From Pseudomonas asplenii (lineage in GTDB: Bacteria > Pseudomonadota > Gammaproteobacteria > Pseudomonadales > Pseudomonadaceae): a stretch of 64,000 nucleotides of DNA. The stretch lies in the NCBI RefSeq assembly GCF_900105475.1, contig NZ_LT629777.1:2418001-2482000 (forward strand). The letters are read 5' to 3'. The position numbers and the translations under genes are program-made. Under the pieces are notes generated by a model. It made no database searches. It saw only the letters and a program-made list of their open reading frames with translations, and was not told the DNA's origin. Below, piece by piece: positions 1 through 64,000 of the stretch (position 1 is its first letter; every line of letters starts with the position of its first letter).

Positions 1-635
1 CGGTGGCGGCCTATGGGCTGCTGCATGCACAAGGTTGGCTGGTGGGTGTGCGGCGTTTCTACAGCGGACTCGTGGCGTTGCTGCCGGGGCTCGGGATTAT
101 CGTGGTGTTCGTCTTGCGCCACACCTGGCTCAAGCATGGGTTCTGGCCGCAGGTGTCGTTGCCGTTGTTGGTCGGCGCGTTGGTGGTCTTGCAGGTGATC
201 GCCGCCAATCTCTGGTTGAAGCCATCCGGCGAGCTGGGGCGGCGTCTGGTGCTGCTGAGCCTGATCGCCCTGGCGACCCAGTGGCTGCTGCTGGTCAAGG
301 TGGTGGAGCCGGCCCAGGACCTGGAGTTCGACACGCGGGGGTTTGTCGAGCCGGTGGAGCGCCTGCGTGCGGTGAATCCTGGGCCGCTGGTGTTCCTCGA
401 TATGGGACAGGACACCTGGGCAGTGCGCTACATGATGAACCTGGACCACGACGAGAAACCGCTGTTCGTTGCCGGGAAGGACGCCGCCCGCCTGGACTCG
501 TTGCCACGCCCGGCCTGGGTAATCCTGTCGCGCAAGGCGCAGGCGCTGTTGGCAGGCACCTCGTTGGAAAAGGCGACGCCGGTGTTCGAAGGGCGGTTCA
601 ATGGCAATCCTTGCCTGGTATTCGAATTGAAGTGA
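1..635 (+). CDS. Membrane glycosyltransferase (ArnT/PMT-like), C-terminal part
   Basis: Only the last ~210 codons lie in the window; the reading frame is open to the left edge, so the start is missing. Residues before about 105 form several hydrophobic membrane segments, followed by a soluble C-terminal domain of roughly 100 residues (PLVFLDMGQDTWAVRY, PAWVILSRKAQ). A multispan N-terminal body with a periplasmic C-terminal domain is typical of GT39/GT83 lipid-linked sugar transferases such as ArnT, which move sugars from a polyprenyl phosphate carrier to an acceptor in the periplasm. The catalytic N-terminal half, which would decide the subfamily, is outside the window, so donor and acceptor cannot be named. 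Confidence 0.6.
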   Translation, partial: VAAYGLLHAQGWLVGVRRFYSGLVALLPGLGIIVVFVLRHTWLKHGFWPQVSLPLLVGALVVLQVIAANLWLKPSGELGRRLVLLSLIALATQWLLLVKVVEPAQDLEFDTRGFVEPVERLRAVNPGPLVFLDMGQDTWAVRYMMNLDHDEKPLFVAGKDAARLDSLPRPAWVILSRKAQALLAGTSLEKATPVFEGRFNGNPCLVFELK

Positions 636-743
636 GTGGGTGAAGTGAGGCCTTGCCGACGTTCAAATAGCGCTCGCCAAGGCCTGGGCATGAGGCTTTA
701 ATCGGATCCGATTCCATTCAATCCGATTCGAGGTGACGAGCCC

Positions 744-1451
744 ATGTCCCAAGCAAACAACCTGGTCAGCTTCAAACGTCCGGATGGCCGTGAGGTCAGC
801 GGCTACCTGGCCCGCCCGGCCAAACTGGAAGGTGCTCCGGCCATCGTGGTCATCCAGGAGTGGTGGGGCCTCAACGACCAGATCCGTGGCGTGGCCGATC
901 GCCTGGCCGCCAGCGGCTACCTGGCGTTGGTGCCGGACCTGTACCGTGGCGAGTCCACGGTGGAAGAGGAAGAAGCCCATCACCTGATGAGCAAACTCGA
1001 CTTCGCCGAAGCGGTCGCCCAGGACATCCGTGGGGCGGTGCAGTACCTCGGCGGCTACACGAAGAACATCGGCATCACCGGCTTCTGCATGGGCGGCGCG
1101 CTGACCCTGCTGTCGCTGAACGCGATCCTGGAACTGACCGCCGGTGTGGTCTGGTACGGCTTCCCACCACTGGAATACCTCGACGCCTCGGCGATCAAGG
1201 CGCCACTGCTTGGCCACTGGGGCACCCAGGACCTGTTCTTCGCCATCGAAACCGTCGATGCCCTGGAAGCCAAGCTGCATGAAGCGGGCGTTGATGCCAC
1301 GTTCCACCGCTACCTGGCGCACCACGCTTTCGCCAACGAAACGGCAGTGGGCAGTGGCCGCATCGCCGGTACCCAGTTCGACCCGGTCTGGTCGCAATTG
1401 GCTTGGGATCGCACGCTGACGTTCTTTGGCAAGACGTTGTGGCGGGGTTGA
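744..1451 (+). CDS. Dienelactone hydrolase family protein
   Basis: A 235-residue alpha/beta-hydrolase of the dienelactone hydrolase family. The family's cysteine triad can be placed: GFCMGG gives the nucleophile at about C115, GTQDLFFA the acid at about D163, and LAHHAFAN the histidine at about H194. E39 in QEWWGLN matches the conserved glutamate of family members. Length is typical. The ATG follows a GAGG-like ribosome site at 731-734. Classical members open dienelactone rings in chloroaromatic breakdown, but most chromosomal Pseudomonas copies have unknown substrates and no catabolic genes lie beside this one, so only a generic cytosolic hydrolase role is supported. Confidence 0.88.
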   Translation: MSQANNLVSFKRPDGREVSGYLARPAKLEGAPAIVVIQEWWGLNDQIRGVADRLAASGYLALVPDLYRGESTVEEEEAHHLMSKLDFAEAVAQDIRGAVQYLGGYTKNIGITGFCMGGALTLLSLNAILELTAGVVWYGFPPLEYLDASAIKAPLLGHWGTQDLFFAIETVDALEAKLHEAGVDATFHRYLAHHAFANETAVGSGRIAGTQFDPVWSQLAWDRTLTFFGKTLWRG

Positions 1452-1581
1452 TGCGCGGTTGTTGAAAGCGGCGGGTAAGCCGACGGCGCGAGTTCGCCGT
1501 CGCACTGCAAGTCACTTAAGTCCTGTGCAGGAAATCAAACTCGAGCTGCGATGGGTTCAACCCTATCGGTCGTTACACAAA

Positions 1582-2208
1582 TCACGCCGAAATCCCCTTC
1601 AAGTACGAAGTCGCCAGGCTTTCCATGTAGGGACGCATCACGTTGGCCACCCGACAGAGAGTGGCGTAACGCCATAGCTCGTCCATGTTCGTACGTTTGG
1701 AGTGCCAGGCATCAGACAGGGCTTCCAGCGCTACATCCAGCCCAATCTTGTTACGAAACTTGAAGCAGTCAACGACCGTACGAGCGACGTTGGTCACTCG
1801 TATGGTCACACCATCGATATCGTGGTTTTCAAGACCTTCGTTGAGCGCCGCTTCCGAGAAGCGGACTATACGTATCGGGGGGTAGTCGGGTTTCGGAGCG
1901 CGAGTCTTGTTTGGAATGGCCAGCCAGACTTCGAAAGGGGCCTGAGTGGTGAGTCCATGCACTCTCAAGGCAGAAAGCAGGCAGATTACTCCTGCCGGGC
2001 ATCTGCTGGCCGCCTCGGCCAGTGCAACGTGCTCGGAAATTTCATGCTGTGGCAGCGCATAGAGGCCGTGACTTATTCGTTGCAACAGGCCCTGCCGGAC
2101 CAGTCGAGTCAAGGCTACGCGGGGGAGCCCTTGCACAACGGCATCTCGCGAGCGGATGAGGCCGTTACGGGCGGCTAGATCGAGAATCTGCTGATGTGCG
2201 TTTTTCAT
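1582..2208 (-). CDS. AbiEi-type antitoxin/regulator, orphan
   Basis: 208 residues if started at the ATG at 2208; an upstream TTG would add 12 residues but would place the start inside the operator described below. The N-terminal ~60 residues (LAARNGLIRSRDAV, RVALTRLVRQGLLQRISHGLYALP) are a winged helix of the AbiEi_4 kind; the C-terminal part (ARTVVDCFKFRNKIGLDVALEAL) matches the AbiEi C-terminal domain. In known type IV systems AbiEi represses the operon and neutralises the nucleotidyltransferase toxin AbiEii encoded just downstream. Here the next gene downstream is the convergent hydrolase at 744-1451, so no AbiEii partner is present. It could be a stand-alone transcription factor or the leftover of a lost toxin pair. 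Confidence 0.8.
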   Translation of the reverse strand: MKNAHQQILDLAARNGLIRSRDAVVQGLPRVALTRLVRQGLLQRISHGLYALPQHEISEHVALAEAASRCPAGVICLLSALRVHGLTTQAPFEVWLAIPNKTRAPKPDYPPIRIVRFSEAALNEGLENHDIDGVTIRVTNVARTVVDCFKFRNKIGLDVALEALSDAWHSKRTNMDELWRYATLCRVANVMRPYMESLATSYLKGISA

Positions 2209-2214
2209 AACAGG

Positions 2215-2270
2215 AGCCTGTTCCTTTATGTCGGTAATTGTCAATTTTTACCGACATAAAGGAACGGGCT
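2215..2270. promoter_or_regulatory. Long inverted repeat overlapping the AbiEi promoter
   Basis: Arms at 2215-2237 and 2248-2270 are 23 bp each with a single G:T mismatch; the inner 17 bp (TTCCTTTATGTCGGTAA and its complement) are perfect, with a 10-bp spacer. Read on the minus strand the spacer region contains TTGACA, a consensus -35 hexamer, about 30-40 bp before the ATG at 2208. AbiEi proteins are known to bind inverted repeats in their own promoter, so an autorepression operator is the natural reading. There is no T-run, so a terminator is unlikely. Confidence 0.7.
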
Positions 2271-2279
2271 GCCTTGTCC

Positions 2280-4454
2280 TCAGTAGGCCCGCACCCACCG
2301 CACCCTGGTCGTCGCCTGGGTCGAGCTGCCACTGCCGCTCGTGCTGCCCGTGCTGGTCGTCGGCGGGTTGGTGATGCTCTGGTCGGTGGTCACCCCCGAT
2401 ACATCGATGGCGATGCCGCCCTGGGAAATGGTGGTCGTGCTTGAGCCGTTGTTGCCGGTGGTGAGCGAGCCCTTGATGTTGGTGGTGGCACCCGAGGTGT
2501 TGACCAGACCACCGAGGATGACGTTGCCGTAGAGCGTCCAGCCACTGGTGGACAACCCGCCGTTCGCCTCGATCGCGATGTTGCCGATCGGCAGGCCACT
2601 GTGGCTGACGTTGGATGAGTCGGTCCAGGTCGCCAGGCCCGGTGGCGAAGCGCTCTTGTTGCATAGGTTGGTCGGGTAGAACGAGCCGGTGCACAGGTTC
2701 GAGTAACCGGAGAAGTTCGGCGAGTACAGCGGCACCATGCCGCTGCTGGTCAGGGTCACGTTACCGGTAGTCAGCACGGTGTTGGTCAGGCGGCTCATGT
2801 TCTGCACGCCGTTGAAGGTGACACTGCCGTCGAACCACAACACCCCGGGTGGAAACGCGGTGATGCCGGTCAGGTTCCAGCCGCCGCTCGGTGTGGCACC
2901 GTTGCCGCAGGTGCTGTTGCCGTAATTGCAGATCATGAAGTTGGCGCCCAGCAGGGTGCGCAGGTCGGTGGTCGCCAGGTTGTAGGGGCCGGCGGACACT
3001 GTGGTGCCAGCCGCGGTCTTGACGTTCTGGATGGTCAGCATCGGCGTGTTCCCGGAGAACGAGAACACGTAGTTGGCCTGGCTTTTCAGCGGCGTGACAT
3101 CCACCGTTGTGGCGCTGACGTTGCAGTACGGCACGCCCGGCAGGCCGGGGGAGGAGCCGGCGATGTTCGGGGTCAGGTTGGCGATGGTGTTGCCGGTATA
3201 GGGCGTTCCGTCCTGGTTGAGCACTTTGCCAGCGATCTGGCTGGCGGTGCTGAACGTCGGTGTGTTCCATTGCGTCACGCTGAGGTTGCCGCCGCCCTGA
3301 AACTTGCCGACGTTGGCGGTGATGATCGAGACGTCACTGTTGGCCTTGAGTGTGTTGTAGGTGGCGCTGTAGCCGCTCAGCGCCATGGTGTTGCCCCAGA
3401 ACGTACCGACGGTGCCAGTGAGGAAGTTGATGTCGCCGCCGTAGACCGAGTTGTAGCTCAGCGAGATGCTGGCAGGCAGGGTGCCGGTGCCGGAGATCAG
3501 TTGCGCGCCGCTGGTGCTCAGGGCCCCGGCCGATTGTGTGGCCTTGCTCAGGTCCAGGGTGTAGACCGCGCCGGAAGTCAGGGTGATCAACGCGGTGCCG
3601 GTGCTGGCGGCGGTGATCGTGTTGTCGGTGTTCTTCGTGCCGCCTACCAGGGCGGTGCCGATGGTCGATCCGCCCGACAGCACGTTGGCCCGGAACGCTC
3701 CGGCCTGGATCGACACGTAGCTGCCGCCGGACTGAGTGATGTTGATCGACTTGGCGCCCACCGTCAGGTTGACCGGCGCGCTGCTGGAACTCATGGAAAA
3801 AGTCCCCTCGGTATTGAGCGTCGAGTTGTCCGCGATGCCGCCGCCACTGAGGTTGATACCCGCTTTTGCACAGCCGGAGACATAGGCCTTGGCGCCATTG
3901 GAGATGGTCAGCACGCCGTTAACGACAATGTTCGCCAGGGCCGTGCCGTTGGTGATCGACAGGCTGCCGCCGCTGTAGTTGAAGTCGCCGTTGAACTGCA
4001 GGGCCGGAAGGGGGGCGGCGCTGGTTGCCGGTGCCGTGGTGCTGGCTGGCGTCAGCACGTAGACCACTTGCAGGGTATTGGTGGCCAGGTTGTTGGTCGC
4101 GGTGATGGTCGTGGTGACCAGGGTGCTGCTGCCGCTGGGGACCTTGGAGGCGATCTGCACGCTGAGACCGGTGGCGCTGATGGGCAGGTTGCCCACGGTG
4201 ATGTTGGCCAGGGTGCTGTCCTGGGTCATTTGCCCCTGCAGATACAGGCGCACCCATTCCACGCCGCTCCACACCCGCGACTCGGCTGGCGAAGTCGCGT
4301 GAGCGGCCATCTGCTGCTGCTGAGCACCGCCGATGCCGTACATCATGCTCAGCGCCGTCACGCTCACAGCCATGCCGACGAACAGGATCATCAGCGTCGC
4401 GGCCATGCCGCGTTGCGAGGCGCGCATCGATCTGTAAAACGCAGGTGCGGGCAT
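2280..4454 (-). CDS. Large PilX-like minor pilin / pilus-tip protein
   Basis: 724 residues from the ATG at 4454, which lies 11 nt after the upstream stop; a TTG-extended frame overlapping the upstream gene is less likely. The N-terminus (RASQRGMAATLMILFVG followed by a ~20-residue membrane helix and a QQQQMAAHATSPAESRVWSGVE helix) has the layout of PilX-type pilus assembly proteins, without a glutamate at mature position 5. The remaining ~640 residues are Ser/Thr/Gly/Asn-rich and beta-prone, with scattered cysteines (CAKAGI, CNYGNSTCGNG, CTGSFYPTNLC) that could form disulfides outside the cell. Ordinary PilX proteins are under 200-300 residues, so this one is several times the usual size and may carry an adhesive head. 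It is the last gene of the pilin operon. The adhesin role is inference. Confidence 0.65.
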   Translation of the reverse strand: MPAPAFYRSMRASQRGMAATLMILFVGMAVSVTALSMMYGIGGAQQQQMAAHATSPAESRVWSGVEWVRLYLQGQMTQDSTLANITVGNLPISATGLSVQIASKVPSGSSTLVTTTITATNNLATNTLQVVYVLTPASTTAPATSAAPLPALQFNGDFNYSGGSLSITNGTALANIVVNGVLTISNGAKAYVSGCAKAGINLSGGGIADNSTLNTEGTFSMSSSSAPVNLTVGAKSINITQSGGSYVSIQAGAFRANVLSGGSTIGTALVGGTKNTDNTITAASTGTALITLTSGAVYTLDLSKATQSAGALSTSGAQLISGTGTLPASISLSYNSVYGGDINFLTGTVGTFWGNTMALSGYSATYNTLKANSDVSIITANVGKFQGGGNLSVTQWNTPTFSTASQIAGKVLNQDGTPYTGNTIANLTPNIAGSSPGLPGVPYCNVSATTVDVTPLKSQANYVFSFSGNTPMLTIQNVKTAAGTTVSAGPYNLATTDLRTLLGANFMICNYGNSTCGNGATPSGGWNLTGITAFPPGVLWFDGSVTFNGVQNMSRLTNTVLTTGNVTLTSSGMVPLYSPNFSGYSNLCTGSFYPTNLCNKSASPPGLATWTDSSNVSHSGLPIGNIAIEANGGLSTSGWTLYGNVILGGLVNTSGATTNIKGSLTTGNNGSSTTTISQGGIAIDVSGVTTDQSITNPPTTSTGSTSGSGSSTQATTRVRWVRAY

Positions 4455-4465
4455 CGGACGCTCGG

Positions 4466-5203
4466 TCAGGAAGTGGGTTTTTCGAAGTTGATCAGGCACG
4501 CCGTGGCCTTGCTTTTGACATAGGCGGGCTGGGGATCGGTGCTGTTGGGGTCGAGCGTGCTGTTGTTGGCGCTCAGGCTGACTTGCAGGCGATAGGCGCT
4601 ATTGGTGGTGTCGGTGGTGCGGCCATAGGGCCAGCAGGTGGCGAAGCCGACCGACAACGAGGCACTGCCCTGGCCGGTTTCGATCAGTGGGGTGCTGGTC
4701 CAGGTGGTGTTGTTCCACTGCGTCGAGGCCTGGGTGCAACTGGTCGCTGCCTTGAGGCTGAGCAACGCGCCATTGCTGATCAGCAACCCTGCACAACTGG
4801 CGGTGGCGGTCGCACTGGTCTGGTAGGACCAGACGATCGCATTGCCGCTGATACCGTTCGGCGCAGAGCTGGTCAAGGTGGGGAAACTGGTCTGGGCGGT
4901 GGCGCTACCGCTCAGGGTGCCGTTGCTCAGCAGGGCACCGGACAGCAGGATGAAGTTGTTGTCGATATCGGAAGTGGCCCGCGCCGTGGCGCTCCCGCTC
5001 CAGAAACCGGCGTTCATCAGCTCGCGCTGGGCGGTGATCAGCGCTGAGGCCACCTGGCCGTCCTGCCGGGAGCTCTGGATCGAGGTCAGCGAGTTGTAGA
5101 CCACGTTTTTGTACAGCGAGAGCATGGCCAGGATGCTGATCAGGGAAATGGTCGTGCCGATCAATAGGCTGATCAGCGTGAAGCCGCGCGGCTCGCGGTT
5201 CAC
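4466..5203 (-). CDS. PilW-like prepilin
   Basis: 245 residues. The N-terminus has a prepilin-peptidase site after EPRG, then FTLISLLIGTTISLIS and a hydrophobic helix, as in type IV pilins and pseudopilins. Mature position 5 is serine rather than the usual glutamate. Length and position (after the PilV-like and before the PilX-like gene) match PilW of minor pilin operons, which with FimU/FimT, PilV and PilX forms the priming tip of type IV pili. The start overlaps the upstream stop by 4 nt, so translation is likely coupled. Several cysteine pairs in the head domain suggest disulfides. Assignment to PilW rests on order and size, because head domains diverge strongly. Confidence 0.72.
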   Translation of the reverse strand: MNREPRGFTLISLLIGTTISLISILAMLSLYKNVVYNSLTSIQSSRQDGQVASALITAQRELMNAGFWSGSATARATSDIDNNFILLSGALLSNGTLSGSATAQTSFPTLTSSAPNGISGNAIVWSYQTSATATASCAGLLISNGALLSLKAATSCTQASTQWNNTTWTSTPLIETGQGSASLSVGFATCWPYGRTTDTTNSAYRLQVSLSANNSTLDPNSTDPQPAYVKSKATACLINFEKPTS

Positions 5204-5613
5204 GACTCGTCTCCGACCCGGATGATGCCGCCAAACAGGGCGCTGTCCTGGGAACGGGTGGTGAGCACCACCGAGCTTTGCGGCGTGCCGCCGGTGATCG
5301 TGCTGGTGCCGACGGTCATGGCCGGCGCGCTGGTACAGGTCGCAGTGATCGGCACGGTGTCAGTCTGGGTGGGAATGGATACCACCAGCAGCGCGGCCTT
5401 GCTTGAACACAGCAGCGCACCGTTCTGCTCCAGCAGGCTGCGCATCTGGTTGACCACGATGTTCTGCAGCTTCATGTCGCGCTGGCTGACTGCCGCTCGC
5501 GATGAGGCGTAGGTGATACCCAGGCCGATGATCGACATCAGCAGGATGCCGATCAGCGACTCGAGCAGGACATCGCCGCGCTGGCGCGCCGGCAGCTTAT
5601 ATGAGCGGAACAT
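5200..5613 (-). CDS. PilV-like prepilin
   Basis: 137 residues from the ATG at 5613 (the frame is open further upstream, but that part is an arginine-rich shadow of the preceding gene). The leader ends RQRG and is followed by DVLLESLIGILLMS, giving a processing site after glycine with glutamate at position 5 and a membrane helix, the pattern of PilV-type minor pilins. It overlaps the upstream FimT-like gene by 17 nt and the downstream PilW-like gene by 4 nt, the compact arrangement of a translationally coupled minor pilin operon. Confidence 0.75.
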   Translation of the reverse strand: MFRSYKLPARQRGDVLLESLIGILLMSIIGLGITYASSRAAVSQRDMKLQNIVVNQMRSLLEQNGALLCSSKAALLVVSIPTQTDTVPITATCTSAPAMTVGTSTITGGTPQSSVVLTTRSQDSALFGGIIRVGDES

Positions 5614-6061
5614 CGACTGAACTCTCGCTACCTGCGGTGACCTGCAGCGTGCCGGTGGTGCACGGGCTGCCGCTGACCGCCAGGCCACGGTTGCTGAAGG
5701 CCACGCAGGTCATGTCGATACCGCCGACCTTGATTCCGGCGGCGGCCGGGATCGTGCTGGTCCAGACCGGTGTGTTGGCCGTGGTGCAGTCGATGGATTG
5801 CCCGGCATTGAGACGGAAGAGCATGAGATTTGGCCCGGAGCGGCACAGCACGGCAGCGGGAGCGGTGTCCTGCACGGCGCCCTGGTTGCGCAGGGCCGTC
5901 GCCTTGGCGCGACTGATCCCCTGCTTGAGCAGGCCGGCGGTATCGCGCTGGTAGCTGCTGTTGGTCCAGGATTGGGTCAACGGCACACCGACTAACAAGA
6001 TGAGACCGAACAGGGCGATGGTGATCATCAATTCGATCAGGGTGAAGCCACGGCTGCGCAT
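5597..6061 (-). CDS. FimT/GspH-like prepilin
   Basis: 154 residues. A very short leader (MRSRG) precedes FTLIELMITIALFGLILL, a textbook class III signal with Glu5 and a following helix. The downstream SYQRDTAGLLKQGISRAKATALRNQGAV segment matches the FimT/GspH domain helix, and cysteine pairs follow in the beta-rich head. FimT/FimU-type minor pilins take part in priming pilus assembly and, in some naturally competent bacteria, in DNA uptake. Second gene of the operon, 15 nt after the pilE-like stop. Confidence 0.82.
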   Translation of the reverse strand: MRSRGFTLIELMITIALFGLILLVGVPLTQSWTNSSYQRDTAGLLKQGISRAKATALRNQGAVQDTAPAAVLCRSGPNLMLFRLNAGQSIDCTTANTPVWTSTIPAAAGIKVGGIDMTCVAFSNRGLAVSGSPCTTGTLQVTAGSESSVDVPLI

Positions 6062-6076
6062 TACAACGGGTTACCT

Positions 6077-6526
6077 TTAATTGTAAGAGCACGAGGAGTT
6101 GGTGGTGGGTTTGCCGGTGGCTTGGCCCAGCGTAATCGTGCAATTGCTCAGGTCGCCGTTGATGCCGGTCGCGGTCACGGTATAGGTGGTGGCTGTTGAG
6201 GTCAGCGAGTAGGTGAATTTGTCCTGCTGGCTGGGTTTCCACCCCGACGACGGATTGGTGGTGCAGGACGATGCGCTGCCGGTCAGCACGCACTGGATCT
6301 GAGTGACGCCGCTAGCGGTGGCGGTCGGATAGACCAGTTGCTTCTGGTAGGTATTTTCCAGGTTCAGGCTCAGAGCAACCAGGTCGGCCTGGGCTGCCTT
6401 GAGACTGCTCTTGCTGATATAGCTGCTATAGGCCGGCAGAGCGACGGCGGCCAGGATGGCGACCACGACGACGGTGACCATCAGTTCCACCAGGGTGAAA
6501 CCGGACTGTGCTGAATTGTGTTTCAT
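6077..6526 (-). CDS. pilE: PilE-like type IV minor pilin
   Basis: 149 residues from the ATG at 6526, chosen because it gives a short basic leader MKHNSAQSG ahead of FTLVELMVTVVVVAILAAVALP; the longer open frame has no pilin logic. The site after Gly9 and Glu5 of the mature protein are intact, followed by SYISKSSLKAAQADLVALSLNLENTYQ, characteristic of PilE-like pilins, and a head with a C-terminal disulfide (NCT...SSCSYN). It is the first gene of a five-gene operon (PilE-, FimT-, PilV-, PilW-, PilX-like) on the minus strand. A CATAAT -10-like hexamer lies near 6570-6575 on the minus strand but no firm -35 is seen. Confidence 0.82.
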   Translation of the reverse strand: MKHNSAQSGFTLVELMVTVVVVAILAAVALPAYSSYISKSSLKAAQADLVALSLNLENTYQKQLVYPTATASGVTQIQCVLTGSASSCTTNPSSGWKPSQQDKFTYSLTSTATTYTVTATGINGDLSNCTITLGQATGKPTTNSSCSYN

Positions 6527-6758
6527 GGATGTTTGACCGATGTGTTCCGTGGACCCGTGGGCGGCGCGCATTATGCCACTATTGCGTAACGTTTCGGTGA
6601 CCGTCCCCATTACCGTTGGGTAATCTTTTTACTGCGGCTGTCCTCTGGATTTCGAGGGTGGATTTCGCGCCCTTCACGGTTTTGTACTTCACTGGTTGGC
6701 AGTCGCCGACAGGCCTCTCCGCCAGGCCGGCCTACAACTACAAGATCGAGGGGACACC

Positions 6759-8441
6759 ATGACGTTACCCAGCTACACCCGTGGCCCGCAGGACAAACCA
6801 TTGCTCGCCATGACCATCGGCGCCGCCTTCGACCAGACCGTCGCGCGCTACGCCGAGCGCGAAGCGCTGGTGGTCCGTCACCAACACCTGCGCTACAGCT
6901 GGGCGCAACTGGCCGAACAGGTCGACCGCTGCGCCCGCGCGCTGCTGGCCATCGGCATGCAACCGGGCGAGCGCCTCGGCATCTGGGCGCCGAACTGCGC
7001 CGAGTGGTGCATCACCCAGTTCGCCAGCGCCAAGGTCGGCGTCATCCTGGTCAACATCAACCCGGCCTACCGCGTCAGCGAACTGGAGTACGCGCTCAAG
7101 CACGCCGGCTGCCGCTGGCTGATCTGCGCCGACGCGTTCAAGACCAGCGACTACCACGCCATGCTCGGCGAACTGCTACCGGAACTGGCCGACAGCACCC
7201 TGGGCCACTTGCACAGCCACCTGCTGCCGGAACTGCGCGGCGTCATCAGCCTGGGCCGCACCCCGGCCGCCGGCATGCTCGGCTGGGCCGAGTTGCTGGA
7301 ACGGGCCGAGGCGGTGAGCGCCGAGCAATTGCGCGCCTGCAGTGCCCAATTGCAGTTCGACGAACCGATCAACATCCAGTACACCTCCGGCACCACCGGC
7401 TTCCCTAAGGGCGCGACCCTCAGCCACTACAACATCCTCAATAACGGCTACTTCGTCGGCGAAAGCCTGGGCCTGACCGAACACGACCGCCTGGTGATCC
7501 CGGTGCCGCTGTACCACTGCTTCGGCATGGTGATGGGCAACCTCGGCTGCCTGACCCACGGCAGCACCCTGATCTACCCGAGCGATGCCTTCGACCCGCT
7601 GACCGCCCTGCAAGCGGTGGCCGAAGAGCGCGCCACGGTGCTCTACGGCGTACCGACCATGTTCATCGCCGAACTGGATCACCCGCACCGCGCCGAGTTC
7701 GACCTGTCCACCCTGCGCACCGGCATCATGGCCGGCGCCACCTGCCCGATCGAAGTGATGAAACGGGTGATCGGCGAGATGCACATGGCCGAGGTACAGA
7801 TTGCCTACGGCATGACCGAGACCAGCCCGGTCTCCACCCAGACCGCTGCGGATGACGACCTGGAACGCCGAGTGGCCAGCGTCGGCCGCACCCAGCCGCA
7901 CCTGGAGAGCAAGATCATCGACGAGGCCGGGCGCATCGTGCCGCGCGGGGAGATCGGTGAACTGTGCACCCGTGGCTACAGCGTGATGCTCGGCTACTGG
8001 AACAACCCCGAAGCCACCGCCGAAGCCCTCGACGGCGCGCGCTGGATGCACACCGGTGATTTGGCAGTGATGGACGAGGCGGGGTACGTGAGCATCGTCG
8101 GGCGCAACAAGGACATGATCATTCGCGGCGGCGAGAACGTGTATCCGCGGGAGATCGAGGAGTTTCTGTTCCGGCATCCGGCGGTGGCGGATGTGCAGGT
8201 GATCGGGATCCCGGATGAGCGGTATGGGGAGGAGATTGTGGCGTGGGTGAAGTGTCATCCGGGGCATGACGCTGATGAAGAAGAGTTGAAGGTGTTCTGC
8301 AAGGGCAAGATTGCGCACTTCAAGGTGCCGAGGCATTTCCTGTTTGTGGAGGCGTTTCCGATGACGGTGACGGGGAAGGTGCAGAAGTTTCGGATGCGGG
8401 AGATCAGTTTGGAGCGGTTGGTGGGGGAGAGGGTGGGGTGA
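6759..8441 (+). CDS. Acyl-CoA synthetase (AMP-forming)
   Basis: 560 residues from the ATG at 6759, which follows a GAGGGG ribosome site; upstream in-frame starts lack one. Member of the ANL superfamily: the P-loop motif [11 protein letters not shown] sits at about residues 207-217, YGMTETSP at about 350, [13 protein letters not shown] and [22 protein letters not shown] toward the C-terminus, and the catalytic lysine region [12 protein letters not shown] at the end. It activates a fatty or other carboxylic acid to acyl-AMP and then acyl-CoA. It resembles FadD-type medium/long-chain synthetases of Pseudomonas, but chain-length preference cannot be read. It is monocistronic and divergent from the pilin operon. 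Third-position C gives way to G from about 8.1 kb to the end, a change in codon style within the gene. Confidence 0.88.
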
Positions 8442-8659
8442 GGACTTTCTCCGATTTTTGTCCCGGCGGATGTCGTCGTTTTCGAGTGGATAGGTGGGAG
8501 GTTTTCCCTTCTCACCTATGGCTTGTCGGCGTCTCGTAATGAACAGAAATAGCTTTCAAAATGAACTTACTTTTCCTACGTGATTTAGGCGTGGGAGAAT
8601 GTTGTGTGCGCCAATGACCGTGCCTACATTCTCAATGTCGCTGCAAATTCAGCGATATG

Positions 8660-8784
8660 GGTTTCGCAGCCCGTTTAGTTAGGCGCACAGCGCCGCGCAA
8701 GCGGCATTTTCATGTCTGCGTTATGGCGGGCTGTGCGCAGGAGGCTTATGCCTGCCGGGATCCTAACTAACCGGTCTGCGAACC
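8660..8784 (+). ncRNA. Structured leader RNA upstream of a DUF6124/DUF3077-type gene
   Basis: Nested complementary segments define a long branched hairpin. Outer helix: 8660-8669 (GGTTTCGCAG) with 8776-8784 (CTGCGAACC), continued by 8671-8673 with 8772-8774. Next: 8675-8683 (TTAGTTAGG) with 8762-8770 (CCTAACTAA). Inner: 8684-8691 with 8730-8737 (part of GCGCACAGC and GCTGTGCGC). Apical hairpin: 8692-8696 with 8701-8705 closed by a GCAA (GNRA-type) tetraloop. A perfect AGGAGG and an ATG lie in the unpaired 3' strand between two helices. I recall very similar leaders before other small genes of this family in Pseudomonas genomes but know of no named RNA family; function is unknown. Confidence 0.6.
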
Positions 8785-8852
8785 TGCGTACAGTTCGCCA
8801 CCCTTGTCTCGCAGCAAGTTCGTGGCGATCTCTCCCTCGGTATGAGTGTTAG
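8748..8852 (+). CDS. Small leader ORF (34 codons) coupled to the downstream gene
   Basis: ATG at 8748 preceded at a short 3-nt spacing by AGGAGG (8739-8744), encoding a 34-residue basic peptide (starts MPAGILTNRSANLRTV, ends PRYEC). A longer in-frame start at 8712 would give 46 residues but has no ribosome site. Its TAG stop (8850-8852) overlaps the AGGAG ribosome site of the next gene, whose ATG is at 8863, so translation of the two could be coupled. The start lies inside the structured leader. The peptide has no recognisable family and could be a regulatory uORF rather than a functional protein. Confidence 0.4.
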   Translation: MPAGILTNRSANLRTVRHPCLAASSWRSLPRYEC

Positions 8853-8862
8853 GAGATTTACC

Positions 8863-9219
8863 ATGGTTAAGAAGATCACCCCTGATCCACCTCCCAGCTC
8901 CGACGATCCTGTGAATCCAATACGGCCGGATGCGGCTCGTTTGCTTGATACCCTCGCGTTGACCCTCTCCAAAACCGTCAATCACGCTGACCCGCTCTGT
9001 CCTACGATTTTTGCTATCCAGCCTGGTGTCACGGCTCATGATGCGTTGAGCTACGTGTCGAAATTGCTGGAGGTTGCTGAGCTGAACGGTGATGAGATCA
9101 GCTTGCATGAAAATCCGGTGGAACGGACGTTGTTCTGGGGCATGTTGCATTCGGTGGAGGTGGCGAAGGCTGTGGTGGATGCGTTGCTTGAGGGGGCGCC
9201 GCCGCCGCTGGATGTTTGA
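8863..9219 (+). CDS. Small DUF6124/DUF3077-like protein
   Basis: 118 residues from ATG 8863, chosen because AGGAG sits 8 nt before it; an in-frame ATG at 8842 has none. The segment FAIQPGVTAHDALSYVSKLLEVAE followed by RTLFWGMLHSVEVAKAVVDALLEG fits the pattern of small proteins annotated DUF6124 or DUF3077 in Pseudomonas: a proline-rich N-terminus, an x-PGV-x-x-x-DAL motif and two helices. No signal peptide or membrane segment, so cytosolic. Function of the family is unknown. It is monocistronic, followed directly by a terminator hairpin, and preceded by the structured leader. Confidence 0.7.
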   Translation: MVKKITPDPPPSSDDPVNPIRPDAARLLDTLALTLSKTVNHADPLCPTIFAIQPGVTAHDALSYVSKLLEVAELNGDEISLHENPVERTLFWGMLHSVEVAKAVVDALLEGAPPPLDV

Positions 9220-9236
9220 TTTATCAACGTAAGCAT

Positions 9237-9266
9237 GAAGCCGCCTCATTAGGGCGGCTTCTTCGT
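9237..9266 (+). terminator. Rho-independent-type terminator
   Basis: GAAGCCGCC (9237-9245) pairs with GGCGGCTTC (9254-9262 region) around a short loop, followed by a pyrimidine-rich TTCTTCG tail, 17 nt after the stop of the 118-residue gene. The helicase gene coming from the right also ends just beyond, so the hairpin could serve both. Confidence 0.65.
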
Positions 9267-9298
9267 CGCAACTGTCATAGGGCGTTTGCCAGTGACTT

Positions 9299-11050
9299 CT
9301 AACCTTCGCCGTTGACGTTTGTGAGCAGAAACTGCTGCAGCGCCGGATCGACCGCGTACAGCACAACCCCTCGACGAGCCCTTGTGAGAAGTACGTAATA
9401 GATGTTGCGAATGACTTGTTCGCGTACGGCAGGATCTGTTCGCATATTGCTTAGTCTCCTGTCCGCATTGCAGCTTGGGTCAATTTCGATTCGACCATTT
9501 CTCAGGACGATGTCCGGCCCAAGAATGACTCCCACATAGTCATACTCAAACCCTTGTACCGTATAAATGGCACCGACTTCCTCATGGTATCCGACGAGTT
9601 GATTCCACTCCTTGAATGCCATTTTCTGGTTCCAACGAGCCTGCCATGGCCCAATATGGATGTCTGTGCCGACCCCGGGAGTGCGCTCCGTCTGCCAGTG
9701 CCAGCAGTAACCCGCCACGATTCGGCCTGATGCATTGCCTTGGGCCTGCTCTCTCAGGTGGTCCTCCATGGCTTGGGGGGATTCAGCCAACTGCACTGAG
9801 AATTCCGGGACTGATGAATACGCCTGGGTTGCTGCGCCGAACACTAGGTCGTAGACCCAATCCACATAGCTGTTGGCACCACGACATCTCAACTGCTCGT
9901 CCAGTACATGGGTTATCACGTGGTAACCACGTGCATGGGCCATTTGCTGGATGTCATTGCTGCGGCAGTTCTCATCTGGACTGATCCACTGAGAATCATC
10001 GATGAAAAAGACAATGAGGTGCTTGTTGTCCATCAAGCCTGCGGCTGTTGCTTTTGTCAGGCGATGGGCTTCATCAACGACCAGATAAGGAGTGACCGCC
10101 CTGCCATTTACCGCGAAGTCCAAGCCTTTTATGCACTGGCCGATAGCGGCTGACTTGACGTAATACTTCGGATTCTTGCCCAGCTTCATGAGGTGCTGCA
10201 CAAGCTTCATGGCAAGAACGGTTTTTCCGGTGCCGACCAATCCGTGGATGATTACGCAAGTGTTCGTCTGAACCTGTTGCACCAGTGGCGCAATCTTTTT
10301 GAAAGCATGCGTTTGCTGACCAGTCGCCTTGAAGAGGTCACTGCAATTGAGTTTTTCGCTGAAGTTCAGGATAAATGCGTCCGAGTACTTTCTCTGTGGC
10401 GAGGTCAGGTGCGCAAGTGCCTGTGTCGGACGCTTAAGTCGGGATAGCAGCAGCGCGGCATCCTGTTCTCCATGGTTTAGAGAGCGGAGCAAGGAACTGC
10501 TGACATGTGAGCTGAACTCATTGGCACGCAACACTTCCTCTTTCGGTTTTTCCTGGTAGTTATGAAGAAAAACCAGCGTGTTAATGATGGGTTTGAAGTC
10601 TCCGAAGTTGAGCGCATGTTCCAGCGCCGATCGGTAGATATTCACTTGCTCACAGGGGTGTTTGCTTGTGTAGGGCTCGGAGGCCGCGACTTCAAGCCAG
10701 GTCAGGCCGTGATTGGCGCGCAATTTCACGGAGCCTTGTGTCCATTGCTTCAACTCGATGACGATGATTTCCAGTCCCGATTCGCTCTCGCCTATCAGGA
10801 TGCAATCGGCACGTTCAGAGCCAATCGGCATCGGGTACTCGATCAGGATATGACCTTGGAGTGGCGGTTGCTGTTGTAGGAGCAACTTGGCGAGTTCAGG
10901 AAGGGAGTTCCTCCAGGAGCGGGTTTCGGATGCCGATAGTTCCGAATCGGGAAATGTCAGGGCGAAGTCCTTGCACAGCCTTTCGATAAACTCCGGCTTT
11001 GCTGCTTCCAAGCAGAAGTCTTCGATCTTGAGGGTCGCAAGAGCCGCCAT
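9299..11050 (-). CDS. PD-(D/E)XK nuclease-DUF2075 helicase, copy A
   Basis: 583 residues from ATG 11050; a GTG 9 nt upstream is also possible. The N-terminal ~110 residues carry a PD-(D/E)XK-like core: D82 in ERADCILIG, then E99 and K101 in VIELKQW. A P-loop ATPase of the DUF2075 group follows, with Walker A GLVGTGKT at about 270-277, VVDEAHRL as Walker B, FFIDDSQWISP, and the C-terminal VQGFEYDYVGVI and LLTRARRGVVLY motifs of superfamily 1-like helicases. Cytosolic, no signal. It is a distant paralogue of the copies at 11364 and 14649, which share the same architecture. The ATG starts 2 nt after the stop of a 45-codon MazG-like remnant, so expression is probably coupled. Defence against foreign DNA is inferred from the architecture and neighbours. 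Confidence 0.82.
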   Translation of the reverse strand: MAALATLKIEDFCLEAAKPEFIERLCKDFALTFPDSELSASETRSWRNSLPELAKLLLQQQPPLQGHILIEYPMPIGSERADCILIGESESGLEIIVIELKQWTQGSVKLRANHGLTWLEVAASEPYTSKHPCEQVNIYRSALEHALNFGDFKPIINTLVFLHNYQEKPKEEVLRANEFSSHVSSSLLRSLNHGEQDAALLLSRLKRPTQALAHLTSPQRKYSDAFILNFSEKLNCSDLFKATGQQTHAFKKIAPLVQQVQTNTCVIIHGLVGTGKTVLAMKLVQHLMKLGKNPKYYVKSAAIGQCIKGLDFAVNGRAVTPYLVVDEAHRLTKATAAGLMDNKHLIVFFIDDSQWISPDENCRSNDIQQMAHARGYHVITHVLDEQLRCRGANSYVDWVYDLVFGAATQAYSSVPEFSVQLAESPQAMEDHLREQAQGNASGRIVAGYCWHWQTERTPGVGTDIHIGPWQARWNQKMAFKEWNQLVGYHEEVGAIYTVQGFEYDYVGVILGPDIVLRNGRIEIDPSCNADRRLSNMRTDPAVREQVIRNIYYVLLTRARRGVVLYAVDPALQQFLLTNVNGEG

Positions 11051-11052
11051 TG

Positions 11053-11190
11053 TCACCACCCCATGCCGAATTCATGACCCAGCGCCAATGCGTCAGGCGC
11101 ACGAAGTTGGTGCCAGTCCAGATTGCTGGTTAATTGCTCAAGGGCTAGGCGGCTGGTTTCGAGGTGCTGGGAGGTGGCAGTAATGGTCAC
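11053..11190 (-). pseudogene. MazG-like remnant (45 codons) ahead of copy A
   Basis: A GTG-started frame with AGGA 8 nt upstream encodes a 45-residue peptide. Its segment ALEQLTSNLDWHQLRAPDAL aligns without gaps to ALEKFASDRNWAQFHSPKNL of the intact MazG-like protein at 13295-13678, and ETSRLA matches ETTRLA. Upstream DNA is also alike: both read CTGCTC(A/G)ACACCACAGGA shortly before GTGACCA. The frame stops where the GEVGEL metal-binding motif should begin, so the catalytic EXXE...EXXD part is lost. It may persist only as a coupled translated leader for the helicase gene 2 nt downstream. Confidence 0.6.
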
Positions 11191-11252
11191 GAAGATTCCT
11201 GTGGTGTTGAGCAGGCGAGAAGGTGGTGGCCACCATTTCGCCTTTATTCCAG

Positions 11253-11299
11253 ATGCTCGACACCATACTTCCTACAGGCAAGATGAGGAAGTGTGTACG
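11253..11299 (-). promoter_or_regulatory. Shared upstream element, copy A
   Basis: This 47-bp stretch matches 13730-13776 at about 39 of 47 positions, including ACCATACTTCCTAC and ATGAGGAAGTG blocks. Within it ACTTCCT and AGGAAGT form an inverted repeat. It lies 63 bp before the MazG remnant start, much as its twin lies 52 bp before the intact mazG start, so it is probably a promoter or operator common to the two loci. Confidence 0.55.
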
Positions 11300-11363
11300 A
11301 ATTTTCGTTAATGATTGAAGGGGGAAGTCATTGGGCCCAAGGGGCCCAATGAGAGCTACTGCA

Positions 11364-13265
11364 CTAGGCCAATAGTGGCTCGGAAAGAGCGGGAGCATTT
11401 GCCTTGCGCACGAGCAAGCGTTCGCGGAAGTACTGGGCCGTTTCTTCATCTGTGCAGTACAGGTAGCAACCCTTCATTCCGCGGGTCATCAGGGTCCTGT
11501 AGGTGTTCTTGATGATCAGGTCGAGTAGTTGCCGCATCTTGTCCGGCTCGGCTTTCATGAGTTTCTTGTAGCCGAAGACCGAGCGATCATTCTTGTCGCG
11601 TTGCTCCGGGACTGTAACCACGCTGCCATCCCGTATGATCATGTCGGGGCCGATGATCACGCCGATGTAGTCCACCTCCAGTCCCTGGCAGGTGTGGATG
11701 CAGCCCACCTGTTCGACAGAGTTCTGCGCGATGATCCACCGCTTCTCGTCTTCCTCCAGGTTCCACTGGCGACGGTAGTGCTCACCAATGACGATATCGT
11801 CTTCGGTTGCTCGCTTCTTGCTGTTCCAGGGCCAGCAGTAACCGGCGACAACGCGGGCCTTGTTGTTGCCGTTCTTGCTCTCGATCGCGGCATGCATGGC
11901 TTGCGGCGTGTCGAACACCTTGAACTCGTATTCGTCGGTATTGAGATGGTGGTTTGCTGTTTCTCGCACTTGAAGTACGTTATCGAGCCAGGCCAGGTAG
12001 CCATCCGAGCCGCTGCAACGGAATTGTGAGGTGAGGACGTATTCCTCGATTTCGGCACCGCGTGCCTTGGCAAACGCACGGATGGCGTCGCGATTGCCGA
12101 TATCTTTCAGGGTGACGCGCTGGTCCTCGTCGATGAAGAAGATCGTGCAGCGCGCAGCGTTGATCAGCTCCTTGATCTGGTTGTCGCCTTTTTGGCCGTA
12201 GAGATCGCTTTTCTCGGTCAGGCGATGGGCTTCGTCTACCACCAGGAAATCGAATGTATCGGTGGGCGATTCCATGAACGAGCCAGAGCCGGTGAACAGC
12301 TGTGAAAAATGGCTGCGGGGCAGTGCGCCGGTCAGCTTACTTTCGTACACCTGCCGAGGGGCGGAGTTCTTCGAGACGTATTTTCCCACCAGTCCGCGAC
12401 TAGTGAGGTTGACCAGCAGGTTGAGCGCCACCACGGATTTACCGGTGCCTGGCCCGCCCTCGATGATCACCACTTTCGGGCGCTCCGTTGAAGCGCTTGT
12501 CGCGGCGGCCATGCAGCTCTCATGGATCTCTTTCTGGTCGTCGATAAGGACGAACTCGGCCTGCTTCTTCAGCAGTTTGACCAGCGAGTCGGCTAGAGCC
12601 TTCGATGGGCGGATGGGGCTGGCCATCAGTTCATGTAGCACGCGCTTTTCATCGCCCTTGGCGATGTGCTGCTTTATGAACGCCCGCATACGGGCCAGTT
12701 CATCTTTGCCCTTCATGAACAGCGGGGCCTTGCTGATGTAGGCCTGGTAGTGAGGTCCGTCGATGACGTTATCTGGCATATAGTTATGCAGATAGGCGCA
12801 GGCATGCACTTGGATGCCGCCGGAATACACAGCCTCGTTGAATCCTTCCAGCAGCGAGGCGTACGACCACGCCTGATAGGACGGATGTACGGTTTCCCGG
12901 ATCTTGCGACCTAGGAGGGTTTTGACAATGGCGTCCTTGAATGTGGCACTGGCTTCAGCCCATTGTTTCAGCTCAACCAGCACCACGTTTTGCTTGCCGC
13001 TGGCATCCATGCCGGTCAGGGTGATATCGATACGCTTTGAGGTCTGTGGGATGTGCAGCTCAATGGCCACGCCGATGTCATTGGGGATTTCTTCGTCGCG
13101 CAACACCCGTGACATGGCTCCGAGAGAATTCTTCCAGGCGTTCATTTCTGCGGCTGCGACGATTCGGCCGGTGGCTGACTCGAAACTACGGAGGATCACG
13201 TCCTCGATGTCGTCGTTATCGTTGTCTTTCTGAAACTGCTGTTTGGTCGCTTCGTAAACGATCAA
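11364..13265 (-). CDS. PD-(D/E)XK nuclease-DUF2075 helicase, copy B
   Basis: 633 residues. N-terminal nuclease-like module with D80 (KRIDITL), E98 and K100 (LVELKQW); P-loop GGPGTGKS at 270-277; VVDEAHRL at about 342-349; FFIDEDQRVTL; and C-terminal TCQGLEVDYIGVIIGPD and RTLMTRGMKGCYLY motifs. The whole length matches the 622-residue copy C closely (for example DNDNDDIEDVILR and ELHIPQ(T/S)SKRID), so the two are recent paralogues. It follows the mazG-like gene by 29 nt on the same strand and is evidently its operon partner. The fold suggests a nucleic-acid translocase that cuts; the substrate is unknown. Neighbouring Hachiman and reverse-transcriptase genes favour a defence role, which is inference. 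Confidence 0.85.
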   Translation of the reverse strand: MIVYEATKQQFQKDNDNDDIEDVILRSFESATGRIVAAAEMNAWKNSLGAMSRVLRDEEIPNDIGVAIELHIPQTSKRIDITLTGMDASGKQNVVLVELKQWAEASATFKDAIVKTLLGRKIRETVHPSYQAWSYASLLEGFNEAVYSGGIQVHACAYLHNYMPDNVIDGPHYQAYISKAPLFMKGKDELARMRAFIKQHIAKGDEKRVLHELMASPIRPSKALADSLVKLLKKQAEFVLIDDQKEIHESCMAAATSASTERPKVVIIEGGPGTGKSVVALNLLVNLTSRGLVGKYVSKNSAPRQVYESKLTGALPRSHFSQLFTGSGSFMESPTDTFDFLVVDEAHRLTEKSDLYGQKGDNQIKELINAARCTIFFIDEDQRVTLKDIGNRDAIRAFAKARGAEIEEYVLTSQFRCSGSDGYLAWLDNVLQVRETANHHLNTDEYEFKVFDTPQAMHAAIESKNGNNKARVVAGYCWPWNSKKRATEDDIVIGEHYRRQWNLEEDEKRWIIAQNSVEQVGCIHTCQGLEVDYIGVIIGPDMIIRDGSVVTVPEQRDKNDRSVFGYKKLMKAEPDKMRQLLDLIIKNTYRTLMTRGMKGCYLYCTDEETAQYFRERLLVRKANAPALSEPLLA

Positions 13266-13294
13266 GGTCCTTCTTCCTTACTGAAGCCGGGCAA

Positions 13295-13678
13295 TCAGAG
13301 TTGGTCGTATTTCTTTGCGCTGTTCCGAGCCTTCTCGACCGGGTACTTCTCGCCGTTGAGTTGCAGCTTGCGTTGGGCCGCGGCGTTCAGATCGACGCCA
13401 AGCACCGAGGCCAGGCGCACCAGGTACATGAGCACGTCAGCCAGCTCTTCCTCGACGGCTTGGGCTGTTTCGGGCGTGCGAGCGGCGGACTTGGAGGCGT
13501 CTTCGGTCAGCCACTGGAAGATTTCGGTCAGTTCGCCGACTTCGCCGCTCAGGGCCATGACCAGGTTCTTGGGGGAGTGGAACTGGGCCCAGTTACGGTC
13601 GCTGGCGAATTTTTCGAGAGCTTGAGCGAGTCGGGTGGTCTCGACGAGCTGGGCAGAGGCGTGGGTGGGCGTGGTCAC
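13295..13678 (-). CDS. MazG-like nucleotide pyrophosphohydrolase, copy B
   Basis: 127 residues, GTG start at 13678. Shows the EXXE...EXXD metal-binding signature of MazG/all-alpha NTP pyrophosphatases: GEVGELTEIFQWL (first pair) and EEELADVLMYLVRLASVLGVDL (second pair). Members hydrolyse (d)NTPs or related nucleotides to the monophosphate and pyrophosphate. Head gene of a two-gene operon with the nuclease-helicase of copy B. Its paralogue at 16542-16925 precedes copy C in the same way, and a remnant precedes copy A. Nucleotide depletion or clearance of modified nucleotides would fit a defence role but is not shown by the sequence. Confidence 0.88.
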   Translation of the reverse strand: MTTPTHASAQLVETTRLAQALEKFASDRNWAQFHSPKNLVMALSGEVGELTEIFQWLTEDASKSAARTPETAQAVEEELADVLMYLVRLASVLGVDLNAAAQRKLQLNGEKYPVEKARNSAKKYDQL

Positions 13679-13729
13679 GGAGGTGTCCTGTGGTGTCGAG
13701 CAGGCAAGGCCGGGGGGGATTTAGTACGG

Positions 13730-13776
13730 ATGCTCGATACCATACTTCCTACGGTTGATATGAGGAAGTGCGTGCG
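13730..13776 (-). promoter_or_regulatory. Shared upstream element, copy B
   Basis: Twin of 11253-11299 (about 39 of 47 positions identical), located 52 bp before the mazG-like start. Contains the inverted blocks ACTTCCT and AGGAAGT and, read toward the gene, GGTATCGAGCAT that could supply an extended -10. No regulator gene sits beside it. No counterpart is seen before the copy C mazG gene. Confidence 0.55.
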
Positions 13777-13853
13777 ACATTTCTTTGGAGTGTGAGGGAA
13801 ATTGTCGACTATGTTTCAGCATGACCTGCTTGAGCAAGGCTGGAAATGAAGAA

Positions 13854-14320
13854 TTAAATTCGTCCCCATTTCCCCCATTTCCCCAACCTGATCATTTGCC
13901 AAGCATCGATAGCGCGAGGGATACCGGTGCCCAAACCGCGATAGGGGGAGAATGTGCACAGCATGGGAGGTGAGCGTCGGGTTACGACGGTTGGACAGGC
14001 CGAATTGAATTTTATCGGTATCGAGCACGTCAGGCAGGTGCCCAGAGCTGATCCGTTCGATGTGGTCGGCGAAGATCATGATCCGGATGGAGGCGTTGAC
14101 AAAGTAGTCGCGGTGGATCAGTGCATTGACCAGCAGTTCTTCGAACACTTCTTCTGGCACTTCCAACTCGCCGAGGGTGTTGAAGCCCTGCTGGAGCTGC
14201 AGATGGTGCAGATGGTGCAGATTGCGTTTGATGAAGGCCAGGCTGCGTCGCTACTGCTCTTGCAGGTTGCCGTCGATGTTCTCGCTGTCGAGGTACTGGC
14301 GGTCATGCAGCACCTGGCGA
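13854..14320 (-). pseudogene. Broken RecG-like/AlbA_2-type ATP-binding regulator fragment
   Basis: Reading leftward from about 14320, FRQVLHDRQYLDSENIDGNLQ, then RRSLAFIKRN, ELEVPEEVFEELLVNALIHRDYF, IRIMIFADHIERISSGHLPD and SNRRNPTL match the C-terminal ATP-binding half of proteins annotated as ATP-binding or putative DNA-binding transcriptional regulators. An in-frame TAG at 14251-14253 interrupts it, and near 13940 the frame must shift to continue as GTGIPRAIDAWQMIR before a TAA at 13854. The N-terminal AlbA_2 part is absent, cut off at the terminator hairpin at 14341-14365. A decayed passenger gene. Confidence 0.7.
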
Positions 14321-14340
14321 AATGCAAACGCCAGAAACAA

Positions 14341-14365
14341 CAAAACCCGAACAAGGCGGGTTTTG
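14341..14365. terminator. Bidirectional terminator-type hairpin
   Basis: CAAAACCCG (14341-14349) and CGGGTTTTG (14357-14365) are perfect complements around a 7-nt loop, with A/T-rich flanks on both sides. It lies next to a tRNA-3'-end-like sequence, the arrangement seen where a tRNA or tmRNA is followed by its terminator. Confidence 0.6.
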
Positions 14366-14390
14366 TTTGGTGGGCCGGGGTAATTTGAAA
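14366..14390 (-). other. tRNA/tmRNA 3'-end-like sequence, possible old attachment site
   Basis: On the minus strand this reads like a decayed T-loop and acceptor end (TTTCAAAT, CCCCGGCCCACCA), close to the 3' end of ssrA at 26835 (TTCAAATCC, CCGGCTCCACCA) and in the same orientation. Such partial duplicates mark the distal end of elements integrated in tRNA or ssrA genes. If so, it bounds a ~12.5-kb segment ending at ssrA. Between here and 14648 I see no gene or strong signal. Confidence 0.4.
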
Positions 14391-14648
14391 CAAGTCGGTA
14401 TCTATCGGTTTTTTCTGGTTAATAATTTATTGGTCAACTTGCTTGGAATACCAGTTGGAACGCTGCGTGGTCTGGATTCCGATGGACGGTGCTTTTTCCA
14501 CCACGCCATTAATGAGTCGGCATCGAATCTATCAAGCAAATGGCCGTGTAAACACTAGCTATGGCTGGTGACCAACTGCTGATGATCATGGCCCCTGCGC
14601 GTACGATGCTCCACTCGTAGGTACAGAGGCTCCTAGCAAACGATTCCG

Positions 14649-16517
14649 TCAGTGACTGCTGTGTTGACTAAGTCGGCTCTTGAAGAATTGCGCAGTCTCT
14701 TTATCGGTGCAGTACAGGTAGCAACCCTTCATCCCGCGAGTCATCAAGGTTCGGTACGTATTTTTGATGATCAGGTCAGTTTCTTTTTTCGCCAGAGCAG
14801 GTTGCTCCTTCATCATTTTTTTCCAGCCGCGAATCGATTTATCGTGTTTGTCGCGCTCATTCGGGGATGTCACAACGTTGCCATCACGTACGACCAGGTC
14901 TGGCCCGATAATGACTCCGATATAGTCGACTTCCAGACCTTGGCAGGTATGAATGCAGCCAACCTGCTCGATGGAGTTCTCAGCGATGATCCAAAGGCTG
15001 CCATCCTGATCCAGGTTCCATTGTCGCGTGTAGTCACCGATGACGATATCGGCAGCGTTGGGGGCTTTCTTGCTCAACCAAGGCCAACAGTAGCCCGCGA
15101 CTACGCGAGCCTTGTTTCCATGGTTTTTCTCGTCGATGGCGTCATGCAGCGCCTGAGGCGAGTCGAACACCTTGAACTCGTACTCCGAGGTGTCGAGCGT
15201 CGGATTTGCTGTCGAGCGAATGCCAAGGACGTCATCCAGCCATGCCATGTAACCGTCAGAACCACTGCAGCGGAACTGTGAAGACAGCACATATTCCTCG
15301 ACCACAGCCCCCTTGGCTTTGGCAAAGGCGCGTATCGCCTGCTTGCTGCCTATGTCGCTCAGGGTCACACGTTGGTCTTCATCGATGAAGAAAATTGAGC
15401 ATTTCGCTGATTCAATCAGCTCCTTGATCTGGTTTTCGCCAAGGTTCCCATAAAGCCCGCTTTTCTCATTCAGCCGGTGAGCTTCGTCCACGATAAGCGC
15501 ATCGAATGTGTTGGGCTCAGTGTCGATGAACGCCCCAGAGCCTGAAAAGAAATTCGAGAAATGGCTGCGTTTGATGGTGCCAACCAGTTTGCTTTCGTAG
15601 ACCTTGCGTGGGGCGGCATTCTTCGAGACATATTTGCTTAACAGCCTCAATTCTGTGAGCCTCACCAGCAAATTGATAGCCAGAACAGTTTTCCCGGTGC
15701 CCGGCCCCCCTTCAATGATCAGCACCTTTGGTGCCTGGTCCGAGGCTTCGCTTGCTGCCGCAAGCGCCGACTCAAAAATTGCTTTCTGATCGTCTATCAA
15801 TACGAACTCTGGCTTGCCTGTCATCAGCCCTTCAAGGGCTTCGGCTAGCGCTTTGGACGGGCGGATTTTCCCATCGGACAGTTCGTAGAGAACCTCTTTG
15901 TTGTCGCCCTGAGCAATATGCTTTTTCAGGAAGCTTCTGAGTTTGGTGAGCTCGTCCGGCCCTTTCAGGAACAGTGGGGCTTTGCTGATGTGGGGCTCGT
16001 AGTGAGCTGAGTCGATGATGCCGTCGCTGACGTAGTTATGAAGGTAGGCACACGGACGGATCTCGATGCTTTTGTCATACACCGCCTCGTTGAAGCCCTC
16101 CAGCAGCGCGGCGTATGACCATACCTGATAGGACGGGTGAATGGTCTCAACGAGGCCGCCACCCAATGCCGTTTTGACGATGGCATCCTTGGTGGTGGCG
16201 TTGGCCTTGCTCCATTGCTTCAATTCGATCAAGACGGCTTTTTTTGCCTGATTTTCGTCGCGACCGGTGAGCAGAAAATCGATTCGCTTCGACGACTGCG
16301 GAATGTGTAACTCAATGGCCAGGCCCGCGTCGCTCGGCAGGCCTTCATCCCTAAGGACCTTGGCCATGTACGTTAGCGATCCTTGCCACGACCTGATTTC
16401 CGACCTGCCAACGGTCTTGCCGGTGGCCTCCTTGTAATGCCTGAGGATCACGTCCTCGATGTCATCGTTATCGTTGTCTTTTAGAAATTGCTGTTTGGTC
16501 GCAGCGTAAACGATCAC
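14649..16517 (-). CDS. PD-(D/E)XK nuclease-DUF2075 helicase, copy C
   Basis: 622 residues, same build as copy B: D80 in KRIDFLL, E98 and K100 in LIELKQW; P-loop GGPGTGKT at about 270; LIVDEAHRL; FFIDEDQRVTL; TCQGLEVDYIGVIIGPD; RTLMTRGMKGCYLYCTD near the end. Protein similarity to copy B runs over the whole length, while DNA third positions differ, so the duplication is not very recent or the copies were acquired separately. It follows its mazG-like partner by 24 nt. All catalytic motifs look intact. Confidence 0.85.
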   Translation of the reverse strand: MIVYAATKQQFLKDNDNDDIEDVILRHYKEATGKTVGRSEIRSWQGSLTYMAKVLRDEGLPSDAGLAIELHIPQSSKRIDFLLTGRDENQAKKAVLIELKQWSKANATTKDAIVKTALGGGLVETIHPSYQVWSYAALLEGFNEAVYDKSIEIRPCAYLHNYVSDGIIDSAHYEPHISKAPLFLKGPDELTKLRSFLKKHIAQGDNKEVLYELSDGKIRPSKALAEALEGLMTGKPEFVLIDDQKAIFESALAAASEASDQAPKVLIIEGGPGTGKTVLAINLLVRLTELRLLSKYVSKNAAPRKVYESKLVGTIKRSHFSNFFSGSGAFIDTEPNTFDALIVDEAHRLNEKSGLYGNLGENQIKELIESAKCSIFFIDEDQRVTLSDIGSKQAIRAFAKAKGAVVEEYVLSSQFRCSGSDGYMAWLDDVLGIRSTANPTLDTSEYEFKVFDSPQALHDAIDEKNHGNKARVVAGYCWPWLSKKAPNAADIVIGDYTRQWNLDQDGSLWIIAENSIEQVGCIHTCQGLEVDYIGVIIGPDLVVRDGNVVTSPNERDKHDKSIRGWKKMMKEQPALAKKETDLIIKNTYRTLMTRGMKGCYLYCTDKETAQFFKSRLSQHSSH

Positions 16518-16541
16518 GGGTTGTCCTTAGATTCGGGTTGA

Positions 16542-16925
16542 TCAGAGTCGGTCGTACTTTTTGCTGCTGCTTTTGGCTTTATCCACGGGGTATTTCTGGC
16601 CGTTCGAGGCGAGTTTCCGTGTCACCGCTTCGTTGAGATCAACGCCGAGTACGCTGCTCAGGCGAACCAGGTACATTAGTACGTCCGCCAATTCGTCCTT
16701 GACGGCTTGGCCCATTTCGGGGCTTTTTGCGGCGGAGAGCGAATCGGCATCGCTCATCCATTGGAAAATCTCGCACAGCTCTCCTACCTCGCCAGTGAGA
16801 GCCAGGATGAGATTTTTGGGGGAGTGGAACTGTTGCCAGTCGCGATCATCTGCGAAACGCTGAAGGGATGCGGCAAGCTTCACTACGTCAACCAGTGTCG
16901 CGGATGAGCTGTCTGAGTCACTCAC
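16542..16925 (-). CDS. MazG-like nucleotide pyrophosphohydrolase, copy C
   Basis: 127 residues, GTG start. GEVGELCEIFQWM and KDELADVLMYLVRLSSVLGVDL give the EXXE...EXXD signature; WQQFHSPKNLILAL matches the copy B paralogue and the remnant at 11053-11190. First gene of the copy C operon. Unlike copies A and B it has no recognisable 47-bp shared element in the 150 bp upstream, so its promoter is different. Confidence 0.87.
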   Translation of the reverse strand: MSDSDSSSATLVDVVKLAASLQRFADDRDWQQFHSPKNLILALTGEVGELCEIFQWMSDADSLSAAKSPEMGQAVKDELADVLMYLVRLSSVLGVDLNEAVTRKLASNGQKYPVDKAKSSSKKYDRL

Positions 16926-17069
16926 GGGGCTATCTCTTGGATATCAGTGGGGGGCAAGAAATGTGTAGGAAATCCGGCATTGGATTGTAAGGGTTTTCGC
17001 TGTTTGCGCAGGTTTTTTGTGTGTTTCTCTCACGCGCTGTCTGCCGGCCGAATTCCTTGCCAGCGTTCG

Positions 17070-17180
17070 CTATTTGCTTTGAGCGTGGCGAAGTGTGCCG
17101 TCAACAAACAGATCTTCCAGTGCCTGTCGGCGGGCGTAGCTCAGTTGGCCGCGACGACGATCGTGCCCACCGACCAGCGT
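17070..17180 (-). pseudogene. Integrase N-terminal remnant
   Basis: The minus-strand frame reads LVGGHDRRRGQLSYARRQALEDLFVDG, matching the N-terminus of the integrase at 23469-24449 (ALVGRRDGRN...GRQLSYAGPQALKDMFGGG) with a short internal deletion, then stops at 17070. Only ~35 codons survive. It suggests that a second element with the same kind of integrase once lay here. From 17181 to 17677 I see no gene, only an 8-bp inverted pair GTCGCCCC/GGGGCGAC near 17604 and 17640. Confidence 0.5.
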
Positions 17181-17677
17181 CCTTTTCTTCACCCAGTTCG
17201 TTTGTTTGCAGATAGAGCAGCAGCGCTTTCCAATGGGGACTGACGCTGTCCAACTGCTGCCAGATTGCTGGGCGGAATCGAATCGGAGGCGCGTACGGTG
17301 GCACAGAGTTGTGCCCTTTGGTTTCTCGAGCGGGGGCGATGTCCACTTGGTAAGGGTGCAAGTTTTAGTTTGCGGATGTCTGATGTCGCCCAAGATAAGC
17401 GTCTGGCGGAGAGCGATGTAGAATCAAGAGTATCAGTGCTAGCGACTCGCCGTTCTCAAGTGGAGAACGTGGGATTTACAAAGACGTTAGTGCTCAGTTA
17501 AGCGTAGTGACATATCGACTGGGCGAAGACGCGATTATCGTCGCATATAGTCAACCGTATGGGCGCTTTCATAATTTACGTATCTTAGAGTGTGTTCTAG
17601 TCGCCCCTTAGTCATAGATCTAGGATCTAGTGAAAAAATGGGGCGACATCATTGGATTATTGCCGTCAAAAAATACC

Positions 17678-20146
17678 CTATTGAATATCTATGTACTTCC
17701 TTATTTCAAACTGAACAAGATCATCTTGCGACTTTATATACTTAGAAAATTCGCTATTGTATTTAACCTCGCCCAATTCACTTATTGAAATATTCCCCGT
17801 CTGCTTGTCACGTTCCAGTTTGTTAACCAAAGATCCGCTAATGCCCATTTTGACAAACTCGGCATTCATTTTTTTTGTGGTCCCGTAAATATGCAGGTTG
17901 TACTCATTTTCAGTAAGAAGGCGTAAGTCATACAGGGCTTTCACGTACTCATTTAAACTATAAGAAACAAAGTCACTTTCTATCTTGATTTTCACAAGTG
18001 CCAAGTTTACCAGTTCTTTGTCTGTTTTTTTTGATAGATCTATATATACATTATTTCCGTGCACGCCATCGACCCTATTTTTGGCTATCTCTCCATAGGA
18101 ACTTCCAATGAAAAACTCTTTTCCACTATCAGTAAATTTAATGCTCTGAAAATACCCCACCGTTTCTGACAAATGGTCCTTAAGGTTCAAACGGTGTAGA
18201 TTTCTCGTGAATAATTTGTAGAAGTCCCTGGCTTTTGGGTGCTGAAGGCGAAGAAACGCAGCGTCTGAAATCTGATTCTCAAGGGTCTTGATAAAAAACA
18301 AATGCACCTTATCGATTACGTCAGATGTGACCCACTCCTCGCTTGAAAAAATTGTGTCGAGACGCCCTTCAAGTAATCCAAAGACTGACTCAGGATTATA
18401 ATATACGGATGAAATTCCTGACTCCATCAGAGTATGCTTTACCTTGCTAGACTCGACCCCATCACTGTATATCAGGAAATCCTCTTTGCTCCGAAGATAT
18501 TCCAGTTTGCTAATTTTTTGCTCTAGATCATCTAAGCTTTCTTGATCGGTGCTCTCGCGTGCTATCTCCAAATCCTTAGTTATCCGGTCTAGGTCGAAAT
18601 TCAGCAGTAGCGGGTTTTCTATCTTGTCTTTAAATGTACCGTTTTTCAGAAGTCTTATTTTGTTTTCCATTTTTCCACCTTTCCGGTTAAACTCGTCTGA
18701 GTTTACAAAGTGTATAGGTGGAAGAAGCCTTTCGAGAGATTTTCTGCTGTCGTCGAAAACTTCGTTAAGCCTATTTACCCTGCCAATCAGGTTGGTTAGT
18801 GATTTTCCATCTAGGTCGTAAGTATTAAGAATGTAAAGGTTGTCGATCGGTAGGTTGACTCCCTCAAGAATCACTGAGTTCGCGACCATGTACTTAAGTT
18901 CTTTGGTTTGCGAAAATTTGTGCTCCAAGTATTCTTTTATTAAGTCCGGGAGCTTTCCATGCAAATAGATCAATCCCTTTTTTATGTGGTCCACACAATA
19001 GAAATCGGTGTGAACGTTGTTCGAAATTGTTTGAGATAGGTCGTTGAGAGCTATTGATTCCATATAAGCCAGCTTCTGGCTTACAAGCATGGAAAGCTCT
19101 TCAACTTTTTTGGGTGCTCTGAGGTATAGGAAGTTTTTTTCTTTTTTATTCTTGATTATGTAATTAACGAAACTCGACTCGTTTTCTAAGTGATAAAATT
19201 CGTTCATGAATCTGTTGTAAGCGTGTTGCTCTCCATTTGTTTTTAATTCATATATGTCCGGCTCTTTGATATTGCTCGCAATGCGCCTCTCGAAAATTTT
19301 CTGGCTTTCATACGTTTTGAGGTTTTCAGTTTCAGAGATCAGTGGCGACAGGTAGTAGTTTATCGATTCCGGGTTTCGGAGCCTATTCCTACGTATCAGC
19401 CTTGTCAGCAGAATGCTTCTTGCGTCCATTTCGAAGAGGTTGTGGGCCTCATCAATCACCAGCAGGTCAAAAGATATACTGGTATTTTTTAAAAGTCTAA
19501 GGGCGCGTTCTTGAGTAAATATGGAAATAAAATCCCCTGCGCCATCATACATTTCATCATGGAATATAATGTGGCGAAGCGGGAAATTTGCTTTGATTAG
19601 TTTGTAAGTTTGAATTAGAAGTGACTTTGTTGGGACGATGATTGCGGTTGTCTTGGGATTCCTTGATTTTATTATGTCAACAATTAATGTGCTTTTCCCA
19701 AATGAGGTTGGTGCAATGTAACAGTTTTCCTTGCTATTGCTGTCAATTATGTGCTCCCGATATTTTTTCTGCTCGTAGGTTTCGGTTATATCATTGTTCA
19801 GGAATTTCTCTAGCTGGTACTCTAAGGTGAAATTTGTGCTGGTTAAGTTTTCCGTTAATTTGTTTTTTGATATGTATTGCGCTATCGGATAGATCCCGAA
19901 GTTCGAGCTTGCGTCTAATAGTGGCTGATAATAATTGTTGTTTATTGCGCACTTCAAGGTTATGTAGTATGCAATTTCAAAGTAGGTTGATTTTCTTTTG
20001 TCGCCACTGTATTCGTTAAAAAATATAATTGCACAGCTTAGGATAAACTCGAGCTCTCTATCATCAAGCTGAATATTTAGAGATGTCTTTTTCATGACTT
20101 CTGAGAATAATTTGTTGTTCTTGAGCCAAGTCAGGCTAATTGCCAT
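17678..20146 (-). CDS. hamB: Hachiman-like helicase (HamB)
   Basis: 822 residues. Superfamily 2 helicase motifs in order: APTSFGKS (motif I, K151), VPTKSLLIQT (Ia), VIDEAHNL (motif II, D232-H235), ANSVILEGVNLPIDNLYI (motif V region) and NLIGRVNRLNE (motif VI). The APTSFGKS form of motif I and the small nuclease gene immediately upstream fit HamB of Hachiman, a two-gene antiphage system in which HamB senses DNA and releases the HamA nuclease. The ATG lies one nucleotide after the upstream TAA with GGAGAAG spanning the junction, so the two are coupled. AT-rich compared with the core genome, as expected for imported DNA. A related helicase-plus-nuclease system remains possible. Confidence 0.72.
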   Translation of the reverse strand: MAISLTWLKNNKLFSEVMKKTSLNIQLDDRELEFILSCAIIFFNEYSGDKRKSTYFEIAYYITLKCAINNNYYQPLLDASSNFGIYPIAQYISKNKLTENLTSTNFTLEYQLEKFLNNDITETYEQKKYREHIIDSNSKENCYIAPTSFGKSTLIVDIIKSRNPKTTAIIVPTKSLLIQTYKLIKANFPLRHIIFHDEMYDGAGDFISIFTQERALRLLKNTSISFDLLVIDEAHNLFEMDARSILLTRLIRRNRLRNPESINYYLSPLISETENLKTYESQKIFERRIASNIKEPDIYELKTNGEQHAYNRFMNEFYHLENESSFVNYIIKNKKEKNFLYLRAPKKVEELSMLVSQKLAYMESIALNDLSQTISNNVHTDFYCVDHIKKGLIYLHGKLPDLIKEYLEHKFSQTKELKYMVANSVILEGVNLPIDNLYILNTYDLDGKSLTNLIGRVNRLNEVFDDSRKSLERLLPPIHFVNSDEFNRKGGKMENKIRLLKNGTFKDKIENPLLLNFDLDRITKDLEIARESTDQESLDDLEQKISKLEYLRSKEDFLIYSDGVESSKVKHTLMESGISSVYYNPESVFGLLEGRLDTIFSSEEWVTSDVIDKVHLFFIKTLENQISDAAFLRLQHPKARDFYKLFTRNLHRLNLKDHLSETVGYFQSIKFTDSGKEFFIGSSYGEIAKNRVDGVHGNNVYIDLSKKTDKELVNLALVKIKIESDFVSYSLNEYVKALYDLRLLTENEYNLHIYGTTKKMNAEFVKMGISGSLVNKLERDKQTGNISISELGEVKYNSEFSKYIKSQDDLVQFEIRKYIDIQ

Positions 20147-20147
20147 T

Positions 20148-21176
20148 TTACTTCTCCAGGTATTTGATAAAGCTATCTAAGCTCGATTTTGTCAAGCACA
20201 TAGCTTTGATCGTTTTTCCGTTAAATCCCAGTACGAAGCTATTATCAGTTAAGATTTCAGAGCTCGCTGTTGAATCCCATGACCCATTTAAAAAAATAGT
20301 TGAGTAAGTAATAATGTTGAATTCTGTTATCTTACTAAAGGTGCCTTTGTCGAACATGTCCTGAAGAAGTTTTATTTTCTTTCTAATTGATTTTTCCGTC
20401 CCTACATCTATGTGGGAAGCATGATTGTAGGCATTCTTCCATGGATTATTTTTACCTTTCTCGCTTTTCCCGGAAACGTACTTTTCTAAGTCGGAATAGG
20501 CATGTTTTAGCTTGTCTTTGTGACTGATTTTTTTACTAGAAATGGAACCGGATTTGCTTTCGAGTAGATAGGTTTCCGCGTCCTTAGAGAAAAAGCCATC
20601 AAACCCTTTTTTTATTGAGCCTTCTTCTAGATTGAAGAATAGAAATTCCTGTTTGTATCCGGCTGTTCTTAAATATAAGTGCGCAAAGAGCTCTGCGGCT
20701 GCTCCCATACGAGTTTTTTCATCTTTATCTTCAAGAAATTTCCTAAGTCTTAGTTTAACTAAATCTAATTCACTATCGGAGCTTCCTTCACATATTGATA
20801 CCAAGAAATCATCAAGGCATTTGGTTATCTTGGTGTCTAAGGACTCTATGTTAAAGACATGTAGTTCGTGCGTTGGGGATATTAGCTTTATTTCAACTGG
20901 AAGCATTTTTTTAGTCCAGGTTTGCGAGCTATGTAATAAAGGTAACGCTGCCATGCCCCAGGTCGCTCCACCAAATTGGTGGATTTGCTTGGTGCTGCCA
21001 GACGTATCGATAGTGAGGTAGTGCAGGTAGCGATAGGTGCGCCGGACCAGCTTTCGGGCGAGCCGCCGCGTCGAATATTTGTCGTGATAGTCTTGGGCTA
21101 GCGGATTGAGCCGGGCAACCGGCAACGTCCGGCTTGGCTTACCCACTGTTTGGGGGATGATAGGGGGCAAGTCCAT
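20148..21176 (-). CDS. hamA: Hachiman-like nuclease (HamA, DUF1837), with odd N-terminal extension
   Basis: 342 residues as an open frame. Residues from about 91 onward form the HamA-like part: helix EKTRMGAAAELFAHLYLR, then a PD-(D/E)XK core with D193 in GFDGFF and E206-S-K208 in LLESKSG. In Hachiman the HamA nuclease is held by HamB and degrades DNA when released. The first ~90 codons (MDLPPIIPQTVGK..., RRLARKLVRRTYRYLHY) are GC-rich and basic, unlike the AT-rich remainder, and look like the start of another gene fused at about 20930. An internal ATG at residue 91 (position 20906) would give a 252-residue protein close to the normal HamA size, though its ribosome site is weak. Confidence 0.62.
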   Translation of the reverse strand: MDLPPIIPQTVGKPSRTLPVARLNPLAQDYHDKYSTRRLARKLVRRTYRYLHYLTIDTSGSTKQIHQFGGATWGMAALPLLHSSQTWTKKMLPVEIKLISPTHELHVFNIESLDTKITKCLDDFLVSICEGSSDSELDLVKLRLRKFLEDKDEKTRMGAAAELFAHLYLRTAGYKQEFLFFNLEEGSIKKGFDGFFSKDAETYLLESKSGSISSKKISHKDKLKHAYSDLEKYVSGKSEKGKNNPWKNAYNHASHIDVGTEKSIRKKIKLLQDMFDKGTFSKITEFNIITYSTIFLNGSWDSTASSEILTDNSFVLGFNGKTIKAMCLTKSSLDSFIKYLEK

Positions 21177-21366
21177 TTTTCAACCTTTTAGAAATCCTTA
21201 TCCATCCACAATCTACCGAAATTTCAACTGATGGTACGATAGAGTTGCGTAGTGCTGAGACGTCGCTGCGGCCTCGTTGAGATTTAACCCGGGCGCTCAG
21301 GCTGTACCAATGGTGCAACAGCGTAAAACTATCTCTTCTATAGATATTCTAAACTTTAGAGTAAAT

Positions 21367-22863
21367 TTAATAGTTATACATGTTTGACTTTGGATTCATG
21401 ACGCCTTCAACGCCCATATCAGATAACCCTTTTTTCAATGCTTGATATATGAAAAAGAAGCTTGGAAGTTGTAGTCTTTTCTTTCCGTCTACTTTCTGTT
21501 TGCGCAATGTGGACGCGATATCTTTTTTGCGTATGTTGAACGGGCTTGAATGGCTTCTATTATAACCGTGTTTAGAAAGAAGGCTTTTGCGGAGCTTAAT
21601 AGATTTGAAAACTGCTAATACCAGCCATGTATCGAGCTGGCGTAGTTGTGATTCGTCATTGAGGAGCGGATAGAAGCTCATTGTACCTTTAAAGAAAATT
21701 CGATTGCTGGCGCCATTGATATAGTTAGATATCATTTCATCAGTCAAATCTCCGTAAAGAAATCTTCTTATTTCGGAAATTGCTCGTAACAGATCAGCGT
21801 CTTTGTTATTTGCGGGGATGCTCACGGATCTAAGGGTGGAAGGCTTAAGCGGTTGGATTAGGTGCTTGTACAATATATAGCTTATTTCTTTTTTGATATG
21901 TGCTACGGATTTGTCTTTTATTGATATTTTCTCTTTGGATAGTTTGTATCCTAAGAAGTCTACAGAATCTTTACATTGTGCGAATTCGCTTTTATGATCT
22001 TTAGGGCACAACAAACTTATGCCCTCAGATTTTTCCAAGTTTATCGCGACGCCAGTCTCAGCCGAAAACTTATAAACAATCTCATAGGCTACGTTGATTT
22101 TTTGGTAATCATTTGCCCAAATAATCGTGTCGTCTGCATATCGAGCGAATCTTAATCCCGCGAGCTCAAGCTTCTTGTCAAGCTGCCAGCAGACTAGATT
22201 CGCTAAGAATAAGGATATTGACGTGCCCTGTGGTATGCCTTTGCCGGATGCCCCTAAAAAAGCCCTTATTACTTTTCGTTCGCTTTCGCTGATTGAAAAT
22301 CCGTTTTGGTCAAACTGCTGAAATAGATAGTCGTGACGAATGTTATCGAAAAACTTTGAAAAGTCGAACTCTGCAACAAATATCCTAGGAACTTGACCTA
22401 GTTCAAGTGATATGTCTTGAATTGCAAAGTGAGCATTACGGTCATCTCTATAAGCGTAAGCAAACGAGCTTAACCTATGTTTATTCTTCTTCAGTAATTG
22501 GTGATAAAATAAAGCTGATACCGCAGCATCTGGAATTTGATAAATTGATACTGTGCGATACCCGCCAGATGGCTTGCGAACGTTCATATGTGTAGGCGGA
22601 TTTGGGATGTAGGTACCCAAAAGTATTTTTCGCGATATTGAGTGCGCGATTTTCTTGCGATTTTTATTTACGTAAAACGGGTTGAATTTTTTATCCACGC
22701 TCCATTGTGGTGGCAAGGTGACAAGTTTTTCTCCTGGGTCCAACAATCTTCTAGATCTACGCTCATATTCTAAGTCAACCGAGTTGTGGTAAGCGTGATG
22801 ACGATCACTTAGCTTTTCCGCCTCAGCTTGGATAAATTTGAGGAGTTGCTTTTCTAATATCAT
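21367..22863 (-). CDS. Reverse transcriptase, defence-type (unassigned group)
   Basis: 498 residues from ATG 22863, chosen because GAGGG lies 5 nt before it; the open frame extends upstream to 23034 but crosses a terminator-like hairpin. RT motifs: RKPSGGYRTVSI (about 96-107), AYAYRDDRNAHFAIQD (136-150), the first catalytic aspartate in AEFDFSKFFDN (D167), GIPQGTSISLFLANL (209-223), the catalytic RYADDTIIWA (241-250) and VDFLGYKL. It lacks a clear NAXXH and VTG, so it is not a typical retron RT, and has no maturase/HNH domain, so it is not a group II intron protein. A C-terminal ~150-residue extension follows the RT core. Its neighbours suggest a DRT (defence-associated RT), but the type cannot be fixed by eye. 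Confidence 0.78.
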   Translation of the reverse strand: MILEKQLLKFIQAEAEKLSDRHHAYHNSVDLEYERRSRRLLDPGEKLVTLPPQWSVDKKFNPFYVNKNRKKIAHSISRKILLGTYIPNPPTHMNVRKPSGGYRTVSIYQIPDAAVSALFYHQLLKKNKHRLSSFAYAYRDDRNAHFAIQDISLELGQVPRIFVAEFDFSKFFDNIRHDYLFQQFDQNGFSISESERKVIRAFLGASGKGIPQGTSISLFLANLVCWQLDKKLELAGLRFARYADDTIIWANDYQKINVAYEIVYKFSAETGVAINLEKSEGISLLCPKDHKSEFAQCKDSVDFLGYKLSKEKISIKDKSVAHIKKEISYILYKHLIQPLKPSTLRSVSIPANNKDADLLRAISEIRRFLYGDLTDEMISNYINGASNRIFFKGTMSFYPLLNDESQLRQLDTWLVLAVFKSIKLRKSLLSKHGYNRSHSSPFNIRKKDIASTLRKQKVDGKKRLQLPSFFFIYQALKKGLSDMGVEGVMNPKSNMYNY

Positions 22864-23100
22864 AGATCCCTCTAGATCAAAAAAAAGCCCAACACGAATG
22901 CTGAGCTTTTTCCCACGGATGCAACCACGCAAAAATAAATCGCTAAATCCAGCAGTTTCGAGGCTTTCTCTACTTCTGCTGCACATCTCTCTGATAGCTA
23001 AATCCAGAGCTTTAGGGCACCCGCTCACCCCCAAGAGGCATGCGTCGATTCTGGCATTAGTTTGAGATAAGAGTCAACATGCCATCATGTTGTGGCGGGT
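22864..23100 (-). ncRNA. Candidate non-coding RNA leader of the reverse transcriptase
   Basis: The ~240 nt before the RT start hold no convincing gene. They contain an 11-bp direct repeat (GCTAAATCCAG on the plus strand at 22942-22952 and 22997-23007) and, next to the RT ribosome site, a hairpin with a long T-run (22879-22911). Several RT defence systems carry an essential non-coding RNA just upstream of the RT, which this could be. Nothing else proves it; the open codons in this region could instead be an N-terminal extension. Confidence 0.35.
22879..22911 (-). terminator. Terminator-like hairpin just before the reverse transcriptase
   Basis: On the minus strand AAAAAGCTCAGCA, a TTCG loop and TGTTGGGCTTTTT pair imperfectly (two mismatches) and run into eight Ts, ending 15-20 nt before the RT ATG. 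It could end an upstream RNA or attenuate the RT. Confidence 0.5.
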
Positions 23101-23196
23101 AGATCACCTACGTTTTGAAGACTCCTCAACGCACCGGTGCTGACAGAGTTCTTCCGTTGACGGGGGGCCGCTTCTAGCCGTGTTCCGACCCTCGGC

Positions 23197-23472
23197 TCAG
23201 TAGGTGAGCAACCATAATTTTCCCAGTCTAGAAATGAGCAACCGTGCGGTCAGTAAGTAGTAATAGCGTGTCGCGCCACTGCGCTGCTTCAGGTGATGAT
23301 TGAGAAACCAGGCAAGGTGTTTCCTCTGCCAAGCCCACGGATTGTCGCATTGCCATCGCTCAGCGATTGCGGATTGGATCACCTTCGCCTGACGCAGATG
23401 GCGTTGGCGCGTAGCGCATGATCCCGTCAAAACACCCGACAAGAACAGCTCCATATCAAAGGGCCTGGTCAT
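23197..23472 (-). CDS. Small conserved partner of the island integrase
   Basis: 91 residues. Starts with ATGA overlap on the integrase stop, so the two are translationally coupled. Basic and tryptophan-rich (RHLRQAKVIQSAIAERWQCDNPWAWQRKHLAWFLNHHL), with no family I can name; I recall similar short genes after integrases of this type in Pseudomonas islands. A role as recombination accessory is a guess from position. The 160 bp between this gene and the RT leader hold no recognised feature. Confidence 0.6.
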   Translation of the reverse strand: MTRPFDMELFLSGVLTGSCATRQRHLRQAKVIQSAIAERWQCDNPWAWQRKHLAWFLNHHLKQRSGATRYYYLLTARLLISRLGKLWLLTY

Positions 23473-24449
23473 GTTCTTCCCCCGATGTACGCCGCTACCA
23501 CCTCAACACGGCCATGCCCCAACTCATAGCTAACTTGCTTTCGGGCTTCTTGATCGAGCTGTCGATTTATTCGATAGCACATACCGCCGTTCACCGGCGC
23601 GGGATGATGGGTAATTTGTTCGTAGCGTTCGCAGGCATAGGCCGCCCTCAATTCATGGAAGCCTTTGAGGTACTGCGTACGGAGGATGTCTCGTACGGGC
23701 CGGACGACTCCCTGCAAGAAGTCGGAGTAACTTTCGCTCGCTGCAAGCAGGTTGCGGCTACCCTTGGGCGAGAACAGCTCGCAAAACTTCAGGGCGTCAC
23801 GGATACGATCATCTACCGTAATCCAGCGTGGCGCCGACGCACCAGAGCGGCCTCCTTTGGTGCCGTCCTGGATGTTGATCTTCCCGTGTTGCTCGCACTC
23901 ACGGATAAGCCGCGGCAGGTCGGCCAAGATGGCCTCACGCAAGCGCATGCCGGTGGCTCGCGCCAACAAGACGATCGCTGCGACCCGTCTCTGGTCAAGA
24001 CTGCAAAGCGCATCGACGATTTGCTTAACCTGTTCGCGGTCTTGGCCCTGCGGCACCGACTGTCGAACCCCGGTGCGCTGCATAGCCAGCGCCTTGCTCG
24101 GGCTTGGCAACTTCACGCACTGATCACCACGAAGCGCCGCCATAGTCCTGTTAACGCTGGATAGTCGGTTTTGTGCGGTGCTGACGGCGAGATCACCGCG
24201 GCTAACCATGTCGCGCAGATACGCCGCATAGTCGGCCAGCACCTCCCGATCAATAAGCCGCGCATCATTGAGACCGGGCCCTTGTTCGGAGCGGCACCAC
24301 TTCACGAATGCCTGCCACCGATCACAGTGTGCCCTCACCGTGCCGTAGTGACCGCCGCCGAACATGTCTTTGAGCGCCTGCGGACCTGCGTAGCTCAATT
24401 GCCTGCCGTAGCCGAAATTACGGCCATCGCGTCTACCTACCAATGCCAT
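23469..24449 (-). CDS. Integrase-domain tyrosine recombinase
   Basis: 326 residues from ATG 24449, which has GAGGTG 7 nt upstream and starts MALVGRRDGRN as in relatives; an open extension of 15 codons is less likely. Residues 1-110 form an N-terminal SAM-like DNA-binding part (HYGTVRAHCDRWQAFVKWC). The catalytic part shows LARATGMRLREAI with the first arginine, GFHELRAAYACERY in the HxxR position, and a C-terminal ELGHGRVEVVAAYIGG in which Y is the likely nucleophile. The family is common on Pseudomonas integrative elements. A decayed relative lies at 17070-17180. Confidence 0.8.
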   Translation of the reverse strand: MALVGRRDGRNFGYGRQLSYAGPQALKDMFGGGHYGTVRAHCDRWQAFVKWCRSEQGPGLNDARLIDREVLADYAAYLRDMVSRGDLAVSTAQNRLSSVNRTMAALRGDQCVKLPSPSKALAMQRTGVRQSVPQGQDREQVKQIVDALCSLDQRRVAAIVLLARATGMRLREAILADLPRLIRECEQHGKINIQDGTKGGRSGASAPRWITVDDRIRDALKFCELFSPKGSRNLLAASESYSDFLQGVVRPVRDILRTQYLKGFHELRAAYACERYEQITHHPAPVNGGMCYRINRQLDQEARKQVSYELGHGRVEVVAAYIGGRT

Positions 24450-24721
24450 GTCGGTCACCTCATCAGCCGCTCTCCGATCCTCGCCCCACGTCATCCCGCC
24501 AAGAATGCTGAGTGTTATCAGGGATCAAGGCCCCTGCGACCTGTGGGGATGTCCTCTAACGCGGGACTGGCGGCTCCTTACGACCGGGAGCAAGGGCATC
24601 TCATGATCTGGCCTCCTCAACACCATTACCGGTGGGCGGGTGGAGGCTGCATTGGCTGACGAGACCAGCGCCTGAAGATCCTGAGCCGGGTGTACGCAGC
24701 GGTGCGATGACCGGGGCATGC

Positions 24722-24736
24722 CTGACTGTCAGTCAG
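24722..24736. repeat. 7-bp inverted repeat
   Basis: CTGACTG and CAGTCAG flank a single T. Short and of unknown meaning; it lies between the two integrases at the edge of a low-information stretch. Confidence 0.35.
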
Positions 24737-25157
24737 GTGCAGTCCATTCCTGGTCTGCGGCACCATCATCTGCAGTGCTGTTGCTGGTGACATCGGCGTT
24801 TGTCACGCCGATTGTCACGAGGGGGATTGCCGCAAAGCCATGTGCGATCAGGGCTGCAGCAATGGTAAAAGTGCCCGTCTCTTTCCGAAGAAAGAGACGG
24901 GCACAGGTTGGCGCAACATTCGGCCAATCGGATAGGTTGCTGCAGGGCAGCGAGGTACGGTGTAGCTGGCGCACGAGCGCTATATGTGTAAGAGCATCCA
25001 TCACATGGGTAGTGACCGGGCGAGCTGCCGGATGCGAATCGCCCTTGGGGAGAACCACCGCGGGAGCGGCGTGACCTTTAAGGTTCGGGTCACCTGGGGT
25101 GCTGTCATCGACAGCCTTTGCACGACCAGTTCTACGCCTGTGGATAAACCCGGTCAA
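24729..25157 (-). CDS. Hypothetical ORF, doubtful
   Basis: A 142-codon open frame (MTGFIHRRRTGRAK..., ending ADQEWTAPD) in the ~940-bp gap between the two integrase genes. It has no motif, signal or family I recognise, and a perfect 15-bp hairpin sits inside it, which argues against coding. The stretch 24450-25390 otherwise shows only hairpins and a DnaA-box-like sequence, so the ORF may be chance in GC-rich DNA. Confidence 0.25.
   Translation of the reverse strand: MTGFIHRRRTGRAKAVDDSTPGDPNLKGHAAPAVVLPKGDSHPAARPVTTHVMDALTHIALVRQLHRTSLPCSNLSDWPNVAPTCARLFLRKETGTFTIAAALIAHGFAAIPLVTIGVTNADVTSNSTADDGAADQEWTAPD
24871..24904. repeat. Perfect 15-bp hairpin with CGAA loop
   Basis: GTGCCCGTCTCTTTC (24871-24885) is the exact complement of GAAAGAGACGGGCAC (24890-24904) around CGAA. 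No T-run follows, so simple termination is unlikely. It may be a recombination, transfer or RNA-structure element of the island. Confidence 0.6.
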
Positions 25158-25261
25158 GGGCCGAAATTCAGCGCTCTTGGTGACGTGAAAAGCCGTTATC
25201 CACCGGTGGAATTCCGTGGTAAATCCCGGACAACGTCGTGGCTTTTAGCTCTTCAAAATGA

Positions 25262-25306
25262 GGTCCATCCAAACAGGGCGGCTTTGCAGCCCTGTTTGGA
25301 TGGACC
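25262..25306. repeat. Perfect 18-bp inverted repeat
   Basis: GGTCCATCCAAACAGGGC (25262-25279) and its exact complement (25289-25306) flank a 9-nt loop GGCTTTGCA, 85 bp downstream of the P4-type integrase stop. It has no T-run and is not one of the usual GC-rich REP forms in this window. Confidence 0.65.
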
Positions 25307-25390
25307 CGCGCTGAGAAGCGGATAAGCGAGGCTGCTTGCCCCGAATCTTGAACGTTCAGTTGTTGCCGCAATTCTTGCGCCTGCACAGCG

Positions 25391-26647
25391 CTAGCGAATC
25401 GGCACCACGTTCTTGTCTCTGACTTGGCCGTACGCTGAAGCGAGCAGGCTGCCGGTGGCGGCTTTCTGGATGTACTCACTCCACCAGGCCATCATCGGCC
25501 GCCGTCGCTCGATGTAGTCGGCTCGGTTGTAGGCACTGCGCACATCATCCTTGTCGACGTGCGCCAGGGCGACCTCAATGAGTTCCGGGTCCCAGCCATG
25601 CTCATTCAAGATGGTGCTGGCCATCGAGCGCATGCCGTGGCTGACCAACCGATCCTGGAAGCCCATGCGTTTCAACGCCATGTTGGCGGTTTGGCTATTG
25701 GCGTGGGTGCGCGGATTTCTGTCTGCTGGGAAGACGTATTCGCGATGGCCGCTGTGAGTCTTCAGTGACTCCAACAGTGCGACAGCGTGATCGCTCAACG
25801 GGATGCTATGCGGGCGGCGCTTCTTCATCCGCTCAGGAGGGATAGTCCAGACACGCCTTTCAAAGTCGATGTCTGCCCAGCGAGTGGTCGCCGCCTCTGC
25901 GGGGCGAGTCATCGTGTGTAACTGCCATTCGATCAGGCAGCGGGTCGTACGTTTGATACTGGCGTTCGCGATCTCCAGCATGAGCTCGGGAAGTTCTTCG
26001 GGTGGAAGCGCGGCCATGTTCTCTTTCTTGGGCTTCTTGAATACTGCCCTGATGCCGGTGAGTGGGTTGGCGAAGACCAGGCCGGAGTTGACGCCGTAGG
26101 TCATGATCTCGTTTAACCGCTGGCTGAGACGCTTGACCGTCTCCAGGCTGCCTTTCGCTTCGATTGGGCGAAGCAGTCCGATCACCATCGGCGCGGTGAT
26201 TTTCGCGAGTGGGGTCGTCTTCAAATCGGGGAGCACGTGCAGCGTGAGCGACCGCCAGATGTCCTCGGCGTAAGCAGGAGTGACCGAGTCTTTCTTGAGC
26301 TCGAACCAGGCGGTGGCCACGTTCTCGAAGGTGTGTTCCGTTTCTGCGCGCTTGGCTTCATTCAGCGTATTGCGCCGCACCTTCGGATCGATGCCTTGGG
26401 CAAGCAGCTCGCGCGCATCGACTGCCAGCTTACGTGCGTTCGCCAGCGACAGTTCGGGATAGGTCCCGAAGCCGATGTTGATGCGCTTCTTGGTCACCGG
26501 GTCGCGGTAGTTGAAATTCCACAGCAACGAGCCGTTGCTGCGTACTCGGAGCTGCAAACCGTCACCGTCAGTGAGGACGTAATCCTTGGACGCGGGTTTG
26601 ACTCCCTTGAGCTGTCGATCGGAGAGACGGAGGTTTTGAGCAGGCAT
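25391..26647 (-). CDS. P4-type tyrosine integrase (ssrA-adjacent)
   Basis: 418 residues from ATG 26647, which follows AGGAG by 7 nt; the longer open frame has no ribosome site. The N-terminal ~90 residues (RLSDRQLKGVKP, LTDGDGLQLRV, NIGFGTYPELSLANARK) are the DUF4102 arm-binding domain of P4-like integrases; a core-binding domain follows. The catalytic part contains LHTMTRPAEA with the first arginine, SHGMRSMASTIL in the HxxR position, LAHVDKDDVRSAYNRADY with the likely nucleophile tyrosine. It points away from ssrA and sits 190 bp from its 3' end, the standard placement for an element integrated in ssrA. Confidence 0.9.
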   Translation of the reverse strand: MPAQNLRLSDRQLKGVKPASKDYVLTDGDGLQLRVRSNGSLLWNFNYRDPVTKKRINIGFGTYPELSLANARKLAVDARELLAQGIDPKVRRNTLNEAKRAETEHTFENVATAWFELKKDSVTPAYAEDIWRSLTLHVLPDLKTTPLAKITAPMVIGLLRPIEAKGSLETVKRLSQRLNEIMTYGVNSGLVFANPLTGIRAVFKKPKKENMAALPPEELPELMLEIANASIKRTTRCLIEWQLHTMTRPAEAATTRWADIDFERRVWTIPPERMKKRRPHSIPLSDHAVALLESLKTHSGHREYVFPADRNPRTHANSQTANMALKRMGFQDRLVSHGMRSMASTILNEHGWDPELIEVALAHVDKDDVRSAYNRADYIERRRPMMAWWSEYIQKAATGSLLASAYGQVRDKNVVPIR

Positions 26648-26797
26648 GAGTTTCTCCTCAGGCACTGATTCGGTATTCCAAAGATTAGCATCGGGTGAGC
26701 TGGAATACCGTATGGAATACCCCAACCGCTGGAACTCAAAAACTCTCAAAAGACCGTAAAAGCGCTGGAGGCCGCGTGTTTACTGAGTCGCAGGCAC

Positions 26798-26827
26798 AAA
26801 AAAAGACGCCCTTGGACGTCTTTTTTT
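26798..26827 (-). terminator. ssrA terminator
   Basis: A-run plus GACG (26798-26808) pairs with CGTC plus T7 (26817-26827) around CCCTTGGA, 8 nt past the 3' CCA of ssrA on the minus strand. The A and T tracts make it work in both directions. Confidence 0.85.
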
Positions 26828-26834
26828 GATCATT

Positions 26835-27224
26835 TGGTGGAGCCGGGGGGATTTGAACCCCCGTCCGCCAGTACTCCGCTGTCGGTCCTACATGCGTAGC
26901 CGTGTCTATTGAGTTAACCCTCAGCGACCCGACGGGCAGGGTGCTTTGGGCGAGTTGTGTAAGTTTTAGCCGCTTCGTCCACAACGTACTGCACGGCGAT
27001 TCTGTTCTATATGACAATCATTTTGGGTTTACAGACATCCCCTGATGATTGCTGGACCCGAAGGTACCAGGAGTGCATGTCAGCTGCAATTAAGCAGCGA
27101 GAGCAGCACCGTATTGGTCGTCATTGGCAACTATAGGAAGTTGCAACAGTGGATTTACGAGTTCTGTTACCAACTCGGCATGCACCTAAAGTTTCGCAAC
27201 CGGCGTCGAATCCAAAACGGCCCC
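26835..27224 (-). ncRNA. ssrA: tmRNA (ssrA)
   Basis: 390 nt. The 5' end GGGGCCGTTTTGGATTCGACG and the 3' end GGTTCAAATCCCCCCGGCTCCACCA form the tRNA-like domain. The tag reading frame GCC AAT GAC GAC CAA TAC GGT GCT GCT CTC GCT GCT TAA gives ANDDQYGAALAA, ending in the LAA recognised by ClpXP. tmRNA with SmpB (34797-35279) rescues stalled ribosomes and tags the nascent protein for degradation. The 3' end borders an integrase and island, and the CCA end is intact, so integration restored the gene. Confidence 0.97.
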
Positions 27225-27312
27225 GAACCTGCTGTGCTTTCCAGCAGGTAGGTTCAGTGTACGCCAACGTGGCTCGAAAGGCCATCCCAAAGCGTGGCGT
27301 GCGGTTTTTTGA

Positions 27313-27591
27313 CTAACCGCCTTTCTGGCTGTTCTGGATTTGCTGGATCGCGCGTTGGGTGATGGAGATGCAGTTCCTGGTGCCTTCCTGTGTGTTTTGC
27401 GCCTGGGCCGCCCTGGCCTGCTGGACGCTGTTCTCGATCTCGCCCTGGAGGTCGGCGGCGATGATAGTGGTCTTGGCGCTGCTGATGGTTTGCAGGTTGC
27501 TGGCGCACAGGTCTTTTTCGCCGTCGGCGAAGGCCGGTGCGGCAAGCAGTGCGGTGACAACGAACAGGCCGGGCAGTATGGAACGTTTCAT
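27313..27591 (-). CDS. Small exported protein of unknown function
   Basis: 92 residues. A signal peptide is clear (MKRSILPGLFVVTALLAAPAFA, cleaved after AFA), leaving about 70 residues, helical and rich in glutamine and alanine, with two cysteines. Probably periplasmic. I do not recognise a family; its position next to ssrA and the lactate genes is not informative. Confidence 0.65.
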   Translation of the reverse strand: MKRSILPGLFVVTALLAAPAFADGEKDLCASNLQTISSAKTTIIAADLQGEIENSVQQARAAQAQNTQEGTRNCISITQRAIQQIQNSQKGG

Positions 27592-27721
27592 GGGGATCTC
27601 CTTGAACCTGGGTTCAGGCAGCGAGGTTGCCGAAGCGGCAGATGGGGCCCGGTTGGTGGGACTTGCTTAATAGACTGCACGGGGTGTGCAAGGTTCTGTT
27701 TTTGTTGAGAGCGGTTGGGGA

Positions 27722-27809
27722 CTACAGGAGCGGCCGGCCGATGCTCGGTTGCCCGCGAAGGCGTCCTCAAAATCGCCAAAAGCTTCGCGGGCAAGCCACG
27801 CTCCTACAG
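27722..27809. repeat. REP pair (Pseudomonas type)
   Basis: Two outward-facing copies of the GTAGGAGCG...GCCCGCGAAG type: CTACAGGAGCG at the left and CTTCGCGGGCAAGCCACGCTCCTACAG at the right (shown as separate arms), around a loop. The same element occurs at 34705-34777. These are the fluorescens-group REP hairpins mobilised by RAYT transposases. Confidence 0.8.
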
Positions 27810-27823
27810 TTGGGCGTTGGTGT

Positions 27824-30652
27824 TCAGTTGGGCGGTGGGGTTTTGAGAGGTTTGGCTTGGGTGACGCGGTCGACCAGGTAGACCAGGCCGTGGTAGTCGA
27901 TGTCGCCGTGCTGGCTCAGGCCGATTTCGCAGGTGCGGCTGGTGGAGATGCCTTCTTCGCAGTGCTGCACGGCATCCTTGAGCGTGCGCAGCGAGTGGGC
28001 GTTCAGCTCCGGGGTGGTGAAGCCCTTGTCGCCAGCGAAGCCACAGCAGTGGATGCCTTCGGGGATCACCACGGTGTTGCTGCAACGCCGCGCCAGGTCG
28101 ATCAGCGCCTGGCTTTCGCCCAGGTGCTGGGTGCTGCAGGTCACGTGCACGGCAATTGGTGCGTCCTGCGGGGTGAAGGTCAACTTATCCATAAGGTGTG
28201 TGCGAATGAAACGCACCGGGTCGTAGAGGTCGAGGCGGCTGTCGCCCAGGTCCTGGACCAGGCGCAGGGTGCAGGGGCTGGTGTCGCAGTAGATCGGATC
28301 AAGGCCACCGCGGCTGGCGTGCAGCAGTGCGCCGATCAGTTCCTGGCGCTTGTGTTCGGCCTGCTCGACGTAACCCTTGGAGGCGAATGGCTGGCCGCAG
28401 CACAGTTGGTCGGTGTTGTCCGGGAAGACCACCTGGTAGCCGGCCTTTTCCAGCAACGCGCGGGTCTTGTCGAGCAGTGACATCTGTTCCTTGTCGCCGG
28501 CCGCCGGGCCCATCACCCGCGAGACGCAGGCGGCCAGGTAGACCACGCGTGGGCGTTCATCGGTGACAGCCGGGCTGAAGCGCACCGCGCGTTCGGGTTG
28601 TGGCATGGCGTTGGTCCACTGGGGCAAGCGACCTTTGGACAGCCGCGTCAGCCCTGCCGACAGCCGAGCCAGGCGTGGCGCGCCGAGCAGCATGCGGGCG
28701 CCATTGGCGACATGCAGGGTGAAACGGACGCCCTGCAAGGTGCTGGCGAAGTTCGTGGCCAGCCAGTCGGCGCGCTTCACGTGGGTGGCTTCGCGGCCGC
28801 GCAGCTTTTTCACCAGTTCGCCGGTGTTGATGCCCACCGGGCAGCGCTGGGCGCACAGGCCGGTGGCGGCGCAGGTGTCGATGCCCTGGTAGTGGTAGGC
28901 GGCCTCCAGTTCGCTGGTGTCGACGCCGGCGCGTTTTTTCGCCTGGATGTCGCGCCAGATGACGATGCGTTGGCGTGGGCTGAGGGTCAGTCCCTTGGAG
29001 GGGCAGACCGGTTCGCAGAAGCCGCACTCGATGCACTTGTCGATGATTTCGTCGGCGGCCGGCAGCGGCTTGAGGTGCTTGAGGTGGATCTGCGGATCGT
29101 CGCTGAGCACCACGTCCGGGTTGAGAATACCTTGAGGGTCGAGCAGGCGTTTGATGGCCCACATCAGTTGGTAGGCGTCGCTGCCCCATTCCTTTTCGAC
29201 GAAGGGCGCCATGTTACGCCCGGTGCCGTGCTCGGCCTTGAGCGAGCCGCCGAACTCCACGGCCACCAGGTGCGCCACGTCATCCATGAACGCCTGATAA
29301 CGGGCGACTTCGGCGGCGCTGTTGAAGCCTTGGGTGAAGACGAAGTGCAGGTTGCCTTCCAGGGCATGGCCGAACAGGATCGCTTCGTCGTAGTGGTGCT
29401 TGTCGAACAGCTCGATCAGGCGGTTGACGCCGATGGCCAGTTGTTCGACCGGGAAGGTCACGTCCTCGATGATCACCGTGGTGCCGGTCTGGCGCACGGC
29501 GCCGACCGCTGGAAAGGTGTCCTTGCGGATCGCCCAGAGCTTGGCGTTTTCCGTCGGATCTTCGGTGAAGTCGACTTGTTTTTCCACCGGGAAGCGGGCC
29601 AGCGAGGCCATGATCTGCGCCCGTTGTTCATGCAGCAGCGACGAGCTGGCGGCGCGTGATTCAATCAGCAGGGCACAGGCGTTGTCCGACAGTTCGCGAA
29701 CGAAGGCCGGCATGCCGGGTTTGTCCTGTACCGAGCGCAGGCTGCGGCGGTCGAGCAGTTCGACGGCGGACACCGGTTGGCGCTTGAGCACGGTGACGGC
29801 GGTGCAGCAGGTTTCCACGTCGGGGAAGACGATCAGCGCCGAGGCCTTGTGCGGGTGGTCGATCACGGTGTTGTAAGTGACGGCGCTGATGAAGCCGAGG
29901 GTGCCTTCGGAGCCGACCAGCAGGTGGCTGAGGATATCCAGCGGCTCGTCGAAATCCACCAGGGCGTTGAGGGACAGGCCGGTGGTGTTTTTCAGGCGGT
30001 ACTTGTGGCGGATCTTCGTCGCCAGTTCGCTGTTGGCGCGGGTTTCGCGGGCGAGGGTCGCCAGTTGCTCGAGCAGTTCGCCATGGCTCTGGCGGAAGGT
30101 GGCGACGCTGGTCGGGTCTTCGGTGTCCAGGCGGCTGCCGTCGGCCAGCACCAGGCGGATCCCGGCCAGGGTGTGGTAGGTGTTCTGCGCGGTACCGCAA
30201 CACATGCCGCTGGCGTTGTTGGCGACGATGCCGCCGATCTTGCAGGCGTTGATCGAGGCCGGGTCCGGTCCGATCTTGCGACCGAACGGAGCCAGCCAGG
30301 CGTTGGCCTGGGCGCCGATCACCCCGGGTTGCAGGCGGATCTGCTGGCCCTGCTGGCGAATCTCGCGGCCGTTCCACTGGTCGCCGAGGACGATCAGCAC
30401 CGAGTCGCTGATGGCCTGACCGGACAGGCTCGTGCCGGCGGCGCGAAAGGTCACCGGAACCTGGTCGCGGCCGGCCAACTGCAGCAGTGCGACCACTTCG
30501 TCTTCGGATTCGACGCGGATCACCAGTTGCGGGATCAGCCGGTAGAAGCTGGCGTCGGTGCCGAAGGCCAGGGTCGAGAGCGCATCGTCAAAGCGCCGTT
30601 CGCGGGGAATCAGTTGTTCTACCGAGCGGAGGAACGGGGTGGGCAGGCTCAT
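27824..30652 (-). CDS. dld: D-lactate dehydrogenase, FAD/iron-sulfur type
   Basis: 942 residues, a fused GlcD-GlcF-like enzyme. The N-terminal half is a PCMH-type FAD-binding domain (VTFRAAGTSLSGQAISDSV, GIVANNASGMCCGT, LVGSEGTLGFIS), then an FAD-oxidase C domain. Two 4Fe-4S motifs follow, CIECGFCEPVCPS at about 536-548 and CAATGLCAQRCP at about 594, then two CCG domains (CCGQPFASKG, CCGFAGDKGF). It oxidises D-lactate to pyruvate and passes electrons to the quinone pool at the inner membrane. Last gene of the lldP-lldD-dld operon, 81 bp after lldD. Confidence 0.9.
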   Translation of the reverse strand: MSLPTPFLRSVEQLIPRERRFDDALSTLAFGTDASFYRLIPQLVIRVESEDEVVALLQLAGRDQVPVTFRAAGTSLSGQAISDSVLIVLGDQWNGREIRQQGQQIRLQPGVIGAQANAWLAPFGRKIGPDPASINACKIGGIVANNASGMCCGTAQNTYHTLAGIRLVLADGSRLDTEDPTSVATFRQSHGELLEQLATLARETRANSELATKIRHKYRLKNTTGLSLNALVDFDEPLDILSHLLVGSEGTLGFISAVTYNTVIDHPHKASALIVFPDVETCCTAVTVLKRQPVSAVELLDRRSLRSVQDKPGMPAFVRELSDNACALLIESRAASSSLLHEQRAQIMASLARFPVEKQVDFTEDPTENAKLWAIRKDTFPAVGAVRQTGTTVIIEDVTFPVEQLAIGVNRLIELFDKHHYDEAILFGHALEGNLHFVFTQGFNSAAEVARYQAFMDDVAHLVAVEFGGSLKAEHGTGRNMAPFVEKEWGSDAYQLMWAIKRLLDPQGILNPDVVLSDDPQIHLKHLKPLPAADEIIDKCIECGFCEPVCPSKGLTLSPRQRIVIWRDIQAKKRAGVDTSELEAAYHYQGIDTCAATGLCAQRCPVGINTGELVKKLRGREATHVKRADWLATNFASTLQGVRFTLHVANGARMLLGAPRLARLSAGLTRLSKGRLPQWTNAMPQPERAVRFSPAVTDERPRVVYLAACVSRVMGPAAGDKEQMSLLDKTRALLEKAGYQVVFPDNTDQLCCGQPFASKGYVEQAEHKRQELIGALLHASRGGLDPIYCDTSPCTLRLVQDLGDSRLDLYDPVRFIRTHLMDKLTFTPQDAPIAVHVTCSTQHLGESQALIDLARRCSNTVVIPEGIHCCGFAGDKGFTTPELNAHSLRTLKDAVQHCEEGISTSRTCEIGLSQHGDIDYHGLVYLVDRVTQAKPLKTPPPN

Positions 30653-30733
30653 GCAAACTCCTCACGAGGCCGTGGCATCTGGCGTGCCCTGGGCGGCCCC
30701 ATTCAATCAGGCGGTAAGTCGTGCGGGCGCGGC

Positions 30734-31879
30734 TCAGGCGCCCAGTTCACGGACCAGCGAATCACGGTTGATCTCGCTGATGGATTTGGCGCCGGTGAGC
30801 ACCATGGCAACGCGCATTTCCTTCTCGAACAGTTCCAGCAGGTTTTTCACGCCTGCTTCGCCGGCGGTGGCAAGGGCATAGAGGAACGCGCGGCCGATCA
30901 GCACGGTGTCGGCGCCGAGGGCGATCATGCGGACCACATCGAGGCCGCTGCGGATGCCGGAGTCGGCGAGGATCTTCAAATCACCCTTCACCGCGTCGGC
31001 GATGGCCGGCAGCGCGCGGGCGCTGGACAGCACGCCATCGAGCTGGCGTCCGCCGTGGTTGGAGACGACGATACCGTCGGCTCCGAATTTCACGGCGTCC
31101 TTGGCGTCCTGTGGGTCGAGGATGCCCTTGATGACCATCGGGCCGTCCCAGAATTCGCGGATCCACTCCAGGTCTTTCCAGGAAATCGACGGGTCGAAGT
31201 TGGCGCCCAGCCAGCCAATGTAGTCGGCGAGGCCCGTCGGGTTGCCGCGATAGCGGGAGATGTTGCCCAGGTCATGGGGCTTGCCCAGCAGGCCGACGTC
31301 CAGGGCCCAGCGCGGGTGGGTCATGGCTTGCCACATCCGCCGCAGCGGGGCGTTCGGGCCGCTCATGCCGGAGTGGGCGTCGCGGTAGCGGGCGCCGGGT
31401 ACCGGCATGTCCACGGTGAATACCAGGGTGGTCACGCCAGCAGCCTTGGCCCGTTCCAGGGCGTTGCGCATGAAGCCGCGATCTTTCAGGACATAGAGTT
31501 GGAACCACATCGGCCGGTCGATGGCCGGGGCCACTTCCTCGATCGGACACACCGACACCGTCGACATCGTGAACGGAATACCGTGGGCGGCGGCTGCGCG
31601 GGCGGCCTGGACTTCACCGCGGCGGGCGTACATGCCGGTCAGGCCGACCGGGGCCAGGGCCACCGGCATGCTCAGGGTTTCGTTGAACAGCCGGGTTTCC
31701 AGGCTCAGTTCGGACATGTTCTTCAGCACGCGCTGGCGCAGGGCGATGCTGGCCAGGTCCTCGACGTTATGGCGCAGGGTGTGCTCGGCGTAGGCACCGC
31801 CGTCGGCATAGTGGAACAGGAACGGTGGCAGCTTGCGTTGGGCGGCTGCGCGGTAGTCGGTAGAGGCAGAAATGATCAT
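30734..31879 (-). CDS. lldD: L-lactate dehydrogenase (FMN, quinone-linked)
   Basis: 381 residues, full length for LldD. FMN-dependent alpha-hydroxy acid dehydrogenase fold: [28 protein letters not shown] start, [37 protein letters not shown] with the flavin lysine, and [11 protein letters not shown] with the catalytic histidine and substrate arginine. Oxidises L-lactate to pyruvate at the inner membrane. Middle gene of the lactate operon. Confidence 0.94.
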
Positions 31880-31960
31880 GGGAACTCGCAGCTTTGGTTG
31901 ACTGGGAACGGTTGCCGGGGCCGTTTACGGACCCCGGCGCTCTCGTATCAGCGCATCACG

Positions 31961-33655
31961 TTAATGCACCAGCATGCCGGTGAACACGTAGGCCTGGGCC
32001 AGGGTGATCAGGCCGACGATGGTAGCGAAGAACAGACTGTGCTTGAGCGTGAAGCGGAACAGGTCGGATTCCTTGCCCACCAGTCCGGTGGCGGCGCAGG
32101 CCACGGCGATCGATTGTGGCGAGATCATCTTGCCGGTCACGCCGCCGCTGGTATTGGCCGCGACCAGCAGGGTGTCGTTGACGCCGATCTGGTGTGCGGT
32201 GGTGGCCTGCAGCGAGCTGAACAGGGCGTTCGACGAGGTGTCCGAACCGGTCAGGAACACGCCCAGCCAGCCGAGGAACGGCGAGAAGAACGGAAACGCA
32301 GCGCCGGTAGCCGCGAGCACCAGGGCCATGGTCGAGGACATGCCCGAGTAGTTGGTGACGAAGGCGAAGGCCAGCACCATGCCGATGGACAGGATTGGCC
32401 AGCGCAGTTCGTAGAGCGTCTCTTTAAAAGTGGTCAGACCAGTTTTTGCATTGATCTTGAGGACCAGCATCGAGATCAGCGCGGAGAAGAAGATCGCCGT
32501 GCCGGTGGCGGAGATCGGGTCGAGCTTGAACACGGCCGGGATGGCGGTCGGGTTGGCGACGATCGGCGCGGTCTTGATCACCAGTTGATCCAGGTGCGGG
32601 ATGGCGAAGTTGAACACGCTGCTGTACATCGCGCCGCCAGTGGCGAACATCGCCTTGAACGACTTGAGGGTCCAGATGGTCACCAGCACGGTGAGGATCA
32701 GGAACGGTGACCAGGCCTTGAAAATCTGCCCCAGGCTGTAGGGCGATGCCTGGGCGCTACGTGGCTGGCCGAAGCCGCCGACGCTGGCGGTGATCGCGGC
32801 ACCGGCGGTGACGCCAGCGATTTGTGCACCGGCACTACGGCGCGGCTGCCAGACTTTCAGGAACAGGGTCAGGCAGATCAGGCTGGCCAGCGCCGAGGTG
32901 ATGTCCGGCAGTTCCGGACCGATGAAGTTCGAGGTGAAGTACTGGGTGATGGCGAAGCTCAGGCCCGCGACCAGTGCGGCCGGCCAGGTTTCCCGTACGC
33001 CGCGCAGGCCGTCCATCATGAACACCAGCCAGAATGGCACGAACAGCGACAGCAGCGGCAGTTGGCGACCGGTCATGGCGCCGATCTTGAATGCGTCGAT
33101 GCCGGTGACCTGGCCCGCGACGATGATCGGAATGCCCAGGGCGCCGAACGCCACGGGGGCGGTGTTGGCGATCAGGCACAAGCCAGCGGCGTACAGCGGA
33201 TTGAAGCCCAGGCCCACCAGCAGCGCAGCGGTGATTGCCACGGGGGCGCCGAAGCCGGCGGCACCTTCGAGGAAGGCGCCGAAACAGAAGCCGATCAGCA
33301 GCACCTGCAAGCGTTGGTCGTCGGTAATCGACAGTACCGAGCTGCGGATGATTTCGAACTGACCGCTCTTGACCGTCAGTTTGTAGAGGAACACTGCGGC
33401 CACGATGATCCAGGCAATCGGCCAGAGGCCATAAGCGAAGCCGTAGCCTGCTGCTGCCAGTGCCATGTCCACCGGCATCTTGAAAGCGAAGATCGCCACC
33501 AGGATCGCCAGCGCCAGAGTGATGCTGCCCGCCACGTGCCCTTTGAGGCGGAACACCGCCAGGGCCAGGAAGAAGAACACGATGGGAATAACGGCCGCGA
33601 GAGCGGACAGGCCAAGGCTGCCGAGTGGGCTGTAGAGCTGTTGCCAAGTTTGCAT
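31961..33655 (-). CDS. lldP: L-lactate permease
   Basis: 564 residues, 12 or more hydrophobic segments, LctP family. Recognisable blocks: [47 protein letters not shown] (family signature blocks), and [17 protein letters not shown] near the C-terminus. Takes up lactate (and glycolate in some species) with protons. First gene of the operon, read from the LldR-operator region at 33656-33917. Confidence 0.95.
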
Positions 33656-33707
33656 ATGGGGTGGCCCCTAATTGTTGTTGGTCAGGCGCTGATGAGCTGA
33701 TTTGGAT

Positions 33708-33724
33708 AATTGGTAATACCAATT
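33708..33724. promoter_or_regulatory. LldR operator
   Basis: AATTGGTAATACCAATT is a perfect 8-bp inverted repeat around one base. It differs at one central position from the LldR site I recall for Pseudomonas fluorescens. It lies 52 bp before lldP and is also upstream of the divergent lldR, so it can control both. Confidence 0.85.
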
Positions 33725-33917
33725 TACAATCGCTGTGGGCTAGGTTAAAAGCCTTGTAGGGGGTGTGTCAATTTGCCGCCCTGAAACTTTCGTCGCAGAG
33801 GGGCTCGGGAAAGCGGCTGATCAGGTGATTTATGCGCTGTCTGGTGGGTGCTGGCGCGGCGCCAATAGGCCAGAATAGGCGGCCCCGGCAAGGGTTCGGG
33901 AGCGTGAGGAGTAAGTG

Positions 33918-34685
33918 ATGGGGTTTGATCAGATTCGTCAGCGCCGTTTGTCTGACGATATTATCGAGCGGCTCGAGGGGATGATTCTCGAAGGCACGCT
34001 CAAACCCGGTGAGCGCCTGCCGGCCGAGCGTGCGCTGGCCGAGCAGTTTGGCGTCTCGCGTCCGTCGTTGCGCGAGGCTATCCAGAAGCTGGTGGCCAAG
34101 GGGTTGCTGGTCAGCCGGCAGGGCGGTGGCAACTATGTGGTGGAGACGCTGGGCTCGACGTTCAGCGATCCTTTGTTGCACCTGCTGGAAAACAATCCGG
34201 AAGCTCAACGTGATCTGCTGGAGTTTCGGCATACGTTGGAGGCGTCCTGTGCCTATTACGCGGCGCTGCGCGCCACCGAGGTGGATCGGGAGCGGCTGCG
34301 GGTGGCGTTCGAGTTACTGCAGAGCTGTTATTCGCGGGCGGGCGAGGTGAGCCGCGCGGAGGAGGGCGAGGCGGATGCGAACTTCCACCTGGCGATTGCC
34401 GAGGCCAGTCATAACGCGGTGTTGCTGCATACCATTCGTGGGTTGTTCGATCTGCTCAAGCGTAATGTGGTGACGAATATTGGCGGGATGTACAAGCAGC
34501 GTACGGAGACTCGCGACATGCTGATCAGTCAGCATCGGGAGTTGTACCTGGCGATTATCGAGGGGCGGGCGGAGCAGGCGCGGGAGGTGTCGAGCCGGCA
34601 TATCCTGTATGTGCAGGAGGTGCTGGAGGAGGTTCGGCAGGAGGTGCAGCGGTTGGCGCGGGCGGAGCGGCGCAAAGGCATTTGA
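33918..34685 (+). CDS. lldR: Lactate-responsive GntR/FadR repressor
   Basis: 255 residues from ATG 33918 with GAGGAG 6 nt upstream (a GTG three bases earlier is possible). The N-terminal winged helix (RLPAERALAEQFGVSRPSLREAIQKLVAKGLL) is GntR-type; the C-terminal FCD domain shows LLEFRHTLEASCAYYAALRA and DANFHLAIAEASHNAVL. LldR represses lldP-lldD-dld until lactate binds. It is divergent from the operon across an intergenic region that holds the operator. Confidence 0.92.
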   Translation: MGFDQIRQRRLSDDIIERLEGMILEGTLKPGERLPAERALAEQFGVSRPSLREAIQKLVAKGLLVSRQGGGNYVVETLGSTFSDPLLHLLENNPEAQRDLLEFRHTLEASCAYYAALRATEVDRERLRVAFELLQSCYSRAGEVSRAEEGEADANFHLAIAEASHNAVLLHTIRGLFDLLKRNVVTNIGGMYKQRTETRDMLISQHRELYLAIIEGRAEQAREVSSRHILYVQEVLEEVRQEVQRLARAERRKGI

Positions 34686-34704
34686 GCTGAATGTGCGTAA
34701 GCGT

Positions 34705-34777
34705 TGTAGGAGCGTGGCTTGCCCGCGAAGCTTTTGGCGGTCTTGAGGACCTCTTCGCGGGCAAGCCCGGCTCCTAC
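34705..34777. repeat. REP pair (Pseudomonas type)
   Basis: Facing copies TGTAGGAGCGTGGCTTGCCC and its counterpart ending CCGGCTCCTAC, with GCGAAG/CTTCGC inner pairing. Same family as 27722-27809. It lies in the convergent gap between lldR and smpB and may help end both transcripts. Confidence 0.82.
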
Positions 34778-34796
34778 GCCGGTCCGGTGTCCGGGC

Positions 34797-35279
34797 TTAG
34801 TCTTCCTTGCCCTTGTTGCGCACCGCACGCTGCAGTTCGCGACCGGCGTCGCGTTCGCGTTCGGTATCGCGCTTGTCGTATTCCTTCTTGCCCTTGCCCA
34901 GGGCAATCTCGCATTTGACCAGATGCTTGCTCCAGTACAGCGAGAGGCAGACGCACGTGTAGCCCTTCTGCTGCACGCCGGCGAAGATCTTTTCCAGCTC
35001 GCGCTGGTTGAGCAGCAGCTTGCGCGTGCGCGTCGGGTCGGCAATGACGTGGGTGCTGGCGGTGGTCAGCGGTGTGAAGTGGCTGCCAAACAGCCAGGCT
35101 TCGCCATCCTTGAGCAGGACATAACTGTCGACCAGTTGTGCCTTGCCTGCCCGCAAGCTTTTGACTTCCCAACCGGCCAGGACCAGGCCAGCCTCGAACC
35201 GTTGTTCGACGAAGTAATCGTGGCGCGCCTTTTTGTTTTGCGCGATGGTCCCTGTGGGGTGTTTCTTCTGTTTAGCCAT
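34797..35279 (-). CDS. smpB: SsrA-binding protein SmpB
   Basis: 160 residues from ATG 35279; the longer open frame upstream is a shadow. Starts [23 protein letters not shown], contains [19 protein letters not shown] and a basic C-terminal tail ([16 protein letters not shown]) that enters the ribosomal mRNA channel. Partner of the tmRNA encoded 7.6 kb away at 26835-27224. Divergent from ratA. Confidence 0.96.
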
Positions 35280-35406
35280 AGGGGCGGCATTATAGGGGGT
35301 TGCGCGTCCGTCGGCTACGGTGAAGCTGCGTGCTTGAGCGCGTAGGATGAATCCCGGACAATGCGCCCTCTTTTGTTTGCTGCCCAGCCGTGGAATCAAC
35401 GCTGAC

Positions 35407-35841
35407 ATGACGACCCATATTCAACGTTCGGCCTTGCTGCCTTATCCGGCACAGGCGCTTTATGACCTGGTGAACGACGTCGCACGTTATCCGGAATTCC
35501 TGCCGTGGTGCTCGGCCTCCCAGGTGCTGGAAAGCTCGGACGTACTGATGCGCGCCACGTTATCGGTGGCCAAGGCTGGGCTGAGCCAGCAGTTCGTGAC
35601 GCGCAATACCCTGGTGCCAGGACAGTCGATCGAGATGAATCTCGAGGAAGGGCCGTTCACTCAGTTGCATGGCGTGTGGGTGTTCAAGGCGCTGGGGGAG
35701 AAGGCCTGCAAGATCAGCCTGGACCTGACCTTCGATTACGCCGGGCCGGTCGTACGGGCAACCCTCGGCCCGCTGTTCAATCAGGCGGCCAATACCCTGG
35801 TGGATGCGTTCTGTCAGCGGGCGAAGCAGCTGAATGGCTGA
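35407..35841 (+). CDS. ratA: RatA/Coq10-like START-domain protein
   Basis: 144 residues from ATG 35407. Shows the family signature [26 protein letters not shown] and the C-terminal helix [22 protein letters not shown] of Coq10/RatA lipid-binding proteins. In E. coli RatA (YfjG) was reported to inhibit 70S ribosome formation, while the eukaryotic relative Coq10 binds ubiquinone; the latter may be the older role. Overlaps rnfH by 8 nt. The usual pairing smpB / ratA / rnfH / bamE is kept. Confidence 0.9.
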
Positions 35842-36148
35842 GTCGTCGGTTGCCATCGAGGTGGTGTACGCCGAGGTTGGGCGTCAGTGCCTGCTGGACG
35901 TTTCGGTACCGGCGGGGACGACGTTGCGGGCTGCGGTTGGATTGTCGGGGATGGCAGAGCAGTTTCCCGAGGCTGATCTGTCGGCTTGCCCGTTGGGGGT
36001 TTTCGGCAAGGTGGTCAATGATCCTGAGGTCAGGGTTGTGGCTGAAGGGGATCGGATCGAGATTTATCGACCGTTGCTGGCGGACCCGAAAGAGGTGAGG
36101 CGGTTGCGGGCACAGAAAGCGGCCCAGGCTCGTCTGCAGAACCCATAG
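35834..36148 (+). CDS. rnfH: RnfH-family ubiquitin-like protein
   Basis: 104 residues, short beta-grasp protein: IEVVYAEVGRQCLLDVSVPAGTTLRAAV, GVFGKVVNDPEVRVVAEGDRIEIYRPLLADPKEVRR. Function unproved; some copies sit in rnf operons, but this one follows ratA as in most gammaproteobacteria. Confidence 0.9.
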   Translation: MAESSVAIEVVYAEVGRQCLLDVSVPAGTTLRAAVGLSGMAEQFPEADLSACPLGVFGKVVNDPEVRVVAEGDRIEIYRPLLADPKEVRRLRAQKAAQARLQNP

Positions 36149-36153
36149 TGCTT

Positions 36154-36234
36154 GTGGGGGAGGCTTGCTGGTGATGGGGCCGTGAGTCTCGCGTTGCTTG
36201 TTCGGTTGTCATCGCCAGCAAGCCGGCTCCCACA
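36154..36234. repeat. REP-like inverted element
   Basis: TGTGGGGGAGGCTTGCTGG at the left and its partner CCAGCAAGCCGGCTCCCACA at the right form an imperfect long stem with a ~40-nt loop. This is another Pseudomonas REP class (GTGGGAGCxGGCTTGC), distinct from those at 27.7 and 34.7 kb. Confidence 0.72.
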
Positions 36235-36271
36235 AAAAATGTTGTGCGCTTGGCTGTGGCAAATTTACAGG

Positions 36272-36305
36272 CAACAAAAAGCCCGGCATGCCGGGCTTTT
36301 TGTTG
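36272..36305. terminator. Bidirectional terminator of rnfH and bamE
   Basis: A perfect 34-bp palindrome: CAACAAAAAGCCCGGCA and its exact complement, with A5 and T5 tracts flanking the GC stem, 120 bp after rnfH and 11 bp after bamE, which converge on it. Confidence 0.92.
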
Positions 36306-36315
36306 TGTGGCGATA

Positions 36316-36843
36316 TTACTGCGGCGAGGTGTCCAGTGGTTCTGGTGTCGGAACCGGCACGGCTTTGACGCCATCGACGTCTTTCTGGATCTGGTCGAGC
36401 AGCGAGCCTGGTTTGGCTGGCTTGTCTGCCTTGGGTTTTTCAGCATTCTGGGCAGGCGCATCGACGGTGGTGCCGCTGTCCTTGCCGAGGATGGCTTCGT
36501 CACGACTCACGCCAGGCATGAAATCGCCGGCCAGACTCATGAGTTTGTCATCATTACTGAAAATCAGGCTGACACGTTCCTGTTGGCGTTCACCGCCACC
36601 GGGTTGCAGGCTGTACAAATAATCCCAGCGATTGGCGTGGAACGTGTCGGTCAACAGAGGGTTGCCCATGATAAACCGTACTTGCCGCCGGGTCATTCCG
36701 GGACGTAACTGGTCTATCATGTCCTGCGTGACGACATTGCCCTGCTGGATGTCGATTTTGTAAACCCCGGGGAATGAACAACCGGCGAGTGCGAGCAGTC
36801 CCACTAAGGTGAAACTGGTTAGCAAGAGCTTGGTGTTTTGCAT
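36316..36843 (-). CDS. bamE: Outer membrane assembly lipoprotein BamE
   Basis: 175 residues. Lipoprotein signal with lipobox LAGC (C22), then the SmpA/OmlA domain: [41 protein letters not shown]. Accessory of the BAM complex at the inner face of the outer membrane. The last ~60 residues are a low-complexity Lys/Pro/Ala tail longer than in E. coli but usual in Pseudomonas. Divergent from fur, with the two starts 99 bp apart. Confidence 0.94.
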
Positions 36844-36941
36844 CGGTGGGCGACTTCCACTATCTTGGCTGGGACAACGTAAACCCCGATCATACCCGCA
36901 TTAAGAGAAGCTGCGAAGCAGCATCCGCGAGAAAGCTGACC

Positions 36942-37346
36942 ATGGTTGAAAATAGCGAACTACGCAAAGCTGGCTTAAAAGTGACTCTGCCACGGGTCAA
37001 GATTCTACAGATGCTCGATTCTGCCGAGCAGCGTCACATGAGCGCCGAGGATGTCTACAAGGCGTTGATGGAGGCTGGCGAGGATGTCGGTCTGGCGACG
37101 GTTTACCGTGTATTGACCCAATTCGAAGCGGCCGGGCTGGTAGTCCGTCACAACTTCGATGGGGGGCATGCGGTATTCGAGCTGGCGGACGGCGGCCACC
37201 ACGACCATATGGTCAACGTGGATTCCGGTGAGGTCATCGAGTTCATCAACCCGGAAATCGAGAAGCTCCAACACGCTATCGCCGAGCAGCATGGCTATGA
37301 GCTGGTGGATCACAACCTGGTGCTGTACGTACGCAAGAAGAGGTAA
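36942..37346 (+). CDS. fur: Ferric uptake regulator Fur
   Basis: 134 residues from ATG 36942. N-terminal winged helix (VTLPRVKILQMLDSAEQRHMSAEDVYKAL, GLATVYRVLTQFEAAG), then the metal-binding region GGHHDHMVNVDSGEV. With Fe(II) it represses siderophore and iron-uptake genes. The protein has no cysteine at all: the position that in Pseudomonas aeruginosa Fur is HHDHMVCVD is asparagine here, so no CxxC structural zinc site is possible. Codes alone between bamE and recN and ends in its own terminator. Confidence 0.97.
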   Translation: MVENSELRKAGLKVTLPRVKILQMLDSAEQRHMSAEDVYKALMEAGEDVGLATVYRVLTQFEAAGLVVRHNFDGGHAVFELADGGHHDHMVNVDSGEVIEFINPEIEKLQHAIAEQHGYELVDHNLVLYVRKKR

Positions 37347-37380
37347 TTCTGGCGTACGGATTCAGGTCCGGTGAAACGAT

Positions 37381-37413
37381 CGAAGGCGACCGCAGGGTCG
37401 CCTTCGTTTTTTT
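37381..37413 (+). terminator. fur terminator
   Basis: CGAAGGCGAC and GTCGCCTTCG pair around CGCAGG, followed by seven Ts; 34 nt after the fur stop. The recN gene converges from the right. Confidence 0.92.
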
Positions 37414-37451
37414 GTTACATGAAATGTTCTGGTTCGGATTCGGGTTGTCGC

Positions 37452-39125
37452 TCAGCTTTTGGCGGTCACCACCATCTTCTTCGCGTGAGCCAGGGATTCC
37501 TTGGTGAGGTCGATGCCGCCGAGCATGCGGGCAACCTCTTCGACCCGTTCGGTCTTGCCCAGCTTGGACACTGCCGTATGCGTTGCATCGCTACCGCGCA
37601 CCTTGTGTACGAACAGGTGGTGATGGCCCTGGGCGGCAACTTGCGGCAGGTGGGTAACGGTCAGTACCTGTCCGCGGTCGCCGAGGCGTCGCAGCAGTTG
37701 GCCGACGATTTCTGCGGTCGGGCCGCCGATACCGACGTCCACTTCGTCGAAGACCAGGGTCGGGATGCGTGAGGTCTGCGCGGTGATCACCTGGATGGCC
37801 AGGCTGATACGTGACAGCTCACCGCCCGAGGCGACCTTTGCCAGGGCTTTCAGTGGTTGGCCCGGGTTGGCGCTGACCAGCAGTTCGACCTGCTCCAGCC
37901 CATAAGGCAGCGGTTCGTCACTGGCATTGGCGTGCAGTTCGATGTTGAAGCGACCGCCGGGCATCCCCAGCCGCTGGATTTCCTGTTCGACCGCGCTGGC
38001 CAGGCCGGTGGCGGCCTGTCGGCGCAGCTCGCTGAGTTCCTGGGCGCGTTCCTGATAGTGTCGGGCATAGGCGGCCAGTTCTTCGCCAAGGCGCTCGACG
38101 GCTTCGTCGTTGGCGTTCATGGTTTCGATCTCGTCCAGCAGTTTCTGCTGCAGGGTCGCCACTTCGGTCGGCTGGATACGATGCTTGCGGGCCAGGGTGT
38201 AGATCGCATCCAGGCGCTCTTCGAGTTGCTGCAGGCGACCCTGATCGGCATCGAAGTGATCGACGAAACGGTTCAGTTCGCCAACCGCTTCTTCTACTTG
38301 GATCTGCGCGCTGGCCAGCAGGTTGGCGGCTTCGCCCAGTGCACCGGAGCCGTTGCTGACGCTGGTCAGGCGATTCAGGCAGGTGGTGAGAGCATTGAGT
38401 ACGTTGCCCGAATCGCTTTCACTGCATTGCTCGACCACTTGCCGGCAAACGCCGAGCAGGGTTTCGGCGTTGGTCAGGTTCTTGTGTTCCTGCTCCAGAT
38501 CCTCCAGTTCGTTTTCACCGAGGGAGAGGTTTTCCAGTTCTTCCAACTGGTAGCTGAGCAGCTGGTGGCGGGCGCGTTGTTCGTCGCTGGAGTTGGACAG
38601 GCGTTCAAGCTCCTGGCGGGTCTGGCGCCAGCGCTGGGCGGCGAGCTGTACCTGGCGGGCGAGGTCGGTCGCGCCGGCGTACTCGTCGAGCAGACGGCGG
38701 TGGGTGTCGGTCTTGAGCAGGGACTGGTGTTCGTGCTGGCTGTGAATGTCGATCAGCAGTTCGCCGAGGGCCTTGAGGTCGCCAAGGGGGCAGGGCGAGC
38801 CATTGATATAGCCACGCGAGCGTCCTTCGGCGGTGATGACCCGGCGCAGGATGCAGGGGCCTTCGTTGTCCAGGTCGCGTTCGACGAGCCAGTGGCGCGC
38901 TTCCGGGATGTCCTGCAGGTCGAAGGTGGCCAGGATGTCGGCCTTGTCCGCCCCGGGGCGCACCACACCGCTGTCGGCACGATCACCCAGGGTCAGGCCG
39001 AGAGCATCGAGCATGATCGACTTGCCGGCACCGGTTTCGCCGGTGATGACGCTCATCCCGCGATCCAGTTCCAGATCGAGGTGCTCGACGATTGCGTAAT
39101 TGTGTACGGACAGGTGCACCAGCAT
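37452..39125 (-). CDS. recN: DNA repair protein RecN
   Basis: 557 residues, SMC-like ATPase. Walker A GETGAGKS at about 29-36, long central coiled coil (about 150-370), and C-terminal signature/Walker B LSRISLAIQVI, TLVFDEVDVGIGG, THLPQVAAQ. Acts in double-strand break repair with RecA. It is monocistronic; RecN is usually SOS-regulated but I did not find a clear LexA box in the 230 bp before it. Confidence 0.96.
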   Translation of the reverse strand: MLVHLSVHNYAIVEHLDLELDRGMSVITGETGAGKSIMLDALGLTLGDRADSGVVRPGADKADILATFDLQDIPEARHWLVERDLDNEGPCILRRVITAEGRSRGYINGSPCPLGDLKALGELLIDIHSQHEHQSLLKTDTHRRLLDEYAGATDLARQVQLAAQRWRQTRQELERLSNSSDEQRARHQLLSYQLEELENLSLGENELEDLEQEHKNLTNAETLLGVCRQVVEQCSESDSGNVLNALTTCLNRLTSVSNGSGALGEAANLLASAQIQVEEAVGELNRFVDHFDADQGRLQQLEERLDAIYTLARKHRIQPTEVATLQQKLLDEIETMNANDEAVERLGEELAAYARHYQERAQELSELRRQAATGLASAVEQEIQRLGMPGGRFNIELHANASDEPLPYGLEQVELLVSANPGQPLKALAKVASGGELSRISLAIQVITAQTSRIPTLVFDEVDVGIGGPTAEIVGQLLRRLGDRGQVLTVTHLPQVAAQGHHHLFVHKVRGSDATHTAVSKLGKTERVEEVARMLGGIDLTKESLAHAKKMVVTAKS

Positions 39126-39281
39126 GAAGGCCGCTCCCAGGGTTGGATATGGTTATTTATACAGTGGTTTCGGTTTGCCTGACAATGCCTGGCCTTAGTT
39201 CGATTCGCTTGAATGTCCGGTTTTTTTAGCGCGATCGGCGATGTATCTGTCCTTCGATCGGCGTGGCTGCATTTCTCGCCA

Positions 39282-39310
39282 CTTGAACCTGGAAAATGCG
39301 GCCCCATATA
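39282..39310 (+). promoter_or_regulatory. Sigma-32 promoter of grpE
   Basis: CTTGAA (39282-39287), 14 bp, then CCCCATATA (39302-39310): an almost perfect heat-shock promoter, ~50 bp before the grpE ATG, which also has AAGGAGG at 39350-39356. Confidence 0.85.
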
Positions 39311-39362
39311 CGGGGGCAGAAGCGTGAGCCACGCTCGCGGACGATATTGAAAGGAGGTTTTT

Positions 39363-39929
39363 ATGGCTGACGAACAGAATCTGGATGCGCAAAATCAAGA
39401 AGCCACTCAGGCTGCCGACGCTTCGAGCGATGACTTGGCAAGCCGCGTGCAGGCACTCGAAGAGCAACTGTCCGCCGCACAGGATCAGAGCTTGCGCGTA
39501 GCTGCCGACCTGCAGAACGTTCGCCGCCGTGCCGAGCAGGATGTCGAGAAGGCGCACAAGTTCGCGCTGGAAAAATTTGCCGGTGACCTGCTGCCGATCC
39601 TCGACAGTCTGGAGCGCGGTCTGGAACTGTCCAACCCGGATGACGAGAGCATCCGTCCGATGCGCGAAGGTATCGAGCTGACCCTGAAGATGTTCCAGGA
39701 CACCTTCAAGCGTCACCAGTTGGAAGCCATCGATCCCCATGGCGAACCCTTCAATGCTTCGCTGCACCAGGCAATGGCCATGCAGGAAAGCGCCGACGTC
39801 GAGCCCAACAGCGTATTGAAGGTGTTCCAGAAGGGTTACCAGCTCAACGGTCGTCTGCTGCGCCCGGCCATGGTCGTGGTGAGCAAGGCGGTTGCACCGG
39901 TTTCGCCGACTATCGACGAGCAGGCTTGA
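39363..39929 (+). CDS. grpE: Nucleotide exchange factor GrpE
   Basis: 188 residues. A charged N-terminal coiled coil ([21 protein letters not shown]) leads into the GrpE domain ([70 protein letters not shown]). Dimer that drives ADP release from DnaK. First of grpE-dnaK-dnaJ. Confidence 0.97.
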
Positions 39930-39953
39930 AATCGGTCGTAGCGACCCCATCTA
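39925..39953 (+). promoter_or_regulatory. Sigma-32 promoter of dnaK
   Basis: CTTGAA (39925-39930), 14 bp, CCCCATCTA (39945-39953). The -35 overlaps the grpE stop codon (GCT TGA A). Same spacing as the grpE promoter, so dnaK can be induced separately as well as by read-through. Confidence 0.85.
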
Positions 39954-40029
39954 TAAGTCAAGCGTTTAAGTGCTACCACAGTTGGCCATAACCACTGCGG
40001 CAAAAAAATCCAAGTTTCGGGAGAGTGAA

Positions 40030-41946
40030 ATGGGCAAAATCATCGGTATCGACCTGGGGACTACCAACTCCTGCGTCTCCATTCTGGAAAACGGCAACGT
40101 CAAGGTGATCGAGAACGCCGAAGGCGCTCGGACCACGCCGTCGATCATTGCATACGCCAACGATGGCGAAATCCTGGTCGGTCAGTCGGCCAAGCGTCAG
40201 GCAGTGACCAATCCGCACAACACCCTGTACGCGGTAAAGCGTCTGATCGGTCGCAAGTTCGACGAAGAAGTCGTACAGAAAGACATCAAGATGGTTCCGT
40301 ACAAGATCGCCAAGGCTGATAACGGTGATGCCTGGGTCGAAGTGAACGGCCAGAAGATGGCACCGCCACAGATTTCGGCTGAAATCCTGAAGAAGATGAA
40401 GAAGACCGCCGAAGATTACCTCGGCGAGTCCGTGACCGAGGCGGTGATCACCGTTCCGGCCTACTTCAACGACAGCCAGCGTCAGGCCACCAAGGACGCC
40501 GGTCGTATCGCCGGTCTGGACGTCAAGCGCATCATCAACGAACCGACCGCAGCTGCTCTGGCTTACGGTATGGACAAGGCCAAGGGCGACCACACCGTCA
40601 TCGTGTATGACCTGGGTGGCGGTACCTTTGACGTTTCCGTGATCGAGATCGCTGAAGTCGATGGTGAGCACCAGTTTGAAGTGTTGGCCACCAACGGCGA
40701 CACCTTCCTCGGTGGTGAAGACTTCGACATCCGTCTGATCGACTACCTCGTCGACGAATTCAAGAAAGAAAGCGGCATGAACCTCAAGGGTGACCCGCTG
40801 GCAATGCAGCGCCTGAAAGAGGCGGCTGAAAAGGCCAAGATCGAGCTGTCGTCCGCGCAGTCGACCGACGTCAATCTGCCTTACATCACTGCCGATGCGA
40901 GCGGTCCGAAGCACCTGAATGTGAAGATCTCCCGCGCCAAGCTGGAGTCGCTGGTGGAAGACCTGGTTCAGCGCACCATCGAGCCTTGCCGTATTGCTCT
41001 GAAGGACGCCGGTATCGACGTCGGTTCGATCAACGACGTGATCCTGGTCGGCGGTCAGACCCGTATGCCACTGGTGCAGAAGCTGGTGACCGAATTCTTC
41101 GGCAAGGAAGCTCGCAAGGACGTCAACCCTGACGAAGCTGTCGCCATGGGCGCGGCTATCCAGGGCGCGGTACTGGCCGGTGACGTGAAGGACGTTCTGC
41201 TGCTGGACGTCAGCCCGCTGACCCTGGGTATCGAAACCATGGGTGGCGTGATGACCGCGCTGATCGAGAAGAACACCACTATTCCGACCAAGAAGTCGCA
41301 AGTGTTCTCGACTGCCGACGACAACCAGGGCGCCGTGACCATCCACGTCCTGCAGGGTGAGCGCAAGCAAGCCGCGCAGAACAAGTCGCTGGGCAAGTTC
41401 GACCTGTCCGAGATCCCGCCAGCGCCACGTGGCGTGCCGCAGATCGAAGTGACCTTCGACATCGACGCCAACGGCATCCTGCACGTTGGTGCGAAGGACA
41501 AGGCCACTGGCAAAGAGCAGAAGATCACCATCAAGGCCAACTCGGGTCTGTCGGATGAAGAAATCCAGCAAATGGTTCGCGATGCCGAACTGAATGCCGA
41601 GGAAGACCGCAAGTTCGAAGAGCTGGCTGCCGCGCGCAACCAGGGCGACGCACTGGTGCACTCGACTCGTAAAATGGTGGCCGACGCTGGCGACAAAGTG
41701 ACCGCGGAAGAGAAAACCGCGATCGAGGCGGCCGTGGTTGCCCTGGAAGCCGCCGTGAAGGGCGACGACAAGGCTGCCATCGACGCCAAGGTCGAGGAGT
41801 TGTCCAAGGTGTCCGCGCCTGTGGCGCAGAAGATGTACGCCGAACAGGGTGCCAAGCCTGAAGCCGGTGCGCAGCCTGCCCAGGAAGAAGCGCACAAGGA
41901 TGACGTCGTCGATGCCGAGTTCGAAGAAGTCAAAGACCACAAGTAA
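40030..41946 (+). CDS. dnaK: Chaperone DnaK (Hsp70)
   Basis: 638 residues from ATG 40030 ([15 protein letters not shown]). Hsp70 signatures: [43 protein letters not shown]; substrate-binding domain; C-terminal tail with the [12 protein letters not shown] motif of bacterial DnaK. Works with GrpE and DnaJ in folding and heat-shock control. Confidence 0.99.
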
Positions 41947-42000
41947 TTCTGCTTGTTGGTCGGCCGGTTGACTGCATTTAAGCGGTGACTGGTAGGATGT

Positions 42001-42031
42001 CGCCGCGCGGGAGCTTGCTCCCGCGTTGGCG
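42001..42031. repeat. Single REP-like hairpin
   Basis: GCGGGAGC and GCTCCCGC flank TT inside a GC-rich stretch (cgcCGCGCGGGAGCTTGCTCCCGCG in parts), between dnaK and dnaJ. It may trim dnaK mRNA or partly end transcription, since dnaJ is normally less abundant. Confidence 0.7.
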
Positions 42032-42096
42032 TGTCTGGAGTACGCAAATTTTTACAGCATGCGACAACGCTCGGGTGCTGGCCTCAGGGGCAATTT

Positions 42097-44038
<1,942 letters not shown>

Positions 44039-44045
44039 GGTAAGT

Positions 44046-44068
44046 GGCGCACCTGTTTCTGGTGCGCC
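44046..44068 (+). terminator. Hairpin after dapB
   Basis: GGCGCACC and GGTGCGCC pair perfectly around TGTTTCT, 7 nt after the dapB stop. The following T-run is poor, so it may be a weak terminator or mRNA stabiliser. Confidence 0.55.
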
Positions 44069-44146
44069 TGCTCCTGCAGTCGTGATGCATGCAGTAGAAT
44101 GTTGGCGCGTGCAGTAAGCACGTGAGTGCATTGCTTATTGTGTTGC

Positions 44147-44206
44147 ATGCCTTTCAAACCGCTTCGCGACGTCCTGTCGCATTTCCTGGCCTTCAAGGCT
44201 CATTAG
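44147..44206 (+). CDS. carA leader peptide (candidate)
   Basis: A 19-codon ORF (MPFKPLRDVLSHFLAFKAH) ahead of the carA attenuator. Pseudomonas carAB is known to be controlled by attenuation with a short leader polypeptide, and position and size fit. No strong Shine-Dalgarno is seen. Ribosome movement on this ORF would decide between the leader hairpins that follow. Confidence 0.5.
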   Translation: MPFKPLRDVLSHFLAFKAH

Positions 44207-44282
44207 CGGTGGATTAAAAAAGCCTTTTTCTGTAAGCTACAGCTTTAGTGTGTCCACTAAAAGCGCGCAGAATAATTCAGTG

Positions 44283-44324
44283 AAAAAAGCGGGGTGACGT
44301 GTCCATACGTCACTCCGCTTTTTT
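44283..44324 (+). terminator. carAB attenuator
   Basis: AAAAAAGCGGGGTGACGT and ACGTCACTCCGCTTTTTT (18-bp arms, one G:T) close a 6-nt loop and run into T6, 45 nt before the carA start. Upstream, TTTAGTG/CACTAAA (about 44247-44264) and CTGTA/TACAG make further small hairpins that could compete. Fits transcription attenuation by pyrimidines and arginine as known for Pseudomonas carA. Confidence 0.85.
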
Positions 44325-44369
44325 ACAACCTGCGATCGCCCTTTCAGGCTTTATTTACGGGAGGTCTTC

Positions 44370-45506
44370 TTGACTAAGCCAGCCATACTCGCCCTTGCTG
44401 ATGGCAGCATTTTTCGCGGCGAAGCCATTGGAGCCGACGGCCAGACCGTTGGTGAGGTGGTGTTCAACACCGCAATGACCGGCTATCAGGAAATCCTTAC
44501 CGATCCTTCCTATGCCCAACAGATCGTTACCCTGACTTACCCGCACATCGGCAATACCGGCACCACGCCGGAAGACGCCGAGTCCAACCGTGTGTGGTCG
44601 GCTGGCCTGGTCATCCGCGACTTGCCGCTGGTGGCGAGCAACTGGCGGAACACCCTGTCCCTGTCGGATTACCTGAAGGCCAACAACGTTGTTGCCATCG
44701 CCGGTATCGACACCCGTCGCCTGACCCGCATCCTGCGCGAAAAAGGCTCGCAGAACGGTTGCATCCTGGCCGGCGACAACATTACCGAGGAAGCGGCCAT
44801 CGCCGCAGCGCGTGGTTTCCCTGGTCTGAAGGGCATGGACCTGGCGAAAGTCGTCAGCACCGAGAAATCCTACGAGTGGCGTTCGACGGTCTGGGACCTG
44901 AAAACCGACAGTCACGCGACCATCGATGCCGCTGATCTGCCTTACCATGTGGTCGCCTACGACTACGGGATCAAGTCGAACATCCTGCGCATGCTGGTCG
45001 AGCGCGGCTGCCGCGTCACCGTGCTGCCGGCCCAGGCGCCAGCGAGCGAAGCCCTGGCGCTCAAGCCGGACGGCGTGTTCCTGTCCAACGGCCCTGGCGA
45101 TCCGGAGCCTTGCGACTACGCCATTCAGGCGATCAGGGAAGTCCTCGAGACCGAGATTCCGGTGTTCGGTATCTGCCTGGGTCACCAACTGCTGGCCCTG
45201 GCGTCCGGCGCCAAGACCATCAAGATGGGTCACGGCCACCACGGTGCCAACCACCCGGTACAGGATCTGGACTCCGGTGTCGTCATGATCACCAGCCAGA
45301 ACCACGGTTTCGCCGTGGATGAAGCGACCCTGCCAGGCAACGTCCGGGCGATCCACAAGTCGCTGTTCGACGGTTCGCTGCAAGGCATCGAGCGCACCGA
45401 CAAGAGCGCGTTCAGCTTCCAGGGCCACCCTGAGGCCAGCCCGGGCCCGAATGACGTGGCACCGCTGTTCGATCGCTTCATCAATGAGATGGCCAAGCGC
45501 CGTTGA
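44370..45506 (+). CDS. carA: Carbamoyl-phosphate synthase small subunit
   Basis: 378 residues, TTG start with GGGAGG at 44359-44364. The glutamine amidotransferase has its nucleophile in [12 protein letters not shown] and the His/Glu of [11 protein letters not shown]. It feeds ammonia to CarB for carbamoyl phosphate, shared by arginine and pyrimidine synthesis. I recall that carA of P. aeruginosa also starts at TTG. Confidence 0.97.
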
Positions 45507-45610
45507 TTGCCTGAATGCCCAGGGCGGCCCCGCATGGCGGCGGCCCCCTGGCAACTTCAAGGATTGTTCAACGGCTTGCCGACTGACCCGCGGATTTGAG
45601 TGACAAACCC

Positions 45611-48828
<3,218 letters not shown>

Positions 48829-48832
<4 letters not shown>

Positions 48833-49311
48833 GCATAACCAAGTACCCCATGACTGTTCAGGGTGCCAAGGCCCTGGAAGATGAGCACGCTCACCTGACC
48901 AAGGTCGTCCGTCCCAAGCTGAGCCAGGATATCGGCACGGCCCGTGAGTTGGGCGACCTGAAGGAAAACGCCGAATACCATGCTGCCCGCGAGCAGCAGG
49001 GTATGGTCGAGGCGCGGATCCGCGATATCGAAGGCCGTTTGCAGAACTCGGTGGTCATCGATGTCACGACCATCCCGCACACCGGCAAGGTGATTTTCGG
49101 CACCACGGTGGAGATCGCCAACGTCGAAACCGACGAAAGCGTGACCTATCACATCGTGGGTGAGGATGAGGCTGATATCAAACAGGGCAAGATTTCGGTG
49201 GGTTCGCCCATCGCTCGCGCCCTGATCGCCAAGGATGAAGGCGATGTCGTGACCGTCAAGACGCCTGGTGGCGTGATCGAGTACGAGATTGTCGCAGTCC
49301 GTCACATCTGA
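48829..49311 (+). CDS. greA: Transcription elongation factor GreA
   Basis: 160 residues. N-terminal coiled coil ([49 protein letters not shown] with the acidic tip) and C-terminal FKBP-like domain ([23 protein letters not shown]). Rescues backtracked RNA polymerase. ATGA overlap couples it to carB. Confidence 0.97.
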
Positions 49312-49744
49312 ACGCAGGCGCCCGCTACGCGCGGGCGCCATGCTCTGGCAACTGGCCCAGATGCTCTGGGTCGGCGGCTTGTGGTTATTGCATGTGGGGC
49401 TGTTGCCAGTCCTCACGCAAATCGGCCTGGCACCGCTGCTGATCGAAGAGATCAGCGCTCAGCTAGGCGCCTTATTGGTGGGATTTGCAGCGATCTGCGT
49501 GATCGTGCAGGTCCTGGTGCTGCTGCTGTCCGAAGGTCGTACGAGCCTTTGGCGCGATACTCGCGGGCAGTTGCTGTTGATGGCGTTGTACGCGTGCGCG
49601 ATGTATTTCGCGGTACGCTACTGGCAACCGCAAGCCTTGCGCTGGCAGTTGTTCAGTTACCTGGTGCTCGGCCTGTCGGGCCTGGTGCTGGTGCTGCAGT
49701 CCGTTCCGGGCGAGGATGGCAGGGCACGCGAAGCGTACCCTTGA
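49289..49744 (+). CDS. DUF4149-like inner membrane protein
   Basis: 151 residues if the TTG at 49289 is used (overlapping greA by 23 nt); an ATG at 49340 would give 134 residues but has no ribosome site. About four hydrophobic helices ([73 protein letters not shown]). It sits between greA and yhbY, where I recall a conserved hypothetical in P. aeruginosa. Function unknown. Confidence 0.7.
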
Positions 49745-49756
49745 CCGGTGTCGTGA

Positions 49757-50065
49757 TCACTTGAAGCGATGAACGTTCGACAGTTGCTTGTTGACGTCGA
49801 AGTTGCGGCGATAGATCAGCGCCATCTTGCCGATGACCTGTACCAGGTCTGCCTTGCCGGTCTTGCACAGCTGCGCGATGTGCGCCAGGCGCTGCTCGCG
49901 GTCGAGGATGTTGAGCTTGACCTTGATCAGTTCGTGATCGTTCAGTGCGCGCTCGAGTTCGGCTAGCACACCTTCAGTCAAACCGTTGTCAGCCACAGTC
50001 AATACTGGTTTCAGATGGTGGCCAATGGATTTGTACTGTTTCTTCTGCTCTTGAGTGAGCGGCAT
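49757..50065 (-). CDS. yhbY: CRM-domain RNA-binding protein YhbY
   Basis: 102 residues from ATG 50065. CRM fold: LTQEQKKQYKSIGHHLKPVLTVADNGLTEGVLAELERAL, HELIKVKL, GKMALIYRRN. Binds pre-50S ribosomal particles. Divergent from rlmE and convergent with the DUF4149-like gene. Confidence 0.95.
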   Translation of the reverse strand: MPLTQEQKKQYKSIGHHLKPVLTVADNGLTEGVLAELERALNDHELIKVKLNILDREQRLAHIAQLCKTGKADLVQVIGKMALIYRRNFDVNKQLSNVHRFK

Positions 50066-50170
50066 AATCTGACCCCTGCGTCTGATCTTGTAAAAAATGG
50101 CGGCTAGTTTACCCGAGCGAGTCCGGGACCGCCCAGTTAATCGCGATTCGACTATTTTTCGAGGTGGCCC

Positions 50171-50800
50171 GTGGCCCGTTCCAAGACCAGCCAAAACTGG
50201 CTGAAAGAGCATTTCAACGACCCATTCGTCAAAATGGCGCAAAAAGATGGGTACCGCTCCCGTGCCAGCTACAAGCTGCTGGAGATTCAGGAGAAGGACA
50301 AGCTGATCCGTCCCGGCATGACCGTGGTCGACCTGGGCGCGGCGCCCGGTGGTTGGTCGCAGGTGACCAGTCGTCTGATTGGTGGCAAGGGGCGTCTGAT
50401 CGCTTCCGATATCCTGGATATGGACAGCATCCCGGATGTGACCTTCATCAAGGGTGACTTCACCGAGGACGCGGTACTGGCGCAGATCCTCGAGGCGCTC
50501 GGAAATTCAGAGGTAGACCTTGTGATTTCCGATATGGCCCCCAATATGAGTGGTACGCCCGCAGTCGATATGCCGCGCTCGATGTTCCTGTGCGAGCTGG
50601 CACTGGATCTGGCAGGTCGGGTGTTGCGTCCTGGCGGGGATTTCCTGATCAAGATTTTCCAGGGCGAAGGTTTCGACGAGTACCACAAGAATTTCCGCAA
50701 GCAGTTCGACAAGGTCCAGACACGCAAGCCGGTGTCATCCCGCGATCGCTCCCGTGAGCAGTATCTGCTGGGTCGCGGTTTCCGTGGGAGGACTGAGTAA
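50171..50800 (+). CDS. rlmE: 23S rRNA 2'-O-methyltransferase RlmE (FtsJ)
   Basis: 209 residues, GTG start after GAGG at 50161-50164. SAM motif [13 protein letters not shown] and the K-D-K-E catalytic set (K in [10 protein letters not shown] in [13 protein letters not shown] in [12 protein letters not shown] near [10 protein letters not shown]). Methylates U2552. Precedes ftsH as in E. coli. Confidence 0.96.
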
Positions 50801-50992
50801 AGCAAGGTTTTTGAAGGGGGCGATAGGAAATTCGCATTTCGCCTCGTGAACATAAGTGAATATTGTGTAGTCAATGTTTCACAAAGGGTTACAGACGGCG
50901 CCTGCGAAGCTGTAGGTAATGTAGTAAGTTATGCCGGTGAATATCATGCGAAGCGCGCACCACGAACGGAGCAAGCTTCAGAGGGTAGTTAA

Positions 50993-52912
50993 TTGAACGA
51001 TATGGCAAAGAATCTGATCCTGTGGTTGATCATCGCGGCTGTCCTGGTGACGGTGATGAACAACTTCTCCAGCCCTAACGAGCCGCAGACCCTCAACTAT
51101 TCCGACTTCATCCAGCAAGTGAAGGATGGCAAGGTCGAGCGCGTGGTCGTGGACGGCCCTGTGATCACCGGCAAACGCAACGATGGCGACAGCTTCAAGA
51201 CCATTCGTCCGGGGATCCCGGACAACGGCCTGATTGGCGATCTGGTGGACAACCACGTCGTAGTCGAAGGCAAGCAGCCGGAACATCAGAGCATCTGGAC
51301 CCAGTTGCTGGTGGCCAGCTTTCCGATCCTGGTGATCATTGCGGTGTTCATGTTCTTCATGCGCCAGATGCAGGGCGGTGCGGGCGGCAAGGGTGGCCCG
51401 ATGAGCTTTGGCAAGAGCAAGGCGCGTCTGCTTTCCGAGGATCAGGTGAAAACCACCCTGTCCGACGTCGCCGGCTGCGACGAGGCCAAGGAAGAAGTGG
51501 GTGAACTGGTTGAGTTCCTGCGCGATCCGGGCAAGTTCCAGCGCCTGGGTGGTCGCATTCCTCGCGGCGTGCTGATGGTCGGCCCTCCGGGTACCGGTAA
51601 GACCCTGTTGGCCAAGGCCATCGCCGGTGAGGCGAAAGTGCCGTTCTTCACCATTTCCGGTTCCGACTTCGTCGAGATGTTCGTCGGTGTCGGTGCCAGC
51701 CGTGTTCGTGACATGTTCGAACAGGCCAAGAAGCACGCACCGTGCATCATCTTCATCGACGAAATCGATGCGGTCGGTCGTCACCGTGGCGCCGGCATGG
51801 GCGGCGGTCATGACGAGCGCGAGCAGACCCTCAACCAGTTGCTGGTGGAGATGGACGGCTTCGAGATGAACGATGGCATCATCGTCATCGCCGCGACCAA
51901 CCGTCCCGACGTCCTCGACCCGGCGCTGCTGCGCCCTGGCCGTTTCGACCGCCAGGTGGTGGTGGGCTTGCCGGACATTCGTGGTCGTGAGCAGATTCTC
52001 AAGGTGCATATCCGCAAGGTGCCGGTCGGTGACGACGTGGCTCCCGCGGTGATTGCCCGTGGTACTCCCGGTTTCTCCGGTGCGGACCTTGCCAACCTGG
52101 TCAACGAGGCTTCGCTGTTCGCCGCTCGTGCTGGCAAGCGCGTGGTCGAAATGAAGGAGTTCGAGCTGGCCAAGGACAAGATCATGATGGGCGCCGAGCG
52201 CAAGACCATGGTCATGTCCGAGAAGGAGAAGCAGAACACCGCTTATCACGAAGCCGGTCACGCGATCGTGGGGCGTGTCGTGCCCGAGCATGATCCGGTC
52301 TACAAGGTTTCGATCATTCCGCGCGGTCGTGCGCTGGGTGTGACCATGTTCCTGCCGGAAGAGGATCGCTACAGCCTCTCCAAGCGCGCGTTGATCAGCC
52401 AGATCTGCTCGCTGTACGGTGGCCGTATCGCCGAAGAGATGACCCTGGGTTTCGATGGTGTCACCACAGGTGCCTCCAACGACATCATGCGCGCCAGCCA
52501 GATTGCCCGGAACATGGTGACCAAATGGGGTCTGTCCGAGAAGCTGGGGCCGTTGATGTATGCCGAAGAAGATCAGGAAGTGTTCCTGGGGCGTGGCGGT
52601 GGCGGTCAGAACTCCAGCTTCTCGGGTGAAACCGCCAAGCTGATCGACTCCGAGGTGCGCAGCATCATTGACCACTGCTACGGCACGGCCAAGCAGATCC
52701 TCACGGACCACCGCGACAAGCTCGATGCCATGGCCGATGCGCTGATGAAATACGAGACCATCGACGCCGACCAGATCGACGACATCATGGCCGGTCGCCC
52801 ACCGCGCGAGCCGCGTGACTGGGGTGGTTCGGGCAGCTCGGGCACAACGCCGCCGGTGGTGAAGGATGAACGTCCCGAAGCTCCGATTGGTGGCCCTGCG
52901 GCTGATCACTAA
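50993..52912 (+). CDS. ftsH: ATP-dependent zinc metalloprotease FtsH
   Basis: 639 residues from TTG 50993, preferred because GAGGG lies 7 nt upstream; ATG 51002 is 16 nt away. Two N-terminal membrane helices ([38 protein letters not shown]), AAA domain with GPPGTGKT at about 197-204, IDEIDAVGR, the SRH region RPGRFDRQ, and the zinc motif HEAGH at about 419. Degrades membrane and regulatory proteins such as sigma-32 and LpxC. No sigma-32 promoter was recognised in 50801-50992, which otherwise shows nothing distinct. Confidence 0.98.
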
Positions 52913-52920
52913 GGTTTGAA

Positions 52921-53772
52921 ATGACTTCTGTTCAGTCCTCGACCCGGTTGCCTTGCGGCAACCGGGTTCTTGATTTGGCCCGGACGCATGTCATGGGCAT
53001 TCTCAACGTTACCCCTGATTCCTTTTCCGATGGTGGACGCTTCAGCGAGCTGGATGGGGCGCTGCGGCATGCCGAAGGCATGGTGCAGGCTGGCGCGACC
53101 CTGATCGATGTTGGCGGTGAGTCGACCCGGCCTGGCGCGCGAGTCGTGTCGCCGCTGGAGGAGCTTGAGCGGGTGGCACCTGTCGTCGAGCGCATTCATC
53201 GTGAGCTGGATGTAATCATTTCGGTGGATACCTCGACGCCGGCGGTAATGCGTGAGACGGCGCGCCTTGGTGCCGGCCTGATCAACGATGTGCGTTCGCT
53301 GCGGCGCGATGGCGCGCTGGATGCGGCTGCGGCCACCGGCTTGCCGGTCTGCCTGATGCACATGCTCGGCGAGCCTGGCGACATGCAGGACAATCCGCAG
53401 TACGAGAATGTCACGCAGCAGGTGCAGGCGTTTCTTGTCGAGCGCATGGCGGAGTGTGAGGCGGTGGGTATTCCCGCTGAGCGGATCATTCTGGACCCGG
53501 GGTTCGGCTTTGCAAAAAATCTGCAGCACAACCTGAGCCTGTTCAAGCATATGGAGCAGTTGCATGCCCTTGGACGGCCACTATTGGTCGGCGTTTCGCG
53601 AAAGAGCATGATAGGTCAGGCACTCGGGCGCCCGGTGGGTGAGCGCCTGTACGGCAGTCTGGCGCTGGCAGCGCTGGCGGTGAGCAAGGGCGCGCGGATT
53701 CTGCGTGTGCATGATGTGGCCGAGACGGTCGACGTCGTCAATATGCTCGCTGCCGTTGCGACGGCTGAATAA
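52921..53772 (+). CDS. folP: Dihydropteroate synthase
   Basis: 283 residues. Pterin-binding signatures [18 protein letters not shown] and [12 protein letters not shown], then [22 protein letters not shown] and a C-terminal [11 protein letters not shown]. Makes dihydropteroate from p-aminobenzoate for folate; target of sulfonamides. 8 nt after ftsH. Confidence 0.97.
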
Positions 53773-53788
53773 GAATGATGGAGCACTT

Positions 53789-55126
53789 ATGAAGAAGAAA
53801 TATTTCGGCACCGACGGTATTCGTGGCCGGGTCGGGCAGTACCCGATCACCCCTGATTTCATGCTTAAACTGGGCTGGGCTGCCGGCATGGCGTTCCGCA
53901 AGTTGGGCAACTGTCGTGTGTTGGTCGGCAAGGACACACGTATCTCCGGCTACATGTTCGAGTCTGCCCTGGAGGCCGGGTTGTCCGCAGCAGGGGCTGA
54001 CGTGATGCTGCTGGGGCCGATGCCGACCCCGGCCATTGCCTATCTGACCCGTACTTTTCATGCCGAGGCCGGGATCGTCATCAGTGCGTCCCACAATCCG
54101 CACGACGACAACGGCATCAAGTTTTTCTCCGGTGAAGGCACCAAGCTGCCGGATGAAGTCGAGCTGATGATCGAAGAGTTGCTCGATGCGCCGATGACGG
54201 TTGTCGATTCGCAAAGGTTGGGCAAGGTCTCGCGGATCAATGACGCGGCTGGTCGCTACATCGAGTTCTGCAAGGGCAGCGTGCCGACCGGCACCAAGCT
54301 GTCCAATCTCAAGGTGGTACTCGATTGTGCGCACGGCGCGACCTACAAGGTCGCACCCAGTGTCTTTCGTGAGCTGGGCGCACAGGTCACCGCGTTGTCC
54401 GTGCAGCCCAACGGGCTGAACATCAACGACAATTGCGGGTCGACGCACATCAAGCCGCTGCAGGCTGCGGTGTTGGCTGAGCAGGCCGACCTGGGAATCG
54501 CCTTCGACGGTGATGGTGACCGGGTGTTGATGGTTGATCACACGGGAGCGGTGGTCGATGGTGACGAACTGGTATTCATCATCGCGCGTGACCTTGCCGA
54601 GCGGGGCAAGCTCAACGGTGGTGTGGTCGGAACCCTGATGAGCAATCTGGGGATGGAGCTGGCGCTGAACGAGCTGGATATTCCCTTCGTGCGTGCCAAT
54701 GTCGGTGACCGCTATGTGATTGCCGAACTGCTCGAACGTAACTGGCTGGTAGGTGGGGAAAACTCGGGTCATATCCTCTGCCTGAGCCACAACACCACTG
54801 GCGACGCGATCATCGCGGCACTGCAGGTTCTGTTGGCGTTGCGTCGTCGTGGCGAGACGCTGGCCCAGGCGCGTCAAGCTCTGCGCAAGTGTCCTCAGGT
54901 GTTGCTCAACGTGCGTTTCGGTGGCGGTGTCGATCCGGTCAAGCACCCGCAGGTGGTGGCCGAGTGCGAGCGTGTGACTGCGGCCATGAACGGTCGTGGT
55001 CGTGTGCTGTTGCGCAAGTCGGGGACCGAGCCGCTGGTGCGGGTGATGGTCGAGGGTGAGGATGAAGCTTCGGTTCGTGAGCATGCCGAAGGGCTGGCAA
55101 AACTGGTTGCTGAAGTTTGTGCCTGA
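53789..55126 (+). CDS. glmM: Phosphoglucosamine mutase
   Basis: 445 residues from ATG 53789. [11 protein letters not shown] start, phospho-serine loop [17 protein letters not shown], metal site AFDGDGDRV, sugar loop GGENSGH and phosphate loop [14 protein letters not shown]. Converts glucosamine-6-P to glucosamine-1-P for cell-wall and LPS precursors. Confidence 0.98.
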
Positions 55127-55192
55127 ATTCGGCTTGCCAGTGATGATCTGGTTGGGTAATATCTGCGCCCACTTTGACCCGCGAGGTAGAGC

Positions 55193-55948
55193 ATGCGTCG
55201 CCCCATGGTAGCTGGTAACTGGAAAATGAACGGTACCCGCGCCAGCGTCGCTGAGCTGATCGAGGGGCTGCGGAATCTGGCCCTGCCGAGCGGTGTTGAT
55301 GTTGCGGTATTCCCGCCTTGCTTGCATATCAATCAAGTGATTGATGGTTTGAAGGGCAAGTCGATTTCGGTCGGCGCGCAGAACTGCGCAGTTGAATCCA
55401 TGCAGGGCGCCTTGACGGGTGAGATCGCATCGAGCCAACTGGTCGATGCAGGTTGCTCCCTGGTACTGATCGGGCATTCCGAGCGTCGCCTGATCCTGGG
55501 TGAGGCGGATGCCACGCTCAATCGCAAGTTCGCCGCCGCGCAAGCTTGTGGGTTGATTCCGGTGTTGTGTGTAGGGGAGACCCTGGCGCAGCGTGAAGCC
55601 GGCAAGACGCTGGAAGTGGTTTCGCGTCAGTTGGGCAGTATCATCGAAGAGTTGGGTGTCGATGTTTTTGCCAAGGCTGTGATCGCTTACGAGCCGGTCT
55701 GGGCCATTGGTACCGGGCTGACAGCATCGCCGCAACAAGCGCAGGATGTGCATGCAGCCATTCGCGCGCAGTTGTCGGCAGAGAATTCTGAAGTCGCTCA
55801 AGGTGTGCGACTTCTATACGGCGGCAGCGTGAAGGCGGCCAATGCGGTCGAACTGTTCGGCATGCCGGATATCGATGGGGGCCTCATTGGTGGGGCTTCC
55901 CTGAATGCAGATGATTTCGGTGCGATCTGTCGCGCCGCGGGAAACTGA
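55193..55948 (+). CDS. tpiA: Triosephosphate isomerase
   Basis: 251 residues. N-terminal ...AGNWKMNGT, catalytic His in LIGHSERR and Glu in [11 protein letters not shown], phosphate loop [11 protein letters not shown]. Intact (beta/alpha)8 barrel length. 66 bp after glmM, same operon as in other Pseudomonas. Confidence 0.98.
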
Positions 55949-55952
55949 TAAA

Positions 55953-56336
55953 ATGCTGGAAACGATCGTAGTCGTTCTTCATCTGTTGGCTGCACTGGGC
56001 GTTGTTGCTCTGGTATTGCTGCAACAGGGTAAAGGTGCGGAAGCTGGTGCATCTTTCGGCGCAGGTGCTTCAAATACTGTGTTCGGAAGCCAAGGTTCCT
56101 CTACCTTTCTTAGTAAGTTTACTGCTATACTTGCCGCAGGTTTCTTCATAACCAGCTTAGGGTTAGGTTACTTTGCTAAAGAGAAAGCTCACCAGCTGAC
56201 TCAAGCAGGTCTGCCAAGCCCGGCAGTGTTGGAAGCGCCAAAGCAAAAGCCGGCATCTGATGATGTACCGGTTCTCCAGGAGCAAAAGCCGGCCAATACG
56301 GCAGGTGATGTACCTCAAGCTCCAGAGAAGAAGTAA
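55953..56336 (+). CDS. secG: Protein-export membrane protein SecG
   Basis: 127 residues from ATG 55953. Two membrane helices ([41 protein letters not shown]) around [23 protein letters not shown], the SecG signature; a polar tail follows. Subunit of SecYEG. 4 nt after tpiA. Confidence 0.96.
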
Positions 56337-56365
56337 AACGGGTTTCATGCTGTAAATGTTGTATT

Positions 56366-56451
56366 GCCGAGGTGGTGGAATTGGTAGACACGCAACCTTG
56401 AGGTGGTTGTGCCCATAGGGTGTAGGGGTTCGAGTCCCCTTCTCGGTACCA
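56366..56451 (+). tRNA. tRNA-Leu(GAG)
   Basis: 86 nt, class II tRNA with a long variable arm. Acceptor GCCGAGG pairs with TCTCGGT before ACCA; anticodon loop CTTGAGG gives anticodon GAG; T-loop TTCGAGT. Encoded CCA. In the secG-rimP gap as usual. Confidence 0.97.
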
Positions 56452-56462
56452 ATTATCAGGAG

Positions 56463-56485
56463 AGCCCGCTGTTGCGGGCTTTCTT
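56463..56485 (+). terminator. Terminator after tRNA-Leu
   Basis: AGCCCGC, loop TGTT, GCGGGCT, followed by TTCTTG. Confidence 0.8.
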
Positions 56486-56547
56486 GTAGGTGGAATGTTA
56501 CATTGACCCAAAAAGGGATCGGTCGTATACTTTCGCCCCAGCTTTGT

Positions 56548-56624
<77 letters not shown>

Positions 56625-56634
56625 GTTTTAGCGG

Positions 56635-56657
56635 AGCCCCTTTTCAGGGGCTTTTTG
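56635..56657 (+). terminator. Terminator after tRNA-fMet
   Basis: AGCCCCT and AGGGGCT around a short TTTC loop, with a following T5. Confidence 0.85.
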
Positions 56658-56764
56658 TTAGCTGGACACAATTGATGCCGCGTTTGACGGCATTTCAGGG
56701 ATGGGCGATTCGCCCATTTTTTGTTTTCTTAAATCGCATGCACATCATGCACGAGGGGGTTCAG

Positions 56765-57223
56765 GTGTCGAGCAAGCTAGAACAGTTGCAGGCCTTGTTG
56801 GCCCCGGTGGTCGTGGCCCTGGGCTATGAATGCTGGGGTATCGAGTTTTCTGCTCAAGGCCGCCATTCCGTGTTGCGCGTTTATATCGATAAGGAAGGTG
56901 GTGTTCTGGTGGATGACTGCGCCATTGTCAGTCGCCAGATCAGTGGTGTGCTGGATGTCGAAGATCCGATCTCCACTGAATACACCCTTGAAGTTTCCTC
57001 TCCTGGCATGGAACGCCCGCTGTTCACCCTTGAACAGTTTGCCTCGCATGCCGGCGAACAAGTGAAAATAAGGCTGCGTTCGCCTTTCGAAGGTCGACGC
57101 AACTTTCAGGGCCTTCTGCGTGGAGTGGAAGAGCAGGACATCGTGGTGCAGGTGGATGACCATGAATTCCTGTTGCCGATCGATTTGATCGACAAGGCCA
57201 ACATTATTCCCAGTTTTGACTGA
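56765..57223 (+). CDS. rimP: Ribosome maturation factor RimP
   Basis: 152 residues, GTG start after [21 protein letters not shown] N-terminal region, [35 protein letters not shown] and C-terminal SH3-like barrel. Needed for 30S maturation. Opens the rimP-nusA-infB-rbfA-truB-rpsO-pnp cluster. Confidence 0.97.
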
Positions 57224-57270
57224 GACGCGGATCCCGCGGATCCAATGGCTTGCGAAAGGCGAGGCGTACG

Positions 57271-58752
57271 ATGAGCAAAGAAGTATTGCTGGTTGTTGAG
57301 TCGGTATCCAATGAAAAGGGTGTACCGGCAAGCGTGATTTTTGAGGCGCTGGAGATTGCTCTGGCGACCGCTACCAAGAAGCGCTTTGAAGACGAAGTTG
57401 ACCTGCGTGTGGAAATCAACCGCCACACCGGTTCCTATGAGACTTTCCGTCGCTGGACCGTCGTCGAGGAAGACGATCTTGACGATCCGGCGATCGAGAC
57501 CTGGCCGAGCAAAGTGGCGCAAACCCATCCGGGTGCCAAGGTTGGCGAAGTTGTCGAGGAGAAGATCGAGTCCATCGAATTCGGTCGTATCGCCGCGCAG
57601 ACCGCCAAGCAAGTCATTGTGCAGAAGGTTCGCGAAGCCGAGCGTGCGCAGGTGGTCGATGCCTACCGCGAGCGTCTGGGTGAAATCATCTCCGGTACCG
57701 TGAAGAAGGTCACCCGCGACAACGTTATCGTTGACCTGGGTAACAACGCCGAGGCGCTGCTGGCTCGCGAAGATATCATTTCTCGCGAGACGTTCCGGGT
57801 CGGTGTACGGCTTCGTGCGCTGCTCAAGGAAATTCGTACCGAGAACCGTGGTCCTCAGCTGATCCTGTCGCGTACCGCGCCGGAAATGCTGATCGAGCTG
57901 TTCCGTATCGAAGTGCCCGAGATCGCCGAAGGCCTGATCGAAGTAATGGCAGCGTCCCGTGATCCGGGTTCGCGCGCCAAGATCGCGGTCCGCTCCAAGG
58001 ACAAGCGTATCGATCCACAAGGTGCATGCATCGGCATGCGCGGTTCGCGTGTCCAGGCCGTCTCCGGCGAGCTGGGTGGCGAGCGTGTCGACATCGTGCT
58101 GTGGGATGATAACCCGGCGCAGTTCGTGATCAACGCCATGTCGCCGGCTGAAGTCGCGGCGATCATCGTTGACGAAGATGCCCACGCGATGGACATCGCC
58201 GTGGGTGCCGACAACCTGGCCCAGGCGATTGGCCGTGGTGGTCAGAACGTACGCCTGGCCAGTCAGTTGACCGGCTGGACCCTGAACGTGATGACCGAGT
58301 CGGACATCCAGGCTAAGCAACAGGCAGAAACCGGTGACATCCTGCGCAACTTCATCGACGAGCTGGAAGTCGACGAAGAGCTGGCACAGGTGCTGGTCGA
58401 TGAAGGTTTCACCAGCCTGGAAGAGATTGCCTACGTACCGTTGGAAGAAATGCTCAACATCGACGGCTTTGACGAGGACATCGTCAACGAGCTTCGCGCT
58501 CGTGCCAAGGATCGCTTGTTGACCAAAGCCATCGCTACAGAGGAAAAGCTGGCAGACGCCCATCCGGCCGAAGACCTGCTCTCGCTTGAGGGTATGGACA
58601 AGGATTTGGCGGTGGAACTGGCGGTGCGCGGCGTAATTACCCGCGAAGACCTGGCCGAGCAGTCGATTGATGACCTGCTCGACATCGACGGCATCGACGA
58701 TGATCGTGCCGGCAAGTTGATCATGGCCGCCCGAGCCCACTGGTTCGAGTAA
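57271..58752 (+). CDS. nusA: Transcription termination/antitermination protein NusA
   Basis: 493 residues from ATG 57271. N-terminal RNA polymerase-binding domain, S1 domain ([21 protein letters not shown]), two KH domains ([37 protein letters not shown]) and two C-terminal acidic repeats as in other gammaproteobacteria. Confidence 0.98.
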
Positions 58753-58779
58753 TTAGGCGCGGCCTGAGGAGAGAAGTGC

Positions 58780-61311
58780 ATGACGCAAGTCACGGTGAAA
58801 CAACTGGCCGATGAGGTCAAAACACCGGTGGAGCGCCTGTTGCAGCAGATGCGTGAGGCAGGTCTGCCGCACACCGCCGCCGAAGAAAAGGTGAGCGACA
58901 GCGAGAAACAATCGCTGCTGACTCATTTGAAGAGCAGTCACAAGGCGAAAGTGGAAGAACCGCGCAAGATTACCTTGCAGCGCAAAACCACCAGCACCCT
59001 GCGTGTTGCCGGCAGCAAGAGCATCAGTGTTGAAGTACGCAAGAAGAAAGTCTTCGTACAGCGCAGCCCGGAAGAAATCGAAGCCGAGCGCAAGCGTGAG
59101 CAGGAAGAACGCCGTGCCGTAGAAAATGCGGCCCGTCAGAAGGCGGAAGAAGAAGCCAGGCGTCGCGGCGAAGATGACGCACGTCGCCAGCCAGCTCCGG
59201 CTGCCGAACCGGCTGCCGCTGTGGCAGCTGAAGTGGTCGCAGCCCCTGTGGCGGCGGTCGAGCCTGTGCGTGAAGCAGCGGTTTCCGCTCCAGCACCGGC
59301 GGCCGACGCTCGCAAGCGCGAAGAGCCGCGTCGTCCGGACAAACCACGTGCCGACGATAGCAATCGTCGCGGCAGTGGTGGTGATGGCGAGCGCAAAAAT
59401 GCTCCGCATCGTGCTTCGGTCAAGGAAAAGGCTCCGGCCCCACGTGTTGCCCCGCGCACTACCGACGAAGAGAGCGATGGTTTCCGTCGTGGCGGTCGCG
59501 GTAAAGGCAAGCCGAAAAAACGCAACGCCCACGGTTTCCAGAGCCCTACCGGCCCGCTCGTGCGTGATGTGAAAATCGGCGAGACCATTACGGTTGGCGA
59601 TCTTGCCCAGCAGATGTCGGTCAAGGCGGCCGAGATCATCAAGTTCATGTTCAAGCTGGGTACACCAGCCACCATCAACCAGGTTCTGGATCAGGAAACT
59701 GCCCAGCTGGTTGCTGAAGAACTGGGCCACAAAGTGACCCTGATCAGCGACACCGCCCTGGAAGATTCCCTGGCCGAGTCCCTGAAGTTCGAAGGTGAAG
59801 CGGTTTCCCGTGCGCCGGTTGTGACCGTAATGGGTCACGTTGACCACGGTAAGACGTCGCTGCTCGACTACATCCGTCGTGCGAAGGTTGCTGCTGGCGA
59901 AGCCGGTGGCATTACCCAGCACATCGGTGCCTACCACGTGGAAACCGATCGCGGCATGGTCACCTTCCTCGATACCCCGGGTCACGCCGCGTTTACCGCA
60001 ATGCGTGCCCGTGGTGCCAAGGCGACCGACATCGTGATCCTGGTGGTTGCGGCGGACGACGGCGTGATGCCGCAAACCATCGAGGCCGTTCAGCATGCCA
60101 AGGCGGCTGGCGTTCCTCTGGTGGTCGCGGTGAACAAGATCGACAAGCCGGGCGCTGATCTCGATCGCATCCGTAGCGAACTGTCGGTTCACGGTGTGAC
60201 TTCCGAGGAGTGGGGTGGCGACACGCCATTCGTCCCGGTTTCCGCGAAGATGGGTACCGGCGTCGACGAATTGCTCGAAGCGGTCCTGCTGCAGGCCGAA
60301 GTACTGGAACTGACTGCCACCCCTTCGGCTCCGGGTCGTGGTGTGGTTGTCGAGTCCCGTCTGGACAAGGGCCGTGGCCCGGTGGCTACCGTGCTGGTAC
60401 AGGACGGTACGCTGCGTCAAGGCGACATGGTGCTGGTCGGCTCGAACTATGGCCGCGTGCGCGCCATGCTCGACGAAAACGGCAAGCCTATCAAGGAAGC
60501 CGGTCCGGCGATTCCGGTCGAGATTCTCGGCCTGGACGGTACCCCGGATGCTGGCGACGAGATGAGCGTTGTGGCTGACGAGAAGAAAGCTCGTGAAGTC
60601 GCGCTGTTCCGCCAAGGCAAGTTCCGCGAAGTCAAACTGGCTCGCGCACATGCTGGCAAGCTGGAAAACATCTTCGAAAACATGGGCCAGGAAGAGAAGA
60701 AGACGCTCAATATCGTCCTCAAGTCCGATGTCCGTGGTTCGTTGGAAGCACTGCAAGGTGCGCTCAACGGTTTGGGTAACGATGAAGTGCAAGTGCGCGT
60801 CGTCGGTGGCGGTGTCGGTGGTATCACCGAGTCCGACGCCAACCTGGCACTGGCCTCCAGCGCTGTACTGTTCGGCTTCAACGTGCGTGCCGATGCCGGC
60901 GCTCGCAAGATCGTCGAGCAGGAAGGTCTGGATATGCGTTACTACAACGTGATCTACGACATCATCGAAGACGTCAAGAAAGCTCTGACCGGTATGCTGG
61001 GCAGCGACGTGCGGGAGAACATCCTGGGCGTGGCCGAAGTCCGCGACGTATTCCGTTCGCCTAAGTTCGGCGCCATTGCCGGCTGCATGGTGATCGAGGG
61101 TAGCGTGCACCGTAACCGTCCGATCCGCGTGCTGCGTGAAGACATCGTGATCTTCGAAGGCGAGCTGGAATCCCTGCGCCGCTTCAAGGATGACGCTTCC
61201 GAAGTGCGTGCCGGCATGGAATGCGGTATCGGCGTGAAGAGCTACAACGACGTCAAGGTCGGCGACAAGATCGAAGTATTCGAGAAGGTTCAGGTTGCTC
61301 GCAGCCTCTGA
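58780..61311 (+). CDS. infB: Translation initiation factor IF-2
   Basis: 843 residues. N-terminal IF2_N domains with a long charged low-complexity linker ([24 protein letters not shown], then Ala/Pro/Arg-rich), G domain with GHVDHGKT at about 352-359, [12 protein letters not shown], then domains II-IV to [11 protein letters not shown]. Loads fMet-tRNA on the 30S subunit. Intergenic 61312-61470 carries a hairpin (AACGCCCGG/CCGGGCGTT at 61382-61414). Confidence 0.98.
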
Positions 61312-61381
61312 CTCGCAAGCTTCAAGAGCCGCCACGGCCTGGCGCAGCATGCTGCACAGGCCGTCGAGCGGACTCTAAACG

Positions 61382-61415
61382 CAACGCCCGGTCCGGCTTC
61401 TGCCAGGCCGGGCGT
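61382..61415 (+). repeat. Hairpin between infB and rbfA
   Basis: AACGCCCGG and CCGGGCGTT with a 16-nt GC-rich loop and a short TTTG tail. Possible partial terminator or processing site inside the operon. Confidence 0.5.
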
Positions 61416-61470
61416 TTGCCGCTTTCAGACCTCGAGGGTTTCACCTCGGGGCAGTAACAGGTAACAAGAC

Positions 61471-61887
61471 ATGGCAAAAGAATACAGCCGTACCCAACGT
61501 ATCGGCGATCAGATGCAGCGCGAGCTGGCACAGTTGATCCGTCGTGAAGTCAAGGACCCGCGCGTCGGCCTGGTCACCATCACCGCTGTCGATGTCAGCC
61601 GTGACGTCGGCCACGCGAAGGTTTTCATCACCGTGATGGGCCAGGACAGCCAGGAAGACATCACTCAGAGCATCAAGGTGCTCAATTCGGCAGCCGGCTT
61701 CCTGCGCATGCAGTTGGCTCGCGAGATGAAGCTGCGCAGCGTGCCGCAGTTGCATTTCCACTACGATGAGAGCGTCGCCCGTGGTGCCCATCTGTCGGCA
61801 TTGATCGAGCGTGCAGTGGCCGAAGACAGCCAGCATGGCGAGGACAGCGAGCCTCAAGCTGCCTCTCCAGCAGACGGCCGGGAGTAA
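61471..61887 (+). CDS. rbfA: Ribosome-binding factor A
   Basis: 138 residues. [29 protein letters not shown], then [23 protein letters not shown] and [16 protein letters not shown]-like cold-shock protein for 30S maturation; the acidic tail is slightly longer than in E. coli. Confidence 0.96.
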
Positions 61888-61890
61888 TCG

Positions 61891-62808
61891 GTGGCTCAGG
61901 TCAAACGTATTCGTCGCAACGTCAGCGGCATCATCCTGCTGGACAAGCCGCTGGGGTTCACCTCCAACGCGGCGTTGCAGAAGGTCCGCTGGCTGCTCAA
62001 CGCCGAGAAGGCCGGTCATACCGGCAGCCTCGATCCGTTGGCTACCGGCGTGCTGCCGCTGTGCTTTGGCGAGGCCACCAAGTTCTCGCAGTACCTGCTC
62101 GATTCCGACAAGGGTTATGAAACCCTCATGCAGTTGGGCAAGACCACCACCACGGCCGACGCCGAAGGTGAGGTTCTGCAGACCCGTCCTGTGACCGTTG
62201 GTCGTGCCGATATCGAAGCGGTCCTGCCGGATTTTCGTGGGGAAATCAGTCAGATACCCCCGATGTACTCGGCACTCAAGCGCGATGGGCAACCGCTTTA
62301 CAAGTTGGCGCGTGCAGGGGAAGTAGTGGAGCGCGAACCGCGTTCTGTTACTATTGCGCGCTTGGAATTGCTGGCCAGCGAAGGCGATACTGCCCGACTG
62401 GCGGTGGACTGCAGCAAGGGCACCTATATTCGTACCCTGGTGGAGGATATCGGTGAGCGGCTCGGTTGCGGTGCGTACGTCGCCGAACTGCGTCGGACCC
62501 AGGCCGGACCTTTCAGCCTGGCCCAGACGGTGACGCTCGAAGAGCTGGAAGCCGTCCATGCCGAAGGTGGTAATGAAGCGGTCGACCGCTTCCTGATGCC
62601 ATCGGACAGCGGGTTGCTGGATTGGCCTCTGCTCAAGTTTTCCGAGCACAGTGCGTTCTACTGGCTCAACGGCCAGCCAGTACGTGCCCCGGACGCGCCG
62701 AAGTACGGCATGGTTCGGGTACAGGATCATAATGGTCGCTTCATCGGTATCGGTGAAGTGAGCGAAGACGGGCGCATCGCGCCGCGTCGACTGATTCGGT
62801 CAGAATGA
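61891..62808 (+). CDS. truB: tRNA pseudouridine-55 synthase TruB
   Basis: 305 residues, GTG start 3 nt after rbf[15 protein letters not shown], the catalytic aspartate in [42 protein letters not shown] and a C-terminal PUA-like domain. Forms pseudouridine in the T-loop of tRNAs. Confidence 0.97.
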
Positions 62809-62881
62809 CCGGACGAGGGTGGCTGTCAACAGGCACGGTCACTACTCTTTTATAGATACGGGGATTTGTCCTCGGCCTGTT

Positions 62882-62903
62882 GAAACCGTTCCTGGACGGT
62901 TTC
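62882..62903 (+). promoter_or_regulatory. rpsO leader hairpin
   Basis: GAAACCGT, loop TCCTGG, ACGGTTTC, ending 20 nt before the rpsO ATG. S15 represses its own translation through 5' structures in several bacteria; this hairpin is a candidate site. A TATAGAT -10-like box lies at about 62852. Confidence 0.45.
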
Positions 62904-62923
62904 CTGATATAAGGATTGCCCAC

Positions 62924-63193
62924 ATGGCACTCAGCGTTGAAGAAAAAGCTCAGATCGTAACCGACTACCAGCAAGCTGTTGGTGACACTGGTTCGCCAGA
63001 AGTGCAAGTTGCACTGCTGACCGCCAACATCAACAAACTGCAAGGTCACTTCAAGGCCAACGGTAAAGACCACCACTCCCGTCGTGGTCTGATCCGCATG
63101 GTAAACCAGCGTCGTAAGCTGCTGGACTACCTCAAAGGCAAGGACGTGACCCGTTACAGCACCCTGATCGGTCGTCTGGGCCTGCGTCGCTAA
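62924..63193 (+). CDS. rpsO: 30S ribosomal protein S15
   Basis: 89 residues from ATG 62924. [52 protein letters not shown] and [23 protein letters not shown]. Binds 16S rRNA helices 20-22. Confidence 0.98.
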
Positions 63194-63293
63194 TTCAGCG
63201 ATTGCGCGAGAGGTTGGTTGTCTGTCCTGTGTTCGTGGATTTCCACGGGCATGGGGCAGGCTCCCAGCCTCAAGTTTTATCTGGACTGCCGGA

Positions 63294-63333
63294 TCATTAC
63301 GAAAGCTCGCCACGCAGGCCGTTTTCGTAATGA
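63294..63333 (+). promoter_or_regulatory. pnp leader hairpin, likely RNase III site
   Basis: TCATTACGAAA (63294-63304) pairs with TTTCGTAATGA (63323-63333) over an 18-nt loop; another hairpin CGTGG/CCACG (63234-63247) precedes it. In E. coli RNase III cuts such a stem in the rpsO-pnp leader and PNPase then represses its own synthesis. Confidence 0.65.
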
Positions 63334-63418
63334 CCCAGAGTCGGGTAGATGCCCGCTACTGGCCAAGGATTTCGCAAGAAGCCAGTTCCCCCAAGAGCCA
63401 CAAAGAAGGTAGGACACC

Positions 63419-64000
63419 GTGAACCCGGTAATCAAAAAATTCCAGTTCGGTCAGTCGACCGTTACCCTCGAGACTGGTCGCATCGCTCGCCAGGCCTCCG
63501 GCGCAGTGCTGGTCACCGTTGACGACGACGTCAGCGTATTGGTGACCGTTGTCGGTGCCAAGCAAGCCGATCCGGGCAAGGGTTTCTTCCCACTGTCCGT
63601 GCACTACCAGGAAAAGACCTACGCTGCCGGCAAGATCCCTGGCGGCTTCTTCAAGCGTGAAGGCCGTCCTTCCGAAAAAGAAACCCTGACTTCGCGCCTG
63701 ATCGACCGTCCGATCCGCCCGCTGTTCCCTGAAGGTTTCATGAACGAAGTGCAGGTTGTCTGCACCGTCGTCTCCACCAGCAAGAAGACCGATCCGGACA
63801 TCGCTGCGATGATCGGTACCTCGGCTGCCCTGGCCATTTCCGGTATTCCGTTCGATGGCCCGATTGGCGCCGCTCGCGTGGCCTTCCACGAAAGCACCGG
63901 TTACCTGCTGAACCCCACTTACGAGCAACTGAAAGCGTCGAGCCTGGACATGGTCGTCGCCGGTACCGCCGAAGCGGTACTGATGGTTGAGTCGGAAGCC
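63419..64000 (+). CDS. pnp: Polynucleotide phosphorylase, N-terminal part
   Basis: GTG start after AGGTAGGA; 194 codons are in the window and the gene runs off the right edge. [57 protein letters not shown] and [20 protein letters not shown] belong to the first RNase PH domain. 3'-5' phosphorolytic RNase and degradosome component. Confidence 0.97.

Follow-up and report, generated by a model that had tools for sequence, protein, structure and literature searches.

Gene content of the region

The window, that is, the whole stretch of 64,000 nucleotides analysed from Pseudomonas asplenii, contains three genes for large nuclease-helicase proteins, all of them on the minus strand. hel_C (14649..16517, 622 aa) codes for a PD-(D/E)XK nuclease fused to a SF1 helicase of the Schlafen group 3 type, hel_B (11364..13265, 633 aa, with a TTG start) for a PD-(D/E)XK nuclease and SF1 helicase recognised from its ORF, its PF09848 match and a structural model, and hel_A (9299..11059, 586 aa) for a diverged version supported by the ORF, a profile match and alignment. 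The true start of hel_A is probably the ATG at 11050, where the residues MAALATL are conserved. Directly upstream of hel_B and hel_C, and also on the minus strand, are found mazG_B (13295..13678) and mazG_C (16542..16925), both coding for MazG-like pyrophosphohydrolases of 127 aa, the latter a nucleotide pyrophosphohydrolase of the dCTP pyrophosphatase 1 type. The equivalent gene of copy A is reduced to a remnant of 45 codons without catalytic motifs (11053..11190, minus strand). Therefore, of the three neighbouring MazG and nuclease-helicase pairs described in the first-pass annotation, the three helicases and their common strand stand and so do the MazG genes of copies B and C, but copy A retains only a stub.

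The Hachiman-like and reverse transcriptase genes reported in the vicinity are indeed there, as a HamB-type helicase (17678-20146, matching the PADLOC HamB model) and a DRT9 reverse transcriptase (21367-23034), followed by the tmRNA gene ssrA (26835..27224, minus strand). An inverted repeat, ACTTCCT-N12-AGGAAGT, lies 5' of mazG_B (13744..13769) and again 5' of the mazG remnant of copy A (11267..11292). These two occurrences in the window compare with none in 100 shuffles, and the repeat was found only in the P. asplenii genome and in the related genome G948. A promoter scan gave fewer promoter-like sites than the shuffles.

The nuclease-helicase and its MazG partner

The three helicases match PF09848 (SLFN-g3 helicase, formerly DUF2075) with 205 bits for hel_A (E 1.9e-60), 361 for hel_B (E 8.6e-108) and 350 for hel_C (E 2.6e-104), the curated cut-off being 24. 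The nuclease, Walker A and DEAH motifs had been described as intact in all three and the ORFs and the alignment agree, since D80, E98 and K100 (in an ELKQW motif), the P-loop lysine and the DEAH box were present in 17 of 17 aligned relatives including copy A. The hel_B model (pLDDT 86) has a helicase similar to UvrD and SLFN11 and a PD-(D/E)XK nuclease domain, with the D...ExK motif in the alpha/beta core of that fold. This last reading comes from the motif and the VIA rows; Foldseek with the nuclease domain alone gave no match at E<=0.001. The dN/dS values of the three helicases, calculated from one genome pair each, were 0.07-0.09 (0.073 for hel_C against the copy in G099, another Pseudomonas species, and 0.09 for hel_A). 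We also collected a sample of diverse loci from genome contigs of many phyla, the best 80 of at least 202 relatives (protein searches listed the best 120 matches, and some drew on at most ~8000 candidates). A LexA-like S24 domain extends the helicase in 16 of these best 80 loci, with the Ser/Lys pair retained in 15 of the 16, and Pfam S24 was confirmed in both of the two extensions tested.

Both full MazG proteins match PF12643 (E 8.7e-15 for mazG_B and 1.2e-16 for mazG_C) and contain the ExxE/ExxD metal site. Residues E46, E49, E78 and D81, together with W30, H34 and W56, are conserved at 93-100% over 72 rows, and the comparison with dCTP pyrophosphatase 1 (PDB 6sqw) gave an E value of 2.9e-29. 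Judged from sequence, the MazG is most likely a DCTPP1-type enzyme, with dCTP or 5-substituted dCTP as its predicted substrate. According to PMC7162842 the human DCTPP1 (RS21-C6) is a dNTP-pool enzyme that binds dCTP and modified dCTP with high affinity; the motif residues are common to both, but the MazG gene of the pair is linked to that of a nuclease-helicase. The dN/dS was 0.17 for mazG_C against G099 and 0.25 for mazG_B against G948, versus 0.56 for the copy A stub (one genome pair each). This stub has a MazG-like beginning and terminates ahead of the ExxE and ExxD motifs, and a stub of equal length is present in one related genome. Copy A has evidently lost its MazG, but purifying selection continues to act on its helicase.

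Origin and mobility of the three copies

The hel_C protein is 97% identical to the G099 copy and hel_B 95% identical to a copy of a different lineage, while hel_A is only 28-30% identical to hel_B and hel_C. In the tree the three copies form three separate lineages, with their closest relatives in other species. In G948 copies B and A adjoin ssrA and a 12.5-kb element containing copy C, the HamB-type gene and DRT9 is missing. The stretch absent from this genome (14370-26832) is flanked by the ssrA end and by an att-like repeat of the ssrA 3' end (14366..14389, minus strand; 22 of 25 alignment columns identical to the ssrA end at 26833-26857), a short repeat (BLAST E 0.22) that was accepted on its position. 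By this comparison B and A are old neighbours and C sits on a separate element integrated at ssrA, and the tree and the empty site together indicate that three separate lineages are gathered at ssrA in the P. asplenii genome.

The helicase family is patchy, being present in 21 of 199 genomes of the genus, and ssrA was within the region in five of 20 helicase loci versus none of 20 controls. Relatives occur also on plasmids and in phage records; viral contigs provided at least two, and among the matches listed MazG adjoins the full-length one. The DNA of the hel_B gene had no match in E. coli. A-type relatives were found in one of 369 genomes of the class (E<=1e-100) and two of 398 of the genus (E<=1e-80), own genome included in both cases, so there is little context for copy A. 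A fixed order of B followed by A was also considered and rejected, since Hymenobacter canadensis has two consecutive DUF2075 genes of which the second is not A-type (27% identity to copy A, and its position in the tree); the gene upstream of them was discarded as a MazG, with no match to Pfam or to a MazG profile.

Conservation of the pair

Of 20 helicase places in other Pseudomonas genomes, 15 have MazG next to the helicase (at one of the 15 the helicase is broken), and among the best 80 diverse loci it adjoins the helicase in 53, from bacteria and archaea (49 detected by script and four read by eye). The adjacency goes beyond chance, and the pair is a conserved unit, widespread in bacteria and present also in archaea. 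Within these best 80, MazG is immediately upstream in 46 (43 by script, three by eye), downstream in six and divergent in one; of the 43 upstream MazG genes found by script, 38 have the helicase no more than 30 nt away and 13 overlap with it. MazG is nevertheless not obligatory, because 24 of the best 80 loci have none in the examined flank (only L076 and L080 with less than 200 nt upstream) and at four of the 20 Pseudomonas places an intact helicase stands without it. The persistence of these four, and of copy A, without MazG makes a role as obligatory antitoxin unlikely.

Defence context

The expected enrichment in defence genes was found. PADLOC families (E<=1e-20) amounted to 57 in 139 neighbour proteins versus six in 133 control proteins from six Pseudomonas genomes, counted as families and not as proteins, since several families can fit one protein. 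In the diverse loci there were 110 families in 137 neighbour proteins, the controls covering Pseudomonas only. Many of the neighbours in Pseudomonas are ordinary metabolic genes. From this context we infer that the module protects against phage or other foreign DNA.

A gene coding for a PLD-helicase-DUF3427 protein, the architecture given for SauUSI in PMC3874153, was nearby in 12 of the best 80 loci, and the seven of these neighbours tested all matched PADLOC mREase_IV. It is on these 12 loci that the putative modified-cytosine link rests. No general link of MazG with type IV enzymes was seen in 30 proteobacterial genomes that have a MazG of this kind and no helicase at threshold. DUF3427 appeared in one of them, but not next to MazG, and the HNH places listed there likewise included none next to MazG, so MazG by itself is not tied to type IV enzymes in general.

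Comparison with known systems

No model of the PADLOC library (2023) fits the pair, and in the literature searched no paper described it or contained DUF2075 and MazG together, in agreement with the first-pass annotation, which knew of no named system; Burroughs et al. 2015, cited by DefensePredictor for nucleotide-centric systems, could cover it. The three helicases gave only weak and partial PADLOC matches, to AbiO/Nhi (38-43 bits, confined to the helicase core) and, in pieces, to PDC-S41 (49-63 bits). The latter is a DUF2075-type candidate defence gene, also of family PF09848, and L033, a representative of that other type, matches it with 915 bits (E 6.5e-276). This type had no MazG at nine of nine places in flanks of up to 1.5 kb, L033 being the one run against PDC-S41. 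At E<=0.01 none of the three helicases matched the HamB model or GajA, and GajB gave a single weak hit, to copy A (15 bits). In Schlafens, human SLFN11 and SLFN14 among them, the N-terminal part is an RNase core, whereas here the N-terminal domain is a PD-(D/E)XK nuclease.

Hachiman (HamAB) likewise has a nuclease and a helicase acting together on DNA, and according to PMC12278908 it responds to DNA damage, which makes it plausibly analogous to the relatives that carry S24. However, its helicase HamB is different and its nuclease separate, while here nuclease and SF1 helicase form one chain with MazG as partner. SauUSI-type type IV restriction enzymes also have a nuclease fused to a helicase, but as described in PMC3874153 their nuclease is PLD and is accompanied by a ResIII-type helicase and DUF3427, where the pair has PD-(D/E)XK and SF1; the SauUSI-like genes are neighbours of the pair and not homologues. 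In DefensePredictor (PMC13092281) MazG is listed among defence domains that are predicted and unvalidated. The partner that it has there could be the one described here; the terms "helicase" and "Schlafen" are absent from the main text. The relevant passages of a BREX survey (PMC12839542) deal with Schlafen RNases.

Possible function

On balance we lean towards the pair being a defence module of two genes that moves horizontally and is as yet undescribed. Its motifs, folds, pair conservation, mobility and context are established by computation, and its link to dCTP and modified cytosine is hypothetical. The larger protein, with its PD-(D/E)XK nuclease and UvrD/Schlafen-like SF1 helicase, is the probable effector. 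It would load onto DNA that is foreign, damaged or modified, move along it and cut. MazG would act on dCTP or 5-substituted dCTP, starving or cleaning the precursor pool of the phage, or alternatively might keep salvaged modified dCTP out of the host DNA, so that the host is not targeted. In some lineages the LexA-like S24 domain at the C terminus points to a switch operated by a DNA-damage signal. In the pair, which occurs in archaea as well as in many bacterial phyla, an enzyme of the nucleotide pool is linked to a cutting motor; should it prove to be a phage defence, it would offer a testable case of immunity acting on DNA precursors and DNA at once, and the S24-fused members would be effectors with a built-in LexA-like switch.

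We find it unlikely, though worth serious consideration, that this is instead a stress-response cassette for DNA repair and nucleotide sanitation, in which MazG and, where present, NUDIX would clean damaged dNTPs, oxidised ones included, the nuclease-helicase would process damaged DNA and S24 would be the tie to SOS. The S24-like extensions fit this, as do the NUDIX genes nearby in nine of the best 80 loci and the mycobacterial MazG that cleans 5-OH-dCTP, as reported in PMC3855555. Against it speak the patchy presence in the genus, the integration at ssrA, the finding of relatives both on plasmids and in records of phages, and the neighbours rich in defence genes.

A comparably low probability applies to MazG as a switch, with a nucleotide holding the nuclease-helicase off until its loss, driven by MazG or the phage, relieves the block, or with MazG starving the cell of dCTP in an abortive response. 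Gabija, which is nucleotide-gated, is a precedent, and the tight coupling of the upstream pairs and the retained dCTP pyrophosphatase-like active site agree with it. However, the helicases that persist without MazG, the four intact ones in Pseudomonas and copy A under purifying selection, indicate that the helicase does not depend on MazG to be harmless or useful.

Somewhat less probable still is an elaboration of the defence module in which the family polices 5-substituted cytosine twice, the nuclease-helicase destroying the DNA in which it occurs and the DCTPP1-like MazG the modified dCTP. In some loci a SauUSI-like or MrcB_N-HNH partner would aid the nuclease-helicase, bases salvaged from degraded phage DNA could not mark the host chromosome for attack, and in the S24-carrying members the LexA-like self-cleaving domain would release the fused effector on DNA damage.

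Finally, one antiphage system multiplied by local duplication in the block, as first proposed, is very improbable: the common strand and order and a 67-nt upstream block shared by copies A and B (79% identical) would suit it, but it is contradicted by the tree, which separates the lineages, and by the empty site in G948, where the ssrA element of copy C is missing. Clustered "copies" at ssrA can mean repeated acquisition and not duplication.

Three nuclease-helicase genes and their MazG partners

The window contains three minus-strand nuclease-helicase genes at the places proposed by the first-pass annotation, copies A (9299-11059), B (11364-13265) and C (14649-16517). A P31 match in Rfam, like the relatives that bear names, points to a Pseudomonas-type genome. 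All three matched PF09848 (formerly DUF2075) far above the Pfam cut-off, copy A matching a NERD nuclease domain in addition. The nuclease, Walker A and DEAH motifs noticed before were borne out, as D80, E98, K100, the P-loop lysine and DEAH are conserved throughout the 17-row alignment of relatives, copies A, B and C included. The MazG-like gene described before each copy exists upstream of B (13295-13678) and of C (16542-16925), with 127 aa in both, and not before A, where a 45-codon ORF (11053-11190) is MazG-like at its start and ends before the catalytic motifs. The related genome G948 has an equally long stub. Against G948, dN/dS was 0.56 for the stub and 0.25 for mazG_B; mazG_C gave 0.17 against the genome G099. 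All three helicases are under selection, with dN/dS of 0.09 (A) and 0.078 (B) against G948 and 0.073 (C) against G099.

Identical inverted-repeat arms (ACTTCCT/AGGAAGT) are found upstream of A (11267-11292) and of B (13744-13769). This possible operator recurs in G948; every other locus examined lacks it. Copy C (14649-16517, minus strand) also matches, at 16 bits only, RTasNERD-Hel, the PADLOC model of a helicase that is associated with reverse transcriptases of defence systems.

Coupling of MazG to the helicase

The proposed count of adjacency between the DUF2075 nuclease-helicase and MazG was carried out on several sets of genomes. The helicase was found in 21 of 199 genomes of the genus (E<=1e-20), at 23 places, three of them in the own genome. 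Outside it MazG was adjacent at 15 of 20 places (in one, L013, the helicase is broken in two ORFs), and absent at four; the remaining place is a fragment. Among places counted without MazG, G091 has an HNH gene in its stead, G059 keeps the mazG tail alone, G181 shows nothing recognisable in that position next to the helicase, and in G144 the helicase directly follows ssrA. The 299 phylum genomes gave 17 places outside the own genome, seven with adjacent MazG (one downstream, one with mazG broken). The other ten comprise one A-type helicase and nine of a different DUF2075 type, whose match to copies A-C does not exceed 27 bits or is absent.

A diverse set, the best 80 of at least 202 relatives in a scan of the genome collection guided by a relative from a Microcystis phage, was drawn from Bacteroidota, Bacillota, Proteobacteria, Verrucomicrobia, candidate phyla and archaea. 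Within these 80, MazG was directly upstream in 46, 43 called by script and three (L082, L094, L105) read by eye, having a mis-called start or broken frame. It was downstream in six, divergent in one (L101), one gene away in two and ~5 kb away in one, and was not found within the examined flanks of 24, among which the upstream flank of L076 and L080 is shorter than 200 nt and the helicase of L074 is split. The median gap between the two genes of the 43 script-called pairs is 3 nt, and 13 pairs overlap. Since 197 of the 199 genus genomes have one to three MazG-like genes each, chance adjacency should be far under 1%.

An AbiU2-type HEPN gene (L116, 4436-5080) and a 284-aa gene that matches nothing in Pfam (L115, 9137-9991) each lie between MazG and helicase. 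On one contig (G490:C27, loci L045 and L031) an A-type helicase without MazG lies ~17 kb from a MazG-helicase pair, so the A- and B-like types may move jointly. Hymenobacter and Marivirga plasmids carry two diverged DUF2075 helicases in tandem (L046, 8001-11987; L048, 6179-9742), some frames broken; the second gene was not identified as A-type in either.

Defence context and novelty

Defence-gene enrichment near the helicase, also put forward as a check, was measured on 20 case loci. Nineteen of these are genus places in other genomes, all but the fragment among the 20, and the last is G490, which belongs to the same family. The neighbours of the case loci, seven per locus and six in one, amount to 139 proteins and matched 57 PADLOC families, versus 6 for 133 proteins from 20 control regions in six of the same genomes (E<=1e-20; families, not proteins). 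GajA (Gabija), ZorB and ZorE (Zorya) and a phospholipase 'Effector' model were among the matches listed near helicase loci; Pfam also identified numerous ordinary metabolic genes. ssrA fell within 5/20 case regions versus 0/20 controls. In the best 80 of at least 202 loci, a set without matched control, 137 of 151 chosen neighbours matched 110 PADLOC families.

No model of PADLOC-DB 2023 fits the nuclease-helicase and MazG pair: the helicases match models only partly and the mazG_B and mazG_C proteins match none. Nor was a publication on the pair found in the open-licence literature, among the matches listed, and within these two sources the view that no named system has this pair is upheld. 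MazG as defensive is not a new idea, because DefensePredictor, in the portion available, lists it as a predicted, unvalidated defence domain (PMC13092281). We rate nuclease-helicase defence as the known kind to which the pair is to be likened.

Layered insertions at ssrA

In a helicase tree of 49 sequences, copy C clusters with copies found across many Pseudomonas genomes and is 97% identical to that of G099, and copy B groups with P. vanderleydeniana (95% identity). Copy A sits in a clade far from these, sharing 93% identity with P. asplenii, 97% with G948 and 28-30% with B and C. These three separate clades, together with the absence of C's element from G948, contradict the suggestion that the copies diversified by duplication. 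G948 aligns to 34798-26833, followed by 54 nt at 14316-14369 and by 13876-6711; identity over the two long pieces is 91-92%. It has mazG_B-hel_B-hel_A beside ssrA and lacks 14370-26832, with copy C, a HamB-type helicase, a 342-aa gene, DRT9 and two integrases, as well as ~440 nt at 13877-14315. The 12.5-kb element (14366-26857) is integrated at the ssrA 3' end and has integrase genes at 23469-24494 and 25391-26749. The ssrA-like repeat at its ends matches in 22/25 columns (BLAST E 0.22) and owes its weight to its position, at the end of ssrA and at the site that is empty in G948. As G948 has B and A beside ssrA without the copy C element, at least two layers have settled at ssrA, B and A being older there and C newer.

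The element also carries a DRT9-type reverse transcriptase (21367-23034, minus strand; PADLOC Drt9, nearly the whole profile, 681 bits), a type expected to have a noncoding RNA. The HamB-type helicase and the 342-aa gene upstream of it occupy 17678-21176 (minus strand). At E<=0.01 the latter matched nothing in Pfam, PADLOC or NCBIfam; it has a D...ESK-like stretch and is possibly a diverged HamA-type nuclease.

Further Rfam matches were a C4 antisense RNA (8719-8805, plus strand) and a radC RNA (24994-25129, minus strand). C4 is a regulator of the P4-satellite type, and an older element may therefore have been present here. Between B and C there is a RecG-C/AlbA-type HATPase_c_4 gene fragment (13816-14166, minus strand; 24 bits, Pfam cut-off 26).

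Possible function

The motifs, folds, gene coupling and mobility of the pair were shown by computation. The module would be defensive, with the nuclease-helicase as putative effector. MazG may act on dCTP or 5-substituted dCTP; human DCTPP1 binds dCTP and modified dCTP with high affinity (PMC7162842, in part) and mycobacterial MazG cleans 5-OH-dCTP (excerpts of PMC3855555). Because helicases persist without MazG, we consider a supporting role for it, whether in cleaning the pool, in self-protection or in starving precursors, more likely than that of an obligatory switch or antitoxin. The nearest worked-out analogue is Hachiman, a nuclease-helicase sensing DNA damage according to the available text of PMC12278908.

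Variants and type IV-like neighbours

In the best 80 of at least 202 loci, 12 have in their flank a PLD-helicase-DUF3427 gene, the domain layout of SauUSI, which cleaves m5C and hm5C DNA (sections of PMC3874153), and 9 a NUDIX gene; seven of seven tested PLD-helicase-DUF3427 neighbours matched PADLOC mREase_IV. Three loci (L055, L109, L130) hold MazG, helicase and flank gene(s) as one contiguous run. In Priestia, MazG is preceded by an MrcB_N gene that also has an HNH match below the cut-off, and a Vibrio prophage (L179, PQ189364.1, 1885-4214) has two type-IV-like HNH genes (mREase_IV, 69 and 26 bits), then MazG. A hel_B relative was found in four phage records, of which this is not one. Against a tie between MazG and type IV enzymes counts that, among 30 proteobacterial genomes with MazG and no helicase at threshold, DUF3427 occurred in one only, not beside MazG, and no HNH place beside MazG was among the matches listed.

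Sixteen of the same best 80 of at least 202 helicases (L061-L066, L068, L072, L073, L075-L077, L080, L084, L089, L099) have a C-terminal LexA/S24-like extension with a LexA-type Ser/Lys pattern, both residues being kept in 15 and MazG adjacent in 12. In ten of the 16, AAG precedes the Ser/Lys pair, as in a LexA cleavage site. Protease-activated nucleases exist in other systems (PMC12799240, in part). Pfam S24 was confirmed in both helicases tested, L030 (from the phylum-genome search) and L064.
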